From: Vagococcus penaei
Lineage (GTDB): Bacteria > Bacillota > Bacilli > Lactobacillales > Vagococcaceae
Direction of reading: 5' to 3'
Length of the DNA stretch: 64,000 nt
Assembly: GCF_001998885.1 (NCBI RefSeq)
Contig: NZ_CP019609.1
Coordinates: forward strand, 2,220,001-2,284,000
Part shown: piece by piece, positions 1 to 64,000 of the stretch
How the letters are laid out: every line of letters begins with the position of its first letter
Numbering within the stretch: position 1 is the first letter of the stretch
Translations under genes and position numbers: made by a program
Notes under the pieces: model-generated
The model's database searches: none
What the model was told of the DNA's origin: nothing
What the model saw: the letters and a program-made list of their open reading frames with translations, nothing else

Positions 1-46
1 AATCAACTATCTTGGTTATTTTTTATCACAAATTTTTGAAATTACC

Positions 47-65
47 CGAAATGTTACCCGGTTAG
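47..65. repeat. Paired TACCCG repeats outside integrase 1
   Basis: Two direct copies of TACCCG, about 12 bp apart start to start, lie about 115 bp beyond the 3' end of the first integrase gene. A very similar pair occurs near 6796-6815, also on the 3' side of the second integrase. Closely spaced short direct repeats next to an integrase gene are typical of arm-type integrase binding sites, but they could also be part of the attachment site. Confidence 0.4.
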
Positions 66-176
66 AAGTAAAAAAAATTAAGGATATTAGATAAGATTTT
101 TAGTGGATGTGAAAAGCTGGCAGAGAAGACAGGCTTTTTCTTATTCTACTAATATATAATAGAATAGAAGTGTAAG

Positions 177-1319
177 TCAGAAATTTATATAATTCGCAAA
201 CTTCTCTCCGGTGTTCTCAATCATTTGGGGAGTTGTACAAGCATATACGTTGAGTGTCGTCTGGACATCCTTATGTCCTAAACGAGACTGAACTTCTTTG
301 ATACTTGCACCACTTTCAAAAAGAAGACTACAGTGAGTATATCTGAAACCATGTGGGGTAATCTTATGAAATCTCTTTTCTGAGTCTTTAAGATAGACCC
401 AATTTAACCAGTCGTTAATGATTTGAGGATAGTATAACCTATTATTCTTCCCAGTAAAAATATGTTGTTGAGTAGATGATTTGATTTTTAAAAATTTTAG
501 CTGTATTTCTTGTTCTCTTCTCCAAGATTCTAGTTGTGATAAAGTGCCATCATCTAACTTAATAACTCTAATGGAGTTGATTGTCTTTGGTTCTTGTAAA
601 ATTACCTGTTTAAACTCATCGATAGCCACAGTTTTACCAATATTAAGTGTTTTTCTAGTAAAATCAATATCTTGCCACTGTAAAGCGAGTGCTTCCGACT
701 TACGCATGCCGGTAAAAGCAAGAAGTCGAATGAAGGTGTAAATTTTGGAATTACAAATACTTTTAGAAAAGTTTAGAAACTCAATTAATTCATCTTTAGT
801 ATAGAATTTAACAGGGGTGTCAATTTCTTTTTTACGTGGCACTATTACTTTAGACATTGGATTTGAATCCATGAGTTCACTTGAAACACCAAACTTCATA
901 ATTTTTTGAGTTTCTTTTCTTAGATAGTTGTACTGCTTATACTTTGAGTGCCAGATGTTTACTTGTTTTTGACAATAAGCCACAGTAATTTTATTTAGTT
1001 TTAAGTGACCAAAGGCAGGTAAAACATGTAACTCACAGTACCTTTTAGCTGTTGCGACAGAAGATGGCTTAACAGATAATCGATATTGTTCTAACCATAT
1101 ATCATATAATTCTTTAAATGTTAATTGCACTTGTTCTTCAGGTGCTTTTTTTGTTTCATAATCAGAAATAGCTTGATTTAAAGCTTTTTGAGCTTCTTTT
1201 TTTGTTTTAAATCCTTTCCTAGTTAAACGAAGTTCCCTTCCATCTTCTTTATAACCTATAAAAGCTCTTACTTGCCAGAAAGAACCTTTAGAATTGGTGT
1301 ATTTAGTAATTGAAGCCAT
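177..1319 (-). CDS. int: Tyrosine site-specific integrase (element 1)
   Basis: This 380-residue phage/ICE-type tyrosine recombinase should integrate and excise the element. It has an N-terminal arm-binding domain (about 1-60), a SAM-like core-binding domain (about 65-165) and a catalytic domain. The visible catalytic set is R206 (in TGMRKSE), H323-x-x-R326 (HGFR), H349 (LGHKD) and the nucleophile Y359 (NVY). The start is supported by AGGAGG seven or eight bases upstream on the minus strand. The gene is transcribed outward toward the left element end. It is clearly homologous to, but distinct from, the integrase at 7036-8178. It appears intact. Confidence 0.93.
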   Translation of the reverse strand: MASITKYTNSKGSFWQVRAFIGYKEDGRELRLTRKGFKTKKEAQKALNQAISDYETKKAPEEQVQLTFKELYDIWLEQYRLSVKPSSVATAKRYCELHVLPAFGHLKLNKITVAYCQKQVNIWHSKYKQYNYLRKETQKIMKFGVSSELMDSNPMSKVIVPRKKEIDTPVKFYTKDELIEFLNFSKSICNSKIYTFIRLLAFTGMRKSEALALQWQDIDFTRKTLNIGKTVAIDEFKQVILQEPKTINSIRVIKLDDGTLSQLESWRREQEIQLKFLKIKSSTQQHIFTGKNNRLYYPQIINDWLNWVYLKDSEKRFHKITPHGFRYTHCSLLFESGASIKEVQSRLGHKDVQTTLNVYACTTPQMIENTGEKFANYINF

Positions 1320-2211
1320 AAATATACCTCCTAAATTTTTTATATAATTATAACGATTCGTTACTAGAATTAAATTAGAGTTAAGCTAGTTAAAGGCTAG
1401 GCTTTGGCTTTAGATGCAAAAGTTATATGTTTTAAAGTATTCCAATGTACAATTTTACTAATTTTCATAGACAGAGAGTGTGTGTTGAAACATTGAAAAA
1501 CATATTAGAAGTCTAGCTTTTTGAGTCAACTGTCTTTTTTCAATTATTCAAAAACACCATAGAAGTTAAGCTTTTTGATTGTCTCAGTTGTAAATATCGT
1601 TAAAAGTATGTAAAAGCTAATGGATGTGGTTGTAGCGTGATAGATTAATCAGTCATTTATTACTGGCAATTTTTCATTCGAAATAGATGATACAACCAAG
1701 AGAAAAAAAGTAGCTATAATGAATAATTTATCAGATAGTAATTATTTGAGTGTATAACAGAATACATAGAACAAACATAAAAAAAAGGCTAGTAGCGCCC
1801 CAATATAGAGTACATACGTTTATTTTACTACAATTAAAAAAAAGTTTTACAGATTTTTACAAAAGCGAACACGCGTAAAGTATATATTGGGACGGTATTA
1901 AATAATAATTTAAGGAGAATACTATTTAATTAAGAAGTCAATTAAATCATTAGAAATCAGAGAAAAAGAGACAACAACGCATGTCTCTTTTTTGTTTTAT
2001 CCAAAATCTTTTGATAAAGGAGAAAATATAGTTAGATGTATAACATTACACGTTACTAGTGCTTATTCTAGTTAGACGGTATGTGAGCTAAAACCAAGTT
2101 ATCGGTGCGTACAAGCTATACATAAAATGAGCCTTGAATAAAAGCAAGTATATCAATAATTTCAGTGGTTCAAATACATGGTTCATTATAAAAATAGAAA
2201 GAGGTGAAAAA
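1320..2211. other. Long non-coding region between integrase and resolvase
   Basis: About 890 bp hold no convincing gene. Three related blocks near 1376, 1507-1526 and 1561-1580 share AAGCT-centred sequence; the last two read AGAAGT[CT]..AGCTTTTTGA and are 54 bp apart. A 9-bp inverted repeat CCCAATATA / TATATTGGG (1799-1807 and 1883-1891) flanks several TTTTAC copies. A promoter-like TATATT and a Shine-Dalgarno-like AAGGAG without a following open frame come next, then a terminator hairpin. This could be a leader RNA, a resolvase res site or a remnant replication region. No function is assigned. Confidence 0.5.
1964..1998 (+). terminator. Rho-independent terminator
   Basis: A 9-bp stem AAAAGAGAC / GTCTCTTTT with a 10-base loop is followed by a T-rich tract. 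It would end a short transcript starting near 1890 that has a Shine-Dalgarno-like sequence but no open frame of useful length. Confidence 0.75.
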
Positions 2212-2826
2212 ATGAAAGTGGGGTACATAAGAGTTTCAACTAATCAACAGAATTTAGATAGACAAAGAAAACAAATGAAAGAAAATAAAGTAGAGATAGT
2301 ATATGAAGAACAACAATCAGGTAAGGATATAAGCAATCGTCCAGAATTTCAAGAAATGTTAGCTTTTGTTAGAAAAGATGACACTGTGGTAGTTACAAGT
2401 TTAGATAGGTTAGGTAGAAATTATGATGATACAAAGCAAGTTTATAGGGACTTAAGAGAAAAAGGAGTGCAAATAGAAGTTTTAGATGCTCCATTCTTAA
2501 ACTTTAATACAAACAATAAATTGTTAGATCAAGCTATGTCAGATATGTTTCTTTCACTATTAAGTTACATAGCACAAAATGAAAGAGAAGCTATACATGA
2601 GAGGCAAAGACAAGGTATAGAACTTGCTAAGAAACAAGGTAAATATAAAGGTAGGCAAGCAATTTATACAAAAGATAGTCGTGATAAGCAAAAACAATTA
2701 ATTTATCAACAAATTATTAAGTGGTATCAAGAAGGCGTACCAGTTAGACAAATAGCTAGAGAATCAGGGGTATCAAGAAATACAGTCTATAGAATTTTAA
2801 AAGATTTAGAGAAAGAAGGATTATAA
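2212..2826 (+). CDS. Serine recombinase (resolvase/invertase family)
   Basis: This 204-residue small serine recombinase begins MKVGYIRVSTNQQ, with the catalytic serine in the RVS motif near residue 10. The SLDRLGR motif, carrying the active-site arginines, follows near residue 65. The C-terminus has a Hin-like helix-turn-helix (VRQIARESGVSRNTVYRIL). The ATG at 2212 follows GAGGTG; a longer frame from a TTG at 2134 lacks a ribosome binding site and family-like sequence. Such proteins resolve multimers or invert DNA and are common on plasmids and transposons. The next small gene starts one base after its stop, so the two are probably co-transcribed. Confidence 0.9.
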   Translation: MKVGYIRVSTNQQNLDRQRKQMKENKVEIVYEEQQSGKDISNRPEFQEMLAFVRKDDTVVVTSLDRLGRNYDDTKQVYRDLREKGVQIEVLDAPFLNFNTNNKLLDQAMSDMFLSLLSYIAQNEREAIHERQRQGIELAKKQGKYKGRQAIYTKDSRDKQKQLIYQQIIKWYQEGVPVRQIARESGVSRNTVYRILKDLEKEGL

Positions 2827-2827
2827 G

Positions 2828-3022
2828 ATGTCAGATGTGAGTAAAAAAACTAAAGCGGAAAATGATAAGATGTTAAAAGAGTTGTTTGAAAAACTAGATG
2901 AATATAAAATGGAAGAAGAAGAAGTATTAGAAATGCTAAAAAAAGTTTTTAATAAACAAGGTTCAATAAAATCAAGTATACGAAATATTAAGAAAGACAA
3001 TGAAAAAGTGGATAGAGAATAG
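2828..3022 (+). CDS. Small charged hypothetical protein
   Basis: This 64-residue protein is very rich in Lys and Glu and probably largely helical or coiled coil (KMLKELFEKLDEYKMEEEEVLEML). It starts one base after the resolvase stop and is followed by a strong terminator, so it forms a two-gene unit with the resolvase. I do not recognise the family. A small accessory or DNA-binding partner is possible but not shown by the sequence. Confidence 0.6.
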   Translation: MSDVSKKTKAENDKMLKELFEKLDEYKMEEEEVLEMLKKVFNKQGSIKSSIRNIKKDNEKVDRE

Positions 3023-3031
3023 AGTTTTTAC

Positions 3032-3075
3032 AAAGCACTTAGCTAAATTAAGCTAAGTGCTTTTAATTTTTATCG
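3032..3075 (+). terminator. Rho-independent terminator
   Basis: A 13-bp perfect stem AAAGCACTTAGCT / AGCTAAGTGCTTT with a 6-base loop is followed by TTTTAATTTTT. It ends the resolvase unit. Confidence 0.9.
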
Positions 3076-3210
3076 TGTACTAATTAATTTTATTATGATA
3101 ATATAAAATTCATACAAGATGTCTATATAGACATTGAATAGGTTACACTTAGTTGAACAAAAAAGATAAGGTGTCTATACTTAATAAAAAACAGATTAGG
3201 AGCTTATCTC

Positions 3211-3501
3211 ATGACAACTAACAGAAAACCGAGACGGACCTTTAAAGAATCATTTAAGAAACAAATGGTGGAACTCCATAAATCAGGAAAACCTAGAAAA
3301 GATATTTTAAGAGAATATGATCTAACGCCATCAACTTTTGACAAATGGGTCAAACAGTACAATCAGTCAGGATCATTCAAAGAGAAAGATAATTTGACGC
3401 CAGAAGAAAAAGAGTTGCGTGAATTACGTAAACTAAATAAAGAATTGATGATGGAGAATGATATTTTAAAGCAAGCAGCGCTGATATTCGGACGAAAGTA
3501 G
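3211..3501 (+). CDS. IS3-family transposase OrfA
   Basis: This 96-residue OrfA has an N-terminal helix-turn-helix (RKPRRTFKESFKKQMVELHKSGK, LTPSTFDKWVKQY) that binds the insertion sequence ends. A C-terminal leucine-rich coiled coil (LRKLNKELMMENDILKQAALI) serves for multimerisation. The start follows TTAGGAG. The frame ends at a TAG while the orfB frame, one base back, is already open, so production of an OrfAB fusion by -1 ribosomal frameshifting is expected for this family. Confidence 0.92.
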   Translation: MTTNRKPRRTFKESFKKQMVELHKSGKPRKDILREYDLTPSTFDKWVKQYNQSGSFKEKDNLTPEEKELRELRKLNKELMMENDILKQAALIFGRK

Positions 3502-3542
3502 AAGTTGTTAGAAAAAATAAAAAGAAGTACAGTGTATCAGCG

Positions 3543-4340
3543 ATGTGTCGAAAATTAGAAATTTCTCGTGGGGCTTATTACTATGAAGTTAAAAGAAAAA
3601 AATCAGAAGCTATTGTTGAAAAAGCAGTCATTGAGTCCTTCACAAATAGCCGTAACTCCTACGGAGCAAGAAGAATTAAAGATGATTTAAACGATCAAGA
3701 ATTAATTGTTTCAAGAAGAAGGATACGACGAATCATGAATAAGTTCAATTTCATTTCAAGCTACACAACACTGAAATTTAAGCCACAGGCAACGAGTAAA
3801 AATGAACAGAAAATCACTAATGTTTTATCACGTCAATTTGATAGAATGCAACCTATGGAAGCTTTAGTGACAGATTTAACCTATGTTAAAGTAGGTCAAA
3901 AGTGGCATTATGTCTGCTTTATTCTTGATTTATTCAATCGAGAAATAGTTGGCTATTCTAGTGGTCCTAACAAATCTGTGGACCTTGTGTTACAGGCAAT
4001 CGGAACGATTGAACAGCCATTAGATGATGTTGAAATTTTTCATACAGACCGAGGAAAAGAATTTGATAATCAAAGTATTGATGAATTATTAGCTGCGTTT
4101 CAGATACAGCGTTCTTTATCACGCCCTGGTTGTCCCTATGATAACGCCGTGGCAGAAGCAACTTATCGAGCATTTAAGATTGAGTTTATTTATCAACAAT
4201 CTTTTGAATCATTGTTCGAACTGCAATATGAGTTAATGGATTATGTCAATTGGTGGAACAAGTTTAGAAAACATGGCAAGCTTGGGTATCAATCTCCGAT
4301 TAATTACCGTTTAGATTGGGAGTTGAAACAGGCTATTTAG
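3543..4340 (+). CDS. IS3-family transposase OrfB (DDE integrase core)
   Basis: This 265-residue catalytic protein has the HTH_21-like region (SYGARRIKDDL) followed by the rve integrase fold. The DDE residues are visible in VTDLTYVKVG, FHTDRGKEFDN and YDNAVAEATYRAFKIEF. The frame is open upstream of the ATG back into the orfA end, which suits translation as an OrfAB fusion by -1 frameshifting. There are no internal stops, so the element may be active. Confidence 0.92.
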   Translation: MCRKLEISRGAYYYEVKRKKSEAIVEKAVIESFTNSRNSYGARRIKDDLNDQELIVSRRRIRRIMNKFNFISSYTTLKFKPQATSKNEQKITNVLSRQFDRMQPMEALVTDLTYVKVGQKWHYVCFILDLFNREIVGYSSGPNKSVDLVLQAIGTIEQPLDDVEIFHTDRGKEFDNQSIDELLAAFQIQRSLSRPGCPYDNAVAEATYRAFKIEFIYQQSFESLFELQYELMDYVNWWNKFRKHGKLGYQSPINYRLDWELKQAI

Positions 4341-4429
4341 CGGGACATAATATAACTATCAAAAGAAAATAAAGACCTTATAATTTTTGTACAGAAAAGT
4401 GTTGCCAATTCAGTTGCCATTCCAGACAT

Positions 4430-4496
4430 ATATGATTATAACGATGAGGAGAAAGAAATAACTTTGGCATTAGAGAATGCTACTGCAGTTGAGTAG
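4430..4496 (+). pseudogene. 3' remnant of an unidentified gene split by the IS
   Basis: Directly after the insertion sequence an open frame ends DYNDEEKEITLALENATAVE and stop. Removing the IS and one copy of the GACAT duplication joins it in frame to about 12 codons upstream of 3135 (DNIKFIQDVYID), but that frame soon meets a stop and has no start codon. It is therefore the tail of a gene already truncated before the IS arrived. The family is not recognised. Confidence 0.4.
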
Positions 4497-4538
4497 CTAA
4501 AGATAAGGTATATAATAATACCTACCTTTAGTCTTTTA
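4497..4538 (+). terminator. Rho-independent terminator
   Basis: CTAAAGATAAGGTAT pairs with ATACCTACCTTTAG (one bulge) and is followed by TCTTTT. It lies just after the stop of the remnant and so is probably that gene's own terminator. Confidence 0.7.
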
Positions 4539-4830
4539 TACTGGTGAAAGAAAAAAATTGTTTATTTTTAGTATATTAATAGTGTGAGGAGGCTAAATCT
4601 TCATCCTTTGGTATAGAATATACATGTTGTGCTAGTTGACTTGGCATTCTTAAGACATAAAAGTTTTACATTCTCTAAATTAAAAAAATGAATAAATCAA
4701 TATTTTCAATAAACATAAAACATTTAAATTTAAAGTTTATCACTAGCATATTACTTAAAACCTAAATTATTTTTAATTAGGTATAATAGATGATATAATA
4801 TTTCATTAGTAATTAGTTATGGAGGGAAAC
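4539..4830. promoter_or_regulatory. Upstream region and promoter of the type II RM genes
   Basis: This very A+T-rich stretch has no gene. Two TATAAT hexamers (4782-4787 and 4794-4799) precede the methyltransferase gene and are the likely -10 elements; no good -35 is evident. The ribosome binding site GGAGGG at 4821-4826 fixes the methyltransferase start at 4831. Confidence 0.45.
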
Positions 4831-6078
4831 ATGATAAAATTTATTGATCTTTTTGCAGGTATGGGTGGTATACGGATAGGTTTTGAGAAAGCAGCTGCAA
4901 ATTTAAATATAGAAACTAAATCTGTGTTCGTATCGGAGATTAAGAAACATGCTATTAGTGCTTATAGTGATAACTTTAATGAAACTATTCATGGCGATAT
5001 TACTGCTATTAACGCCAAAGCTATCCCTGATTTTGATATACTATTAGCTGGTTTTCCTTGTCAAGCATTCTCAAATGCAGGAAACAGACTAGGATTTGAT
5101 GATACTAGAGGTACTTTGTTTTTTGATGTTGCTAGAATTCTTAAAGAAAAGCAACCGTATGGTTTTATATTAGAAAATGTAGAAGGGCTAGTATCACATG
5201 ACAAGGGGAATACCTTTAGAGTAATTACAAATGTATTGGATGCATTAGAGTACAATGTATCTTACAAAGTGTTAGATAGTCAAAATTTTGGACTAGCACA
5301 ATCAAGAAAAAGAATTTATATTGTAGGCACTAAAGGAAAAAAGGTAGATTTAAATTCATTTAAGAAAAAGGAATCTATTTTGAATGATGTTTTAGAGTTT
5401 GATGTTAAACCAATAGATTGCGAATTTTCTGAAAAACTATTATCACACTTTTCTCTATCAGATGTGATTGGGAAACAAATTAAAGATAAAAGAGGTGGAG
5501 AAAATAATATTCACAGTTGGGACTTTGAGTTAAAAGGTGAGGTAACTGAGGATCAAAAAGAATTGTTGGAACTATTATTGAGACAAAGGCGCAATAGAAA
5601 ATGGGCAGAAGTCATAGGTATTGATTGGATGGATGGTATGCCGTTAACCAAAGAAATGATAGAGACTTTTTATGATAACCCTAATTTAGAAGAGATGTTA
5701 GAAGATTTAACTAAAAAAGAATATTTGGTTTATGAGCATCCAAAACAAAAAATAAATGGAAGAAGAGTATATGATACAAGCTTAGAGAAGGGATACAATA
5801 TTGTTACAGGCAAACTCTCGTTTAAGTATAATAGAATTTTAGATGGTCATGCTGTGACTCCTACACTAGTGGCAACAGATGTTTCGAAATTGGGAGTTGC
5901 TGTCCAAGATGGTATACGTCCTCTTACAATTAGAGAAGGATTGAGATTGTTTGGTTTTCCTGAGGAATACAAATTAGATTTACCTAAAAGTAAGGCATAT
6001 GATTTACTTGGTAATACGGTTGCTGTCCCAGTTATAGAAGCAATAAGCACGGAATTACTAAAAAACTACAAAGCTTGA
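4831..6078 (+). CDS. DNA (cytosine-5) methyltransferase, type II RM
   Basis: This 415-residue C5-cytosine methyltransferase protects host DNA from the neighbouring endonuclease. The conserved motifs appear in order: I (DLFAGMGG, 6-13), IV with the catalytic Cys77 (GFPCQAFSNAG), VI (ENV, 115-117), VIII (QSRKRIYIVG), a variable target-recognition region (about 190-320), IX (TLVATD) and X (GNTVAVPVIEAI). The start at 4831 follows GGAGGG; the in-frame ATG at 4819 overlaps that site and is unlikely. The endonuclease gene lies 54 bp downstream. Homology to the methyltransferases of NgoBV/NlaIV-type (GGNNCC) systems is possible, but the specificity is inference. Confidence 0.94.
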   Translation: MIKFIDLFAGMGGIRIGFEKAAANLNIETKSVFVSEIKKHAISAYSDNFNETIHGDITAINAKAIPDFDILLAGFPCQAFSNAGNRLGFDDTRGTLFFDVARILKEKQPYGFILENVEGLVSHDKGNTFRVITNVLDALEYNVSYKVLDSQNFGLAQSRKRIYIVGTKGKKVDLNSFKKKESILNDVLEFDVKPIDCEFSEKLLSHFSLSDVIGKQIKDKRGGENNIHSWDFELKGEVTEDQKELLELLLRQRRNRKWAEVIGIDWMDGMPLTKEMIETFYDNPNLEEMLEDLTKKEYLVYEHPKQKINGRRVYDTSLEKGYNIVTGKLSFKYNRILDGHAVTPTLVATDVSKLGVAVQDGIRPLTIREGLRLFGFPEEYKLDLPKSKAYDLLGNTVAVPVIEAISTELLKNYKA

Positions 6079-6132
6079 CCCAGTAATATAAGTTTGCTAG
6101 ACTTTTCTTAAAGTGCATTTAGGGGGTCTAGT

Positions 6133-6795
6133 ATGAAAAACTTAGATGAATTATATGAGTTAGCTTTAAAAGACATAAAAGGACAGATTGGAACTATCAC
6201 AATTACAATCGGAGGAACACCAAAAATCAGTAGTACAAACGATATTATTGGTAATTGTGTACAAGAATGGATACCACAGTGGTTAGAAGACAATGGCTTA
6301 GATCTAACTGTCAATAAACAAACACAAGTATTTCCAGATTTTATTGCTAAAATTGATGGCAAAGAATACAATATGGAAGTTAAGTGTTTTAATTTAAATA
6401 ATGGACCAGGTTTCGATTTAGCTAATTTCGGTGGTTTTTATGATTCAATCTATAAAGATCCAACAAAATTAAATGCAAAATATTTGGTCTTTGCATACAG
6501 ACCAACTACTCATGGATTTAGAATCGAAGAAGTATATATGAAAAATTTGTGGGAATTAACTAAAAGAACACCAAAATACCCGGTTTCACTTCAAGTTAAG
6601 AGAGAACAACCTTATGCTATACGACCATCAAATTTTCACACACGACCAAACGAAATGTTCTCTACAAGAAGAGAGTTTTTAGAAGCAATAAAAGAGGTTC
6701 GTGAAATGTTTCCATTCGATGGAAGTGTTGATCCAGATATGTGGTTTTCAGAAATTGAAAGAAACTTCCAAAAATTAACAGGGGAAGAATTATAA
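6133..6795 (+). CDS. Type II restriction endonuclease (NgoBV-like)
   Basis: This 220-residue protein follows the cytosine methyltransferase by 54 bp and is the matching restriction enzyme. A PD-(D/E)XK nuclease core is visible: PD at 68-69 (VFPDFIAKIDG) and EVK at 82-84 (NMEVKCFN). The following stretch (FDLANFGGFYDSIYKDPTKLNAKYLVFAYR) resembles, from memory, the NgoBV endonuclease family that cuts GGNNCC. The family call is moderately sure and the site specificity is unproven. The start follows AGGGGG. The gene ends at the apparent right edge of element 1. Confidence 0.75.
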   Translation: MKNLDELYELALKDIKGQIGTITITIGGTPKISSTNDIIGNCVQEWIPQWLEDNGLDLTVNKQTQVFPDFIAKIDGKEYNMEVKCFNLNNGPGFDLANFGGFYDSIYKDPTKLNAKYLVFAYRPTTHGFRIEEVYMKNLWELTKRTPKYPVSLQVKREQPYAIRPSNFHTRPNEMFSTRREFLEAIKEVREMFPFDGSVDPDMWFSEIERNFQKLTGEEL

Positions 6796-6815
6796 TACCC
6801 GAATTGTACCCGATT
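6796..6815. repeat. Paired TACCCG repeats between the two elements
   Basis: Two TACCCG copies about 11 bp apart lie right after the endonuclease stop. They closely resemble the pair at 47-65 and have the same orientation relative to an integrase gene. They probably mark an element end, as arm-type integrase sites or part of an attachment site shared by tandem elements. Confidence 0.4.
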
Positions 6816-6830
6816 AAGATTAATTAAATT

Positions 6831-6904
6831 GAGTGAATTTGAGTCTTAATATTTTGAAAGAGCTTGCTATGACAAGTTTTTGAGTATAAATGAGTGAATT
6901 TGAG
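6831..6904. repeat. 13-bp direct repeat at the element junction
   Basis: The 13-mer GAGTGAATTTGAG occurs at 6831-6843 and again at 6892-6904, 61 bp apart, in the junction between the restriction gene and the second integrase. No other copy was noticed by eye. It could be an att core duplication or an integrase or excisionase binding site. Confidence 0.4.
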
Positions 6905-6951
6905 GGTACCGAGATTGATTGGAAGGTAGCGTGGGCTAGTTTCTATATAAA

Positions 6952-6995
6952 AGCTCTAAACGTTGTTAAATCAGCGTTTAGAGCTTTTTCTTTTT
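6952..6995 (+). terminator. Rho-independent terminator
   Basis: An 11-bp perfect stem AGCTCTAAACG / CGTTTAGAGCT with a 12-base loop is followed by TTTTCTTTTT. It lies between the endonuclease and integrase 2 and may also terminate the integrase transcript from the opposite side. Confidence 0.85.
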
Positions 6996-7035
6996 GTCAA
7001 AAATTATTTTGGATACGCTTTTGGGTACGTTTGAG

Positions 7036-8178
7036 TTACATTCCCATGAATTTAGCAAATCGATCCCCAGTTTCTTTGATAGATTGTGGTGTGACGTGAG
7101 CATAGATATTCATAGTTGTTTTTATATCTTTATGCCCTAAACGTTCTTGAACTTCTTTGATAGAAGCACCACTTTCAAATAGCAAACTACAATGAGTATG
7201 CCTAAATCCATGAGGGGTAATTTGTAAATCCATTGGCGATTTTTTGTAAATCCAATTTAACCAGTCATTTACAGCCTGAGGGTAATACAAATTATTATCT
7301 TTGGTTGTGAAAACAAATTGTTCAGGTGAATTAGTATTAAATCCATACATTAACATTGTTTCCATTTGCTCTTGTTTCCATAATCTTAACTGTTTAAGCG
7401 TTGAATCATCCAGTTTGATTGTTCTAGTAGAACTTTTTGTTTTAGGAACTTGAAGGACAACCTTTTGAAATTCGTCCTGAGCGACTGTTTTACCGATTCT
7501 AAGGGTTTTATTTAAGAAATCTATATCTTCCCACTGAAGGGCTAATCCTTCGCTTTTACGCATACCTGTAAAGACTAATAGACGGAAGAAAGTATATAGT
7601 TTTGTACTATTATTCTTTTGAACATTTTCTAAGAATAAAACTAACTGATCTTTTGTATAAAATTTAATCGGTTGCTCTTCTTCAATTTTTCTAGGTAATA
7701 ACGTTTTAGACATTGGATTACTTTTACAGACTTCCATAGCTACACCAAATTTGAATATTTGGGCGGTAGTTTTTCTGAGAAAAGCATATTGTTTGAGTTT
7801 TCCATGCCATATATTGACTTGTTTTTGACAATAGCTAACGGTAATTTTATCTAGTTTCATTTTACCGAAAGCAGGTAGGATATGATTCTTACAGAAACGT
7901 TGTGCAACTGCGACAGAAGAGGGTTTAACTCTCATTCGGTAGTTATCTATCCATAATTCATATAACTCTTCAAACGTTGTGACATTGATACGAAATTCTT
8001 CTTGTTCTTTGTACTCAACTAAAAGCTTGTTTAAAGCACTTTGAGCTTCAGCTTTCGTCTTAAAACGTCTTCTTTTGGTCCTAATATCTTTCCCAGTTCG
8101 AGGATCTTTCCCTAAATAAGTTTCAAATCCCCAATACTTGTCTCCATTTTTAAGTTTGTAATTAAAAAATGTTGCCAT
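7036..8178 (-). CDS. int: Tyrosine site-specific integrase (element 2)
   Basis: This 380-residue integrase has the same length and domain order as the one at 177-1319. The N-terminal arm-binding domain lies at about 1-60 and the core-binding domain at about 65-165. The catalytic residues are R207 (TGMRKSE), H323 and R326 (HGFRHTH), H349 (LGHKD) and Y359 (NIY). The start is supported by AAGGAGAG on the minus strand. It reads outward toward the left end of element 2. The two proteins are clear homologues, almost identical around the HGFR-to-LGHKD segment. Confidence 0.94.
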   Translation of the reverse strand: MATFFNYKLKNGDKYWGFETYLGKDPRTGKDIRTKRRRFKTKAEAQSALNKLLVEYKEQEEFRINVTTFEELYELWIDNYRMRVKPSSVAVAQRFCKNHILPAFGKMKLDKITVSYCQKQVNIWHGKLKQYAFLRKTTAQIFKFGVAMEVCKSNPMSKTLLPRKIEEEQPIKFYTKDQLVLFLENVQKNNSTKLYTFFRLLVFTGMRKSEGLALQWEDIDFLNKTLRIGKTVAQDEFQKVVLQVPKTKSSTRTIKLDDSTLKQLRLWKQEQMETMLMYGFNTNSPEQFVFTTKDNNLYYPQAVNDWLNWIYKKSPMDLQITPHGFRHTHCSLLFESGASIKEVQERLGHKDIKTTMNIYAHVTPQSIKETGDRFAKFMGM

Positions 8179-8238
8179 ATTGATTCTCTCCTTTACTTCA
8201 TTTTGCAGGTAGAGAAGTTATTTGAAGAATCAATTGTT

Positions 8239-8982
8239 TTAATGTTTATTGCAGTATAATTTTTTTAAATAATTATAGTCTAAAACACCATAATCTAAAG
8301 TAATGACCTTGTTAAATGTATTTTCAATGAATGTATTAAGGAAAATTGTATCGTTATTACCAAAAATAATGTTAGAAGAATCAATATTACCACTAAAATC
8401 TTTAAGTATTTGTTCTTCATTAATCGTATTATCAAATATTATTGTTTCAATCTCTTGTGAGTTATTAATAGATGTGTAGATTATTACACTGGTAATTTTA
8501 TCGTAAATAACTCGTGCTTTTTCGTATATCTCTAATATTAAATCCATTACATTTTTTTGATCTAAATTAAGAAATTGGTGTCCTATTCCAGTTAGTGAAT
8601 ATTCCCCAATTTCTTGATATATATGTAAATATTCGTTTTTTGTTCCTGAAAACTTTAAACGATAAGTATTATATTTATCATCTATGCCTGTTGGAAAAGC
8701 AAGAATAGAGTCATCATAAACACTGTTTAATTTAATAATGTTTACACCATAATTATCATAAGTAAAGTAATCTTGTTCTAAAAAATAGCTGACAGGAATA
8801 TCATAAAAATTTGCGATTTTTTTTAATGTCTTATCACTAGGAATTCTTTTCCCAGTCTCAAACCTTGATAAACTCATATATGACATACCAATTTCGCTAG
8901 CTAATTCTTCTAATGTGAGTTGATTCTTATTCCTAAGAACTTTTAATTTTCTTTTTAATAGTTCATTTTGGTTTTGATTCAC
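8239..8982 (-). CDS. XRE-family repressor of the mobile element
   Basis: This 247-residue protein has an N-terminal Cro/CI-type helix-turn-helix (LTLEELASEIGMSYMSLSRFETGKRIPSDKTLKKIANFYD, about residues 20-60). A long C-terminal domain that I do not recognise follows; no peptidase motif is evident. The GTG start at 8982 is chosen because GAGGTG sits at the right distance, whereas a GTG three codons earlier lacks a site. It is divergent from the excisionase-like gene, with an inverted-repeat operator between them, so it probably represses the mobility genes. Confidence 0.85.
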   Translation of the reverse strand: MNQNQNELLKRKLKVLRNKNQLTLEELASEIGMSYMSLSRFETGKRIPSDKTLKKIANFYDIPVSYFLEQDYFTYDNYGVNIIKLNSVYDDSILAFPTGIDDKYNTYRLKFSGTKNEYLHIYQEIGEYSLTGIGHQFLNLDQKNVMDLILEIYEKARVIYDKITSVIIYTSINNSQEIETIIFDNTINEEQILKDFSGNIDSSNIIFGNNDTIFLNTFIENTFNKVITLDYGVLDYNYLKKLYCNKH

Positions 8983-9002
8983 AAATATCACCTCATTAGT
9001 AT

Positions 9003-9075
9003 TTTAACATCAAATGGTATCAATGTCATATTAAAGTCGCATTTACTATTGAATGATATATTAAATGATGTTAAA
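9003..9075. promoter_or_regulatory. Divergent operator region of element 2
   Basis: A perfect 10-bp inverted repeat TTTAACATCA (9003-9012) and TGATGTTAAA (9066-9075) lies between the divergent repressor and excisionase-like genes. A degenerate extra half-site reads ATCAATGTCATATTAAA. A TTGAAT hexamer at 9050-9055 may be a -35 for rightward transcription. The layout is typical of a repressor-controlled switch. Binding is inferred. Confidence 0.55.
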
Positions 9076-9178
9076 CTATATTTATAAAAGTCGCATATAT
9101 GTCGTAATTTTATATTTATATGACTTTTTATAGCAGGTAGAGGGATTAGAGAATAATCAATTGAAAGGAGAGAGGTAC

Positions 9179-9463
9179 ATGGAGTCAATTAAACTAATGA
9201 TTTCAGAAGAACAACAAGAAATATTTTTAAAAGAGTTTTACAAAATTGCTATGACGGCCATAGAAAGAGCAGGACAGAATACAGGTAGCACAAGAGAATA
9301 TTTGAATCAGAAAGAAATGGGTGATTATTTAAACGTAAGTGAGAATTTCTTAAAAGAAGCGGTTAGAAATGAAGGATTACCAGTTGCGACTCTCGGAAGA
9401 AGAAAATTTTATTCTAAGAAAGCAGTGAATGAATTTATGCTAAAGAGGTTAAAAAGCTATTGA
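9179..9463 (+). CDS. xis: Excisionase-like helix-turn-helix protein
   Basis: This 94-residue protein has a MerR/excisionase-type winged helix (LNQKEMGDYLNVSENFLKEAVRNEGLPVATLGRRKFYSKKAVNEFML), as in Tn916-type and phage excisionases that bend DNA at att sites. The ATG at 9179 follows AAGGAGAG; the in-frame TTG at 9161 overlaps that site. It is the first gene of the rightward mobility and replication transcript. An excision role is inferred from the domain and the integrase nearby. Confidence 0.75.
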   Translation: MESIKLMISEEQQEIFLKEFYKIAMTAIERAGQNTGSTREYLNQKEMGDYLNVSENFLKEAVRNEGLPVATLGRRKFYSKKAVNEFMLKRLKSY

Positions 9464-9486
9464 TGATATTAGTAGTTAAATTAAAA

Positions 9487-9530
9487 AATGCTCTTGTTCG
9501 TTTTGGTAGACAGTCAAGAGCATTCTTAAA
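9487..9530 (+). terminator. Hairpin, possible weak terminator or attenuator
   Basis: A 10-bp perfect stem AATGCTCTTG / CAAGAGCATT with an 18-base loop lies between the excisionase-like and replication genes. It is followed by only a weak T tract (CTTAAAT), so it may be an attenuator or processing site rather than a full stop. Confidence 0.5.
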
Positions 9531-9591
9531 TAAAGATTTTAGAAATTTTATCTGTTTCTATTGTAACATTTCATAGAAAGAAGATGAATAA

Positions 9592-10470
9592 ATGGCAGAA
9601 AAAAGAATGTTATCGAAAGCGTTTATTAGTAGTGCAAGCTTTATGAAAATGTCAGATTCAGCGAAATTATTGTATGTATATTTAAACGTCAATGCAGATG
9701 ATGATGGGATAGTTGAAGTTTTTCCATATTCACAAATGCTTGGTACTCCAGAAGATGATGTTAAAGTACTATTAACAAAAGGATTTATATTTTTTTTGAA
9801 CGGGGACTGGTTAGCTTTTTTACCTCACTGGCTACAAAATCAGTATATTAGGAATGATAGATATAAGGCGTCAATTTATCATAATCAGTTATTAAATATG
9901 AATCCAGATTTTTTTAATAAGATTCCAGAAGCACCAATAAAACAAATATTAGATAAAAAGCAGACTGAGATATTAAAAAAAGATCTTTTTGATAAGTGGT
10001 ATTCAGCAGGTATGTCAAGTGACTACCAAAGCGATACTCAGTTAAAGTCAAATAAAACTAATTTAGTTAAATCTAACTTAAATAAAATTAGTGTAGATGA
10101 GATTAGTCAAATTGAAACAGACACCCCATATATCAACAGCAATAATGTTATTGATAATGAAGGTCTTAGTATAATAAATAAGATGGGTGATAGATTTTCT
10201 GATGCACAACGAAGAAAATTTATAGGTATTATTTTATCTATGAAAAATTCAGTAGAAAGAGAATATAAAATTGAGATAAATGCAACATATTTCAATGACA
10301 AAACTAATAAAATGTTAAAGAAACTATTTACAACTATGAACGATAAATTGAACAAGGGAGTATTACTAGATGAAATAGCATACGTAAATACAAGTGCTAG
10401 AAATCACTGGAAGGAAATAGCAGAAGTTGAAAAGAAGTCATTCAATAATGTTATGAATATGACTTATTGA
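9592..10470 (+). CDS. Replication initiator-like protein (replisome organizer type)
   Basis: This 292-residue protein resembles the N-terminal domain of phage replisome organizers and plasmid/ICE replication proteins (RMLSKAFISSASFMKMSDSAKLLYVYL, ending in LPHWLQNQYIRNDRYKAS). That region is a winged-helix domain of about 110 residues. A polar linker and a C-terminal helical part follow, where a DnaD-like function is possible. It lies between the excisionase-like and mobilization genes. A role in autonomous replication of the excised circle is inferred. Confidence 0.65.
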   Translation: MAEKRMLSKAFISSASFMKMSDSAKLLYVYLNVNADDDGIVEVFPYSQMLGTPEDDVKVLLTKGFIFFLNGDWLAFLPHWLQNQYIRNDRYKASIYHNQLLNMNPDFFNKIPEAPIKQILDKKQTEILKKDLFDKWYSAGMSSDYQSDTQLKSNKTNLVKSNLNKISVDEISQIETDTPYINSNNVIDNEGLSIINKMGDRFSDAQRRKFIGIILSMKNSVEREYKIEINATYFNDKTNKMLKKLFTTMNDKLNKGVLLDEIAYVNTSARNHWKEIAEVEKKSFNNVMNMTY

Positions 10471-10492
10471 TTAAAAAAGGAGGGGAATTTTT

Positions 10493-11098
10493 ATGGATTC
10501 TAAGCAAAAAATCTATGACAGAAACAGAAAGAACAGTGAAGCATTAAATTTTCGAGTAGATAAGCGAACGTATAAAGAGATTTCTTTAATTGCAGAGCAA
10601 AAGGGTATCTCACGTGCAGAAGTATGCAGAGAACGATTAAAGGGGCTACAATACGAGCCCCCTCTACTGTCTGATTTAGATACTAAAGGACTAATTAAAG
10701 CCTTGAATCAGCTAGGAAACAACTTAAATCAAGCGACTAAAAGTTTGAATGCTATTGCGATTCATTTTCATAAGAAAGATGCATCAACTAATTCTTCTAC
10801 TGATCTTTTTAGAAATAAAAAGTACCAATTATTTGAGAATGAACAGGCTAATAAGATTGCTCAAGTATTTATGATTGTTGATCCCGACAAAGTATTTACA
10901 GAAGCTAATCTCAATAATATCCGTAGTAGTCAATTAAGTGACGAGGAAAAAAAGTATATGCAATACTGGATTGATAAAAACGAACGACCTCAGACTAAAG
11001 TTGAATACGCTACTTACATTCATAATAGACTCAATAAAGCACTAGCAAGCATTCAAATGATGGAAGAGCAGAGTGAAAAGCTATGGGAGCTAGTGTAA
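10493..11098 (+). CDS. mobC: MobC-like relaxosome accessory protein
   Basis: This 201-residue protein has an N-terminal ribbon-helix-helix-like part (LNFRVDKRTYKEISLIAEQKGISRAEVCRERL). The MobC signature follows: IKALNQLGNNLNQATKSLNAIA, near residues 63-85. MobC proteins help the relaxase melt and nick oriT. The start follows AAGGAGGGG. It overlaps the relaxase gene by 16 bp, which indicates translational coupling. Confidence 0.82.
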   Translation: MDSKQKIYDRNRKNSEALNFRVDKRTYKEISLIAEQKGISRAEVCRERLKGLQYEPPLLSDLDTKGLIKALNQLGNNLNQATKSLNAIAIHFHKKDASTNSSTDLFRNKKYQLFENEQANKIAQVFMIVDPDKVFTEANLNNIRSSQLSDEEKKYMQYWIDKNERPQTKVEYATYIHNRLNKALASIQMMEEQSEKLWELV

Positions 11099-12438
11099 CG
11101 TCATTAGGGAGGAAGAAAAATCTTTCCTCCCTTTTACAATATGCAGCCAATCCATCTAAAAAAGAAAAATGTGTCGCTGTAACAGGGATAAATTGCAGTG
11201 ATGAAATAGAAAAAGCGTATTTAATGATGAACAGAACGAGAACTAAAATGAATCACTCAAAGGACGTAACACAGGCGTATCACGTCATACATTCTTTTGA
11301 TAAAGAAATATCTAAAGAACTTTCAGAAGAACAAATGCATAAAATAGCGGTAGAGTTTGCGGAAAAATCATTTCCAAATTGCCAAATTATTGTCGCAAGT
11401 CACAATGACAAGGACCACTTTCATAGTCATTTAGTGATTAATAATATTGATACGGAAACGGGTAAACGAATTAGAATTGATCCAAAAGATTTAGAAAATA
11501 TGAGAGAAATAAATGATACTATTTTAAAAAGTCATGGATTAGAACCGATAGACAATGAATATTATGACGCTCTTTTTAGACGTAATAACATTTATTCTAA
11601 TGATCCATCCAAATTGAAAAAGGGACAAGTGAACTATCAACAAGTTATTCAAAATGCTATTGATGAGGTGTTAAGAGATACAACTGTTACCTCTTTTGAA
11701 AAATTTTCAGATACTTTAGCAAAAAATCATGACATAGAAGTTTACAAGTTTTCTAAAAATAGCAACAAGTTGGGTTATGTTTTGTATAAAAAAGAATCAA
11801 ACTTTTATGAGAATAGAGAAAAATTTATTTATTTAGGTAAAGACAAAGCGTCACGAAAAATACGTGAACCGTATGTTGAAAAAACATTTAGTGCTAAAAA
11901 ATTAGGTAAGAGTTATGAGTTAGAGTCGATAGAAAAAGAGCTTGATTATAATCTAATGGATTATCAAATTAGTAATCTTGATAGCTTTAGTAAAGAAGAA
12001 CAGTTTATTATTTTGAATCAAAAAATTAATAAAACAGGGGAACTAGAAGAACCCTTTGTAGAATTAGATGAACCAGCACAACGTCAATTTAATCGAAAAG
12101 GTGCGCATCATTTTATGAAGTATGATGATTTTTTAAAGTCAGTTGATAAGCATTTTGCTACATCACTCGGTCCACTTGATGATGAAGAGTACGAAATAAA
12201 AGTGCATTTAAAAGTGAACAAGCAGACTTTAAAAAGTACCGAACATAAAAAAGTTGCAGTCAAAAAGACAGAAGAAAAACGGTATACATCACCACGTTTT
12301 GGTGTGGGGAGTTACGCTCATACGCCAAATGCACGAACCGTGCATCATCAAATTAGCAAAGTCATTAACGATGATGTGAAGATGTATCGTGCTAAAAAAG
12401 ACTATGAATTTATGCAACATAAGATCGAAATGGAGTAA
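11083..12438 (+). CDS. mobA: Relaxase, MOBP family
   Basis: This 451-residue relaxase should nick one strand at oriT and pilot it into a recipient. The N-terminal relaxase domain shows a candidate catalytic tyrosine in LLQYAANPSK (about residue 20). Motif III has metal-binding histidines in HNDKDHFHSHLVINN (about 105-120). The C-terminal half is charged and not recognised. The start overlaps the MobC-like gene. No coupling protein or secretion genes are present, so transfer would need a helper. Confidence 0.88.
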   Translation: MGASVTSLGRKKNLSSLLQYAANPSKKEKCVAVTGINCSDEIEKAYLMMNRTRTKMNHSKDVTQAYHVIHSFDKEISKELSEEQMHKIAVEFAEKSFPNCQIIVASHNDKDHFHSHLVINNIDTETGKRIRIDPKDLENMREINDTILKSHGLEPIDNEYYDALFRRNNIYSNDPSKLKKGQVNYQQVIQNAIDEVLRDTTVTSFEKFSDTLAKNHDIEVYKFSKNSNKLGYVLYKKESNFYENREKFIYLGKDKASRKIREPYVEKTFSAKKLGKSYELESIEKELDYNLMDYQISNLDSFSKEEQFIILNQKINKTGELEEPFVELDEPAQRQFNRKGAHHFMKYDDFLKSVDKHFATSLGPLDDEEYEIKVHLKVNKQTLKSTEHKKVAVKKTEEKRYTSPRFGVGSYAHTPNARTVHHQISKVINDDVKMYRAKKDYEFMQHKIEME

Positions 12439-12543
12439 CAAAGAAGACAAGAATTTGAAATGGATTTTTAAAGCATCTTGCCAGAGCCTAAATTTAAAAG
12501 TTTGATATGGTGAGATTATTTTTTAAGACATACGGCGAGCTAC

Positions 12544-12638
12544 CCACTGTCTTTCCAGATTGAGAGCCATGCTGTCGCAGGCTACTCTATCTGGAAAGAG
12601 CAGTGGTGGCTCTCAATTCCTGAGGGAGAAAGCTCCCT
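12544..12638 (+). ncRNA. Strongly structured non-coding segment (interlocking stems)
   Basis: Arms 12544-12560 and 12589-12606 form a 17-bp stem with one bulge (CCACTGTCTTTCCAGAT pairs with ATCTGGAAAGAGCAGTGG). Arms 12559-12569 and 12607-12617 form a perfect 11-bp stem (ATTGAGAGCCA / TGGCTCTCAAT). The order is left 1, left 2, right 1, right 2, so the two stems interlock as in an H-type pseudoknot, or they are alternatives. A third hairpin AGGGAG / CTCCCT follows at 12623-12638. The position just downstream of a relaxase and upstream of a small gene fits a single-strand origin, an oriT or a regulatory leader. Function is not known. Confidence 0.5.
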
Positions 12639-12673
12639 ACAGACTCCCTGAATAAAATGAAGAGGTGGATAAT

Positions 12674-13081
12674 ATGAAAAAATCAAAAAATACCGAAATA
12701 AAAAAGATAAAACGAGAATTAAAAATAAAAAAAGAAGCAAAAATTTATGATGATATTGAGCAACGAGTTGCATGGTTATATGAAAATAAATTTACAAAAA
12801 TTGAATCAGAAGTTGTATTTGAAATTAATTTTTACAAGGATGTTTATCAAGAAGATATTGACGAATTAATGTTGTTTCATGCAAAAAAAGTTTTTATGGT
12901 GGAAAAAGATGATGACTATTATTGTGGAATAAGAGCTAACCATTTTGTGGTAGAAGTGGGGTATTCTGAAATGAGAGCAAAACTAATTTATTTAGTAACT
13001 GCCAATCATAAAGGGAATAGATGTGTGACAATGATAGCAGAAGATAATGAAAACTATTTAGAAATATGTTCAATGAAATAG
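12674..13081 (+). CDS. Hypothetical protein of element 2
   Basis: This 135-residue protein begins with a Lys-rich helix (KKSKNTEIKKIKRELKIKKEAKIYDD) and continues into a compact alpha/beta-looking domain. I do not recognise a family. The ATG at 12674 follows AGAGGTGG; an in-frame GTG at 12665 overlaps that site. It follows the structured segment and precedes a strong terminator, so it may be controlled by the upstream structure. Confidence 0.6.
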   Translation: MKKSKNTEIKKIKRELKIKKEAKIYDDIEQRVAWLYENKFTKIESEVVFEINFYKDVYQEDIDELMLFHAKKVFMVEKDDDYYCGIRANHFVVEVGYSEMRAKLIYLVTANHKGNRCVTMIAEDNENYLEICSMK

Positions 13082-13087
13082 ATAATA

Positions 13088-13128
13088 AAAAATGAAGCTA
13101 GTACTTATGCTAGCTTCATTTTTGTTTG
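13088..13128 (+). terminator. Strong rho-independent terminator
   Basis: A 13-bp stem AAAATGAAGCTAG / CTAGCTTCATTTT with an 8-base loop and T-rich tail closes the mobility operon. The symmetric A and T tracts could also stop minus-strand transcription. Confidence 0.9.
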
Positions 13129-13161
13129 TTGATAACAAGATAAAGTAGGTAATACTTGTTT

Positions 13162-13938
13162 CTAAAATTCTTTAGTTACAAATGATGCATCATTATCTTC
13201 TGGTTTTGGTAATCCGTCTAGACTTCCGTTAAAAGTGTTCATTTTATCAAGTAACCATTTATTTTTTGTTGAATCAAAAATAAAGGTGAAATTCAAAGGT
13301 TGATTCTTATGTTCTAATGGAGCGTCTAAATAGTCTGGGTGATAATCATAATCAAAATATCCAGCTAAAACAAAAGATAGTTGCCCTTCGATTAATTGTA
13401 AATTAAATAGTTGATCGTATCCGTAAATTTTCTTTAACGACATCTTATCTATATCTTCTGATATAAATGTAGAGTCATTTATATTATCTTTGGTTTCATT
13501 ATAGAAATTATCGGTATAATTATTAATTTGATTGAAATCTTTATTTTGTCCTGCTTTAAAAAACTGTTCGATTTTTTCGATATATAGATTTGATAGCTCA
13601 TTACTGTTTGCTTTGAAAGAAATATTATTATGATTCCAATCAACTACTGTCTTATTAAGAAGAGGTAATTCAGCTTCAAAATATATTTCTGATTGATGTT
13701 CTTGAATGTTTTTTGGGAGAATGGTTTCAATCGCATTATTTTCTGATAACTTTACATCTAGAGATTTTTTGTCATAATATGCAGTGAAATTATCAGGAAT
13801 TGGGGCGAAAGAAACTGGATATTCTATTTCAGTAGAATTTGTGGTATGAGACGTTTCTGTTTTTAATGTTCATTATTAGAACATCCACCAATGATTAAAG
13901 TTGATAAGAATAAAAAAATAAAATGCTAGTTTTTTCAA
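13162..13938 (-). pseudogene. Frameshifted lipoprotein gene
   Basis: On the minus strand a TTG start after AGGAGG opens a lipoprotein signal (residues KKLAFYFF). The lipobox LIIGGCSNNE is in another frame, reached only by a shift in a T-rich run. A second shift just after the lipobox (near 13867) is needed to enter the long open frame that begins TLKTETSHTTNSTEIEYPVSF and runs to the stop at 13162. The intact ancestor would be about 255 residues. The function is not recognised. Two shifts in the signal region suggest decay; a sequencing error in the homopolymer is possible for one of them. Confidence 0.7.
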
Positions 13939-13964
13939 AAAAATTCCTCCTATTTATTAGCATG

Positions 13965-14049
13965 TGGACCTAAACTAGTCCCATTGTAACACACCTAATC
14001 TCTAAAATTAATAAGAAAACGGACTTATTTTGGTCCAAAAGGTGTGTTA
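13965..14049. promoter_or_regulatory. Palindromic operator between divergent genes
   Basis: A perfect 10-bp inverted repeat TAACACACCT (13987-13996) and AGGTGTGTTA (14040-14049) lies between the decayed lipoprotein and the XRE gene. An overlapping, interlocked 6-bp pair TGGACC (13965-13970) and GGTCCA (14032-14037) is also present. The right arm ends two bases before the XRE start codon, as expected of an autoregulatory operator. Confidence 0.5.
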
Positions 14050-14051
14050 AC

Positions 14052-14288
14052 ATGAAAGAAGAAAAAATTATTGATAAAGAAAATATAATTGGTAGTAATA
14101 TAAGACGGATTAGAATAGAAAATCAAATAGGCCAAACAGAATTGATTAGAGAATTGTAGTTAAATAAAATTGACATGACTCGGGAAACACTAGTGAAAAT
14201 TGAAGGTGGTCGTCAACATATTAAACTGATTCAATTAAAAGCCATTAGAGATATATTAAATGTTACTTATGATGATTTACTGAACTAG
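14052..14288 (+). pseudogene. XRE-family regulator with internal stop
   Basis: A 79-codon frame encodes a Cro/CI-type helix-turn-helix (IGSNIRRIRIENQIGQTELIREL, stop, LNKIDMTRETLVKIEGGRQHIKLIQLKAIRDILNVTYDDLLN). A TAG at codon 36 (14157-14159) interrupts the DNA-binding domain, so the gene is probably inactive unless the stop is suppressed or miscalled. It lies 51 bp upstream of two membrane protein genes and may once have regulated them. Confidence 0.75.
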
Positions 14289-14339
14289 AAATTTTATGAT
14301 AGTATTTGAAAAAATTATGTAAACTTGTGGAGGTATGAA

Positions 14340-15131
14340 ATGAAAAGTTTTTTTGATTTTAAGCAATGGCGTAAATTTATTTTATTATTAATATCTATTT
14401 CTTTCATAGGTCTAGTTGGAAGAATAAGCCCTTATGGATCAGAAATTTGGAACTTTTTGTTCGAAAATATGATTTGGTTTCCAGTTGAAATGGGAATAAC
14501 AATATTTGTTTTCGATAAAATTATTCAAAAAAACAATTTAAAAATAGAACATAATAGAAAATATAATGAATACTATTCAGTAGCAGAAACTGATTTAAAT
14601 AAATTGCTACAAACAATAAAATTACACAGTGTATCAGCATTAACAAATAGTCAATTGGAAGGTGATAAATTAGACAAGGAATTTGCTAATGTTTGTAATA
14701 ATATACCCGAACTTATTACAATAAATAAATTACGTGAAGGCTTGAATACTCAGTTATTGAACCCTAATAATGTGATTGATTCTATGATTAATCCAAAATT
14801 TGTTAGAAAATCATACTATGATTCTCTGGGTGAATCTGGGGATAATATTATTAATAATATATATAGTCACTACATGTTATATTCAAAGTTTATTCCAGTT
14901 GATCTATATAGAGAATTAAATAATTTAAGAGATTTTTTTGAAAGTAATATATATTTTTCAACAAATAATAATTTGAAATTTGGACGTAGTATGCTAGTGC
15001 AAAGAGAAAATGATGGATTAATGCTTGATAACGAGTATCAACAAACGATTGATATTTTAACGGAATCATATTCTATTTTGTATAAAAAGATAATGACGAT
15101 TGAAAACATGATAAGTGAAAGTAATCTCTAA
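14340..15131 (+). CDS. Unrecognised two-helix membrane protein, candidate defence
   Basis: This 263-residue protein has two predicted transmembrane helices (about 13-31 and 42-59). A cytosolic domain of about 200 residues follows, rich in Asn, Leu and Ile and apparently helical. No known motif is visible. The ATG at 14340 follows TGGAGG; an in-frame TTG at 14325 overlaps that site. The next gene, 45 bp downstream, also encodes a two-helix membrane protein, and a type III restriction system follows. The arrangement suits a membrane effector pair, for example abortive infection, but this is inference from context only. Confidence 0.6.
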   Translation: MKSFFDFKQWRKFILLLISISFIGLVGRISPYGSEIWNFLFENMIWFPVEMGITIFVFDKIIQKNNLKIEHNRKYNEYYSVAETDLNKLLQTIKLHSVSALTNSQLEGDKLDKEFANVCNNIPELITINKLREGLNTQLLNPNNVIDSMINPKFVRKSYYDSLGESGDNIINNIYSHYMLYSKFIPVDLYRELNNLRDFFESNIYFSTNNNLKFGRSMLVQRENDGLMLDNEYQQTIDILTESYSILYKKIMTIENMISESNL

Positions 15132-15176
15132 TCTTGCTATTTAACGGTTTTATAAACATATTAGAGAGGTGTTAAA

Positions 15177-15839
15177 TTGAAAATATTTGTTAAACAGTTG
15201 GTTAGTCTGTTTTGTGTTGTATTTTGTATGTTCTTTTGTTTTTTCACAGGGTGGAATGAATGGACAGCCATAGCTTTATCGTTGGTTATGTTTTGTGGTC
15301 TATGGTTCGAGGATATCAAGTTATTGAAAATTAATAAAAATGGATTTGAAATGGAAAAATTGATATCTGAAAATAAAAAAATAAATGAAGAAATCAACGT
15401 TACTTTAGAAAAATTTAACAATACTATTGTACCTTTTTTAGACTTTTCGTTAGGATTAATAGAAAAAGATGGGAAATTTGATTCTGTAATGGAATATTCT
15501 TATATTGAAGGATTTGTTAAGTCAGCTTATGAATTAACAGAGGAAACGAGTAATAATTCAAAACAAACAGAAAAGTTACTCCAAATCGCAAATATCAAAG
15601 TATTAGAATCATTTAAGTATAAAGTTAGGTGTGAGTATCCAGAAATATACAATGATGTTGATAAACTCATCATTACAGGTAGTCCAATATATATATATGA
15701 TACATATAATATTTCAGCTATCGAAGTGAATATAGCGGATTTAAGGGATTTAGCAAATAGCTTGGAACGAAGTAAAAAATTATTGTGGCAACAAGATGTT
15801 GATAGTTTAGAAGATTTTTATGTGAATTATATTCAATAA
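15177..15839 (+). CDS. Unrecognised membrane protein with coiled coil
   Basis: This 220-residue protein has two short hydrophobic helices near its N-terminus (about 8-25 and 30-45). A coiled-coil-like stretch (about 50-85, EMEKLISENKKINEEINVTLEKF) and a helical cytosolic domain follow. The TTG start follows AGAGAGGTG and no ATG alternative exists. It lies 45 bp after a gene of similar architecture and ends at its own terminator, so the two form a probable bicistronic unit. Function is unknown. Position beside type III RM genes suggests a defence-related role. Confidence 0.6.
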   Translation: MKIFVKQLVSLFCVVFCMFFCFFTGWNEWTAIALSLVMFCGLWFEDIKLLKINKNGFEMEKLISENKKINEEINVTLEKFNNTIVPFLDFSLGLIEKDGKFDSVMEYSYIEGFVKSAYELTEETSNNSKQTEKLLQIANIKVLESFKYKVRCEYPEIYNDVDKLIITGSPIYIYDTYNISAIEVNIADLRDLANSLERSKKLLWQQDVDSLEDFYVNYIQ

Positions 15840-15847
15840 TAAAGGGA

Positions 15848-15880
15848 GGCTAGAATTTATTTTCTAGTCTTTTTTTTTAC
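15848..15880 (+). terminator. Rho-independent terminator
   Basis: GGCTAGAA / TTCTAGTC (one G-T pair) with a short T-rich loop and a run of nine T residues ends the membrane protein pair, separating it from the restriction operon. Confidence 0.85.
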
Positions 15881-15983
15881 TCAATAGTTTATAGATAAAA
15901 AATGGTCATAGTATTAAGGATAAGTATATTTATTTGTTAATAAATTTGTTATCAAGAACTCTCAATAACTATCAAAATAATGA

Positions 15984-15989
15984 TATAAT
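15984..15989 (+). promoter_or_regulatory. Likely -10 box of the type III RM operon
   Basis: A perfect TATAAT lies 31 bp upstream of the methyltransferase start. A weak -35 candidate (CTCAAT) is 17 bp upstream of it. The AGGAGGA ribosome binding site is at about 16010-16016. Confidence 0.45.
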
Positions 15990-16020
15990 CAAAGCAATTA
16001 AGTGTTTTTCAGGAGGAATT

Positions 16021-17907
16021 ATGGATACGAAAATTAATCAAGCCATTAAATCGGTGTTGCTGATGTTTGGTGATAAATATTTTATTGGTGAGATCATCAA
16101 TAAGCAAAAAGTGATTCATGACTTAGATAATTATGACAAAGAATTAATGACAAAAATGTTGTCAAATGACGTTGTGAAAAGTAATTTTACAACGGCTATC
16201 AATGATGCCATTATTTTTAATGTAAACAAATTAGTAGAATTATTTGAAACGAATGACTACTGGCAAGATTCTTATACAAAATATTCAAAAAAAATTGGGT
16301 TAACAGCTAATGGGAAATTTATTGATGAAACAACTGAAGTCGTGTTAGATTTTCCTTATAAGGATACAGTGTTAAAAGCAGGGATGACCCAAGAAGATCT
16401 AGCGAAAGATGATTTAAGACCCGATGAACCATTTCTTAATGAAGTGATTGCGAAAGAAGAAATTGATGTACTGTTGGATAAAAAGTTATTAGTAAACGCT
16501 AAGAAGTATGATATAGAAGGCGAGCATAAAGTTTCTGAAATAACCGAAGATGATAATCTAATCTTAAAAGGTAATAATTTGTTAGCTCTTCATAGTTTAA
16601 AAGAACGTTATGCAGGGAAAGTTAAATTAATCTATATAGACCCGCCTTATAATACTGGAAATGATAGTTTCCAATATAATGATAGATTTAATCATTCAGC
16701 ATGGCTAACGTTTATGAAAAATCGTTTAGAAATAGCACGTGACCTTTTAACAGAGGATGGAAGTATTTGGATAAATATTGATGATGATGAAAGCCATTAT
16801 TTAAAAGTTTTGTGTGATGGTATTTTTGAAAGAGAAAATTTTCTTGCAAATATTATTTGGCAAAAGAAATATACCATTGCTAATGACGCAAAATATTTTT
16901 CTGATAGTCATGATCATATTCTAGTGTATTCGATGAGGAAAGAGACATTTAAACTAAATGGCTTACCTAGAAGTGAAGAAATGAATGCAAGATATAAAAA
17001 TCCTGATAATGATTTCAGGGGGCCTTGGATGACACAACCTCTTCACGCTAAGAGTGGAAAAAATAGCGATTTTTCGTATACTTTTAAAAATGGAGTTACT
17101 TGGGAACCACCAAGAGGAACATTTCCAAGATACTCTTTTGACTCTTTGAAAGAATATGATAACAATAATATGATTTGGTTTGGTAAAGATGGTAAATCAG
17201 TCCCTAGATTAAAAAAATATCTTTCTGATATGGGAAATGTTACGCCTAATACTTTATGGTTACATACTGAAGCAGGGAATAATGATCAGGCTAATAAAGA
17301 AATAAAGAGATTGATTGAAGATTTTAATTTTTCAACACCCAAACCAGAAAAACTGTTACAACGAATTCTTCATATTGGTTCAGATGAAGGTGACTTAGTA
17401 GTGGATTTCTTCATGGGTTCTGCAACCACTCAAGCCGTGGCTATGAAAATGAATCGTCGTTTTATTGGGATTGAACAAATGGACTATATTGATACCGTAT
17501 CAGTTCCGAGACTTCAAAAAGTCATTGAAGGAGAACAAGGTGGGATTTCTAAAGAAGTTGATTGGCAAGGTGGTGGTTCATTCATCTATGCTGAATTAAT
17601 GGAAAAGAACACAGGTTTCTTAAAAGAAATTATCGAAGCAGATACTATGCAAGAACTACAAGCTATTTTTGAACGAATGAGTCAATCACCTGATATTGAT
17701 TTTAGAGTGGATTTAGAAGAGGTTAAGGCGACCTTATGGGAACATTCACTTGAAGAACAAAAGAAAACCTTGATTAAAATACTAGATAAAAATCAGTTGT
17801 ATTTCAACTATTCAGAAATAGATGATGCGCACGTTCGAGAATTAGTGTCTGACTCAGATTATGCCTTTAATCAGAGCTTTTATAAGGAAGTGAATCAAGA
17901 TGGCTAA
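16021..17907 (+). CDS. mod: Type III RM adenine methyltransferase (Mod)
   Basis: This 628-residue Mod subunit recognises the site and methylates adenine. The beta-class order is visible: catalytic motif IV DPPY at 207-210 (YIDPPYNTGND), then a central target-recognition region (about 290-440), then the AdoMet motif I (DFFMGSATTQAVAM, about 462-475) and GIEQMDY. The start at 16021 follows AGGAGGA; an in-frame TTG at 15934 has no such support. The gene overlaps res by 8 bp, so Mod and Res are translationally coupled and should assemble into one complex. It looks intact. Confidence 0.95.
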   Translation: MDTKINQAIKSVLLMFGDKYFIGEIINKQKVIHDLDNYDKELMTKMLSNDVVKSNFTTAINDAIIFNVNKLVELFETNDYWQDSYTKYSKKIGLTANGKFIDETTEVVLDFPYKDTVLKAGMTQEDLAKDDLRPDEPFLNEVIAKEEIDVLLDKKLLVNAKKYDIEGEHKVSEITEDDNLILKGNNLLALHSLKERYAGKVKLIYIDPPYNTGNDSFQYNDRFNHSAWLTFMKNRLEIARDLLTEDGSIWINIDDDESHYLKVLCDGIFERENFLANIIWQKKYTIANDAKYFSDSHDHILVYSMRKETFKLNGLPRSEEMNARYKNPDNDFRGPWMTQPLHAKSGKNSDFSYTFKNGVTWEPPRGTFPRYSFDSLKEYDNNNMIWFGKDGKSVPRLKKYLSDMGNVTPNTLWLHTEAGNNDQANKEIKRLIEDFNFSTPKPEKLLQRILHIGSDEGDLVVDFFMGSATTQAVAMKMNRRFIGIEQMDYIDTVSVPRLQKVIEGEQGGISKEVDWQGGGSFIYAELMEKNTGFLKEIIEADTMQELQAIFERMSQSPDIDFRVDLEEVKATLWEHSLEEQKKTLIKILDKNQLYFNYSEIDDAHVRELVSDSDYAFNQSFYKEVNQDG

Positions 17908-20611
17908 GAAGACGAAAGAAACGTTTAAACCATTATCACTGCCTTTATATGATGAGCTTGTTCAACTGGATCATAGTTTACTAAATGAAGCGTTAGGATG
18001 GAGCACCCCAACGTATTTAGCTGAAAATATGGTACATACGTTCCGTGATTATCAGGAGTCTGCTTTACGTTATTTCCACTACACCATGACGAATAAAGTC
18101 TTCGAGTACCGCAGAATTAACCATGCGCTGTTTAACATGGCAACGGGCTCAGGGAAAACAGATTTGATGGCTGGGTTAATCTTGTATTTGTATCAAGAAC
18201 ACAATTATCAGAACTTTTTATTTATTGTGAATACTAATAGTGTATTAAATAAAACGATTGATAACTTAACGAATAAGCAATCTAATAAGTATTTATACAA
18301 GTCAGTGATTGAAATAGATGGGGAACGTTTGTCGATTGTAAAAGTTGATGAGTTTCCTAAAAATCAAAGTAAGAACACGATTTACATTAAATTAGCCAGT
18401 GTACAATCCGTTGCGAGTGATATTTTCACGCAAGGTGAGAATTCAATGGGAGCGCAAGATTACGCTAGAAATAAAGTGGCTATTTTAGGAGACGAAGCCC
18501 ATCACTATTCAGCGTCTACTAAGTCTGAAAAAGAAATGGAACAATCATGGGAAAAAGCGATTAATACCATATTAAACGCCAATGAAGACAATAAGCTGTT
18601 AGAATTTACGGCGACTATTGATTTAGAAAATAAGAAAGTCTATGAGAAATACAAAGATAAGGTGTTATATCGCTATGGTTTAGATCGTTTTATTCAAGAC
18701 CGTTATTCTAAGAATGTTAAACGAATTCAGTCAAGCAATACAGATGAAGAAAACATGCTGAATGTCGTGTTATTAAGTGAGTTTAGACGTCGCTATGCCT
18801 TTGAATTATATGGTACTTATATCAAACCAGTGATTATGTTTAAATCACAAAAAATTGATGCGTCAAATGAAGCAAACGACCTGTTTAATCAACTGATTGA
18901 CAAGTTAACACCAGACTATATTTTAACGTTTCTTGAAAGACAAGCAAAAGTCATGTCTGAAGATCAAAGTGAGACGTTAGGTTTTGCCTATAATTACTTC
19001 TTAAAAAATAAAGAAGACTTACCTCAAATTGTCAAAGAAATGAAGCGTGAGTTCTCACCAAGTCGCATTATTAACGCTAACGATAGTGATCGTGGGGCGG
19101 GAATGCTTGAAAAAGGACAATATGAAGCGTTAAATAGCTTAGAAAGTCCTAATAACTTATATCGTGTCGTTTTTGCGGTAGCGAAATTAACAGAAGGTTG
19201 GGATGTTTTAAATCTGTATGATATTGTCAGAATCAGTAATTATAAAGATACAAAAGGGGATAAGAAAACAACCATGGCTGAAGCCCAGTTAATTGGACGT
19301 GGGGCAAGGTATAATCCGTTTGAATTAGATGGTGAAAAATCTTATCAAAGACGATTTGAAGATGATAGCAATCCAAGTTTGATTTTAGAAACATTACATT
19401 ATCATACAATCAATGAACCACAGTATCTGAAAAACTTAGTAGCTGCTTTAGATGAAATGAACTTACCAACGGGCGAAGATAAGAAAAACCCGCTATTAGA
19501 TGTTAAAGTTAAACCCAAATTCAAGAAAACGGATGTCTGGAAATACGGTAAACTGTATTATAACCAATCTATTGAGTTATCGGATGATTACTATGACGGT
19601 TTAACTAAATATTCACTAGATAACCAAGAAGATATTGTCATTAATTGGTTATCTTCAGCAAAAGAAGTAAGCTACAAAGCGGATATGGTGTATGAAGATT
19701 ATACAGATATGCACCAAATACCTGTTGAAATTGATAGACGATTCATAGAAAAAGCTATGAATCGCTTAACATTTTTCCATTTTGATAACCTTAAAAAATA
19801 TATGCCATTATTAAATTCAAGAGAAGATTTTTTAGGGGAAAAATGGTTAAATATTACCAATCGTACAATATACGCAAACGTTCCAATGAAAATGACACGT
19901 CATGATTTAACAGCACAAGAAAAGCTGAGAATTGTTGAATTATATTTAGCAGAAGTGGCTCAAAAAATTAAGAAGAACTTTAACAGTCATAGGGGGACGA
20001 ATAAATTCATTGGCTATCCAGTAAAAGACTATGTGACGGATTATAAGAAACGTATTCCTAACTATGATACGTCTAAATTATTCATGGATAAAAACCCTCA
20101 AACAGTACAACGTTTTGTGATTGATGATGATTATTTTGTGTACGAATCAGCGATTATTAACTTAACAGAAAAACAATTGATTGATCGTATTGGGGAACGG
20201 GTACAAGAATTAAAAGAGCATTATTCAGAAGTTTACTTGATACGTATGGATGAAAACATGCATAGAGAATCAGCTAAAAGTGAAAACATGAAGCTACATG
20301 AGTTTAACCCTAACGCTAAAGATGTTCACTTTGAAGGCTTCCAACCAGACTTCATTCTATATCTTCAAAATGCCGACTTTTTCTTACAAGTCTTTATTGA
20401 ACCAAAAGGTGGTAAAATCGAAGAACAACAATGGAAAGAAGACTTGTTGATGTATATTAACGAACATGAAGTAGAATTAGCTTTTGAAGATGAATTAGAA
20501 GGCGTTAAAATCAAAGGACTAAAATTCTACATAATCAATGACGGTAGAAATACTATGAAACAACTTGCCAGAATTGCGATTGATGGTGAGTTTAGAGGGT
20601 TGAGTATGTAG
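17900..20611 (+). CDS. res: Type III restriction subunit (Res)
   Basis: This 903-residue Res subunit translocates on DNA and cleaves near pairs of unmethylated sites together with Mod. The superfamily 2 helicase motifs are present: Walker A ATGSGKT (81-87), DEAH (198-201), TAT (in EFTATID), motif V (TEGWDVLNLYDIVRIS) and motif VI (AQLIGRGARYNPF). The C-terminal PD-(D/E)XK nuclease is visible as QPDFILYL (about 815) and IEPKGG (about 833). The length is usual for the family. It overlaps mod by 8 bp and is followed by a strong terminator. Confidence 0.95.
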   Translation: MAKKTKETFKPLSLPLYDELVQLDHSLLNEALGWSTPTYLAENMVHTFRDYQESALRYFHYTMTNKVFEYRRINHALFNMATGSGKTDLMAGLILYLYQEHNYQNFLFIVNTNSVLNKTIDNLTNKQSNKYLYKSVIEIDGERLSIVKVDEFPKNQSKNTIYIKLASVQSVASDIFTQGENSMGAQDYARNKVAILGDEAHHYSASTKSEKEMEQSWEKAINTILNANEDNKLLEFTATIDLENKKVYEKYKDKVLYRYGLDRFIQDRYSKNVKRIQSSNTDEENMLNVVLLSEFRRRYAFELYGTYIKPVIMFKSQKIDASNEANDLFNQLIDKLTPDYILTFLERQAKVMSEDQSETLGFAYNYFLKNKEDLPQIVKEMKREFSPSRIINANDSDRGAGMLEKGQYEALNSLESPNNLYRVVFAVAKLTEGWDVLNLYDIVRISNYKDTKGDKKTTMAEAQLIGRGARYNPFELDGEKSYQRRFEDDSNPSLILETLHYHTINEPQYLKNLVAALDEMNLPTGEDKKNPLLDVKVKPKFKKTDVWKYGKLYYNQSIELSDDYYDGLTKYSLDNQEDIVINWLSSAKEVSYKADMVYEDYTDMHQIPVEIDRRFIEKAMNRLTFFHFDNLKKYMPLLNSREDFLGEKWLNITNRTIYANVPMKMTRHDLTAQEKLRIVELYLAEVAQKIKKNFNSHRGTNKFIGYPVKDYVTDYKKRIPNYDTSKLFMDKNPQTVQRFVIDDDYFVYESAIINLTEKQLIDRIGERVQELKEHYSEVYLIRMDENMHRESAKSENMKLHEFNPNAKDVHFEGFQPDFILYLQNADFFLQVFIEPKGGKIEEQQWKEDLLMYINEHEVELAFEDELEGVKIKGLKFYIINDGRNTMKQLARIAIDGEFRGLSM

Positions 20612-20612
20612 T

Positions 20613-20657
20613 CAAACAAGTATAGTTCTATAGGGCTATACTTGTTTGCTTTTTTTA
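20613..20657 (+). terminator. Rho-independent terminator
   Basis: A 13-bp perfect stem CAAACAAGTATAG / CTATACTTGTTTG with a 10-base loop, then C and seven T residues, ends the mod-res operon. Confidence 0.92.
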
Positions 20658-20725
20658 ATAATCTCTAGAATGAAATTTAGTTCGATAAATATTAATTTTA
20701 TTGTTTAAGAAAGGGTGAATTTAAA

Positions 20726-21139
20726 ATGGAAATAAAAGAAGTTCTAGATATATTAAATCAAGCGGATAACGATACCGAGTATTCTAAAGAAATTTTCAAA
20801 GCTTATGAAGAAGGTAAGCAAGATATAGAAATTATAAATAGTAAAACTGGTAATAGAAGAGATTGGCTTGTTATAGCAGATATTTATAACAAGGGTGACT
20901 ACAGTCAAAAGTTTCATCTAAAAAATTATTTAGAGTTTAAATTAAAGAATGGATTGGATGAAACAGCTGATTTTAGAAAATCTTGTTATAGATATTTTAA
21001 GAATGCAGCATTAGTATTGTATACAAGGGAAGCCGTATTTGGAGAATCAAAAGCCGAAATTAAATTAATTTTTGAAAATGTTAAGAAGTTTTACAAAGAC
21101 GGTGGAAAAATTAATAATTACAGTGGACTAAGAAAATAG
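20726..21139 (+). CDS. Hypothetical protein next to type III RM
   Basis: This 137-residue soluble, charged protein (begins MEIKEVLDILNQADNDTEYSKEIF) is probably alpha-helical. I see no recognisable motif. A GAAAGG ribosome binding site precedes the ATG. It lies between the type III RM terminator and a degraded stretch with the second insertion sequence. A role in defence or immunity is conceivable from position but not supported by sequence. Confidence 0.55.
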   Translation: MEIKEVLDILNQADNDTEYSKEIFKAYEEGKQDIEIINSKTGNRRDWLVIADIYNKGDYSQKFHLKNYLEFKLKNGLDETADFRKSCYRYFKNAALVLYTREAVFGESKAEIKLIFENVKKFYKDGGKINNYSGLRK

Positions 21140-21141
21140 AG

Positions 21142-21291
21142 GTGAATATTATTTTATTTGAGGATGAAATACTAAATCTAATATCTGAAAAAAGAGAAGT
21201 GACATATTGGGGGAAACAGGAATATCACAAAAAATAAATCGACAATGTAAACGAATTTATTGAACTATCAATTAATTTATTGAGAACATGA
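21142..21291 (+). pseudogene. Small decayed reading frame
   Basis: Right after the previous gene, a frame beginning with GTG encodes ILFEDEILNLISEKREVTYWGK. It stops at a TAA after about 31 codons, then stays open in the same frame for INVNEFIE-like sequence (IDNVNEFIELSINLLRT) to a second stop. This looks like a short gene or gene start with a nonsense mutation. The family is not recognised. Confidence 0.3.
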
Positions 21292-21526
21292 AGATAAGCT
21301 ATTATTTTATTAGTTATGTTAGTTAGTATTGAAGAAATGACTAACATTGCGAACAGAACACCATTTCTCTTAATGAATCATAAATTTCAAAAAAAGTATA
21401 TTGGAATGGCAACACTTTTTTTGACAAATATTATAAGGTGTCAAAACATTGGTACTGTTATCCGATTACCCTTGACCATGAGCCTCTCAAACTGTGACTC
21501 TTTCGCGGTGTGTTGACTTATAAAAA

Positions 21527-22363
21527 TCAACCCGCTATCTCACACGTATCACAGTTTGACTCATCCTCAAGGGAAGCTATCGCTAATCTCTGAGCTCTGA
21601 TACTAAGCGGAGTGACATAATTCAATGCTCCGTGTATTCTGAAATGATTCCACCAATGAACATAGTCATAAAGAGCCACAGATAATTCTTTTAGTGTCTC
21701 AAACTGATTGGGATAAACGAACTCTGCTTTAAAGGATTTATAAGTTGACTCGGCGACGGCATTATCCCAGGGATTTCCTTTTCTACTCAACGATCGCTTG
21801 ATATTAAATGTATTTAGTATGGTATCAATCACTTGGTTATCAAATTCTTTTCCTCTATCAGTATGAAACAACTGAATGTTTGTTAAGGCGTACGGAATCG
21901 TATAAAATGCCTGTTTAACTAATTCGGCATCTTTTGATGCCCCACAACTAAATCCAATGATTTCTCGATTAAATAAATCAAGAATTAAACAGACATAGTG
22001 CCAACGATTGCCAACCTTGACATAAGTTAAATCGGTGACAACTTTTTCTAATGGCATAACGGAGTTAAAATGACGTTTTAATTGATTGGTTATTTTAGAC
22101 TCATTCACATTAGAAGATACCACCTTAAAATAAGCTTTCGTATACACAGAAACGAGGTTTCTGTGTCGCATAATCCTTCTAATTTTTCTTCTACTGAGAA
22201 TGATGCCTTCTAAACTAAGTGCTTTTTTTATTTTACGAGCGCCATAAGCTTTTTTATTTTGGCGAAAAATCATTTCCACAATTTCTTCTAGTTCACTTTC
22301 TAGTAATGGCTTCTTTTCCTGATAATAGTAAGTTTGTCTTGATATTTTAAGGACTCGGCACAT
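21527..22363 (-). CDS. IS3-family transposase OrfB
   Basis: This 278-residue DDE transposase has the motifs VVTDLTYVKVG, LFHTDRGKEFDN and NPWDNAVAESTYKSFKAEF. A preceding helix-turn-helix-like segment reads KAYGARKIKKALSLEG. The frame is open upstream into the orfA end, one base back, so an OrfAB fusion by -1 frameshifting is expected. It has a longer C-terminus than the copy A protein. Confidence 0.92.
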   Translation of the reverse strand: MCRVLKISRQTYYYQEKKPLLESELEEIVEMIFRQNKKAYGARKIKKALSLEGIILSRRKIRRIMRHRNLVSVYTKAYFKVVSSNVNESKITNQLKRHFNSVMPLEKVVTDLTYVKVGNRWHYVCLILDLFNREIIGFSCGASKDAELVKQAFYTIPYALTNIQLFHTDRGKEFDNQVIDTILNTFNIKRSLSRKGNPWDNAVAESTYKSFKAEFVYPNQFETLKELSVALYDYVHWWNHFRIHGALNYVTPLSIRAQRLAIASLEDESNCDTCEIAG

Positions 22364-22398
22364 CGCTGATATAGAATATTTATGTTTGTTGGCTTTAA

Positions 22399-22692
<294 letters not shown>

Positions 22693-22766
22693 GACATTTC
22701 CTCCAGTGTGTTTTCTTATTCTCATCACACCTTATTTTTTCTGTCTAGTCAAGTGTAGCCTATCCA

Positions 22767-23049
22767 GTTATACTGGTCTAAATTAATTGAAATCTGCGCT
22801 AAAGACTTAATTGATAATCAGTTTAGTGATGCAATTTACGCTCAAGTCATTGGACTATTCTCAGAAAAGGTCTCTCGTTATTATCTATATAAAAATCATC
22901 AGATTCCGAATAGTATTTTACATATCTATAAGAGTATTCAACCAGATGTTGAAAAATTTGCAATTCGTGATGACAAAATATTACGAGATATAGAAACTGC
23001 TAGAGGTTTGATAGCAATACCGATTTGGGGAAATGGTGGTTGCAATTAA
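22767..23049 (+). pseudogene. C-terminal gene fragment beside insertion sequence B
   Basis: An open frame of about 93 codons runs straight out of the insertion sequence end and stops at 23049. It reads LYWSKLIEICAKDLIDNQFS and ends ETARGLIAIPIWGNGGCN. It has no start codon or ribosome binding site and is the 3' part of a gene whose 5' part is gone. The sequence left of the IS does not continue it. The family is not recognised. Confidence 0.6.
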
Positions 23050-23084
23050 TAGAGTTAAATAGTACATAAATCATTTAACTATTC

Positions 23085-23129
23085 AAATAAAGTAGCGAAG
23101 ACAATTTGTTTTTGCTACTTTATTTTTTT
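23085..23129 (+). terminator. Strong terminator at the accessory-core boundary
   Basis: A 12-bp perfect stem AAATAAAGTAGC / GCTACTTTATTT with a 17-base loop and T-rich tail follows the gene fragment and was probably its terminator. Core-like genes begin after it. Confidence 0.88.
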
Positions 23130-23249
23130 ATGTAACTAGTGCATTGTTACTTTGCTTGATTGTTTTTATCCTATTTTATTGTACAATTATAAGTGTCTAG
23201 GTAATCTATGTTTAAGTGACTAACAATAACATATTTAGGAGAAATTATC

Positions 23250-23879
23250 ATGAAAAAAATCGTAATTATTGGTGTTCTGATGAGTGGCCTGTTAGTTGGA
23301 GGATGTGGGCAGAAAAAGATAACTGATTCAGATGTAACGACAAAAAAATCGACAAAGATGAGTTCAGAAACTAGTCAGTCACAAGTGACAACTGAGACAA
23401 GTCATTCTTCTGAGTCTAGTACAACTGTTGAAAAAGAGGTTAAATCAACTAATCTTTGGAATGCTGATAAAGGCAAAAAACTTGCTGATTTTATGTTGAG
23501 CTGGGGGCAAACGATGAAACAAGATTATCAAGAATACAGCCCAACAAATAACGTTGATTTATATGGACTACAATTACCAAAAACCGTGTTAGAACGTCTT
23601 GATAATTGGCAAGCAGTAGTGAATGACGTACCAATATCATTAGCTTGGTCGGACAATGGGAAATCAGATGCTGAGTACACTTTAGTCGCCGTTTTTTCAG
23701 ACGCTGATTCGCAACCATATATGCAAAAACATGTTTATTTCTTTACACTTGTATCTGGTGAGCCTAAAGTATTGGTAACGTCACAAAATCAAGGTAATAA
23801 TGATAACTATTTATATTTTAAAGAAACGGATAATATTGAATTAAAAAATGGTTTTGCAGCGATTGTAGCGGATGAATAG
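23250..23879 (+). CDS. DUF4767-like lipoprotein
   Basis: This 209-residue lipoprotein has signal peptide MKKIVIIGVLMSGLLVGGC with lipobox LVGGC and acylated Cys19. A Ser/Thr-rich linker (about 22-65) and a domain starting LWNADKGKKLADFMLSWGQTMKQDYQEY follow. That W-K-L-FM-W-MKQ-Y pattern is typical of DUF4767 proteins of lactic acid bacteria. It should be anchored on the outer face of the membrane. The function of the family is unknown. The start follows TAGGAGA. Confidence 0.82.
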   Translation: MKKIVIIGVLMSGLLVGGCGQKKITDSDVTTKKSTKMSSETSQSQVTTETSHSSESSTTVEKEVKSTNLWNADKGKKLADFMLSWGQTMKQDYQEYSPTNNVDLYGLQLPKTVLERLDNWQAVVNDVPISLAWSDNGKSDAEYTLVAVFSDADSQPYMQKHVYFFTLVSGEPKVLVTSQNQGNNDNYLYFKETDNIELKNGFAAIVADE

Positions 23880-24786
23880 GCATTAAGTCGCTATTTTTTG
23901 TCATCAATTATCAATCAGATTCATAATATGTCTGGCTAATTAGAAGGTACCAACTAGTTTCAAAATAATATTTAATCTGATTAGCTGTTAGAAGATACCA
24001 ATATTTTTAGTCTAATTGATTTTGACGTATTCAAAAGGATTGAAGTTGTCTCAGCATTTTACAAAGAAAGTCGAAGAGAAATTAACATCTTCGACTTTTC
24101 CCCGTGGGAAGAAAATGAAAATCTATTTAAGGTGGTGTAGACCCTTAATCAAAAATTGGATGCGTCTATCTATTTTTAAAACTTTGCAACACAACCTTCA
24201 AAAAGATATAAAATTAACTTTAATACCATTTAGGTGTAGGTATTGTCATTGGTTGTAAGTTCTATCACAGAACTAAGAATGTCAATTAATAGAATAGTGC
24301 AAGTGGTCTATTTTAAATAGGGCGATTTTACAGAATTTTTAACTAATCGTTTGAGTAAAGATAGCATAGAAATAAATTCATGAAGATTCGTCAAGAAAAT
24401 ATTATTAATATCGCATTGCTACCATAGATAAACGTATTTTTTGATATATCGTTACAGCATGATGACTATCTACTGCTTAAAAATTTTAAGACACTAATAA
24501 TTTTTAGAAAAACGCTTGATGCAATCAGCGTTTTTTTTATTTTGTTTTTTAAAAGGAACGTTTATTGTTAAAGTTTGTTATTAAAAGATAAATATAAAAG
24601 TTTATAATGCTTTAATCTTGTTTTTTAAGTCGCTATTTTAAGACATAATAAAGATAAAAGTCGTTTTATATAACAGTTATTTAAAAACAAGGATTTGACA
24701 AACATGAAAAATTTGTGAATAATGATAAAATAATTAGTTTTTTATAATAAATAACTAATAAAACAAATAATGTTTGGAGGAATTAT
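23880..24786. other. Long intergenic region with a gene remnant and terminator
   Basis: About 900 bp lack an intact gene. A 46-codon frame at roughly 23986-24130 (LLEDTNIFSLIDFDVFKRIE, then FYKESRREINIFDFSPWEEN) ends in a stop, has no start and looks like a gene tail. A related block TTAGAAGGTACCAA occurs about 48 bp upstream of its TTAGAAGATACCAA, a short direct duplication. A terminator follows at 24508. The remainder is A+T-rich and presumably holds the protease promoter. Confidence 0.5.
24508..24541 (+). terminator. Rho-independent terminator without an obvious gene
   Basis: AAAAACGCTTGAT pairs with ATCAGCGTTTTT (one bulged T) around a GCA loop, followed by a T run. No intact gene precedes it, so it may terminate a small RNA or belong to the decayed gene upstream. 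Confidence 0.8.
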
Positions 24787-27700
24787 ATGTCGGGTCAATT
24801 TTTGAAACGTCCATCAGTCAGAAAGTCAGTTGTTGTAGCAAGTAGTCTGATGTTATTATCTACCCCTGTGTTACAAAGTTCAGTTGTTTTGGCGGAAAAA
24901 GCTAAAGAAAAAACTAGCCAAGAGAAAAAGCTGGGAACACGTAAAAAAGAGTTGCAAGAATTTTTGGCAAATGAGCAACAAAATAATAGTAAAGAACTGA
25001 CAGCAGCCTTTTATCAGCGTGTTGATGAGCAATTGAAAGCAAAAGGTGTTATTACAGATGGTGGATCACATACTGAAGTTGATCAAAGTCAACGTATTCG
25101 TGTGATTATCCAAACAGATAAAGAAGCTGCTGTAAAAAAAACGGTGACGCCAGATGGGAGTCAATCAGCAGTTAAATCGATTGAGCAAGCGACAAAAAAG
25201 GTAACAGCGGCTCAGTCGGATTTAAAGAAAGTTATTGAAAAAATCGCTGGTGCGAAAGCTAAACGATCATTTGGTTATTTAGTTAATGCATTCTCAATTG
25301 ATGTCCGGTTAACCGATTTGGATACTATTAAAAACCTAAGTGGGGTCTTATCTGTTACACCTGCGCAAGTTTTTTATCCAAGTGACACAGATGCTAATCA
25401 ATTAGCGCAAGTCCAAAAAGTATGGGAAGAGAATAAATTTAAAGGTGAAGGTATGGTCGTTTCCATTATTGATAGCGGGATTGATCCGAATCATCCAGAT
25501 TTATATTTAAGTGAAGAAACAACTGGAAAGTTAACGAAAGCTAAGGCAGACGAGATGCCTAAAGGAAAATATTTTAATAGTAAAGTCCCTTATGGTTACA
25601 ATTATGCGGATGGCAATGATGATATTGTTGACACAGGTGATGCGGGGATGCATGGGCAACACGTTGCAGGTATTGCAGGTGCTAATGGACAAGTGAAGGG
25701 TGTGGCTCCCGAGGCACAACTATTAGCAATGAAGGTTTTCTCAAATAACAAGGAGTTGAAAGGTTGTTATAGTGATGATGTTATTGCAGCGATTGAAGAT
25801 TCAGTTAAATTAGGTGCGGATGTTATCAATATGAGTTTAGGATCTGTTAGCGATAACACGGACCCAAATGATCCGCAATCAATTGCGGTCAGAGAAGCTA
25901 CTGAGGCAGGTGTTATCTCGATTATTTCAGCTGGAAATAATAATGTTAGTGGGACAAATGACACAAACGCAGATCCTCAAAACTTAACTGGCACAACTGA
26001 ACTTAGTACGGTCGGTGGCCCAGGTGTGACAACTGAAGCCTTAACTGTTGCATCATCTGAGAATACTAAGGTCACGATGGAGACCATTAAAGATACTTTA
26101 GGTAATGTTGTGTTTGATTCAGTGACCGGTTTGCCGAAAGGTGCTACGACGGTGTTTAGTCAAGTAACAACTGACTATAGTATTTTAGAGAAAGAGTTAG
26201 ACTTAGTCAATGTAGGTTTAGGCCAAGAAAGTGATTATACTAGTGAGATAAAAGCACAACTAAAAGGTAAAATTGCGTTAATTCAACGTGGTGGTATTAG
26301 TTTTACGGAAAAAGCCAAGCGCGCTAAAGATAATGGAGCAATTGCTGCTTTTATCTATAATAATCAAGCTGGAGTTGTCCAAATGGCATTAGACGATCCA
26401 GACTATCCAGTTTTAGGTTTATCAGATAGTGATGGTCAAAAATTAGTTGATATAGCAGCTAAAAAGCAAGCTATTCATTTAGATTTTGATTCTGCTAGTG
26501 TGGATAATGATCAGTTTGGTAAAATGTCTAGTTTTAGCTCATGGGGGCCAACGCCTGAATTGAATTTTAAACCAGAAATTAGTGCGCCTGGTGGTAATAT
26601 TTATTCCTTAGCTAATGGTAAAAAATACCAATCCATGAGTGGGACATCAATGGCAGCACCATTTGTAGCTGGCTCACAAGCATTGCTTTTACAATCAATT
26701 AAAGAGAAAAAGTTAGACTTATCAGGAGCTGAGTTAGTTAAATTTGCTAAAGATTCAGTCATTAATACCTCTGTACCGATGTTTGATAGCGAGCATACCA
26801 AAGAAATTATTTCACCAAGACGTCAAGGTGCTGGTCAAATTAACATTGCAGCAGCTATAAACAATCAGGTGAGTGTAACATCAGCTAATGATCAAGCTTC
26901 AACAGTTGCGTTAAAGGAAATAGGACGTTCAACGACGTTTACAGTAAACGTTAAAAATAATGGTCAACAAGAAAAAACCTATCATTTTAATGATTACGGT
27001 GGCGTCTACACACAGCAAACTGCTGATAACAAAGAAATTTATGATACTAAAATTCCAAATGCCACAATCAAAGCAGATAAAAACCAAGTAACTGTTGCTC
27101 CGGGTCAAACTGAACCAGTTACTTTAACGATTACTTTGCCATTTGCTTTTGACGCTCAACAATTTGTTGAAGGATATGTTGGATTTGATGGGGACAGTAA
27201 AGAGACACCAAATTTAGTGATTCCTTACATGGGATTTTTTGGTAAATATAGCCAAGGTAAAATTATTGATCCACTGCATTTCCAAGAAGGTCATCAAGCC
27301 CCTACTAACTCTGGTTATTTAATCAGTAATGAAAAAATTATTTTGGGGTTAGATGGTAATAAAGTAAATCCAGATAAAATTGCGATTTCACCAAAAAATC
27401 GTGATAAAGTTAAAGACTATAGTTTACCTATTTTATTCTTTAACAAAAATTATGCTGAAGCAACATATAGTATTATTGATGAAAAAGAACAAACAGTTCG
27501 CGAGTTATTCATCAGTAAAAACGGTCGTAAAGATTACTTTAGTAGTAGTACAGGTGATTGGACACAGCATACAGTTTCGCAAGCAAGATGGGATGGAAAA
27601 GTGCATGATAAAAAGACAGGTAAGGAAAAAGATGTCCCAGATGGTCGCTACCAATATAAAATTAGTGTCGTAGCACAAACGGACAATATGGCACAAACGA

Positions 27701-30162
27701 CATATATTCCAGTGACAGTTGATAATACAGCGCCAAAAGTTAATCAAGTTGAATTAGCTAAAGATGGCAAGTTAGTTTTAGATGTATCAGATAATTTAAC
27801 CGGTATTGATGCTAAAACCGTGGCAGTAGCAATTAATGGTAAAATTATAAAACAACGTATTCAAAAAGTCGCAGATGGACAAGAACATGCTGGTAAATAT
27901 GTGACTGATAGTCTGACACCTTACCTTGCATCGGGTCGTAACCAAGTTGAATTATTAGTCGCTGACGAAGCAGGAAATAATACATACCAGGCACTTAAAG
28001 TAGACGCTGGGCAAGTGGAAAACCTATTAGTTTATAATGTGGCGAAAGGTCAAACCATTACTCAAACAACGGCTGGTTATAATGCGGAAGAAGGAACATT
28101 TACGTTAAGTGGTAGCTATAAGGAATCTACAGAATTCTTCATTAATGGCCAAGCAGTGTCAACTAATGAAGACGGATTTTTTGAAACATCAGTTCCCGTA
28201 ACCAATGACACAGTGGCCTTTAAGTTTTCTAATGATACAACAGCAACTAGCGTATTATTAGATTTACCAGTGACAGTTCGTTTATCTGGACCTGGATTAA
28301 GCGTTGATAATCTAGGTGAGTCAGGTGTGATAACGACAGAAGATGAAACATATGAGTTAAAAGGTCAAGCAAAAGGAGCATCAGTCGCAATCTTATATAA
28401 TCCAACCACTGATGAGAAAATACCATTGACGCTAGATGCAGATGGACGTTTTACAACATCGGTTAAATTAGGCTATGGTGATAACTTGTTTTATGTTGTA
28501 GCTCAAGATGATTTAACTAATCAAACAATTCAAAAAGTCTTGATTCATTCATCTGGAAGTACCGTTTTAAATAATGATATTATTGCGTTTGATAATATTG
28601 AAACGAGTTTGACTCTGTTAAATGCTGATAGTGAAGGGTATGATAAAGATAACAAAATTTTAACGGTTACAGGTAAATTAGCATACCCTGTCACAACATT
28701 TAAATTAAATGGTGAGGATGTTGCGTATGATCCTGCTACCTTAGAATTTAGTTATCAATTGAAAGAAGTCAAAACAGGATCCTATCGTTTAACAGCATAC
28801 GTGCAAGATGACAAGCTAAACAACGCGCGACCGCTAGTAAATTATGGGTACATGATTTGGGTAGACGACACTTTACCAACTCTAAATTTAGAAAATATGG
28901 AGGTTACTAAAGATGGTGGATTAATGGCTTATACAAATCAAAATCCATATACTGTTAAAGCGAAAATTTTAGATAATTTATCAGGATTTAATTTATCAAT
29001 CAATAGTAACCACGTTCATACAGATCCAACTTATTATACATTTGATGAAAAATTCTTTGCCAAACGTGATGCAGTTGATGTCGCGTATAAGCTAGATGTT
29101 TTACCAGAAGATATTTCAAAAATGACAGCAACATTAACCGATTTAGCGGATAATCGTAAAACATTAGATTTTGATGTGGCACACCATTTAAATAACGTAT
29201 TACCAGCACCGACGATGAAGTCATCTGTTGACACATTAACCAAAGAAAATGTCGTTTTAACAGCAAGTAATGTAGCTGACGTTCAAAAGAATTCAGGTAA
29301 TTTTGTTGCACCAGTCTTATATTATTCAAGTGATCAAGAAACTTGGACTGAATTACCTGAGTCATTGAATGTTGCTGAGAATGGCCAATTATTCTTTAAA
29401 TACGCAGATAAGTACGGGAATCAATCGCCAGTTACAAGTGTAGAGACGAAGAATATTCGAACTAAAGTAGCTGCTAATCCAGTCGTTAAGCTAAGTTCAT
29501 ACGGTGAAAAAGAAGAACAAGTGACGGTGACACTAGAATTGGACAAAGAAGATAAAAGCACCAAGATTCGCTATAGTCTAGATAATGGTAAGACATGGAA
29601 AGAGTATAATAAACCATTTACTGTCAATAAAAATAGTGTTTTACAAGTTCAAAGTTTTGATACTGCTGGAAATGAAGGAACTATTTTATCGGAAAACATT
29701 ATGGTTAAAGCAACAAAATCAATTGATACAACTGATAAGACTAAAGAGGATACATCGAGTCAAGGAGATTCTAAAGATAAACCAGCTGATAAGGATAAAC
29801 CAACTGATAAAGACAAAACTTTAGGAGAAGTAGAGTCACCTTTTGAAGAAAATCCAACCAACGATGGTAAAGATAAACCAACGAAGGATAAATCTGATAA
29901 AAATGCGACTGATGCAAAAGACACGGAATCTAAAAAACCTGTTAATACTGATCCGATTGGAATTATTCCGGCATCAAGTAGCAAGTTAGCTAGTGAAAAA
30001 GTGCCGGCTTCTAACCAATCTCAGACCAAGGAACAAGGAAAATCAGGTAAGACCTTACCGAAAACGGGAGAAAAAGAATCCTTTACGGCAATGACGTTAG
30101 GTAGTTTACTAGTCGGAATGGCTGGTATAACTCTCTTTATTCGCAAGAAAAAAGTTAAATAA
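24787..30162 (+). CDS. Cell-wall-anchored subtilisin-like protease (lactocepin/C5a peptidase type)
   Basis: This 1791-residue cell-envelope S8 serine protease has a signal peptide (about 1-36, KSVVVASSLMLLSTPV) and an I9-like prodomain (about 90-195). The catalytic domain has Asp229 (IIDSGID), His289 (MHGQHVAG) and Ser621 (SGTSMAAP), with a PA domain inserted between His and Ser (about 455-570). An Fn3-like middle domain starting near 710 and further beta-sandwich repeats (about 980-1620) follow. A Lys/Asp-rich wall spacer and sortase signal LPKTGE (1757-1762) with membrane anchor and KKKVK tail end the protein. This is the layout of PrtP and streptococcal C5a peptidase. Likely roles are casein or peptide breakdown, or cleavage of host proteins. 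The start follows TGGAGG. It is monocistronic. Confidence 0.94.
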   Translation: MSGQFLKRPSVRKSVVVASSLMLLSTPVLQSSVVLAEKAKEKTSQEKKLGTRKKELQEFLANEQQNNSKELTAAFYQRVDEQLKAKGVITDGGSHTEVDQSQRIRVIIQTDKEAAVKKTVTPDGSQSAVKSIEQATKKVTAAQSDLKKVIEKIAGAKAKRSFGYLVNAFSIDVRLTDLDTIKNLSGVLSVTPAQVFYPSDTDANQLAQVQKVWEENKFKGEGMVVSIIDSGIDPNHPDLYLSEETTGKLTKAKADEMPKGKYFNSKVPYGYNYADGNDDIVDTGDAGMHGQHVAGIAGANGQVKGVAPEAQLLAMKVFSNNKELKGCYSDDVIAAIEDSVKLGADVINMSLGSVSDNTDPNDPQSIAVREATEAGVISIISAGNNNVSGTNDTNADPQNLTGTTELSTVGGPGVTTEALTVASSENTKVTMETIKDTLGNVVFDSVTGLPKGATTVFSQVTTDYSILEKELDLVNVGLGQESDYTSEIKAQLKGKIALIQRGGISFTEKAKRAKDNGAIAAFIYNNQAGVVQMALDDPDYPVLGLSDSDGQKLVDIAAKKQAIHLDFDSASVDNDQFGKMSSFSSWGPTPELNFKPEISAPGGNIYSLANGKKYQSMSGTSMAAPFVAGSQALLLQSIKEKKLDLSGAELVKFAKDSVINTSVPMFDSEHTKEIISPRRQGAGQINIAAAINNQVSVTSANDQASTVALKEIGRSTTFTVNVKNNGQQEKTYHFNDYGGVYTQQTADNKEIYDTKIPNATIKADKNQVTVAPGQTEPVTLTITLPFAFDAQQFVEGYVGFDGDSKETPNLVIPYMGFFGKYSQGKIIDPLHFQEGHQAPTNSGYLISNEKIILGLDGNKVNPDKIAISPKNRDKVKDYSLPILFFNKNYAEATYSIIDEKEQTVRELFISKNGRKDYFSSSTGDWTQHTVSQARWDGKVHDKKTGKEKDVPDGRYQYKISVVAQTDNMAQTTYIPVTVDNTAPKVNQVELAKDGKLVLDVSDNLTGIDAKTVAVAINGKIIKQRIQKVADGQEHAGKYVTDSLTPYLASGRNQVELLVADEAGNNTYQALKVDAGQVENLLVYNVAKGQTITQTTAGYNAEEGTFTLSGSYKESTEFFINGQAVSTNEDGFFETSVPVTNDTVAFKFSNDTTATSVLLDLPVTVRLSGPGLSVDNLGESGVITTEDETYELKGQAKGASVAILYNPTTDEKIPLTLDADGRFTTSVKLGYGDNLFYVVAQDDLTNQTIQKVLIHSSGSTVLNNDIIAFDNIETSLTLLNADSEGYDKDNKILTVTGKLAYPVTTFKLNGEDVAYDPATLEFSYQLKEVKTGSYRLTAYVQDDKLNNARPLVNYGYMIWVDDTLPTLNLENMEVTKDGGLMAYTNQNPYTVKAKILDNLSGFNLSINSNHVHTDPTYYTFDEKFFAKRDAVDVAYKLDVLPEDISKMTATLTDLADNRKTLDFDVAHHLNNVLPAPTMKSSVDTLTKENVVLTASNVADVQKNSGNFVAPVLYYSSDQETWTELPESLNVAENGQLFFKYADKYGNQSPVTSVETKNIRTKVAANPVVKLSSYGEKEEQVTVTLELDKEDKSTKIRYSLDNGKTWKEYNKPFTVNKNSVLQVQSFDTAGNEGTILSENIMVKATKSIDTTDKTKEDTSSQGDSKDKPADKDKPTDKDKTLGEVESPFEENPTNDGKDKPTKDKSDKNATDAKDTESKKPVNTDPIGIIPASSSKLASEKVPASNQSQTKEQGKSGKTLPKTGEKESFTAMTLGSLLVGMAGITLFIRKKKVK

Positions 30163-30168
30163 TAAATG

Positions 30169-30212
30169 AAACTCATTTTATGCTATTTGTGCATAAGGTG
30201 AGTTTTTTTTTA
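30169..30212 (+). terminator. Rho-independent terminator
   Basis: AAACTCATTTTATGC pairs with GCATAAGGTGAGTTT (with G-T pairs) and is followed by a run of T residues. It ends the protease transcript. Confidence 0.88.
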
Positions 30213-30302
30213 TTAATTAAGGTGCTACTATGCGTTTCATTAAGGAATAATAACCTAATTATGTTAGACTAAAGATAATTAAATGAAAGAAGGTGCGTGT
30301 TG

Positions 30303-30773
30303 ATGACAATTTATGAATATAATGTCGATAAGATGAATGGAACAACGCAAGCGCTAAGGGATTACCAAGGAAAAGTTGTTTTAATTGTCAATACTGCTAG
30401 TAAATGTGGTTTTGCGAAACAATTTTCTGGATTAGAAGAGTTGTATAAAAAATATAAAGAGCAGAACTTTATTGTTTTAGGTTTTCCTTGTAATCAATTT
30501 TTAAATCAAGAACCTAACTCGAACGAAGAAATCGCTGAAATTTGTCAATTAAATTATGGGGTAACTTTTCCAATGTTTGCTAAGATTAACGTCCGGGGTC
30601 AAGAACAAAGTCCTTTATTTGGGTATTTAATTGATGAAACTGGTGGAAAAAAAATTAAGTGGAATTTCACTAAGTTTTTAATTAACCGTGATGGAACAGT
30701 AGCTAAACGGTATGGATCAACAGTAACACCGGCTGAAATAGAAGATGATATTAAATCTTTACTGAAGAAATAG
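30303..30773 (+). CDS. gpo: Glutathione peroxidase family protein (Cys type)
   Basis: This 156-residue thiol peroxidase has the thioredoxin fold and reduces peroxides in the cytosol, in bacteria often with thioredoxin. The catalytic motif NTASKCGF has Cys35 in place of selenocysteine. The family motifs VLGFPCNQF and KWNFTKFLI (Gln and Trp of the catalytic tetrad) are present. The ATG at 30303 is the family-like start; an in-frame GTG two codons earlier is possible. It is a single gene with its own terminator. Confidence 0.92.
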   Translation: MTIYEYNVDKMNGTTQALRDYQGKVVLIVNTASKCGFAKQFSGLEELYKKYKEQNFIVLGFPCNQFLNQEPNSNEEIAEICQLNYGVTFPMFAKINVRGQEQSPLFGYLIDETGGKKIKWNFTKFLINRDGTVAKRYGSTVTPAEIEDDIKSLLKK

Positions 30774-30783
30774 TAGATATTTA

Positions 30784-30818
30784 AACCATGGAAGGAAGTC
30801 CTTCTATGGTTATTTTTA
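30784..30818 (+). terminator. Rho-independent terminator
   Basis: AACCATGGAAGGA pairs with TCCTTCTATGGTT (one mismatch) and is followed by ATTTTTATT. Confidence 0.8.
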
Positions 30819-30890
30819 TTAACGAAATTTTTTCTGAATATCGTGGCAAAATTTGCTATAATACACTAGAAAGTAAGGAGAGAGATAAAT

Positions 30891-31355
30891 ATGAATCACA
30901 ATGATCGTCTGACACGATTACGTTATGCGTTAGATATTAAAGATTCTGATATGGTTGAGATATTCCGCCTAGGTGGTTTATCTGTTACTACTGAAGAATT
31001 TTTACTGATGTTAAAAAAAATTGACGAAGAAAATTATGCTTTGGAGCTGCTCAATAAAGATTTTGAACGCTTTTTAAATGGGCTCATCATTTCTCAAAGG
31101 GGAGCAAAAGACGGATTTGAACCTGTCTTTGAATTACACGAGGGCAACGCGAATAACTTATTATTAAAAAAAGTTAAAATCGCTCTATCTTTAACAACAG
31201 ACGATATTTTAAGAATGACAGAATCAGCTAGAGTGACAATGACTAAAGGAGAACTCGGCGCTTTTTTACGTAAAGAAGGTCATCGGAATTATCAGCCTTG
31301 CGGCGACAATTACACGCGTCACTTCTTAAAAGGGCTGATTTCAGATTATCGCTAA
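30891..31355 (+). CDS. DUF1456 (YehS-like) protein
   Basis: This 154-residue protein has two similar halves of about 70 residues. Each starts with a helix-turn-helix-like segment (RLRYALDIKDSDMVEIFRLGG and KVKIALSLTTDDILRMTESA) followed by an F-L-KKI/KEGH element. This duplicated layout is the DUF1456/YehS family, whose function is not established. The next gene starts 10 bp downstream after a perfect AGGAGG, so the two are co-transcribed. Confidence 0.88.
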   Translation: MNHNDRLTRLRYALDIKDSDMVEIFRLGGLSVTTEEFLLMLKKIDEENYALELLNKDFERFLNGLIISQRGAKDGFEPVFELHEGNANNLLLKKVKIALSLTTDDILRMTESARVTMTKGELGAFLRKEGHRNYQPCGDNYTRHFLKGLISDYR

Positions 31356-31365
31356 GGAGGTTGGT

Positions 31366-31815
31366 ATGATGCGATTTGTAATTGATGGTGATGGCTCTCC
31401 AGTTAAAAATGAAGTCATTGCTTTAGGAGAAAAGTATCAAATACCAGTCTTGATTGTGACCAGTGTCGACCATTTTACGACAAAAGAATATCCGGATAAT
31501 ATTACCTTTATTTACGTTGATAAAGGTGCGGATGGAGCTGATTACCGGATTGTTAAAGAAATTCAAACCAATGATGTAGTTATTACGCAAGATTATGGTT
31601 TAGCCTCTTTGTTACTTGGGAAAAAAGTTCGTGTTTTTCATCATAGTGGGACTGAATACTTAGCAACAACAATTGATGCGTTATTAACACAACGTTATAT
31701 AGGAAGTCAATTACGTAAGGCAGGTAAACGGACAAAAGGACCTAAAGCATTTACGATAGCAGATCGTGAAAATTTTCAGCGTGTGCTGGTTACTAGTCTC
31801 GGACTAGAAAAATAG
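31366..31815 (+). CDS. YaiI/YqxD family protein (DUF188)
   Basis: This 149-residue protein begins MMRFVIDGDGSPVKNEVI, the conserved DUF188 opening (DGD-x-P). The acidic patch continues with VDKGADGADYRIV and VITQDYGLA, which resembles a PIN-like or NYN nuclease active site, although activity is not established for the family. The start follows AAGGAGG. It is co-transcribed with the DUF1456 gene. Confidence 0.9.
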   Translation: MMRFVIDGDGSPVKNEVIALGEKYQIPVLIVTSVDHFTTKEYPDNITFIYVDKGADGADYRIVKEIQTNDVVITQDYGLASLLLGKKVRVFHHSGTEYLATTIDALLTQRYIGSQLRKAGKRTKGPKAFTIADRENFQRVLVTSLGLEK

Positions 31816-31915
31816 CTTTTTATTACATAACGATATCTTTAGTCAAAAGTATTGTTAACCTAGGCTATTTCAGTCATAACTGGGATAGTCTTTTTATTAT
31901 AGTAATTTAAATAAG

Positions 31916-31945
31916 TTGACATATGCATACGTGTGCATGTATCAT
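31916..31945 (+). promoter_or_regulatory. Promoter with embedded operator of the arsR-type gene
   Basis: TTGACA (31916-31921) and TATCAT (31940-31945) are separated by 18 bp. The spacer holds the palindrome ATGCATACGTGTGCAT (31923-31938). A closely similar palindrome lies before the downstream oxidoreductase gene. The position between -35 and -10 is ideal for repression by the ArsR protein encoded next. Binding is inferred. Confidence 0.7.
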
Positions 31946-31965
31946 GATAATAGGTGGTGAAAGAA

Positions 31966-32292
31966 ATGACAACGCAAGATCAGTATGATTGTCTCACTGA
32001 ATTAACTGAGGCGATTGACTTTGATTTTTATAAAACATTATTTGATCCAGTTCGGATTGAGATTATTCAGTATTTAGCCGTACACGGCAAGAGTAATATC
32101 ACCGAGATTGCGGAACATTTGCCTCAAGATCGATCTGTGATTTCTAGACATCTCGATTTAATGCATCGTTATCATTTAGTTGCTAGAGAAAAACAAGGAC
32201 GTCAAGTGTTATATGATGTTAATAGTCAGGCGATTTTTAATCAATTTACAGAAACAACCAATCAACTTGGCAGTTTAATTAGTCCGTCATAA
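31966..32292 (+). CDS. ArsR-family transcriptional repressor
   Basis: This 108-residue winged-helix regulator contains LFDPVRIEIIQYLAVHGKSNITEIAEHL and DRSVISRHLDLMHRYHLVAREKQGRQVLYDV, the ArsR fold (about residues 25-95). There is no obvious metal-binding CxC motif, so the signal is unlikely to be classical metal sensing. The ATG at 31966 follows AGGTGG. It is followed 62 bp downstream by a quinone reductase-like gene with a matching operator, so the pair forms a small regulon. Confidence 0.88.
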   Translation: MTTQDQYDCLTELTEAIDFDFYKTLFDPVRIEIIQYLAVHGKSNITEIAEHLPQDRSVISRHLDLMHRYHLVAREKQGRQVLYDVNSQAIFNQFTETTNQLGSLISPS

Positions 32293-32312
32293 GGACTTCT
32301 TCATCCAAAAAT

Positions 32313-32328
32313 GTGCATAAGTGCGCAC
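32313..32328 (+). promoter_or_regulatory. Second ArsR-type operator
   Basis: GTGCATAAGTGCGCAC resembles the operator at 31923-31938 (shared GCATA-GTG-GCA pattern). It sits 26 bp before the oxidoreductase start, between the two genes. Confidence 0.6.
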
Positions 32329-32354
32329 TTAAACAAGATAAAAGGAGAATTTTA

Positions 32355-32927
32355 ATGAAAACGATTATTTATGCTCATCCATGGGAAGGTAGCTACAACC
32401 ATGCAATTTTAGAACGAGTGACAGACGTATTAACACGTAATAATCTAACTTATCAAGTTATTGATTTATATGCAGATAAGTTTGATCCGGTTTATCATGC
32501 ATCTGAATTAAAAGAATTTTCTCAAGGAACAACACCTTATTCATTAATTAAAGATTACCAGAAGATGATTCAAGATAGTGATGGTCTGATTTTTATTTTT
32601 CCGATTTGGTGGTATAGTACTCCAGGTATTTTAAAAGGTTTTTTAGACAAAGTTTTTTTGAAAAATTTTGCCTACACCGAAACAAAGTCAGGAATTATGA
32701 CCGGACAATTAACTAATATTAAGTCAGTTAAAGTTATCACAACAGGTCAGGCCCCAAAATGGTACATTCGTCTGTTGAAAGGTGATGGTATTAGGCAAAC
32801 GTTTATCAAAGGGACCCTGAAGGCAGTTGGTATGAAACATATTAAGTGGATTCATGAAGGTATGGTTGTCACAAGTTCTAGAGACAAAAAACAGACATTT
32901 TTACAGCGATTAGATCGTCTATTTTAA
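32355..32927 (+). CDS. NAD(P)H dehydrogenase (quinone), flavodoxin-like fold
   Basis: This 190-residue protein of the Flavodoxin_2 (NQO1/MdaB/Kef ancillary) family contains KTIIYAHPWEGSYNHAILERV, an FMN/FAD phosphate-binding loop. FIFPIWWYSTPGILKGFLDKVF follows, the conserved PIWW-x-S-P-ILK-W/F-DRV motif. Likely role: two-electron reduction of quinones or electrophiles. The ATG at 32355 follows AAGGAGA; the longer frame from 32313 would begin inside the operator. Regulation by the upstream ArsR protein is likely. Confidence 0.9.
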   Translation: MKTIIYAHPWEGSYNHAILERVTDVLTRNNLTYQVIDLYADKFDPVYHASELKEFSQGTTPYSLIKDYQKMIQDSDGLIFIFPIWWYSTPGILKGFLDKVFLKNFAYTETKSGIMTGQLTNIKSVKVITTGQAPKWYIRLLKGDGIRQTFIKGTLKAVGMKHIKWIHEGMVVTSSRDKKQTFLQRLDRLF

Positions 32928-32936
32928 ATTTAAAGA

Positions 32937-32990
32937 TAGGGACAGTGACTCGATTAAGCTATTAGCTAATTGAGTCGCTGTCTTTTTGTT
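32937..32990 (+). terminator. Rho-independent terminator
   Basis: A long stem GACAGTGACTCGATTAAGCT / AGCTAATTGAGTCGCTGTC around a short ATT loop is followed by TTTTTG. It separates the ArsR unit from kdp. Confidence 0.9.
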
Positions 32991-33106
32991 GATTGACTGT
33001 TCGAACGATATTAACAGAATCTTAATACGGATTTAAAAAAACTAACACCACCTTAATTTTTTTGATGCTAAGCTACAAATAGTTAGTAAAGAAAGGAATG
33101 GAGAGC

Positions 33107-33187
33107 ATGTTTATTTTGTTGGCACTTATCATTTTATTGATTTTTGGTTATTTATTATACGCATTAATTTTTCCAGAAAAAATTTAG
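33107..33187 (+). CDS. kdpF: KdpF, small subunit of K+-transporting ATPase
   Basis: This 26-residue single-helix peptide (FILLALIILLIFGYLLYALI, then FPEKI) is the typical KdpF, which stabilises the KdpABC complex in the membrane. It begins after GGAGAG and lies 12 bp before kdpA. It is short enough to be missed by length filters. It is the first gene of the kdpFABCDE operon. Confidence 0.88.
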   Translation: MFILLALIILLIFGYLLYALIFPEKI

Positions 33188-33199
33188 GAGGGGGAGCAT

Positions 33200-34912
33200 A
33201 TGATACAAATAGTACTTTTTTTCATTGTTTTTATTGGTCTTATTTTTCCAATGGGGCGCTATTTAGCAAAAGTTAGTCTAAATGAAAAATCATTTGGAGA
33301 GACTTTTTTTAATAAAATTGAGCAGAAAATTTATCAATTGACACGAGTTAATAGAGCAGGCATGTCATGGAAAACTTATATTAAATCAATGATGTTGACT
33401 AACCTCATGATGATGGTTGTTAGCTATATCATATTACGAATACAATCTCTAATCTTAATGAATCCCAATAAAATTGAGAGTATGTCACCGGCATTAAGTT
33501 TTAATACCGTGATTAGTTTTATGACTAATACCAATTTGCAACACTATTCTGGTGAATCATCATTATCATATTTAAGTCAAATCTTAGTTATTACTATGAT
33601 GATGTTTACATCTGCTGCAACGGGTTATGCTGTAGCTAGTGCATTTATTCGTGGATTTAGAGGGAAAGAGTCAACCTTAGGTAATTTTTATGTTGATTTC
33701 ACACGAATTATTATCCGTATTTTATTACCCTTAGCGATTATTGTCAGTTTGCTATTAGTATCACAAGGTGTACCACAAACATTTGCACCTAATGTTGTCG
33801 CTAAGACAATCGAAGGCTTGTATCAAGATATTGCGATGGGCCCAGTTGCTTCATTAGAAAGTATTAAGCATTTAGGGACGAATGGTGGTGGCTTCTTTGG
33901 TGCCAATTCAAGTTCACCATTTGAGAATCCCACTGTCATTTCTAATATGATTGAAATGTGGTCGATGATGTTATTACCTGCTTCATTAGTTGTCGCATTT
34001 GGTTACATGATTCGTAGTAAAAAAGAGGCCAAAAATTGGTCTTTTAGCTGGTATTTAGGGTATCAGGCACGCCCACTACTTATTACAATGAGTGTTTTGT
34101 TTATCCTTGGGTTAAGTGTTATTTTGTGGTCAGAATCTGCGGGTAATCCACTATTAGCTCATTTAGGAGTTAATCAAGTATCGGGTAGTTTAGAAGGAAA
34201 AGAACTTAGATTTGGTATTGAGCAATCGGCTTTATTTACAGTTATCACCACGGCTTTTACAACCGGATCTGTCAATAACATGCATGATACTTTAACGCCT
34301 TTAGGTGGTGCCGTACCATTAGGTAATATGATGCTGAATATGATTTTTGGTGGTAAAGGTGTTGGGTTAATGAATATGCTCCTTTACGTCCTATTAACTG
34401 TCTTTATTTGTGGATTGATGATTGGTCGCACGCCAGAATATTTAGGTAAAAAAATTGAACCCAAAGAGATGCGTTTGACAGCACTAGCGATCATTGTACA
34501 TCCGCTATTAATTTTGAGTGCATCTGCTTTAGCTGTGATGTTACCAGCCGGTATATCTGGTATTAGTCAACCAGGATTTCATGGCTTAACACAAGTAGTC
34601 TATGAGTTTGCTTCTTCAGCGGCTAATAATGGTTCAGGGTTTGAAGGATTAGCAGACAATACACTATTTTGGAATATATCGACAGGCCTGGTCATGTTGT
34701 TAGGACGCTATCTTCCAATTATGTTACAGTTGGCGATTGCCTATTCTTTCTTGAAAAAGAAATCAGTCACTGAATCAGTTGGAACATTACAGACAGATAC
34801 GCCGACTTTTACGGTCGCTTTGCTAGTTATTATTCTTGTCATTTCTGCCTTAACGTTTTTCCCAGTTTTAATTTTAGGTCCAGTTGCAGAACATCTGACC
34901 TTATGGAATTAA
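33200..34912 (+). CDS. kdpA: KdpA, K+-binding subunit
   Basis: This 570-residue polytopic membrane protein is the potassium channel-like subunit of the high-affinity Kdp pump. Selectivity-filter-like segments are visible (TNTNLQHY, TNGGGFFGANSSSPFENPT, TAFTTGSVNNMHDTLTPLGG, AANNGSGFEGL), matching the four pore repeats of the family. The start follows GGAGGGGG. Length and order are normal. It is induced by potassium limitation through KdpDE in known systems. Confidence 0.96.
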   Translation: MIQIVLFFIVFIGLIFPMGRYLAKVSLNEKSFGETFFNKIEQKIYQLTRVNRAGMSWKTYIKSMMLTNLMMMVVSYIILRIQSLILMNPNKIESMSPALSFNTVISFMTNTNLQHYSGESSLSYLSQILVITMMMFTSAATGYAVASAFIRGFRGKESTLGNFYVDFTRIIIRILLPLAIIVSLLLVSQGVPQTFAPNVVAKTIEGLYQDIAMGPVASLESIKHLGTNGGGFFGANSSSPFENPTVISNMIEMWSMMLLPASLVVAFGYMIRSKKEAKNWSFSWYLGYQARPLLITMSVLFILGLSVILWSESAGNPLLAHLGVNQVSGSLEGKELRFGIEQSALFTVITTAFTTGSVNNMHDTLTPLGGAVPLGNMMLNMIFGGKGVGLMNMLLYVLLTVFICGLMIGRTPEYLGKKIEPKEMRLTALAIIVHPLLILSASALAVMLPAGISGISQPGFHGLTQVVYEFASSAANNGSGFEGLADNTLFWNISTGLVMLLGRYLPIMLQLAIAYSFLKKKSVTESVGTLQTDTPTFTVALLVIILVISALTFFPVLILGPVAEHLTLWN

Positions 34913-34927
34913 AGGAGTGAAGTTAAA

Positions 34928-36979
34928 ATGAAGCAACAAAAAAATCAGAGTCATTATCATGGCTTATTTAAGGAAGCTATGCTTGGGTCGTTTAGTAAAA
35001 TGAATCCAGCTTATTTAATCTCTAACCCTGTAATGTTTGTGGTTGAAATTGGTTTAATCTTGACTACTTGTTTAAGTATTTTTCCTAATCTTTTTGGACC
35101 AGTACCTAATGATATTCGCTTATATAATATTGCTATTAGTGTCATTTTATTTTTTACTATTTTGTTTGCCAATTTTGCGGAATCGATTGCTGAAGGCCGT
35201 GGTAAAGCTCAAGCAGAATCTCTGAAGAATACTCAAAAAAATATGCGTGCAAGACGTCTTGACGATGATGAAGTAGAAACAATCATTGACGCGCAAGAAT
35301 TGAAAAAAAATGACATCATTTTAGTGAAGATTGGTGAGATTATTCCGAGTGATGGTGAAGTGATTGCAGGAATTGCCTCAGTGGACGAATCAGCTATCAC
35401 AGGAGAATCAGCACCTGTTTTAAAAGAAAGTGGTGGCGACTTCGCATCGGTGACTGGCGGAACAATGGTAGCTAGTGACTGGTTAAAAATTCGAATAACT
35501 GCGAATCCAGGGGAATCATTTATTGATAAAATGATTTCGCTAGTCGAAGGAGCTTCACGAAAAAAGACACCAAATGAAATAGCCTTAAATACATTGTTGG
35601 TTAGTCTAACGATTATTTTTTTAATTGTCGTTGTGACACTCTATCCACTGGCTGATTATGTTGGTATTCACTTAGATATCTCAACATTAATTGCGCTAAC
35701 TGTTTGTTTGATTCCAACGACAATTGGAGGGTTACTATCTGCGATTGGTATTGCGGGAATGGATCGAGTAACTCGTTTTAATGTGATTGCTATGTCGGGT
35801 AAAGCAGTTGAATCTTGTGGTGATGTGGACACAATGATTTTAGATAAAACAGGGACAATTACATTTGGTAATCGTTTAGCAGCAGAATTTATACCTGTTG
35901 CAGGCGTACCAAAGGATAAACTCATTCAAGCAGCATTATTATCATCTATTCAGGATGATACGCCTGAAGGTAAGTCCATAGTGACTTTAGCTGCTGATGA
36001 GGGAGTTTTACTAAGTAATCAAAAAATGATGGGTGAGTTTATTCCATTTAGTGCACAAACGCGAATGAGTGGAATGAATTTGAGTAATGGCGCAAAAATT
36101 AGAAAAGGTGCCGCGGATGCCGTAAAAAAATGGGTGCAGATATCTGGTGGGACTATTCCTTCAGACCTAGATGGAATAGTCCAGAAAGTATCCTCACTTG
36201 GTGGGACACCATTAGTTGTTAGTCAAGACAATCAGATTTTCGGTGTTATTTATTTGAAAGATATAATTAAACCAGGATTGGTTGAGCGTTTTGCGAGATT
36301 ACGAGAAATCGGTATTAAAACGGTAATGTGCACTGGTGATAATCCGTTAACAGCTGCGACTATTGCCGAAGAAGCTGGAGTAGATAGTTTTGTCGCTGAA
36401 TGTCGTCCTGAAGACAAAATTGAGGTCATTAAAAAGGAGCAAGCAGCGGGTAAAGTTGTTGCAATGACAGGTGATGGGACAAATGACGCTCCGGCATTGG
36501 CGCAAGCGGATGTTGGTATTGCTATGAATAGTGGGACAACGGCAGCAAAAGAAGCGGCAAATATGGTTGATTTAGATTCGGATCCAACGAAGATTTTAGA
36601 TGTAGTTGAAATTGGTAAACAATTACTAATTACTCGTGGGTCATTGACAACGTTTAGTATTTCTAATGACGTAGCTAAATATTTTGCGATTATTCCGGCT
36701 ATGTTCATGGGGGCTATTCCTGGGATGAAAGCTCTGAATATCATGGAGCTAGCAACCTCATATAGCGCGATTATTTCTGCTTTAGTATTTAACGCGTTAA
36801 TAATTCCTATTCTAATTCCCTTAGCAATGCGTGGGGTTAAATATACGCCTCAGAAATCAGAAAAAATCCTCCAACATAATATGCTTGTTTACGGATTGGG
36901 TGGTATGATTGCCCCGTTTATAGGTATTAAATTAATTGATAGTTGTATTGCACCTTTATTAGCAATAATAGGGTTGTAA
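34928..36979 (+). CDS. kdpB: KdpB, P-type ATPase subunit
   Basis: This 683-residue P-type ATPase energises K+ uptake through KdpA. It has the actuator motif TGESAP, the phosphorylation site DKTGT with Asp306, a KGAAD-like nucleotide-binding segment ([11 protein letters not shown]) and the hinge [17 protein letters not shown]. Membrane helices lie near 30-90, 220-270 and 580-680. The start follows AAAGGAG. The gene lies 15 bp after kdpA. Confidence 0.96.
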
Positions 36980-37004
36980 AGAGTACTTAGAAAGGATGAA
37001 AAAA

Positions 37005-37637
37005 ATGAGACAGATTATAAGTTCACTAAGAACACCATTTTTAATGACATTATTATTTATCTTAATCTGTGGTGTATGCTATCCCTTATTCGTTACTGGA
37101 ATAAGTCAGATATTTTTTGCAAAACAAGCAAATGGGAGCTTGATTGTTGAGAATAATCAAGTGATTGGATCGAAACTAATTGGACAAGAATTTACGGCAC
37201 CTTATTATTTACAAAGTCGTCCTTCTGCTGTTAATTACAATGTCTATAGCTTAGAAGACAAGAGTACAGGAAAGTATGGTGGTGTTTCATCTGGATCAAC
37301 AAATTTTGGTCCAAGTCGCCAAGAATTGTTGACACGTGTCAAAGAGGACAAAAAGGTATTATTGAGAAAACACCCTACTATCAACGCTAATCGATTACCA
37401 AATGATTTATTGACAGCCTCGGCTTCTGGCTTAGATCCAGATATTAGTTATGAGAGTGCCTTAATTCAATTACCCGAAATAGCAGTGGCATCAGGCATCA
37501 GTGAACCTAATTTACGGCAATTTATTAACCAGGAAACAACAGATAAATGGCTTCATATATTTGGTGAGCGTCGAGTAAATGTCTTAGGTGTCAATTATTT
37601 AATTTATCAAGAGATGATAGAAAAAGATAATGGATAA
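37005..37637 (+). CDS. kdpC: KdpC, K+-transporting ATPase subunit
   Basis: This roughly 210-residue protein has one N-terminal membrane helix (about 12-35) and an extracytoplasmic domain. The family patterns SKLIGQEF, FQSRPSA-like (LQSRPSAVNYN), SGSTNFGPS, TASASGLDPDIS and NVLGVNYLI-like sequence are present. The ATG at 37005 has AAAGGA at a good distance; an ATG three codons earlier at 36996 overlaps that site. It forms part of the KdpFABC complex. Confidence 0.93.
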   Translation: MRQIISSLRTPFLMTLLFILICGVCYPLFVTGISQIFFAKQANGSLIVENNQVIGSKLIGQEFTAPYYLQSRPSAVNYNVYSLEDKSTGKYGGVSSGSTNFGPSRQELLTRVKEDKKVLLRKHPTINANRLPNDLLTASASGLDPDISYESALIQLPEIAVASGISEPNLRQFINQETTDKWLHIFGERRVNVLGVNYLIYQEMIEKDNG

Positions 37638-37703
37638 TTAAAAAAATAGCTAGGAAAACATCAATTAAACGAGTAAACTAATGGCAATAACTGTTGGAAG
37701 GAT

Positions 37704-40379
37704 GTGAAGACAAGAGTGACTGATACGACGACTAAAAAAGTATCTACTTCTAAAAAGGGCATCTTACGAATTTACTTTGGGTATGCTGCAGGGGTCGGTA
37801 AAACTTATTCAATGTTAAAAGATGCTCAGGAACTAAAAAGTGATGGGATTGATGTAGTCGTTGGTTATGTTGAACCCCATAAACGTCCAGAAACCATGGC
37901 GCTACAAGTTGGATTAGAGCAACTACCACTGTTAACAGGGAGTTATCGTTCAAAAACCTTAACCGAGTTTGATTTAGATTATGCTTTATTAAGAAAACCA
38001 AAATTAATTTTAATTGATGAATTGGCACATAGCAATGCGCCTATTTCACGAAATAAAAAGCGATACCAAGATGTTGAAGAGTTACTTAATGCAGGAATTG
38101 ATGTATTTACAACAGTGAATGTTCAACATCTTGAAAGTCTAAATGATATTATTGAAAAAATTTCAACGATTACCGTTAATGAGCGAATTCCTGATACAAT
38201 TTTTGATCAGGCGGATCAAATTGAATTAGTGGATATTGACCCAACCGATTTATTGGACCGATTAGTACGAGGTAAGATTTATCAACCTCAAGCGATTGAA
38301 CGGGCGTTAGAAAATTTTTTTACAGTTGGTAAATTAGTAGCATTGCGTGAAATTGCACTTAGAAAAACGGCAGATCAAGTCAATCGTATGGCTAACGAAC
38401 AATGTGTCAATCAAACTAGTGCCTATACGCGTGAACATATTTTAGTTTGTGTGTCGCCATCACCAAGCAGTTTATATGTCATCCGTTCTGCGGCAAGGCT
38501 AGCTCAAGCATTTAATGCCGTTTTAACAGGGGTCTATGTCGAAGAAAATGAGTCAGAGCTATTAGAGGATAAGCGACTAACTTTACACGAAAATATTCGC
38601 TTGGTAGAACAACTTGGTGGTCAAATTACGACATTGCATGGCGACAATATTGGAGAACAAATTAGTGCTTACGCGAAAGCAAGTTATGTCTCAAAAATTG
38701 TAGTTGGTAAAAGTGTCCGAGCGAATTGGTGGAGTAAAAAATCAATTGTGGATGAATTAACCGAGATGAATCCGATGAGTGACATTTATGTGATTCCTGA
38801 TAAATATCAAAAAGTTATAAGAAAAAAGACATTAAAGCCAATTGCTTTTCCTGCTTTTAGTATTAGTGATAGTTTAAAAACTATGGCTATTTTAATTAGT
38901 TGTACTCTAGTTGGTTTATTGTTTAACTATTGGGATTTTAATATTTCTAATATCATCACTGTCTATATTCTAGGAGTCCAATTAAATGCGATGGTAACAA
39001 CTAGTCCGATGTATAGTGTATTGTCTTCTATTCTTAGTGTTTTGACATTTAATTTTATTTTTACGGAACCTCGTTTTACCTTTGAAGCATTTAGTTCAGG
39101 CTATCCAATGACTTTTTTTATCATGTTAGTTGCAGGTTTAATCACGAGTTCATTGACCCAACGGATGAAGGCTCATGCGATTAAATCAGCAGAAAAAGCT
39201 TATCGAACAGAACTTCTATTTGAAACGAATCAGTTACTGCAAGGTGCTTCAGGTATCAAGAATATTTTACGTGAAACCGGAAAACAATTGACACGTCTAT
39301 TAAAAAGGCAGATTATTATTTATCCAGTGAGTGCTGATAAATTAGAAGAAGTGATGATTTTAGGATTAGATGAAGTTATTCCGGAAGTTGATACCACACA
39401 GATAGTTAATGAACGTGCCGTAGCAGACTGGGTTTTGAAAAATAATAAGCGCGCCGGAGCAACTACTAATACCTTGTCTGGGTCGCATTATTTATATTTA
39501 GCTATTCGTAATAAAGACCAAGTATTTGCGGTTATTGGAATCTCAATGCATCAACAAGACAGTTTAGAGTCATTTGAAAAAAGTATTTTGATGGCTATTT
39601 TAGGTGAAAGTGCGCTATCTTTAGAAAAAGAATGGTTACAGGAAAAACAATATGATATAGCGACTCAAATTGAGAAAGAGCAGTTAAGGTCTAATTTATT
39701 ACGGGCAATTTCACATGATTTGAGGACGCCATTAACGGCGATTTCTGGAAATGCTAAATTGTTGTTAGATAAAAAAGCCCAATTCACAAATTCACAACAA
39801 CAAGATGTTTTACTAACAATCTCAGATGATGCGATTTGGTTAATACATTTAGTTGAAAATTTATTATCAATCACTAAATTAGACAATCAGTTAGTCGAGT
39901 TAAATTTACAAGTTGATGTTATACCAGATATTCTAGATGAGGCAATTAGACACGCAGACCGACAATTATTGGAGCGTGAATTTATTGTGGATATTCAAGA
40001 TGAGTTATTACTTGCTAAGGTGGATGCTCAATTGTTTATGCAAGTTATTGTTAATCTTTTGAATAATGCTGTGAAATATACATCATCTGAAGTGAAAATT
40101 TGGCTGAAAGTTAGAAAAAAAAATCATCGGTTAATTATCGAAGTAGGGGATAATGGCCCTGGGTTGTCAAAAAAAGAAAAGCAACATGCATTTGAACCCT
40201 TTTTTACAGGTGAACAAGCAGTCGTTGATTCAAGACGCGGTATGGGACTTGGTTTATCATTGTGCAAAAGTATTATCGATGCTCATGATGGATCCATCGT
40301 TATAACTGACCACAATCCTCATGGTACAATCATCACAATTGAATTAGAAGAAGCGGAGGTGCGACCATTAAATGACTAA
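37704..40379 (+). CDS. kdpD: KdpD, K+-responsive sensor histidine kinase
   Basis: This 891-residue sensor has an N-terminal KdpD domain with Walker A (GYAAGVGKT, 26-34), a universal stress protein-like domain (about 245-375), and four membrane helices (about 395-490). A GAF-like region, the HisKA box SHDLRTPLTA with His671, and a HATPase domain (NLLNNAVKYT, GDNGPGLS, GMGLGLSL) follow. It controls kdp transcription through KdpE. The start is uncertain: GTG at 37704 or GTG at 37716, both near GGAAGGA. It overlaps kdpE by 8 bp. Confidence 0.95.
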   Translation: MKTRVTDTTTKKVSTSKKGILRIYFGYAAGVGKTYSMLKDAQELKSDGIDVVVGYVEPHKRPETMALQVGLEQLPLLTGSYRSKTLTEFDLDYALLRKPKLILIDELAHSNAPISRNKKRYQDVEELLNAGIDVFTTVNVQHLESLNDIIEKISTITVNERIPDTIFDQADQIELVDIDPTDLLDRLVRGKIYQPQAIERALENFFTVGKLVALREIALRKTADQVNRMANEQCVNQTSAYTREHILVCVSPSPSSLYVIRSAARLAQAFNAVLTGVYVEENESELLEDKRLTLHENIRLVEQLGGQITTLHGDNIGEQISAYAKASYVSKIVVGKSVRANWWSKKSIVDELTEMNPMSDIYVIPDKYQKVIRKKTLKPIAFPAFSISDSLKTMAILISCTLVGLLFNYWDFNISNIITVYILGVQLNAMVTTSPMYSVLSSILSVLTFNFIFTEPRFTFEAFSSGYPMTFFIMLVAGLITSSLTQRMKAHAIKSAEKAYRTELLFETNQLLQGASGIKNILRETGKQLTRLLKRQIIIYPVSADKLEEVMILGLDEVIPEVDTTQIVNERAVADWVLKNNKRAGATTNTLSGSHYLYLAIRNKDQVFAVIGISMHQQDSLESFEKSILMAILGESALSLEKEWLQEKQYDIATQIEKEQLRSNLLRAISHDLRTPLTAISGNAKLLLDKKAQFTNSQQQDVLLTISDDAIWLIHLVENLLSITKLDNQLVELNLQVDVIPDILDEAIRHADRQLLEREFIVDIQDELLLAKVDAQLFMQVIVNLLNNAVKYTSSEVKIWLKVRKKNHRLIIEVGDNGPGLSKKEKQHAFEPFFTGEQAVVDSRRGMGLGLSLCKSIIDAHDGSIVITDHNPHGTIITIELEEAEVRPLND

Positions 40380-41067
40380 ATATAATATATTAGTAATTGA
40401 AGATGACCCATCAATTAGTAAACTCATTACAATGACGTTAGGCATGTATGATTATCAATATGATTCTAAAAAAACTGGCAAAGAAGCCTTATTTAAAATT
40501 GTCAGTCAGCAACCAGATATTATTTTATTAGATTTAGGTTTACCAGATATGGATGGTACAGAGATTATTAAGAAAGTGCGAGCTTTTTCTGACATACCAA
40601 TTATTATTGTCAGCGCTAGAAACGAAGAACGTGCAAAAATAGAAGCTCTTGATTTAGGTGCGGACGACTATATCACAAAGCCATTTAGTATGGATGAGTT
40701 ATTGGCTAGATTGCGAGTGAGTATTCGGAGAGTGAATCAAGCTAAATACGTTCAGCAAGAGGCGTCACGTTTGTTCACCAATGGCCGATTAACAATTGAT
40801 TATTTAGCTAATACCGTAGCAATTAACCAACAATTTATTCATGTAACGCCAATTGAGTATCGCTTGTTATGCTTATTTGCTAAAAATGTTGACCGCGTTT
40901 TAACTTATCACTATATTTTACGTGAGGTTTGGGGAATTCAAGATAATGATGCCTCAGCATTACGAGTATTTATGAGAACTTTACGTAAAAAAATTGAGGA
41001 AGACCCTTCACATCCAACATTAATTCAAACTCATATTGGTGTGGGTTATCGAATGGTTAGTGAGTAA
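40372..41067 (+). CDS. kdpE: KdpE, response regulator
   Basis: This 231-residue OmpR-type regulator has a receiver domain with phospho-acceptor Asp54 (ILLDLGLPDMDG), the conserved Thr/Ser in IIVSARNEE and Lys in ITKPF. A C-terminal winged helix follows (TPIEYRLLCLFAKN, LREVWG, VFMRTLRKKIEEDP, GVGYRM). It is translated with kdpD through an 8-bp overlap and should activate the kdpFABC genes. It is the last gene of the operon. Confidence 0.95.
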   Translation: MTKYNILVIEDDPSISKLITMTLGMYDYQYDSKKTGKEALFKIVSQQPDIILLDLGLPDMDGTEIIKKVRAFSDIPIIIVSARNEERAKIEALDLGADDYITKPFSMDELLARLRVSIRRVNQAKYVQQEASRLFTNGRLTIDYLANTVAINQQFIHVTPIEYRLLCLFAKNVDRVLTYHYILREVWGIQDNDASALRVFMRTLRKKIEEDPSHPTLIQTHIGVGYRMVSE

Positions 41068-41122
41068 AAAGTGATTTTTGTTTATAAGTGTTTATTTATT
41101 TGTAAATAGTTTACGCCTTTCA

Positions 41123-41157
41123 AAAGATAACTAATTTGCTTAGTTATCTTTTTTTAT
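41123..41157 (+). terminator. Rho-independent terminator
   Basis: A 12-bp perfect stem AAAGATAACTAA / TTAGTTATCTTT with a 5-base loop and T run ends the kdp operon. Confidence 0.9.
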
Positions 41158-41229
41158 TGTTAATTACTCTTTTTTGTAGCATACTTAATAAGTATAGGGA
41201 TTTAAAAAGACAAATATGAGGTGAAAAGA

Positions 41230-42426
41230 ATGATAGAATTTCAAAGTGTATCAAAAATCTATAAAGGGAATAAAATTGCCGTTGATAACGTCAATCTATC
41301 GTTTGAAAAAGGAGAATTTATTTGTTTTATAGGGACAAGTGGTAGTGGAAAGACAACATGTATGCGTATGATTAATCGGATGACGGATCCTTCTAAAGGA
41401 AAAATTTTAATTGATGGCGATGATATTTTATCATTTAATCCAATTGAATTAAGGCGGAAAATTGGTTATGTCATCCAAAATATTGGACTAATGCCACATA
41501 TGACAATCCGAGAAAATATTGTACTCGTACCAAAGTTATTGAAAGTTGATCAAGAAGAACGAAACCGTATTGCTGATAAAATGATCGATTTAGTCGAGCT
41601 ACCACGTGAGATGCTTGATCGCTATCCCAGTGAGTTATCGGGGGGACAACAACAGAGAATCGGTGTAGTCCGTGCATTGGCTGCAAACCAAGATATTATT
41701 TTAATGGATGAACCATTTGGTGCACTAGATCCAATTACTCGTGATTCGTTACAAGATTTGGTAAAGGATTTACAGGAACGTTTAGGTAAAACAATTGTCT
41801 TTGTAACACATGATATGGACGAAGCTTTAAAATTAGCTAGTCGGATTGCGATTATGAGTGAAGGGAAATTAATTCAATTTGACACGCCAGATAATATTCT
41901 ACGTAATCCAGCGAATAATTTTGTTGAGGAGCTAATTGGTGAAAATCGCCTTATTCAAGGGAAGACTGATACGACAACTGTTGGCGAAGTCATGTTGAAT
42001 GAAGCGGTCACAATCACACCAGAAAAATCATTATCACAAGCTATTCGATTAATGCGTGAAAAGCGTGTAGATACTTTACTTGTGGTCGATGGTGCGGGTA
42101 TTTTAAAAGGATTTATTGATATTGAAACGCTAGATCGTAAGCGTCATACAGCAACTAGTGTGAGTGATTTATTAAATCCTAATGTCTTTTTTGTGAAGAA
42201 GACGTCGTTGCTACGTGATACGCTTCAACGTATTTTAAAACGTGGCTTAAAATATGTTCCCGTTGTTGATGAGCAGAAAAAAGTCGTTGGTATATTAACT
42301 CGTGCTTCACTAGTAGATATTGTCTATGATGTCATTTGGGGCGAGGAAGAAGATTTAGCTGCAGCGTCTAGCCAACAATCTGATGATGTTGTTACACCAG
42401 TCAGTAAGTCACAAACGGAGGTGTAA
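41230..42426 (+). CDS. opuCA: Osmolyte ABC transporter ATP-binding protein (OpuCA-like)
   Basis: This 398-residue ATPase imports glycine betaine, carnitine or choline with its partner subunits. It has Walker A GTSGSGKTT, signature LSGGQQQRIGV and Walker B ILMDEPFGALD, followed by two CBS domains (about 255-375) typical of OpuCA/BusA and linked to ionic or c-di-AMP sensing. The ATG at 41230 follows GAGGTG; the in-frame GTG at 41221 overlaps that site. It heads a four-gene operon with 3-bp spacing to the next gene. Confidence 0.94.
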   Translation: MIEFQSVSKIYKGNKIAVDNVNLSFEKGEFICFIGTSGSGKTTCMRMINRMTDPSKGKILIDGDDILSFNPIELRRKIGYVIQNIGLMPHMTIRENIVLVPKLLKVDQEERNRIADKMIDLVELPREMLDRYPSELSGGQQQRIGVVRALAANQDIILMDEPFGALDPITRDSLQDLVKDLQERLGKTIVFVTHDMDEALKLASRIAIMSEGKLIQFDTPDNILRNPANNFVEELIGENRLIQGKTDTTTVGEVMLNEAVTITPEKSLSQAIRLMREKRVDTLLVVDGAGILKGFIDIETLDRKRHTATSVSDLLNPNVFFVKKTSLLRDTLQRILKRGLKYVPVVDEQKKVVGILTRASLVDIVYDVIWGEEEDLAAASSQQSDDVVTPVSKSQTEV

Positions 42427-42429
42427 AGA

Positions 42430-43065
42430 ATGCAACAGTTTTTAGCAGAACGTGGTGGAGAGTTAATGACTAAAATTTGGGAACATCTTTTTATTTCAGG
42501 TGTCGCACTATTACTTGGTATTTTATTTGCTGTCCCAATTGGTATTTTATTGACGCGTACAAAACGTCTAGCAACGATAGTAATCGGGATAACTAGTGCC
42601 TTACAAACAGTGCCTTCATTAGCATTGTTAGCATTGATGATTCCAATTTTTGGTGTTGGTAAAATTCCAGCGATTATTGCGCTATTTATTTACTCTTTAT
42701 TACCTATTTTGAGAAACACGTATATTGGGATTCAAGATGTTGGCACCGATTACACAGATGCAGCAAAAGGAATGGGGATGACTAATACGGAATCGGTCTT
42801 TATGGTCGAATTACCATTAGCGATGCCCACGATTATGGCAGGTATCCGGTTGTCAGCAGTTTATGTGATTGCATGGGCAACGTTAGCGTCATATATTGGT
42901 GCTGGTGGATTAGGGGATTTTATCTTCAGTGGATTAAATAACTATCAACCCGCATTAATATTCGCTGGGACGATTCCAGTAACTTTGTTAGCCTTAGCTG
43001 CAGATTTATTATTAGGTCGGTTAGAGAAAAAACTAACACCAAAAGCACTAAGGGGGACAAAATAA
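42430..43065 (+). CDS. opuCB: Osmolyte ABC transporter permease (OpuCB-like)
   Basis: This 211-residue permease has about five to six membrane helices and the binding-protein-dependent transport EAA-type loop ([32 protein letters not shown]). It pairs with the second permease at 43997. The start follows GGAGGTG. Its stop overlaps the start of the binding protein gene by one base. Confidence 0.93.
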
Positions 43066-43997
43066 TGACTAAGATGTTGAAAAAAATACTTCTAGCGATT
43101 GGAGCACTTTTATTACTATCTGGCTGTTCACTCCCAGGCTTAGCGTCAAATTCAGATGATACAACAATTGCGATTACAGGTGGTATTACGTCAGAAGCAC
43201 AAATTTTAGCTAGTTTAACAGCTGGTATGGTGGAGCACTATACTGGACAAAAAACAACGATTATTAATAATCTGGCCACGACAACGATTAACCATCAGGC
43301 AATGTTAAATGGCGATGCACAAATTTCCGCTGCACGTTATACAGGGACAGATTTAACTACGACACTTGGTATGAAGCCGGTGAAAGATCCAAAAGAAGCA
43401 TTCAACACAGTTAAAACAACCTTCGACAAAAAGTATCATCAAAAATGGTTTCCATCATACGGTTTTGATAATACTTATGCGTTTATGGTGACGAAAGAAA
43501 CAGCTGAAAAATATCAGTTGAAAACGGTCAGTGATTTGAAAAAAGTTGCTTCAGAATTAACAGCTGGGGTGGATACTTCATGGATTGATCGTAAAGGTGA
43601 TGGGTACCATGGTTTTACTAAAGAGTATGGTTTTGATTTTGGTCGTGTATTCCCAATGCAAATTGGTCTAGTTTATGACGCAGTTGCAGCAAATAAAATG
43701 GACGTTGTATTGGGTTATTCGACAGATGGTCGTATTGGTAGTTATGATTTAGTTGTTCTAGAAGATGATTTGAAATTCTTTCCGCCTTATGATGCATGTA
43801 TTGTCGCGACGGATGCTATTTTAGATGAGTATCCTAAATTAAATGAAGCATTAGGGCGTCTGTCTGGGAAAATTTCTACAGAAACGATGCAAAAACTAAA
43901 CTATGAAGCGGATAATAATTTAATGGAACCACAAACAGTCGCAGAAAATTTTCTTCGTGAGCATAATTATTTTGAAACAGAAGGGAGTAACCGCTAA
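43065..43997 (+). CDS. opuCC: Osmolyte-binding lipoprotein (OpuCC-like)
   Basis: This 310-residue lipoprotein has signal KKILLAIGALLLLSGC with the lipobox cysteine near residue 23. An OpuAC-type periplasmic-binding fold follows (TIAITGGITSEAQILASLTAGMVEH through WFPSYGFDNTYAFMV and DVVLGYSTDGRI). It captures betaine-type solutes outside the cell and delivers them to the two permeases. It is embedded in the operon with one-base overlaps on both sides. Confidence 0.94.
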   Translation: MTKMLKKILLAIGALLLLSGCSLPGLASNSDDTTIAITGGITSEAQILASLTAGMVEHYTGQKTTIINNLATTTINHQAMLNGDAQISAARYTGTDLTTTLGMKPVKDPKEAFNTVKTTFDKKYHQKWFPSYGFDNTYAFMVTKETAEKYQLKTVSDLKKVASELTAGVDTSWIDRKGDGYHGFTKEYGFDFGRVFPMQIGLVYDAVAANKMDVVLGYSTDGRIGSYDLVVLEDDLKFFPPYDACIVATDAILDEYPKLNEALGRLSGKISTETMQKLNYEADNNLMEPQTVAENFLREHNYFETEGSNR

Positions 43998-44665
43998 TGC
44001 AAAATTTACAAGAGTTGAATTTACTCCAACAATTTTTATATTATTTTGAACAAAACGGTAGTTATGTCTTAAGTCAATTCATGCGCCACTTTTTAATTTC
44101 AATTTATGGAGTACTGTTTGCAGCAATTGTCGGTATCCCGATTGGCATTTTAATTAGTCGCCGTACAAAAATGGCAGGTTGGGTTATTAGTATTGCTAAC
44201 CTAATACAAACAGTTCCCTCATTAGCGATGTTGTCAATTTTGATGTTGGGACTTGGTCTAGGTGTGAATACAGTAATCATTACAGTATTTTTATATTCTT
44301 TGTTACCGATTATTAAAAATACTTATACAGGAATGATCCAAGTAGATAAAAATATTTTAGATGTTGGTAAAGGAATGGGTATGACAATGTGGCAAAGACT
44401 GTATATGGTCGAATTACCACTATCAGTTTCTGTTATAATGGCTGGTATTCGTAATGCACTAGTTGTTGCTATTGGTATTACTGCTATCGGTTCTTTTGTT
44501 GGTGCTGGTGGGCTTGGTGACATCATTATTCGTGGGACTAACGCTACAGACGGCACAGCGATTATCTTAGTAGGTGCACTACCGACTGCATTTATGGCGA
44601 TTATCACAGATTGGGTCTTAGGTACGATTGAACGACGTTTAGATCCAGCTAGTAAACATTCTTAA
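43997..44665 (+). CDS. opuCD: Osmolyte ABC transporter permease (OpuCD-like)
   Basis: This 222-residue permease is a paralogue of the one at 42430, with about five to six helices and the coupling loop DVGKGMGMTMWQRLYMVELPLSVSVIMAGIRNAL. It overlaps the binding protein gene by one base and is the last gene of the operon before a terminator. Confidence 0.94.
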   Translation: MQNLQELNLLQQFLYYFEQNGSYVLSQFMRHFLISIYGVLFAAIVGIPIGILISRRTKMAGWVISIANLIQTVPSLAMLSILMLGLGLGVNTVIITVFLYSLLPIIKNTYTGMIQVDKNILDVGKGMGMTMWQRLYMVELPLSVSVIMAGIRNALVVAIGITAIGSFVGAGGLGDIIIRGTNATDGTAIILVGALPTAFMAIITDWVLGTIERRLDPASKHS

Positions 44666-44667
44666 AA

Positions 44668-44716
44668 TAAAAACCATCAAATGATTGTCAAAACAATCGT
44701 TTGGTGGTTTTTTATT
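44668..44716. terminator. Bidirectional terminator between convergent genes
   Basis: AAAACCATCAAATGATTG pairs with CAATCGTTTGGTGGTTTT (with G-T pairs). A T run follows on the plus strand and A residues precede on the other side. It serves the opuC operon and the convergent ABC exporter gene. Confidence 0.88.
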
Positions 44717-44718
44717 TG

Positions 44719-46434
44719 TTAAGCTCTAAATTGTGCATCATACAACGCGCGATATGCACCGTTTAACGCCATTAATTCTTCATGAGTTCCTTGCTCGGCA
44801 ATGCCTGTTTCGTTCACGACAACAATTCGTGTGGCATGTTTAATGGTTGCTAAACGATGGGCAATCATTAGAGTTGTCCGACCCTCTGATAAAGACATCA
44901 AAGATTCTTGAATAATGTTTTCTGTTTCAGTATCTAAAGCCGATGTTGCTTCGTCTAAAATTAAGATTGGTGGATTTTTCAAAAACATTCGAGCAATAGC
45001 GACTCGCTGTTTTTGCCCACCTGATAATTTAACCCCACGTTCGCCAATTATTGTGTCAAGACCATGTGGTAGATTATCAATCACTTGTTCTAAGTGTGCT
45101 AAGGCAACAGCATGTTGAATTTCTTGATCGGTAGCGTCTAATTTACCATAGGCAATATTTTCTTTTAGCGTGCCTGGGAAAAGAAAGACATCTTGTTGCA
45201 CAATCCCAATTTGTTGACGTAAACTATTTAAGCTAATATCTTCAATCGCTAAGCCATCAATTGTAATTGTTCCTTGATCAATGTCATAAAAACGAGGTAA
45301 TAGATTGCACAAGGTTGTTTTACCAGCTCCACTTGGCCCAACAAAAGCAATGATTTCACCAGCAGAAATGGTTAACGATAAATCGTCCAATACTTTTGTG
45401 CCATCACTGTAGCTGAAAGATACGTGATTATAAACAATATTTCCTGTTAAATTTGATACAGTAATAGCATCTGGCTTGTCTTTAATCGTAATGTCGCGAT
45501 CTAGCTCTTCAGCAAATCTCTTAAAACCGGCAAATCCTTTGGGATAACTTTCAATCATTGTATTAATTTTTTCAATCGGACGAGCAAAAACTGAAGCTAG
45601 TAAAATAAATCCAACAAAATTTCCTTCAGTAATTTCTCCTTGAATGGTAAAGTAAGCACCAAATAATAAAGCAAATAAACTAATTAAACGAATTAATAAA
45701 TAATTATAAGATGAACTAAGTGCCATTGTTTTATAAAAAGCTAGTTTTGATTGACGATACAATTGGTTTAATCCGCTAAATTTTTTACTTTCAAAGGATT
45801 CATTGGCAAAAGCTTTGGTGACACGAATACCACTGACACTTGCTTCAATACCTGAATTGAATTCACCAAGATTTTCATAAATTGTCGTATTGACCTTTGT
45901 CATTCGTTTGTTGAAAAATACCATGGCAATTGTAATAAATGGTACCATGATAGCGGTAATAATGGCTAACTGTGGATGAATAGAATACATTAAGGCAAAA
46001 GACCCAATTAAAGTCATAAATGTGATAAAAATATCTTCCGGACCATGATGAGCTAATTCGGAAATTTCAAATAAGTCGGTGGTTAACCGAGTCATCAATT
46101 TTCCTGTTTTTTGATTATCATAATAGTCAAATGGTTGTTTTTGCAAATGTTGAAACAATTCATCTCGCATATCTGTCTCAATATTAACACCTAATTTGTG
46201 GCCAAAATAAACAACAATATATTGCAAGCCAGTATTAACTAAATAAAAAACAAATAGGCCCAGTGATACTAAAATGATTAAGCTCAAGTCTTTACTTGGC
46301 ATAATCTTATCAATCGTTTGATTGACAATTACTGGAAAGGTTAATTCTAAAATAGCAGCTAACGTCGCACAACCAAAATCAAGTAAAAATAAAGCTCTAT
46401 AAGGTCGGTAATAACTAAAAAAACGTTTGAACAT
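44719..46434 (-). CDS. ABC exporter, fused membrane and ATPase domains
   Basis: This 571-residue half-transporter of the multidrug/lipid type works as a homo- or heterodimer. Six membrane helices lie in the first 300 residues, with the family pattern LMTRLTTDLFEISELAHHGPEDI. The nucleotide-binding domain shows Walker A GPSGAGKTTLCNL, signature LSGGQKQRVAIAR, Walker B ILILDEATSALD and the H-loop IAHRLATI. The ATG at 46434 follows AGGAGG; a longer frame from 46461 is less likely. The substrate cannot be read from the sequence. It is a single gene. Confidence 0.92.
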   Translation of the reverse strand: MFKRFFSYYRPYRALFLLDFGCATLAAILELTFPVIVNQTIDKIMPSKDLSLIILVSLGLFVFYLVNTGLQYIVVYFGHKLGVNIETDMRDELFQHLQKQPFDYYDNQKTGKLMTRLTTDLFEISELAHHGPEDIFITFMTLIGSFALMYSIHPQLAIITAIMVPFITIAMVFFNKRMTKVNTTIYENLGEFNSGIEASVSGIRVTKAFANESFESKKFSGLNQLYRQSKLAFYKTMALSSSYNYLLIRLISLFALLFGAYFTIQGEITEGNFVGFILLASVFARPIEKINTMIESYPKGFAGFKRFAEELDRDITIKDKPDAITVSNLTGNIVYNHVSFSYSDGTKVLDDLSLTISAGEIIAFVGPSGAGKTTLCNLLPRFYDIDQGTITIDGLAIEDISLNSLRQQIGIVQQDVFLFPGTLKENIAYGKLDATDQEIQHAVALAHLEQVIDNLPHGLDTIIGERGVKLSGGQKQRVAIARMFLKNPPILILDEATSALDTETENIIQESLMSLSEGRTTLMIAHRLATIKHATRIVVVNETGIAEQGTHEELMALNGAYRALYDAQFRA

Positions 46435-46636
46435 AAAAATCCTCCTAACAAATAATGACATGTCGCATTAACTATCTACTATAGCATAGAATTAAGAATT
46501 TATTAACTTTAGAGTGAGTAAGTAGTAGGGCAAATGAAGTTAACCGGTTATCGTATTTTTAATTAGTAGAAAAACAAGACTATCGAATTTTTTAGAATCC
46601 TGTATAATAGCTAATGATGGAAGTGAGGGGTAATTT

Positions 46637-48394
46637 ATGAATGACGTATTACGTTTATTAGAGGAAAAATTTGGCTACCAAACATTGCGAACAGGACAGG
46701 CAGAAATTATCCAAGCAATATTACAAAAACAAGATGTCTTAGGTATTATGCCAACAGGTGGCGGAAAATCAATTTGTTATCAACTACCTGCCTTAATGCT
46801 TGAGGGCTTAACATTAGTCGTCTCACCATTAATTTCCTTGATGAAAGATCAAGTGGATAGCTTAAATGACATGGGAATTTCAGCCACCTATATTAATAGC
46901 TCGCTTGATTATCAAGCAATCCGTGAGCGTCTGGGTCAAGCCGCGCGTGGTGAAATTGATTTGTTGTATGTGGCGCCAGAGCGATTAGCAACAGCTGATT
47001 TTTTAGAGCTACTTCGCCACGTCACGATTGATTTAGTAGCAATTGACGAAGCACATTGTATTTCACAGTGGGGCCATGATTTTCGTCCCAGTTACTTAAA
47101 TTTAGCTGAAACGCTGCGCTCCTTTTCACCACGACCGACAATTGTTGCTTTGACGGCAACTGCCACACCCGAAGTGGCAACAGATATTTGCGAGTTATTA
47201 TCGATTCCTGTAACTAATCAAATCAAGACGGGTTTTGCACGCAAAAATTTAGCATTTCAGGTTGTTAAAGATCAACGTGATAATTATTTATTAGAGTTTT
47301 TAAAAATGAATGCCACTCAGTCTGGAATTATTTATGCTAGTACACGAAAAGAAGTCGAACGTATTTTTCGATTGATTCAGCACAAAGGCTTCAAAGTTGG
47401 TAAATACCATGGTGGTATGACAGAAGAGGAACGGACCATGAATCAAGAAGATTTTACTTTTGACCGCATTCAAGTTATGGTGGCCACAAATGCTTTTGGT
47501 ATGGGGATTAATAAAAGTAATGTGCGTTTTGTCATTCATGCACAAATGCCTGGTAACTTAGAGTCATATTATCAAGAGGCTGGACGTGCTGGTCGTGACG
47601 GACTGCCTAGTGAAGCGATTTTATTGTACGGGGCACAAGATAGCCAAATTCATCAGTTTTTTATTGAACAATCGGATTCATCACTTGATTACAAGCAACA
47701 TGAATATTTAAAGTTACGCGAGATGAGCCAGTATGCACATACTCAAATGTGTTTGCAATGCTATATTTTACGGTATTTTGGTGAGCAGGGTGAGGAGTGT
47801 GGTCAATGTAGTAACTGTCTTGATGAACGGGAATCAGTCGATATTACTTTGGTGGCCCAAAAAGTTTTATCGTGTGTTAAACGTATGGATGAAAAATTTG
47901 GAAAGACACTAGTTGGAAAAGTGTTGACTGGCTCAAGTGATCAGAAAGTGACACAGTGGAAGTTTCAACAATTGAGTACTTATGGTTTGATGGCAGATTG
48001 GACTTTGAAAGAAGTTGTTCAATTAATTGATTATCTAACTGCGGAAGGTTATCTGCTTCCCTCTCAAGGTCAATATCCGGCTTTATCGCTGTCCCATTCA
48101 GGCATTGAGGTATTATTGGGTAGACAAATTGTCTATCGTAAACAAGCGGTAATTAAAAAACTTGAATTAGATACGGAATTATTACGTAAAATGAAGGAAC
48201 TGCGTACGGATTTAGCTTCGGAACAAAACTTACCGCCATATGTTGTTTTTTCAGATAAAACATTACAAGAACTAGCCGAAAAACAACCACAAACGGCACT
48301 AGAATTTCTTCAAATTAAAGGTGTTGGTCAAAATAAACTAGATAAATATGGCGATGTCTTTATGTCGCTGATCAAAGAGCATAGTGGGATATAA
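46637..48394 (+). CDS. recQ: ATP-dependent DNA helicase RecQ
   Basis: This 585-residue superfamily 2 helicase unwinds recombination and replication intermediates. It has Walker A MPTGGGKSICYQ, DEAH (AIDEAHCISQWGHDFR, including the RecQ aromatic-rich loop), TATATPEV and motif VI QEAGRAGRDG. The zinc-binding cysteines appear in CLQCYILRYFG and CGQCSNC. An RQC winged helix and a C-terminal HRDC domain (about 510-580) follow. The start follows GTGAGGGG. It is monocistronic with a strong terminator. Confidence 0.94.
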   Translation: MNDVLRLLEEKFGYQTLRTGQAEIIQAILQKQDVLGIMPTGGGKSICYQLPALMLEGLTLVVSPLISLMKDQVDSLNDMGISATYINSSLDYQAIRERLGQAARGEIDLLYVAPERLATADFLELLRHVTIDLVAIDEAHCISQWGHDFRPSYLNLAETLRSFSPRPTIVALTATATPEVATDICELLSIPVTNQIKTGFARKNLAFQVVKDQRDNYLLEFLKMNATQSGIIYASTRKEVERIFRLIQHKGFKVGKYHGGMTEEERTMNQEDFTFDRIQVMVATNAFGMGINKSNVRFVIHAQMPGNLESYYQEAGRAGRDGLPSEAILLYGAQDSQIHQFFIEQSDSSLDYKQHEYLKLREMSQYAHTQMCLQCYILRYFGEQGEECGQCSNCLDERESVDITLVAQKVLSCVKRMDEKFGKTLVGKVLTGSSDQKVTQWKFQQLSTYGLMADWTLKEVVQLIDYLTAEGYLLPSQGQYPALSLSHSGIEVLLGRQIVYRKQAVIKKLELDTELLRKMKELRTDLASEQNLPPYVVFSDKTLQELAEKQPQTALEFLQIKGVGQNKLDKYGDVFMSLIKEHSGI

Positions 48395-48401
48395 TCAATT
48401 T

Positions 48402-48442
48402 AGTTGTAGCTACGATAACTTATCGTAGCTACAACTTTTTTA
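48402..48442 (+). terminator. Rho-independent terminator
   Basis: A 16-17-bp near-perfect stem AGTTGTAGCTACGATAA / TTATCGTAGCTACAACT with a minimal loop and six T residues ends recQ. Confidence 0.93.
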
Positions 48443-48577
48443 ATAACGTATATTATTTTATTGTTACTCGATATCAACTAGATTTTTTACAATAAATACA
48501 CTATAATTAAACAAATATCAGCCATTCAAGGTTGCTATTGCTTATTATTAAATAACGGGAAGGGGAAATTATAGGGG

Positions 48578-49612
48578 ATGAAAAAATTAATTATTTATTC
48601 ATGTATGGGGATGCTAGTGGCTTTAAGTGGTTGTTCGAATGAGAAAAAAGTTAATCAGACAAATCACTCTGAAGTCGAAAAAACGAGTCAATCAAGTGTT
48701 ACAAAGAGTCAAGTAATCTCTGGAAAAAATCAGAGCGATGTGACGTTTGCCGAGCAGAGAGATGATTATGACGTGGTATCTGGTGCGACACAAACGACTT
48801 TTGGTTCAAATCCAAAAGCAAAATATAGCAAAGAAGAAAAGCTCGCTAAAATGTTTTGGAGCAATCAACCACCATTAGGGTATTTGGAGGGTTACTATTA
48901 TCATAATGAAGGACAATTTGAAGGTGGTAATTACGGGATTGTTGAAGTCGTTACGAATCAAGAAACAAATGATATTTTAAATGTTGAATTTACAGAGTTT
49001 GCCAGTGACCCATATTATGAAGAGAAGTATTCGGGTGTCAATAAACGTTTATCGGATTATGCATTTTTTCAAGCGGCTAATCCTCGCACAGATGATACTT
49101 TGGTGACCGTTGTTAATGGGATTACATTTGTTGAGCAACAAATGCGAGAAGAAAATCGTGTAACTGGTGAGTTTGAAACAGTCAAAGGATCATCTAACTC
49201 TGCTAGAAAAGGATTTATGCCTTTAGCAGCACAAATGGACCAGTGGATTCGTGAGCCGTATAATGCGATGTATTATGGTTATGCCGAAGAATTAGACAAT
49301 GGATTAATTGGACGATTACAGATAGTCACAACTGATGGAAAAATAACTGATGTCAGATACGATGAATATTTTGCCGATATACCCGAAAAAATGACCGACG
49401 AGGCTCTTAAACCATTTTATCGACAATCTAAATATTATTCTCTAGATTATAATCAGGAAACTAATCATGACTTTGTTAAATTTGCGGATGCACTTAAAAA
49501 AGATGTCATTAACAATCAAGAGCTATTTAGTTCGAATGAAAAATTGAAGGAGCATCCATCTTATCCTATTTATGAATCACTCGCAAAACAATTAAAAGGA
49601 TTAGGCAAGTAA
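48578..49612 (+). CDS. Lipoprotein with FMN-binding-like motif (PplA-like)
   Basis: This 344-residue surface lipoprotein has lipobox ALSGC with Cys19 and a polar linker to about residue 60. DYDVVSGATQTT (about 63-74) matches the D-x-x-[ST]-G-A-[ST] flavinylation motif that ApbE enzymes modify. The rest resembles FMN-binding domains of PplA-type extracellular electron transfer proteins: a GYYYHNEGQFEGGNYGIVEV region, then a degenerate second motif ETVKGSSNSARKGFMPLA near 200-217, and a further half domain to the end. No other electron-transfer genes are adjacent. Covalent FMN is inferred. Confidence 0.7.
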   Translation: MKKLIIYSCMGMLVALSGCSNEKKVNQTNHSEVEKTSQSSVTKSQVISGKNQSDVTFAEQRDDYDVVSGATQTTFGSNPKAKYSKEEKLAKMFWSNQPPLGYLEGYYYHNEGQFEGGNYGIVEVVTNQETNDILNVEFTEFASDPYYEEKYSGVNKRLSDYAFFQAANPRTDDTLVTVVNGITFVEQQMREENRVTGEFETVKGSSNSARKGFMPLAAQMDQWIREPYNAMYYGYAEELDNGLIGRLQIVTTDGKITDVRYDEYFADIPEKMTDEALKPFYRQSKYYSLDYNQETNHDFVKFADALKKDVINNQELFSSNEKLKEHPSYPIYESLAKQLKGLGK

Positions 49613-49629
49613 ACTTAGTAATTTAATTA

Positions 49630-49668
49630 AGCAGTCAATAAGTGTACAATAGGTTGATTGCTTTTTAT
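49630..49668 (+). terminator. Probable terminator
   Basis: AAGCAGTCAA and TTGATTGCTT form a stem with one bulge and a loop of about 15 bases, followed by TTTTAT. It follows the lipoprotein gene. Confidence 0.6.
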
Positions 49669-49674
49669 AGGAAA

Positions 49675-49688
49675 TGTAATCGATTACA
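49675..49688. promoter_or_regulatory. Catabolite-responsive element (cre)
   Basis: TGTAATCGATTACA is a perfect palindrome and a full match to the CcpA consensus TGWAANCGNTNWCA. It lies about 205 bp upstream of the acyl-CoA dehydrogenase start, near the promoter region, and predicts glucose repression of that gene. Confidence 0.8.
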
Positions 49689-49784
49689 ATAAATCTGATT
49701 TTAGCAACTTATTTTTAACCTTTTTTTATGGGAAGAAATTCGTAAAGTAACGTGTAACGCTTGTTTTGTAAGGGGTTTCTATTC

Positions 49785-49803
49785 CTATTAGTTTTACTAA
49801 TAG
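49785..49803. promoter_or_regulatory. 19-bp palindromic operator, copy 1
   Basis: CTATTAGTTTTACTAATAG is a near-perfect palindrome upstream of the acyl-CoA dehydrogenase gene. The identical 19-mer occurs upstream of the thiolase operon at 52247. In both places a TTGGTCAA block and a TAAGAT hexamer follow at similar distance. The LysR-type regulator encoded between the two units is the natural candidate to bind it. Confidence 0.75.
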
Positions 49804-49893
49804 AAAACATAACATTTGTTAAGTGGCGGTTTGGTCAAATTCGACGTAAGATTTAGGTGTTAAAACAATTACTCAAAGAGGAGAGAAAAAATA

Positions 49894-51096
49894 ATGTCAT
49901 ACTTAGAAGAATTGAAAGATTTTTATCCGTTAGATTTGTATTCGTTTTCAAAAAAATTAACAGAAGGTGAATTTACAATTCTTAAAAAATTACGTCATGT
50001 ATTAGAAACAGATGTAAAACCTGTTGTTAATGAGCACTGGGAAAAAGGAGAATTTCCTTTTAAAGAATTCCAAAAAGTTGCTGAAGTTGGAATTATGAAC
50101 AGCCCACTATTATTTGAAGGCCGCGAATCTTCAAGAAAACCAAGTGAATTATATAATGCATTCTTATATTTAGAATTAGCTAAAATGGATGCATCAATTG
50201 CTACATTCTATACAGTTCACGGTGGTTTATGTTACAACACGATTCTTTTAGGTGGTAGTGAAGAACAAATCGCTCACTATGCTCCAAAAGTAGCATCATT
50301 TGAATGGCAAGGTTGTTTTGGTTTAACTGAGCCTGATCATGGTTCCGATATTGCTGGTGGATTAGCAACAACTGCTGAGAAAAAAGGCGATAAATGGATT
50401 TTAAATGGTGAAAAACGTTGGATTGGTGGCGCAAATACTGCCGATATCTTACCAATCTTTGCAAGAGATACTGCTGATAACAAAATCAAATGTTTTGTTG
50501 TCCCTGGAGGATCTAAAGGCTTGAAAGTTGATGTTATTCAACAAAAAGTTGCTTTACGCGAAGTTCAAAATGGTCATATCTACTTAGATAACGTTGAAGT
50601 AGATGATAGCACTCGCTTAGTTAACATCAATGGCTTTAAAGATGTTTCAAGAATTTTACGTTCAACACGTGCTGACATTGCTCATTTAGCAATGGGAATG
50701 ACTTATGGTTCATTAGAATCAGCATTAAAATATGTTAAAGAACGTGATCAATTTGGTCGTAAAGTATCTTCATTCCAATTAGTTCAAGAAAAATTAGCAC
50801 GTATGGAAGCAAACGTTGTTGCCACAATGGCTTACTCAGTACAATTAGCAACTTTACAAGAAGAAGGATACTTCTTAGAAGAAAACTCTGCTTTAGCTAA
50901 AATGCATAACGCATTAAGAATGCGTGAAACGGTTGCCTTAGGACGTGAAGTTTGTGGTGGAAATGGTATCACTTTAGATACTGACGTAGCACGATTCTTC
51001 GCTGATGGAGAAGCAATTTACTCATATGAAGGAACTCATGAAATCAATGCTTTATTAGTTGGTCGTCACTTAACTGGTACTAGCGCATTTGTATAA
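49894..51096 (+). CDS. Acyl-CoA dehydrogenase
   Basis: This 400-residue flavoprotein catalyses alpha,beta-dehydrogenation of an acyl-CoA. It has the N-terminal helical domain, the FAD-binding middle domain (CFGLTEPDHGSDIAGG, WILNGEKRWIGGA) and the C-terminal domain (RDQFGRKVSSFQLVQEKLARM, CGGNGI). The catalytic glutamate is present in the IYSYEGTHEIN motif near residue 380. The start follows GAGGAGAG. It is its own transcription unit, with a cre site and palindromic operator upstream. Substrate chain length cannot be told. No etfAB genes are in the window. Confidence 0.92.
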   Translation: MSYLEELKDFYPLDLYSFSKKLTEGEFTILKKLRHVLETDVKPVVNEHWEKGEFPFKEFQKVAEVGIMNSPLLFEGRESSRKPSELYNAFLYLELAKMDASIATFYTVHGGLCYNTILLGGSEEQIAHYAPKVASFEWQGCFGLTEPDHGSDIAGGLATTAEKKGDKWILNGEKRWIGGANTADILPIFARDTADNKIKCFVVPGGSKGLKVDVIQQKVALREVQNGHIYLDNVEVDDSTRLVNINGFKDVSRILRSTRADIAHLAMGMTYGSLESALKYVKERDQFGRKVSSFQLVQEKLARMEANVVATMAYSVQLATLQEEGYFLEENSALAKMHNALRMRETVALGREVCGGNGITLDTDVARFFADGEAIYSYEGTHEINALLVGRHLTGTSAFV

Positions 51097-51207
51097 AACG
51101 AAAAAACAAACAGAACTTTATCGCTTTAGCTCTGTTTGTTTTTCTTTTTTTGTGGAATATAGTATATTGTTCTTAACTAACAATTACAAGCGAAAGAGGT
51201 AGGATGG

Positions 51208-52110
51208 ATGGATATTCAGCAATTGTATTATTTTATGAATATTGTCGAGTGTGGGTGTAATTTATCTTTAGCTGCAAAGAAGATTCACATTACTCAGTCA
51301 GCGTTAAGCCAATTAATTATTAATTTTGAAACTAATGAAGAACTTGTATTATTTTATCGTAAAAATGGACGTTTAGACTCGTTAACGCCTAGTGGAGAAA
51401 AGCTGTATGTCTATGCTCAAGAGATAACAAAGCTGCATGAGCAGATGAATCAGATGGTTCGTAAAGAGGCTGCGAAACAAAAAGGAACGATTCGGATTGG
51501 TTTACCTTCACTAATTTTAAGGATATTTTTCTCATCATTTTTCCCAAAATTATCCGTTGATAATACGAATATTAAAATTGAAATTGTTGAAGGTGGTAGC
51601 AACTATCTACGGAAAATGTTATTTAAAAATGATTTAGATTATGCGATTTTAATTGAACCAACCAACTTAGATACCAAAAGTTTTGAAGAGCACGTCATTC
51701 AAATTGATGAAATGACTGCCTTTGTTTATCATGATCATCCATTAGCTTATCGTCCTTTATTGCACTGGGAAGACTTGAAACCGTATCCGATTGCAACGTT
51801 TAATGAAACATATACAACCAATGAATTAGTCCGTAATAAATTGCGTAAAGTCGGTTTAGAAGAGGGGATTAAACTGGAATCGTCTTCATGGGATTATCTA
51901 GTTGAGGCAACTCAAGAATCAAATATCATTACGATTTTACCTTCACCAATTGAGCGGACTATGGATAAAACGTTATTTAAAGAAATTCACTTTAAAGATC
52001 CAATCCCATTTAATGTGCTGCTATGTCGACCGATTAAACAGAGTTATAGTGATGTTGAAAGCAGTGTATATGAATCGATTTTAAGATATTTTTACCAACC
52101 AGTTATTTAA
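51208..52110 (+). CDS. LysR-type transcriptional regulator
   Basis: This 300-residue regulator has an N-terminal winged helix (QQLYYFMNIVECGCNLSLAAKKIHITQSALSQLIINFE) and a LysR substrate-binding domain (KGTIRIGLPSLILRIFFSSFFPKL onward, about 90-295). It lies between the acyl-CoA dehydrogenase gene and the thiolase operon, both of which have the same 19-bp palindrome upstream. It is therefore the likely activator or repressor of the pathway. The effector, perhaps a short-chain acyl-CoA or fatty acid, is inference. The start follows AAGAGGTAGG. Confidence 0.9.
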   Translation: MDIQQLYYFMNIVECGCNLSLAAKKIHITQSALSQLIINFETNEELVLFYRKNGRLDSLTPSGEKLYVYAQEITKLHEQMNQMVRKEAAKQKGTIRIGLPSLILRIFFSSFFPKLSVDNTNIKIEIVEGGSNYLRKMLFKNDLDYAILIEPTNLDTKSFEEHVIQIDEMTAFVYHDHPLAYRPLLHWEDLKPYPIATFNETYTTNELVRNKLRKVGLEEGIKLESSSWDYLVEATQESNIITILPSPIERTMDKTLFKEIHFKDPIPFNVLLCRPIKQSYSDVESSVYESILRYFYQPVI

Positions 52111-52246
52111 GAAATAAAATTAGCTATGATGAATTTTGAGGATATATCAATTTATCATGACTATTTTTTTTATTAATTTGTTTAATAAGTGATGAAATTA
52201 AGGGAATATAATATACATTCTTCGCCAAAAATTCCTTTTTAAAAAC

Positions 52247-52265
52247 CTATTAGTTTTACTAATAG
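52247..52265. promoter_or_regulatory. 19-bp palindromic operator, copy 2
   Basis: This is the same 19-mer as at 49785-49803, here extended by one base pair on each side to a 21-bp palindrome. It lies about 95 bp upstream of the thiolase start. The downstream TTGGTCAA block and TATAAGAT are also shared, so the two promoters appear to be co-regulated. Confidence 0.75.
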
Positions 52266-52360
52266 GTAAGATAATAATTACTTGTTAGATTTTTTGGTCA
52301 ATTCAATATAAGATAGGTATGTAAAATAAAACGCTTTAAACAGACGTAGGAGGAATAGTA

Positions 52361-53542
52361 GTGAAAGAAGTAGTCATTGTAGCAGCAAGAAGAAGTCCAA
52401 TTGGTTCTTTTGGAGGCAGCTTGAAAAATATAAATGCCGTAGAATTAGGCCAAAAAGTTGTTGTAGAAACATTAAAGGATATTAACTTAGATCCAGCTGA
52501 AGTTGATGAAGTTATCTTAGGTAATGTTTTATCTGGTGGTCTTGGACAAAATGTTTCAAGACAAATTGCTATCAACGCTGGTATCCCTCAAGATGCTTCA
52601 GCATTTACAATTAATAAAGTTTGTGGGTCTGGTTTGAAATCAGTTATCCTAGGTGCTCAATCAATTATGTTGGGTGATAATGAAGTAGTAGTTGTTGGTG
52701 GTTCTGAAAGTATGAGTCAAGCACCATACGTATTACCAACTGCACGTTACGGACAACGTATGGGTGATGGTAAAATCGTTGATACTATGTTATCTGATGG
52801 TCTGACTGATGCTTTCCACGGTATTCATATGGGAATTACAGCTGAGAACATTGCTGAAAAATATGGTTTCACACGCGAAGCTCAAGATGAGTTTGCGGCT
52901 AAGAGCCAAAACAAAGCAGAAAAAGCTATCAAAGAAGGTCGCTTCAAAGATGAAATTGTACCAATTGAGATTCCACAACGTAAAGGTGAACCAGTTATTT
53001 TCGCTCAAGATGAGTTTCCAAGATTTGGTTCAACTGCTGAATCTTTAGGTAAATTACGTCCTGCATTTAAAAAAGATGGTACAGTAACTGCTGGTAATGC
53101 ATCTGGAATTAATGATGGCGCAGCTATTTTAGTTTTAATGACTCGCGAAAAAGCAGAAAAATTAGGCTTAGAAGTCTTAGCATCTGTTGTATCTTATGCT
53201 TCTGCTGGTGTTGATCCATTAATCATGGGTACTGGACCAATTAGCGCAACTAAAAAAGCGCTAGCTAAAGCTGAGATGAGTGTAGATGATTTAGAATTAG
53301 TTGAGTCAAATGAAGCTTTCGCTGCTCAAGCAATGAGTGTAGCACAAGAATTAAACTTAAATGAAGACATTACAAACGTTAATGGTGGTGCAATTTCTCT
53401 AGGTCATCCAATCGGAGCAAGTGGTGCACGTATTTTAGTATCATTAATCCATGAAATGAAAAAACGTGATGCTAAAAAAGGTCTAGCAACTCTATGTATT
53501 GGTGGCGGACAAGGAATTTCTTTAGTAATTAAAAGAGATTAA
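52361..53542 (+). CDS. Acetyl-CoA C-acetyltransferase (thiolase)
   Basis: This 393-residue thiolase interconverts two acetyl-CoA and acetoacetyl-CoA, or cleaves 3-ketoacyl-CoA. The nucleophile Cys is in [10 protein letters not shown] (about residue 88), the active-site His in [16 protein letters not shown] (about 350) and the second Cys in LCIGGGQG (about 380). The length is typical of biosynthetic-type thiolases. It begins an operon of seven genes with short spacing that encodes a full set of beta-oxidation or butyrate-type steps. The GTG start follows TAGGAGG. Confidence 0.94.
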
Positions 53543-53580
53543 TACCCAAAGTAAAAGTTAAGTAGGAGAGGGAAAATACA

Positions 53581-54717
53581 ATGAATACAGAGAAAAGGCA
53601 TGATTTAGTTGTCAAAGTTGCTGAATATTCTCATGATGAGCTAGCAAATGTTGCTAGACATTATGATATGTCTGAAGAATTTCCTGAAAAAGAAATTAAG
53701 CATTTATTTCAAATGGAAATTTTAGAAAAACTGTATGCGCAAGGAGACGATTTTACACTTCACGACTATCTCAGTACGATTCGCCTAATTTGTAAAAATT
53801 TTCCAGCGTTAGGAAGTATTTTATTAACGCAAGAAAGTCATTGTGTTTTCCCGATTGCTACTTTTGGAACAACTAAACAAAAAGAGAAGTATTTCCATCG
53901 TGGCCTAGTAGGTGATATATATGGTTGTTTCGCACTTAATGAGCCAATAACTGGTAGTGATTTAGAGGAAATGGCAACAATCGCAATAGAAACTCCAGAT
54001 GGCTGGGAAATAACCGGTCAAAAAGATTATATTTCGAATGCACCAGTTGCTGACGTGCTACTAATTGCTGCTAAGGTGCGCAGCCTAGATGGAACTGAAG
54101 ACTATGGTGTGTTTGTAATAGACAAAAAAACACCAGGAGTCAAAGTTGGTCGAATGGAACAAAAAATGGGTATAAAGGCATTGCCAGTTGCGGGGATTAA
54201 ATTAGATCACGTACAACTTAGTAAAGAGCAATTACTTGGGGGCATTATTGATGGCCGTAAACAAATTGGTTATATTTTAAATCGTAACCGACTTGCAGTT
54301 GCTGCACAGTCATTAGGAATTGCTGGTGGAGCATTGGATCGAGGCTTAACTTATGTGTCATATGACCGTAACATAGGTAAGCGCTTAATTGATATGCAGA
54401 CGACCCAATTTAAATTAGCGGACATTGAAACACAAATTTATGCCGCAAGAGCATTACTCATGCAAGGTTTAGACAACAACGATACACAAGATGATCGTTT
54501 TGTTGCGATGACAAAGTTAACAGCATCAAATTTAGCTATTGAAACCACTGAAACCATTATTAATTTAACTGGAGGCTATGGTTATATGCGTAATAACGAT
54601 ATTGAACGCTTTGTACGCGACGCAAAAATTACATCTATTTATGGTAGTTCCTCCGATCGATTACGTAAGATCATTGCACAACCATGGGTAGAGCGAAAAT
54701 CAATAAGGAAAAGGTGA
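53581..54717 (+). CDS. Acyl-CoA dehydrogenase-like protein, catalytic Glu replaced
   Basis: This 378-residue member of the acyl-CoA dehydrogenase family has the FAD domain motifs CFALNEPITGSDLEEMAT and WEITGQKDYISNAPVAD and the C-terminal motif LTGGYGYMRNNDIERFVRDAKI. Where the catalytic base is usually found in IYEGT, this protein reads IYGSSSDRLRKI, so the usual glutamate is Gly. It may use another residue, act on an unusual substrate or be a non-catalytic partner of the enzyme at 49894. It lies in the thiolase operon, and its stop is 5 bp before the next start. Confidence 0.85.
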   Translation: MNTEKRHDLVVKVAEYSHDELANVARHYDMSEEFPEKEIKHLFQMEILEKLYAQGDDFTLHDYLSTIRLICKNFPALGSILLTQESHCVFPIATFGTTKQKEKYFHRGLVGDIYGCFALNEPITGSDLEEMATIAIETPDGWEITGQKDYISNAPVADVLLIAAKVRSLDGTEDYGVFVIDKKTPGVKVGRMEQKMGIKALPVAGIKLDHVQLSKEQLLGGIIDGRKQIGYILNRNRLAVAAQSLGIAGGALDRGLTYVSYDRNIGKRLIDMQTTQFKLADIETQIYAARALLMQGLDNNDTQDDRFVAMTKLTASNLAIETTETIINLTGGYGYMRNNDIERFVRDAKITSIYGSSSDRLRKIIAQPWVERKSIRKR

Positions 54718-54722
54718 ACCAC

Positions 54723-55586
54723 GTGTCAATTAAAAAAATTATGGTTATTGGATCAGGTCAAATGGGAAGCGGAGTTGTTCAAGTATTAGCAACAGCTGGC
54801 TATACCGTTTATATGAATGATATTAAAGAAGAATCAGTTCAAAACGGATTAACTAAAATTAAAACATTTTTAGACAAATCTGTTCAACGTCAATCAAAAA
54901 CTGCTGAACAAGTAGCAGAAATTTTAGAACGTATTATTCCTTCGACATCTTATGATGATGCAAAAGATGTTGACTTAGTCATTGAAGCGGCAACTGAAAA
55001 TAAAAAAATCAAGTTGAGTATTTTTAAAGAATTAGACGCTATTGCGCCAGAACATGCAATTTTAGCGACTAATACATCATCACTATCAATTACAGAAATT
55101 GCTTCTGTTACAAATCGTCCAGAAAAAGTTATTGGTATGCATTTCTTTAATCCAGTACCATTAATGAAATTAGTTGAAATTAACTATGGTTTAGGTACAA
55201 GTAAAGAAACTGGCGAAATTATTGTTGAAGTGGCTGACAAAATTAAAAAAGTGTCAATCGATATCAAAGATTCACCAGGTTTTGCGGTTAACCGTATCTT
55301 AATCCCAATGATTAATGAAGCAATCTTTGTTTTAGGTGAAGGGATTGCAACAGCAAGCGAAATTGATGAAGCGATGATGTTAGGCGCAAACCACCCAATG
55401 GGACCTTTAGCTTTAGCTGATTATATTGGTTTGGATACATGTCTATCAATTATGAATGTTCTTTATGAAGGCTTTAATGATTCTAAATATCGTCCAGCGC
55501 CATTATTGAAGAAATATGTTGAAGCTGGTTGGTTAGGTAATAAAGTTGGTAAAGGTTTCTACGATCATAAAAAAGGTGGGAAATAA
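54723..55586 (+). CDS. hbd: 3-hydroxyacyl-CoA (3-hydroxybutyryl-CoA) dehydrogenase
   Basis: This 287-residue NAD(P)-dependent dehydrogenase has the Rossmann motif GSGQMGSGVVQVLATAGY at the N-terminus, the catalytic His in GMHFFNPVPLMKLVEI, and the family stretch SPGFAVNRILIPMINEAI. The length equals typical short-chain Hbd/PaaH enzymes. The GTG at 54723 is chosen because it gives the family N-terminus and follows AAAGGTGA; a longer frame from 54684 overlaps the upstream gene. It acts between the thiolase and crotonase steps. Confidence 0.93.
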   Translation: MSIKKIMVIGSGQMGSGVVQVLATAGYTVYMNDIKEESVQNGLTKIKTFLDKSVQRQSKTAEQVAEILERIIPSTSYDDAKDVDLVIEAATENKKIKLSIFKELDAIAPEHAILATNTSSLSITEIASVTNRPEKVIGMHFFNPVPLMKLVEINYGLGTSKETGEIIVEVADKIKKVSIDIKDSPGFAVNRILIPMINEAIFVLGEGIATASEIDEAMMLGANHPMGPLALADYIGLDTCLSIMNVLYEGFNDSKYRPAPLLKKYVEAGWLGNKVGKGFYDHKKGGK

Positions 55587-55591
55587 TCAAA

Positions 55592-56371
55592 ATGGCAAAT
55601 TTTACAGCATTATCAGTTGAAAATGGTGTCGGAATGTTGACAATTGAACGTCCTAAAATGTTAAATGCTTTAAGTAGTGACGTCTTAAAAGAATTGGAAC
55701 AAATGGTTGATGAAATCAGTATGCGTCAAGATATTGATGTTGTTATCGTAACTGGATCTGGTAATAAATCGTTTGTTGCTGGAGCAGATATTTCAGAAAT
55801 GAAAGAGAAAAACGTCTTCGAAGGTCGTGAATTTTCAACTTACGGGAATAAAGTTTTTTATAAATTAAGTACGCTAAGACAACCAACAATTGCTTGTATT
55901 AATGGTTTTGCACTTGGTGGTGGATGTGAGCTAGCTTTAGCTTGTGATTTACGAATTGCTGCTGAAAATGCGAAGTTTGGTCAACCAGAAGTTGGCTTAG
56001 GGATCATTCCTGGATTTGGTGGAACGCAACGATTGGTTCGTTTAGTAGGAACTGGTGTTGCAAAAGAATTAATCTTTACAGGTAATGTTATTTCTTCAGA
56101 TGAAGCTTATCGCATTGGTTTAGTTAACCGTGTAGTTACTCAAGAGGCTTTAATCGAAGAAGGTTTAAAAATTGCTAAATCTATTCAAAAAAATGCATTA
56201 CTAGCTGTTGAATTGAGTAAAGAAGTGATTGATCGTGGACTAGAAATGAGTTTAGATAATGGATTACGATTAGAAGCTGAAGTGTTCGGTTCACTATTTT
56301 CAACTAAAGATCAAACAGAAGGCATGACAGCTTTCATTAACAAACAAAAACCAAATTTTACTAAAAAATAA
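55592..56371 (+). CDS. crt: Enoyl-CoA hydratase (crotonase)
   Basis: This 259-residue crotonase-fold enzyme hydrates crotonyl-CoA or other enoyl-CoA. The oxyanion-hole segments are visible (SFVAGADISEM and CINGFALGGGCELALACDLRIA). The two catalytic glutamates expected in GGGCELA and FGQPEVGLGIIPGFGGTQRL are both present. It lies 5 bp after the dehydrogenase gene. Confidence 0.94.
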   Translation: MANFTALSVENGVGMLTIERPKMLNALSSDVLKELEQMVDEISMRQDIDVVIVTGSGNKSFVAGADISEMKEKNVFEGREFSTYGNKVFYKLSTLRQPTIACINGFALGGGCELALACDLRIAAENAKFGQPEVGLGIIPGFGGTQRLVRLVGTGVAKELIFTGNVISSDEAYRIGLVNRVVTQEALIEEGLKIAKSIQKNALLAVELSKEVIDRGLEMSLDNGLRLEAEVFGSLFSTKDQTEGMTAFINKQKPNFTKK

Positions 56372-56407
56372 AAATGCAGAATTTTCTGACAAAAAGGAGA
56401 CTACCTC

Positions 56408-57694
56408 ATGAACTTTAAAGAAATGTATCGACAAAAATTAACTACAGCCGATCAAGCAGTTAACGTTATTGAACCTAATGACGCGATTGTTTTCCCTATC
56501 ATGCCAGGTGAGCCACCAGCATTATTAGATGGTATTAGAGCAATGACAACATTAAAAGGTAATAAATTGTACCGTATGTTACCAAGTTTCCCAATTGTAG
56601 GTAAAGATGAATCTGAATTAAAAGAAATTTCAATTTTCTTATCTGGTATGGATCGTAAAGCAATGAATGATGGTAAAGTAGATTTATTACCTAATCATTT
56701 TTCTGATATTCCTTCAATTTTAAAAGATCGTGATGGCGATCAGTTAGTTATTATGGCAACTGTCTCACCAATGGATGAAGAAGGGAATTTTTCTTTAGGG
56801 ACAAGTCCATCATACGTGGCGTCATTAATTAGTGGAGCAAAACGTATTGTTTTAGAAGTTAATCCAAATATGCCAAGAACTTTCGGTGATAAAAATACAA
56901 TTCACATTAGTCAAGTAGACGCATTAATTGAAAATGACGTTGATTTACCAGAACTAATCAGTCCTAAATTAAGTGAAAAAGATTTAGCTATCGGGAAAGA
57001 AATCGCGAAAAAAGTTAAAGATGGCGATACATTACAAATTGGTTTTGGGGCAATGCCCAATGCTGTTATGGAATATTTAACAGATAAAAAACATTTAGGT
57101 TTACATACAGAAATGTTACCGGAGCGCCTAGTTGATTTAACTGAAAAACGAGTGATTGATAACTCACACAAAGAAATTCATGAAGGCAAGTCAGTTGCAA
57201 CATTTGCAATTGGTAGCAAACGTTTATATGAATTTATGGATAATAATCCTGATATCTTGATGTTACCATGTGACTACACAAATAATTTTGATGTGATTAA
57301 GCAAATGAAAAATTTAGTTGCAATCAATTCATCAGTCGAAGTAGACTTTTTAGGTCAATGTAACTCTGAACGTGTGAAGAGTATGTATTATTCATCAACA
57401 GGTGGACAATCAGACTTCATGAAGGGTGTTCGTTTAACTGAAAATGGTACAGGCATCATTTGTCTATACTCAACTGCAAAAGGTGACGAAATTTCAACAA
57501 TTGTACCAATGTTATTTGAAGGCGCGCCTGTATCAACATCTAAAAATGATATTGATACTGTCGTAACTGAATACGGCAGTGCAGTCTTAAAGAGCAGTAC
57601 AATTTCTGAGCGAACTGAACGTCTAATTAATATTGCTCATCCGAAATTCAGAGATGAGTTAATGGCTAAAGCTAAAGAATTAAATTATTTATAA
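56408..57694 (+). CDS. Acetyl-CoA hydrolase/CoA-transferase family protein
   Basis: This 428-residue CoA-transferase is of the Cat1/4-hydroxybutyrate/butyryl-CoA:acetate type. The catalytic glutamate is in INSSVEVDFLGQCNSE (about residue 315), and the glycine-rich CoA segments appear in LQIGFGAMPNAVMEYL and SSTGGQSDFMKGV. It would exchange CoA between acetate and butyrate or a related acid, either activating fatty acids for oxidation or releasing the end product. The start follows AAGGAG. Confidence 0.88.
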   Translation: MNFKEMYRQKLTTADQAVNVIEPNDAIVFPIMPGEPPALLDGIRAMTTLKGNKLYRMLPSFPIVGKDESELKEISIFLSGMDRKAMNDGKVDLLPNHFSDIPSILKDRDGDQLVIMATVSPMDEEGNFSLGTSPSYVASLISGAKRIVLEVNPNMPRTFGDKNTIHISQVDALIENDVDLPELISPKLSEKDLAIGKEIAKKVKDGDTLQIGFGAMPNAVMEYLTDKKHLGLHTEMLPERLVDLTEKRVIDNSHKEIHEGKSVATFAIGSKRLYEFMDNNPDILMLPCDYTNNFDVIKQMKNLVAINSSVEVDFLGQCNSERVKSMYYSSTGGQSDFMKGVRLTENGTGIICLYSTAKGDEISTIVPMLFEGAPVSTSKNDIDTVVTEYGSAVLKSSTISERTERLINIAHPKFRDELMAKAKELNYL

Positions 57695-57724
57695 ACAATT
57701 AATATAGCAAAGGAGGTCATCATA

Positions 57725-58591
57725 TTGGATACATTGACATTCCATAATATGACACTGACATGGTTAGAAGGTGGTATTACACATCTTGACGGTGGCGCAA
57801 TGTTCGGCGTTGTTCCAAAACCAGTTTGGAGTAAAAAGTACCCTGTGAATGAAAGAAATCAAATTGAATTACCAACTGACCCAATACTGATTCAATATCA
57901 AGGGAAAAATTTATTGATTGACTCAGGAATTGGCAATGCTAAATTAAGTGAGAAACAACGGAAAATCTTCGGTGTTACTCGAGAATCTGAAGTTGAAGCA
58001 TCGCTTAATACATTAAATTTAACACCTGAGGACATTAATTTTGTTTTAATGACACATATGCATTTTGATCATGCAACAGGATTAACTGTTTTTGATGAAG
58101 CTAGTCAAACCTATAAGTCATATTTTCCAAATGCTAAGATTTACATCCAAGCAACGGAATGGGCAGAGATGAAGGCACCAAATATTCGTTCGAAAAGTAC
58201 TTATTGGTCGATGAATTGGGAAGCGATTGCTGACCAAGTAATGACATACGAAGAAAAAGTTGAAGTGCTTCCAGGAATTTCAATGATCCATACAGGCGGA
58301 CATAGTGATGGTCATGCATTGATTAAGTTAGAGCAAGATGGCGAAGTTATTTTGCATATTGCAGATTTAATGCCAACACATGCACATAAAAATCCATTAT
58401 GGGTCCTAGCCTATGATGACTATCCAATGACATCTATTCATCAAAAAGTAGCTATTTTTGATGAAGCACACAAGCATGACTACCGCTTTATTTTTTACCA
58501 TGATGCATTTTATAGAATGGTACGTTGGAATGAAGACGGGACAGAAATTATAGAAACACTAGAACGATCTCGAAAACGAGATATCGAATAG
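57725..58591 (+). CDS. Metallo-beta-lactamase-fold hydrolase (lactonase-like)
   Basis: This 288-residue protein has the metal-binding motif [11 protein letters not shown], with further ligands in [12 protein letters not shown] and in the [11 protein letters not shown] and YHD segments. The pattern resembles the N-acyl homoserine lactonase/YtnP group. In this operon it might hydrolyse a CoA thioester or lactone; that is inference. The TTG start at 57725 follows a perfect AAGGAGG. It is followed directly by the aquaporin gene. Confidence 0.86.
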
Positions 58592-58612
58592 TTGAAATTT
58601 GGGGGAAGTAAT

Positions 58613-59275
58613 TTGTTTAGAATAGGTTTAGCAGAGTTTATAGGAACATTTTTATTAGTATTTATTGGTACAGGAACTGCCGCTTTAAGTGGTGCATATG
58701 TTGGTACTTTAGGAATTGGTTTAGGTTTTGGTTTAGCTATTATGGTAGCAGTCAATACGGTTGGACCAATTTCTGGTGCACATTTGAATCCTGCAGTAAC
58801 GTTGAGTATGTTAGTAAATAAACGCGTATCTGGTCAAGAATTTATGGTTTATGTAGTTGGGCAATTTTTAGGTGCATTATTTGGAACGACTGTTCTTTAT
58901 AGTATCTTATCTATGTCAACTTTTGGGACAGATATGTTAGCTCAAACGGTATATACTGATATTTCGACATTAGGTGCATTTCTTGTTGAATTAATTTTGA
59001 CAGCCATTTTAGTATTCACTATTATGTCAGTTACAAGTAAAAAAACTGCAACAAGCTATAATGGTTTAGCAATTGGTTTAACTTTAACCATGTTACATTT
59101 TATTGGGGTTCCAATGACTGGCATGTCAGTTAACCCTGTAAGAAGTTTGGCACCGGCACTGTTTGTAGGCGGTGAGGCGTTATCACAAGTCTGGTTATAT
59201 ATCTTAGCACCTTTAGTCGGAGGAGTTTTAGCTGCTCTGTTAGCGAAATTCTTTTTAAAAACTGAAGAAAATTAA
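58613..59275 (+). CDS. Aquaporin (MIP family), AqpZ-like
   Basis: This 220-residue channel has six membrane helices. The first pore motif is NPA (SGAHLNPAVTL) and the second is NPV (MSVNPVRSLAPAL). The preceding HFIGVPMTG resembles the His-containing selectivity region of AqpZ, pointing to a water channel rather than a glycerol channel. The TTG start at 58613 follows GGGGGAAG; a longer frame from TTG 58592 lacks a site. It is the last gene of the thiolase operon, an unusual partner for acyl-CoA enzymes. Confidence 0.88.
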   Translation: MFRIGLAEFIGTFLLVFIGTGTAALSGAYVGTLGIGLGFGLAIMVAVNTVGPISGAHLNPAVTLSMLVNKRVSGQEFMVYVVGQFLGALFGTTVLYSILSMSTFGTDMLAQTVYTDISTLGAFLVELILTAILVFTIMSVTSKKTATSYNGLAIGLTLTMLHFIGVPMTGMSVNPVRSLAPALFVGGEALSQVWLYILAPLVGGVLAALLAKFFLKTEEN

Positions 59276-59321
59276 TTAAAAAACTCTCGTAAGTCCTTAG
59301 TGACTTGCGAGAGTTTTTTTG
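59276..59321 (+). terminator. Strong rho-independent terminator
   Basis: AAAAACTCTCGTAAGTC pairs with GACTTGCGAGAGTTTTT (one G-T pair) around a short loop and is followed by T residues. It ends the thiolase operon and also suits the convergent gene. Confidence 0.93.
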
Positions 59322-59356
59322 ACTTTAATTTAATCAATTAGCTCAATTTGTGACAG

Positions 59357-60852
59357 TTATTTGACAAAACTCCATGTTTCACCACCATCAGTTGACTGGA
59401 ATAAATATGCCAATCATTTACCAACATCAACACCATCTGTTTTCAATAAATTGAATTTAGCTTCGAGAGTAGTTGTGCAAAGTTCCGTTATTTCATTGGA
59501 GATTGAAATAAGTCAATCCCATCTTTTGAATAGTTACTAGGAATAGTAACAATGGTATCTTTAAATGAGTGACTATAATTATCTGTGTAATACAAATCAT
59601 TACGAGTAGCAATAAAACCTCTTACTTGAGAAAGATAACTAGTATTTTGGATTGGTTGGGTAATAGTCGTCTGTCCGCTTTCTTGCCAAGAATTACCATA
59701 ATCTGCTGTTGTATAAATTGAAATTGTTTCCGATGAACGGTCATAGCGAGTAGAAAATAGCGCTACACCACTACCATCATTGAAGAAGGTTAGTTTTCGG
59801 TATCTAGCCATACCTAAGTTTTCACCAATTAGGTTTTTTTGCCATGTTTGTCCACTGTCTTTCGAGCTTAATTGATACACAGATTGCTGCTCGTCTTTAG
59901 GTGAAAAAATCAGCCATGACCAATCAGGTGATAAATCAAATGTTTTATCCATCCAATAGCCAACCGGAATAGTTCCCGTTGTTAAGGTGTAATCTCCAAA
60001 TCTTAACCACTCTAGTTTGAGAGGGACGAATTCCCAAGATTTACCAAAATTTGTCGTCATAAATACGTCATTTGATTCGTGGTCTAATTGAAGTTGATTC
60101 ATTTGATCAATTCTATTGATTGGTTTTTTACTCGTTTGGCTAACTATTTGTTGAACTGAGTTCTGGTCAGATTCATTAAAATTTCCACTAGTCTCATTTT
60201 CATTAGTTATTGGATAATTGGTAATTGGTGCAGTGATATAGCCATAAGCCCTAAATAGACCAGATAAAAATAAAATAGTACAACTAATAAAGATGGCGCG
60301 ATAGTTAGTTCGATACTTGATACGATTAGGTTTTATATCGATAGACCAATTGGGTAATATAAATAATTCACTCGATTGCCACGGTAGTTTATCACATCGT
60401 AGTCCTATCATAACTTGTTGATTATCAATTGTCGTTGTTAAGTAGCAACAGCTTTCTTTTGAGATGACATAGTCTCTTTTCATTGTTTTCTTTGTTAGGT
60501 AATAGTACAAACTGTCTTGCTTTACCAATGTTTGATTAAGCATGGCTTTAATTTTTCTTTTTAACCACTTTGGATAATTATAAATTAGTTGACTTATTTT
60601 AAAGGCAAGAGCACTTAATATTATGAGAAAGCTAATGACTATTATAGTACCGATAATTAAGGATAAAGAATAGAGAGTTGCTAGCCGATTTAAGAAGATT
60701 GGTTTAACCATTTGCTTTATCAAAAAACGATAACACAAAGTACTAATACCAAAAAATAATATGGAGCTTAATAACCACCGTTTAACATGTTGACGATAAT
60801 TAATTTTATAAAAAGTGAGAATTTTTTCTTGTTCAGTAATTAAATCAATCAT
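59357..60852 (-). pseudogene. Membrane protein with BNR repeats, 3' end disrupted
   Basis: A 454-codon frame (59488-60852) has three membrane helices (about 26-45, 58-82 and 188-206) and an external domain with Asp-box/BNR repeats (TNFGKSWEF, SKDSGQTWQK, TADYGNSWQE). It ends abruptly in LFQSPMK. In another frame the sequence continues SNEITELCTTTLEAKFNLLK and then, after an in-frame TGA where Trp is expected, LAYLFQSTDGGETWSFVK and stop at 59357. So one frameshift and one nonsense codon separate it from a fourth repeat. Function is unknown. It could still make a slightly shortened protein. Confidence 0.75.
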
Positions 60853-61171
60853 TAATAGTTCAGTCGTAATAAAAAACCTCCGTTCTTAAAAATAATTATA
60901 AAGTAGATTCATGATTGTGACAACAGTAGATAATTTTTTTGCTCAAAACAGTCTGTTATAAAAACTATAAAGTTTTTTTATTCATTTAATAACTGTTAAT
61001 TGTAATTTAAATAAAGCGCTTCCGATTTATTTGTGAAAAAAATCATTGGTATAACAACACTTATAGAGGTTATAAAAATAATCAATACTAGAATAAGTTA
61101 TAACAATTTGTATACGCTTACAGATTGATGTAGATTGTGTGTATAGACAATATAGATTATGAGGTGTTCGA
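60853..61171. other. Divergent intergenic region before ptb
   Basis: About 320 A+T-rich bases separate the decayed BNR gene from ptb. It holds a near-consensus cre site at 61109-61122 and the GAGGTG ribosome binding site of ptb. No sigma-54 type -24/-12 promoter was recognised, and no small gene. Confidence 0.5.
61109..61122. promoter_or_regulatory. Catabolite-responsive element (cre) upstream of ptb
   Basis: TGTATACGCTTACA matches the CcpA consensus TGWAANCGNTNWCA with one mismatch (position 5). It lies 50 bp before the ptb start, in or just after the promoter, predicting catabolite repression of the ptb-buk-bkd operon. Confidence 0.7.
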
Positions 61172-62002
61172 ATGATAACAGTATCAATAGCGGGTGGTTC
61201 ACAACCTGAAATACTTGAATTAGTAAAAAAATCACAAGAAAAGTTTGGCAACCAAATTGCTTTTGTTGTTTTTGATAAAAGCGATAATCTCGGTTCAGAG
61301 ACAGATTGGACATATGTTCATTGTCAAGATGATTATGAGGTAGCCAAAGCAGCAGTCTCTTATGTTGCTTCAGGAAAGGCTCAGATTTTATTAAAGGGCA
61401 TTATTCCAACTCATGTTGTATTAAAAGAAGTCTTACAAAAAGAACATCAACTAAAAACTAGTCCAGTCTTGTCACATGTAGCAATGGTAACGTTAGCTAA
61501 TCAGCAAGGGCAATTCTTATTAACTGATTGCGCTATGAATATCACACCTGATAAAGAAGCATTAATTAAAATTATTGATAATGCTACAACTGTGGCTCAC
61601 AAGATTGGTATTGAAAAACCAAAAATTGCTTTACTGAGTGCGGCAGAAAATATTAATCTAAAAATGCCTTCTTCGGTAATGGCAGCAGAGTTAACTGATT
61701 ATTTTAGCGAATCGACAGATAAAGTGGTCTATGGCCCGTTATCTTTAGACTTAGCGGTATCAAAAGAATCAGCAGAACACAAGCGATTTACAGGCCCAAT
61801 TATTGGGGACGCAGATGTGTTAGTTGTTCCAACCATTGATGTCGGCAATACGCTTTATAAGTCGTTGACATTATTTGCCGGAGCTTTAATTGGTGGCACA
61901 ATCGTGGGAACAAAGGTACCAGTTGTATTGACTTCACGTAGTGATTCAACGGCAACAAAATTACATTCATTAGAATTTGCTTTAAAACAAGTTGTTAGTT
62001 AA
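61172..62002 (+). CDS. ptb: Phosphate butyryltransferase
   Basis: This 276-residue phosphotransacylase converts butyryl-CoA or a branched acyl-CoA plus phosphate to acyl-phosphate. Family features include AQILLKGIIPTHVVLKEVL, SHVAMV, LTDCAMNITPD and VPTIDVGNTLYKSLTLFAGA. The start follows GAGGTG. It is the first gene of ptb-buk-bkdD, the order known from the Enterococcus faecalis branched-chain 2-keto acid dehydrogenase cluster. Confidence 0.93.
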   Translation: MITVSIAGGSQPEILELVKKSQEKFGNQIAFVVFDKSDNLGSETDWTYVHCQDDYEVAKAAVSYVASGKAQILLKGIIPTHVVLKEVLQKEHQLKTSPVLSHVAMVTLANQQGQFLLTDCAMNITPDKEALIKIIDNATTVAHKIGIEKPKIALLSAAENINLKMPSSVMAAELTDYFSESTDKVVYGPLSLDLAVSKESAEHKRFTGPIIGDADVLVVPTIDVGNTLYKSLTLFAGALIGGTIVGTKVPVVLTSRSDSTATKLHSLEFALKQVVS

Positions 62003-62015
62003 AGGGGATACTTAT

Positions 62016-63086
62016 ATGTCAGCAATTTTAGTAATTAATCCAGGCTCAACATCGACAAAGTTAGCAATTTTTTCAGAAGGAACACTACTTGCTGAAGAAA
62101 CACTGCGTCACAGTGTTTCTGAAATTAGTTCGTTTCATCGAGTAGTCGATCAAACAGAATTTCGTTTTAACTTAGTTGAAGAGTTTGTTAATCAACACAA
62201 TATGATGACTCAGCTGATTGCTGTTGTCGGACGTGGCGGATTGTTAAAGCCGATTCCTGGTGGTACTTATATGGTTAATCAGGAAATGCTTGATGATCTA
62301 ACTTCTGAAAAATACAATACTCATGCATCAAACTTAGGTGCAATTTTAGCTGATCGTTTTGCCAAAAAATTAGATATTCCTGCATTTATTGTCGATCCGG
62401 TCGTTGTTGATGAGATGCAAGACCTTGCTAGAATCTCTGGTCTAGAAGGAATTGAGCGACGTAGTGTTAGTCATGTATTAAATCAACGAGCAGTTGCAAG
62501 ACATGCTAGTAATGATTTAGGTCTAGATTATCATGATAGCGCTATTATAGTGGCTCATTTAGGTGGCGGAATTAGTATTGGGGCGCATAAAGATGGCCGA
62601 ATTATTGATGTCATTAATGGTATTGATGGAGAAGGCCCGTACTCACCTGAACGTAGTGGGACGCTACCGTTACTTGAATTTTCACATTATATTTTGGAAC
62701 GTCAACTAGATGTTTCAGCAGTGAAAAAGTTAATTGCAGGTAATAGTGGATTGAAATCATATTTAGGTGAAACTGATTTAAGAGAAGTACAAAAACGGAT
62801 TGATGCCGGTGATAAGCAAGCAAAATTTTATTTAGATGGCATGTGTTACCAGATTGCTAAGGGAATTGGTGAAATGGCTGTTGTGTTACATGGTAACGTT
62901 GATTGTATTGTTTTAACAGGTGGTGCAGTTTACTCTGATTATATTAGTGAGAAAATTAGTGATTATGTCCATTGGATTAGTAAAATTATTAGACATCCAG
63001 GAGAAAAGGAAATGGAAGCGCTATATGAAGGGGCAATTCGCGTTTTAAATGGTGAAGAGCAAGCTTTAGATTATCGCTTAGTTTAG
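62016..63086 (+). CDS. buk: Butyrate kinase
   Basis: This 356-residue ASKHA-fold acyl kinase forms ATP from acyl-phosphate. It starts SAILVINPGSTSTKLAIF, the conserved phosphate-binding opening, and has VGRGGLLKPIPGGTY, VAHLGGGISIGAHKDGR and VLTGGAVYS. The ATG at 62016 follows AAGGGG; the longer frame from 61992 overlaps ptb without a site. With Ptb it recovers energy by substrate-level phosphorylation from branched acyl-CoA or butyryl-CoA. Confidence 0.95.
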   Translation: MSAILVINPGSTSTKLAIFSEGTLLAEETLRHSVSEISSFHRVVDQTEFRFNLVEEFVNQHNMMTQLIAVVGRGGLLKPIPGGTYMVNQEMLDDLTSEKYNTHASNLGAILADRFAKKLDIPAFIVDPVVVDEMQDLARISGLEGIERRSVSHVLNQRAVARHASNDLGLDYHDSAIIVAHLGGGISIGAHKDGRIIDVINGIDGEGPYSPERSGTLPLLEFSHYILERQLDVSAVKKLIAGNSGLKSYLGETDLREVQKRIDAGDKQAKFYLDGMCYQIAKGIGEMAVVLHGNVDCIVLTGGAVYSDYISEKISDYVHWISKIIRHPGEKEMEALYEGAIRVLNGEEQALDYRLV

Positions 63087-63116
63087 AGAAATAACAAATT
63101 AGGAGCTGAAAAAAGC

Positions 63117-64000
63117 ATGGCGAAACAAACAGATTTATTAATTTTAGGTGGCGGGACAGGTGGTTATGTCGCAGCCATTCGAGCAGCACAAAAAGGTTTA
63201 GACGTAACAATTGTTGAAAAGTATAAATTAGGTGGGACTTGTCTGCATAAAGGCTGTATTCCTACTAAAGCGTTACTTCGTAGTGCTGAAGTTGCTGACA
63301 CAGTTAAACAAGCTGAGTTATTTGGTATCAACAATCAATCAGATTATAGTGTCGATTTCAAAAAAGTTCAAAACCGGAAACAAGAGATTATTAATCAATT
63401 GCATAAAGGAGTTGAGGGTTTATGTAAGAAGAATAAAATAACGGTTTTAGAAGGTACAGGTGCTATTCTAGGGCCATCTATCTTTTCACCAGTATCTGGA
63501 GCTGTGGCAGTCACATTTAATGATGAGAGTCTAGAAGAAGAAATTATTGTTCCTAAATATGTGATTATAGCAACTGGCTCAAGTCCAAAATCATTGCCAA
63601 ATCTTAAAATTGATGAACAAACTATTTTGTCATCTGATGGTATGTTAGAACTGACAGAGCTACCAGAGTCCATTGCGATTGTTGGTGGTGGTGTGATTGG
63701 CGTTGAATGGGCATCTTTATTAAATAGTTTAGGTGTACAGGTAACAATTGTTGAATTCCTTGACCGTTTATTAATCAATGAAAGTAAAGCGGTATCAAGA
63801 GAGTTGAAAAAACGCTTTGAAGAAGCAGGTATTAAAGTACTATTAAGTAGTAAAGTTCAAGATGCAACGAAGGTGGGCGACAAACTTAGTCTTGCTATTG
63901 ATGGTCAGGATAGTATCACTGTCGATAAAGTAATGGTTGCAATTGGTCGTCAGCCAAATGTTAATGGAATTGGTTTACAAAATACATCTGTTGAATTTGA
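63117..64000 (+). CDS. bkdD: Dihydrolipoamide dehydrogenase (E3), truncated by window end
   Basis: The first 294 residues of a pyridine nucleotide-disulfide oxidoreductase are present. It has the FAD motif LLILGGGTGGYVAAIRAAQ, redox-active cysteines in GGTCLHKGCIPTKALL, the ATG segment IIATGSSPKSLP, and the NAD motif IVGGGVIGVEWASLL. The frame is still open at the window edge. The start follows TTAGGAG. Its position after ptb-buk matches bkdD, the E3 of the branched-chain 2-keto acid dehydrogenase complex. Confidence 0.93.
   Translation, partial: MAKQTDLLILGGGTGGYVAAIRAAQKGLDVTIVEKYKLGGTCLHKGCIPTKALLRSAEVADTVKQAELFGINNQSDYSVDFKKVQNRKQEIINQLHKGVEGLCKKNKITVLEGTGAILGPSIFSPVSGAVAVTFNDESLEEEIIVPKYVIIATGSSPKSLPNLKIDEQTILSSDGMLELTELPESIAIVGGGVIGVEWASLLNSLGVQVTIVEFLDRLLINESKAVSRELKKRFEEAGIKVLLSSKVQDATKVGDKLSLAIDGQDSITVDKVMVAIGRQPNVNGIGLQNTSVEF

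What the first reader, a model, noticed from the sequence alone, without database searches (positions are those of the whole stretch)
14052..15839. Candidate undescribed two-gene membrane system beside RM genes
Two adjacent genes encode proteins with the same plan: two N-terminal membrane helices and a helical cytosolic domain, with a coiled coil in the second. They share a transcript, end in a terminator, are preceded by an XRE regulator with a palindromic operator, and sit between a mobilizable element and a type III RM system. I recognise neither protein. Paired membrane effectors near RM genes are a common signature of abortive-infection systems.
Basis: inference. Interest (0 to 1): 0.7.

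Follow-up and report, generated by a model that had tools for sequence, protein, structure and literature searches.

The report
Rare phage-linked membrane protein gene pair
Two neighbouring bacterial genes encode small membrane proteins whose few relatives often sit in phage genomes or next to known anti-phage genes, so they may be a phage-protection module of a kind not yet described, although nobody has tested them.

Summary
The two genes are real: A (14340-15131, 263 aa) and B (15177-15839, 220 aa, TTG start). Neither protein matches Pfam, NCBIfam or PADLOC above cut-off; A matches an unnamed phage family (phrog_31983, 5e-5).

Seventeen A loci were found elsewhere: 9 in phages/prophages (7 of them near-identical), 2 directly upstream of abiH, 1 in an integrase-bearing region with a GmrSD gene, 5 remote stand-alone chromosomal copies. 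In the one genome sample not biased to phages, 4 of 9 loci are phage- or defence-linked and 5 are not. All 5 B loci found are in phages, prophages or a phage satellite, 4 of them in or beside lysis genes. The window itself holds type II and type III RM genes.

Against a fixed A+B system: I found them together only here; A's neighbours elsewhere include AbiH or a phrog_19998 membrane protein.

Best reading: a mix-and-match membrane module for phage exclusion, perhaps abortive infection by membrane damage or early lysis. The phage link is shown, defence is inferred, the mechanism is speculative.

The parts
14340..15131 (+). Gene A: 263-aa membrane protein, N-terminal hairpin with motif PYGxExWNFxFENxIWxPxE in its close group, then a helical cytosolic part
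   Evidence: ORF; AlphaFold pLDDT 84.9; relatives; motif; phrog_31983 E 5.3e-5
15177..15839 (+). Gene B: 220-aa membrane protein, TTG start, N-terminal hairpin and helical, possibly coiled-coil, cytosolic part
   Evidence: ORF; hydropathy and periodicity; relatives in phages; structure model unreliable
14052..14288 (+). XRE-type regulator reading frame, interrupted by in-frame TAG at 14157-14159 (pseudogene)
13966..14036 (.). Two GGAC-N8-GTCC palindromes (13966-13981 and 14021-14036), candidate operator of the XRE gene
   Evidence: 3 matches in 64 kb, two of them here
15841..15876 (+). Terminator-like hairpin, followed by a T-run, after B
   Evidence: RNAfold -15.4 kcal/mol; not listed by the consensus scan
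15934..17907 (+). Type III modification methylase (context)
   Evidence: PADLOC MTase_III 2.4e-187; Pfam
17900..20611 (+). Type III restriction subunit (context)
   Evidence: PADLOC REase_III 1.4e-188; ResIII
4819..6795 (+). Type II RM: C5 cytosine methylase and NgoBV-like endonuclease (context)
   Evidence: PF00145 6.2e-84, RE_NgoBV 1e-31; PADLOC
7036..12438 (.). Integrase, XRE regulator, HTH protein, replication-like gene (by eye), NikA-like and relaxase genes: mobilizable element (context)
   Evidence: Pfam

Best explanation
A and B are a chromosomal-island copy of membrane 'moron' genes otherwise found largely in temperate phages and a satellite of Gram-positive bacteria, and they most likely protect the carrier against other phages. 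Each protein anchors in the membrane by a two-helix hairpin and presents a helical domain to the cytosol. A is a constant piece whose neighbour gene is exchanged (AbiH, a phrog_19998 membrane protein, or B here). The likely mechanism is that infection, perhaps insertion of the incoming phage's own membrane or lysis proteins, changes the helical domains, and the pair then perturbs the membrane or triggers lysis too early, so that no progeny form. Shown: the genes, the predicted membrane anchors, the phage and defence contexts of many relatives, and the exchange of neighbours. Inferred: the phage-exclusion function. Speculative: the trigger and the membrane or lysis end-point.
For: A relatives: prophage-like regions in Listeria rustica (L027) and Liquorilactobacillus mali (L030, directly before a terminase small-subunit gene, PF03592 8.1e-30), and seven closely related IMG/VR contigs L031-L037. 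A lies directly upstream of an AbiH gene in Vagococcus proximus L028 (PF14253 1.1e-21) and Enterococcus sp. BWB1-3 L029 (2.1e-9, partial, IS-like genes follow by eye). AbiH occurs in 32 of 335 genomes of the order, so two adjacencies are unlikely by chance (inference). L024: A in an integrase-bearing region with GmrSD about 4.3 kb away (Pfam GmrSD_N 6.9e-34; best PADLOC model Orf5 1.6e-125). In L031-L037 A is at least 95.7% identical while the upstream phrog_19998 protein exists as two alleles 26-27% identical (phrog_19998 tested for L031 and L036). B relatives: between an r1t-type holin and a CHAP lysin (L046; L025 the same arrangement by eye), before a holin and glucosaminidase (L039 = L026), downstream of a lysin-like gene in a phage record (L015), and on satellite phage Javan627 next to another protein with N-terminal membrane segments (by eye). 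Literature: AbiH inhibited Vansinderenvirus, mode listed as unknown (PMC12322248, passages). Prophage Abi-alpha of E. faecalis causes premature lysis of infected cells, as AbiZ does (PMC6356687, abstract and passages).
Against: The tallies lean on phage collections: 7 of 17 A loci come only from viral contigs and share one lineage. In the order-genome sample 4 of 9 A loci are phage- or defence-linked and 5 are stand-alone chromosomal genes, two of them with the same neighbours. A and B together were seen only in the window: of 394 other genomes in each search 8 have A and 2 have B, with no overlap, and none of 28 other loci holds both. Only 1 of 30 AbiH loci examined, of 38 matches, has A beside it, so AbiH does not need A. 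Moron genes need not be defence genes. No catalytic domain was found and no fold match beyond generic helical bundles for A. The XRE gene is broken.
Confidence: 0.45

Rival explanations
1. Non-suicidal superinfection exclusion: the membrane proteins block DNA entry or injection by related phages, and infected cells survive.
For: Prophage location and small membrane-anchored proteins without recognised catalytic domains. Published Sie systems are often membrane proteins, e.g. HK97 gp15 (PMC4465916, passages) and lactococcal Sie (PMC6356687, passages).
Against: Two A copies lie beside abiH, an abortive-infection gene. The large cytosolic parts suggest signalling or action inside the cell (inference).
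Confidence: 0.25
2. Lysis-timing genes of phages: the B family tunes the phage's own holin and lysin and is here a stranded remnant beside an unrelated A gene.
For: 4 of 5 B loci are in or beside lysis genes: between holin and lysin (L046, and L025 by eye), just before holin and endolysin (L039), downstream of a lysin-like gene (L015).
Against: I recognised no lysis genes near B in the window. In satellite Javan627 no lysis gene is annotated, though most genes there are unnamed. B is very rare in the collections searched, unlike a general lysis function.
Confidence: 0.12
3. A belongs to a general envelope or stress protein family; the phage and island copies are passengers and A and B do not work together.
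For: Five remote homologues in one genus (g25) are single chromosomal genes; in L019 and L023 they lie between 5'-nucleotidase-like and permease-like genes (labels by eye). A and B do not co-occur elsewhere in what was searched.
Against: All 12 other A loci outside the window are linked to phages, AbiH or GmrSD. The remote group is 20-24% identical to window A and lacks most of the motif.
Confidence: 0.13
4. Toxin-antitoxin pair with one membrane toxin and one neutraliser.
For: Two small adjacent genes with an upstream XRE-like frame and palindromes.
Against: No toxin or antitoxin family match above cut-off; both genes occur without each other elsewhere, which a neutraliser-dependent toxin should not.
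Confidence: 0.05

Closest known systems
phrog_31983 (PHROGs, unknown function)
   Same: A matches it at 5.3e-5 over residues 44-131; the L. mali prophage A matches its full profile length at 1.3e-136
   Different: Function unknown; window A is only 25% identical to L030, and A of L027, L028 and L031 did not match it
AbiH (PF14253) abortive infection
   Same: Gene directly downstream of two A homologues
   Different: Neither A nor B is AbiH; the window genome has no AbiH match
Abi-alpha (DUF4393) of E. faecalis prophage 6
   Same: [quoted passage not shown] its phenotype, early lysis of infected cells, is used here as an analogy
   Different: No DUF4393 match for A or B in Pfam
AbiZ of Lactococcus
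   Same: Premature lysis, proposed to act on the phage holin (PMC6356687, passages). That AbiZ has two N-terminal membrane helices plus a leucine zipper is my recall and comes from no call
   Different: PADLOC gave no match of any kind for A or B; whether that library holds an AbiZ model was not checked
phrog_19998 phage membrane proteins
   Same: Protein of this family adjacent to A in L031-L037 (family tested for L031 and L036)
   Different: A and B proteins do not match phrog_19998; pairwise links in a 17-sequence comparison are weak (best E 0.0005, 9.9 bits)

Membership tests
AbiH abortive infection | PF14253 domain in the protein | tested here: not met
   A and B: no AbiH match; own genome 0 matches
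AbiH abortive infection | Neighbour of AbiH in relatives (association, not membership) | tested here: met
   L028 and L029, but only 1 of 30 surveyed AbiH loci has A beside it
Abi-alpha / DUF4393 | DUF4393 domain | tested here: not met
   No Pfam match at E<=1 for A; only PIN_2 at 0.044, below cut-off, for B
AbiZ | Sequence similarity to AbiZ | tested here: inconclusive
   No PADLOC match, presence of an AbiZ model not verified
AbiZ | Early lysis of infected cells | not testable with these tools
   needs lysis curves
Known PADLOC defence systems | Match to any PADLOC-DB model | tested here: not met
   0 families for A and B at E<=1
phrog_31983 | Profile match over most of the length | tested here: inconclusive
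   E 5.3e-5 over 88 of 198 positions
Conserved A+B two-gene system | A and B adjacent in other genomes | tested here: not met
   8 and 2 of 394 other genomes, none shared; none of 28 other loci holds both; no B match among ORFs of 30 AbiH loci

The most novel reading that the evidence does not exclude
A is a reusable membrane adaptor of anti-phage systems: a hairpin plus helical bundle that senses an infection event at the membrane and switches on whichever partner lies beside it, AbiH in some hosts, phrog_19998 proteins in one phage lineage, B here. This would explain how partners are exchanged while A stays nearly constant, and would give AbiH, whose mode of action is listed as unknown, a membrane trigger that can be tested.
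Probability: 0.2. Interest if true: 0.7.

Novelty: new variant of a known kind. Interest (0 to 1): 0.45.

Why it matters
If right, it adds two undescribed membrane protein families to the anti-phage repertoire of Gram-positive bacteria, and the A-abiH gene pairs give a handle on AbiH, an old abortive-infection gene whose mode is listed as unknown (PMC12322248, passages). It also illustrates exchange of partners between phage-borne membrane proteins. If wrong, it is a rare pair of phage moron genes of no known use.

Full report
What is there. Two co-directional genes lie at 14340-15131 (A, 263 aa, ATG, good ribosome site) and 15177-15839 (B, 220 aa, TTG start), 45 nt apart, followed by a hairpin at 15841-15876 with a T-run. 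The G+C of A (24.7%) and B (27.1%) is below the window mean of 33.4%. Both have two hydrophobic N-terminal segments, the second weak, and charges that fit both ends inside. A's model is confident (mean pLDDT 84.9): helix 7-29, a long helix 35-102, then among others helices 159-184, 187-202, 210-224 and 230-262; residues 67-263 align to generic four-helix bundles. B's model is not usable (49.1), and its coiled coil has only weak support. The XRE reading frame upstream, 14052-14288, contains an in-frame TAG, so the regulator is broken as the sequence stands.

Surroundings. Upstream are a type II RM pair with an NgoBV-like endonuclease (4819-6795), an integrase, and mobilization genes with a relaxase. 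Downstream is a type III RM pair (15934-20611). To the left of the window the chromosome has what look like SUF-operon genes, ending 28 bp before the window starts (labels by eye), and an integrase-like gene follows at 177 (by eye). The region looks like a mobile island rich in restriction genes (inference). No clear attachment repeat was found.

Known families. A and B match nothing above cut-off in Pfam, PADLOC or NCBIfam. A matches the unnamed phage family phrog_31983 at 5.3e-5. No plasmid of 72,556 records matches either. Of 50,697 phage records none matches A and one matches B.

Relatives of A. In 395 genomes of the order, including the window's own, 9 have A, at 10 places. The scans of genome and viral contigs gave 4 and 8 loci, partly the same places. 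Outside the window I count 17 distinct loci: L027 (= L016), L028 (= L017), L029 (= L018), L030 (= L038), L031-L037, L024 and L019-L023. Nine are in phages or prophages (L027, L030, L031-L037). In L030 A ends 22 bp before a terminase small-subunit gene. In L031, L032, L036 and L027 it lies ahead of the packaging genes as judged by eye; L034, L035 and L037 share the next genes, and the L033 contig ends just after A. Two are directly upstream of abiH: L028 in Vagococcus proximus, between lepA-like and PTS-like genes (by eye), and L029 in Enterococcus sp. BWB1-3, downstream of phage-like tail and lysin genes and with abiH cut short before IS-like genes (by eye). L024 is in an integrase-bearing region with a GmrSD gene about 4.3 kb away. 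The remaining five (L019-L023) are remote, stand-alone chromosomal genes in one genus (g25), without such context as far as the partly cut listing showed. The close group (8 sequences) shares the motif PYGxExWNFxFENxIWxPxE, with small departures, at the second membrane helix.

A bias to state. Seven of the nine phage loci come only from a virus collection and their A proteins are 95.7-100% identical, so they count as about one lineage. In the order-genome sample alone, 9 A loci outside the window split 4 (L016 prophage, L017 AbiH, L018 AbiH and phage, L024 GmrSD) to 5 (L019-L023 stand-alone).

Partner exchange. In L031-L037 the gene just upstream of A is one of two alleles of the phrog_19998 family that are 26-27% identical to each other (the family was tested for L031 and L036). 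A's neighbour is thus phrog_19998 in that phage lineage, AbiH in two genomes and B in the window. AbiH is present in 32 of 335 genomes of the order, with 38 matches; of 30 AbiH loci examined with up to 1.5 kb of flank, 1 has A beside it, the same V. proximus locus. With AbiH in about one genome in ten, two AbiH neighbours among 17 A loci is far above chance (inference), while AbiH plainly does not require A.

Relatives of B. In a like search of 395 genomes 3 have B, counting the window. No genome is in both lists except the window's own, and of 29 loci searched with both profiles only the window holds both. B loci outside the window number five: L025 (a prophage-like contig, by eye between holin and CHAP-like lysin genes), L046 (83% identical to L025 in B; between an r1t-type holin plus a 94-aa ORF and a CHAP lysin), L039 = L026 (between a GDSL-type hydrolase and a holin plus glucosaminidase), L015 (phage record LT985591, downstream of a lysin-like gene and upstream of a PBECR4 nuclease-like gene) and L040 (satellite phage Javan627, reading frame split, followed by another protein with N-terminal membrane segments by eye). 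A weak partial match in G706 is set aside. Four of the five are in or beside lysis genes; L025 and L046 may be one lineage.

Reading. Context argues that B, and the closer A relatives, are cargo of phages, satellites and islands, and the AbiH and GmrSD links argue for a role in phage exclusion. I think abortive infection through membrane perturbation or early lysis is the likeliest outcome: the proteins are membrane-anchored with no recognised catalytic domain, B relatives sit at lysis genes, and a prophage gene of similar size in enterococci, Abi-alpha, causes premature lysis of infected cells, as does AbiZ (PMC6356687, abstract and passages). That is analogy, not membership: A and B lack DUF4393 and any PADLOC match. 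The main results against are that A and B are not a conserved pair, that the remote A homologues look like ordinary chromosomal genes, and that nothing has been tested.

Verdict. Literature was searched in open-licence PMC papers only; no description of A or B was seen in those listings. Of papers I saw passages only (PMC12322248, PMC10984412, PMC4465916) or abstract and passages (PMC6356687).

Noticed in passing
window 14052-14288: XRE-type regulator frame with an in-frame TAG at 14157-14159, so the regulator is a pseudogene although its palindromic sites remain.
   Followed up: partly
window 13162-13900 (minus strand): Lipoprotein-like gene, divergent from the XRE frame, whose N-terminal signal part and body lie in different frames: a decayed gene.
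   Followed up: partly
window 4819-6795: Type II RM pair: C5 methylase and NgoBV-like endonuclease, a second RM system in the island.
   Followed up: yes
window 12665-13081: 138-aa ORF matching phrog_18751 (E 4e-18, unknown function) between the mobilization genes and the A/B region.
   Followed up: no
window 177-1319 and 7036-8178: Two tyrosine-type integrase genes in the same orientation (the second by Pfam; the first by eye); the first lies just downstream of what look like SUF-operon genes (by eye).
   Followed up: partly
L031-L037: Phage cassettes where gene A is nearly constant while the upstream gene is exchanged for an allele only 26-27% identical.
   Followed up: yes
L028:6884-8820 and L029:7968-9517: A homologue directly followed by an AbiH gene in two different genera, a possible membrane partner for AbiH.
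   Followed up: partly
G394 (L018 and L022): One genome holds both an AbiH-linked A homologue and a remote stand-alone one, so the two groups are not simple orthologues.
   Followed up: no
L015:4663-5277 and 6062-6637: PBECR4-type nuclease-like gene downstream of the B homologue (PF18813 3.8e-22), with a second similar ORF by eye.
   Followed up: no
L040:11383-12912: In satellite phage Javan627 the B homologue is split in two frames and followed by a 263-aa protein with N-terminal membrane segments (by eye), matched by no other of 50,697 phage records.
   Followed up: partly
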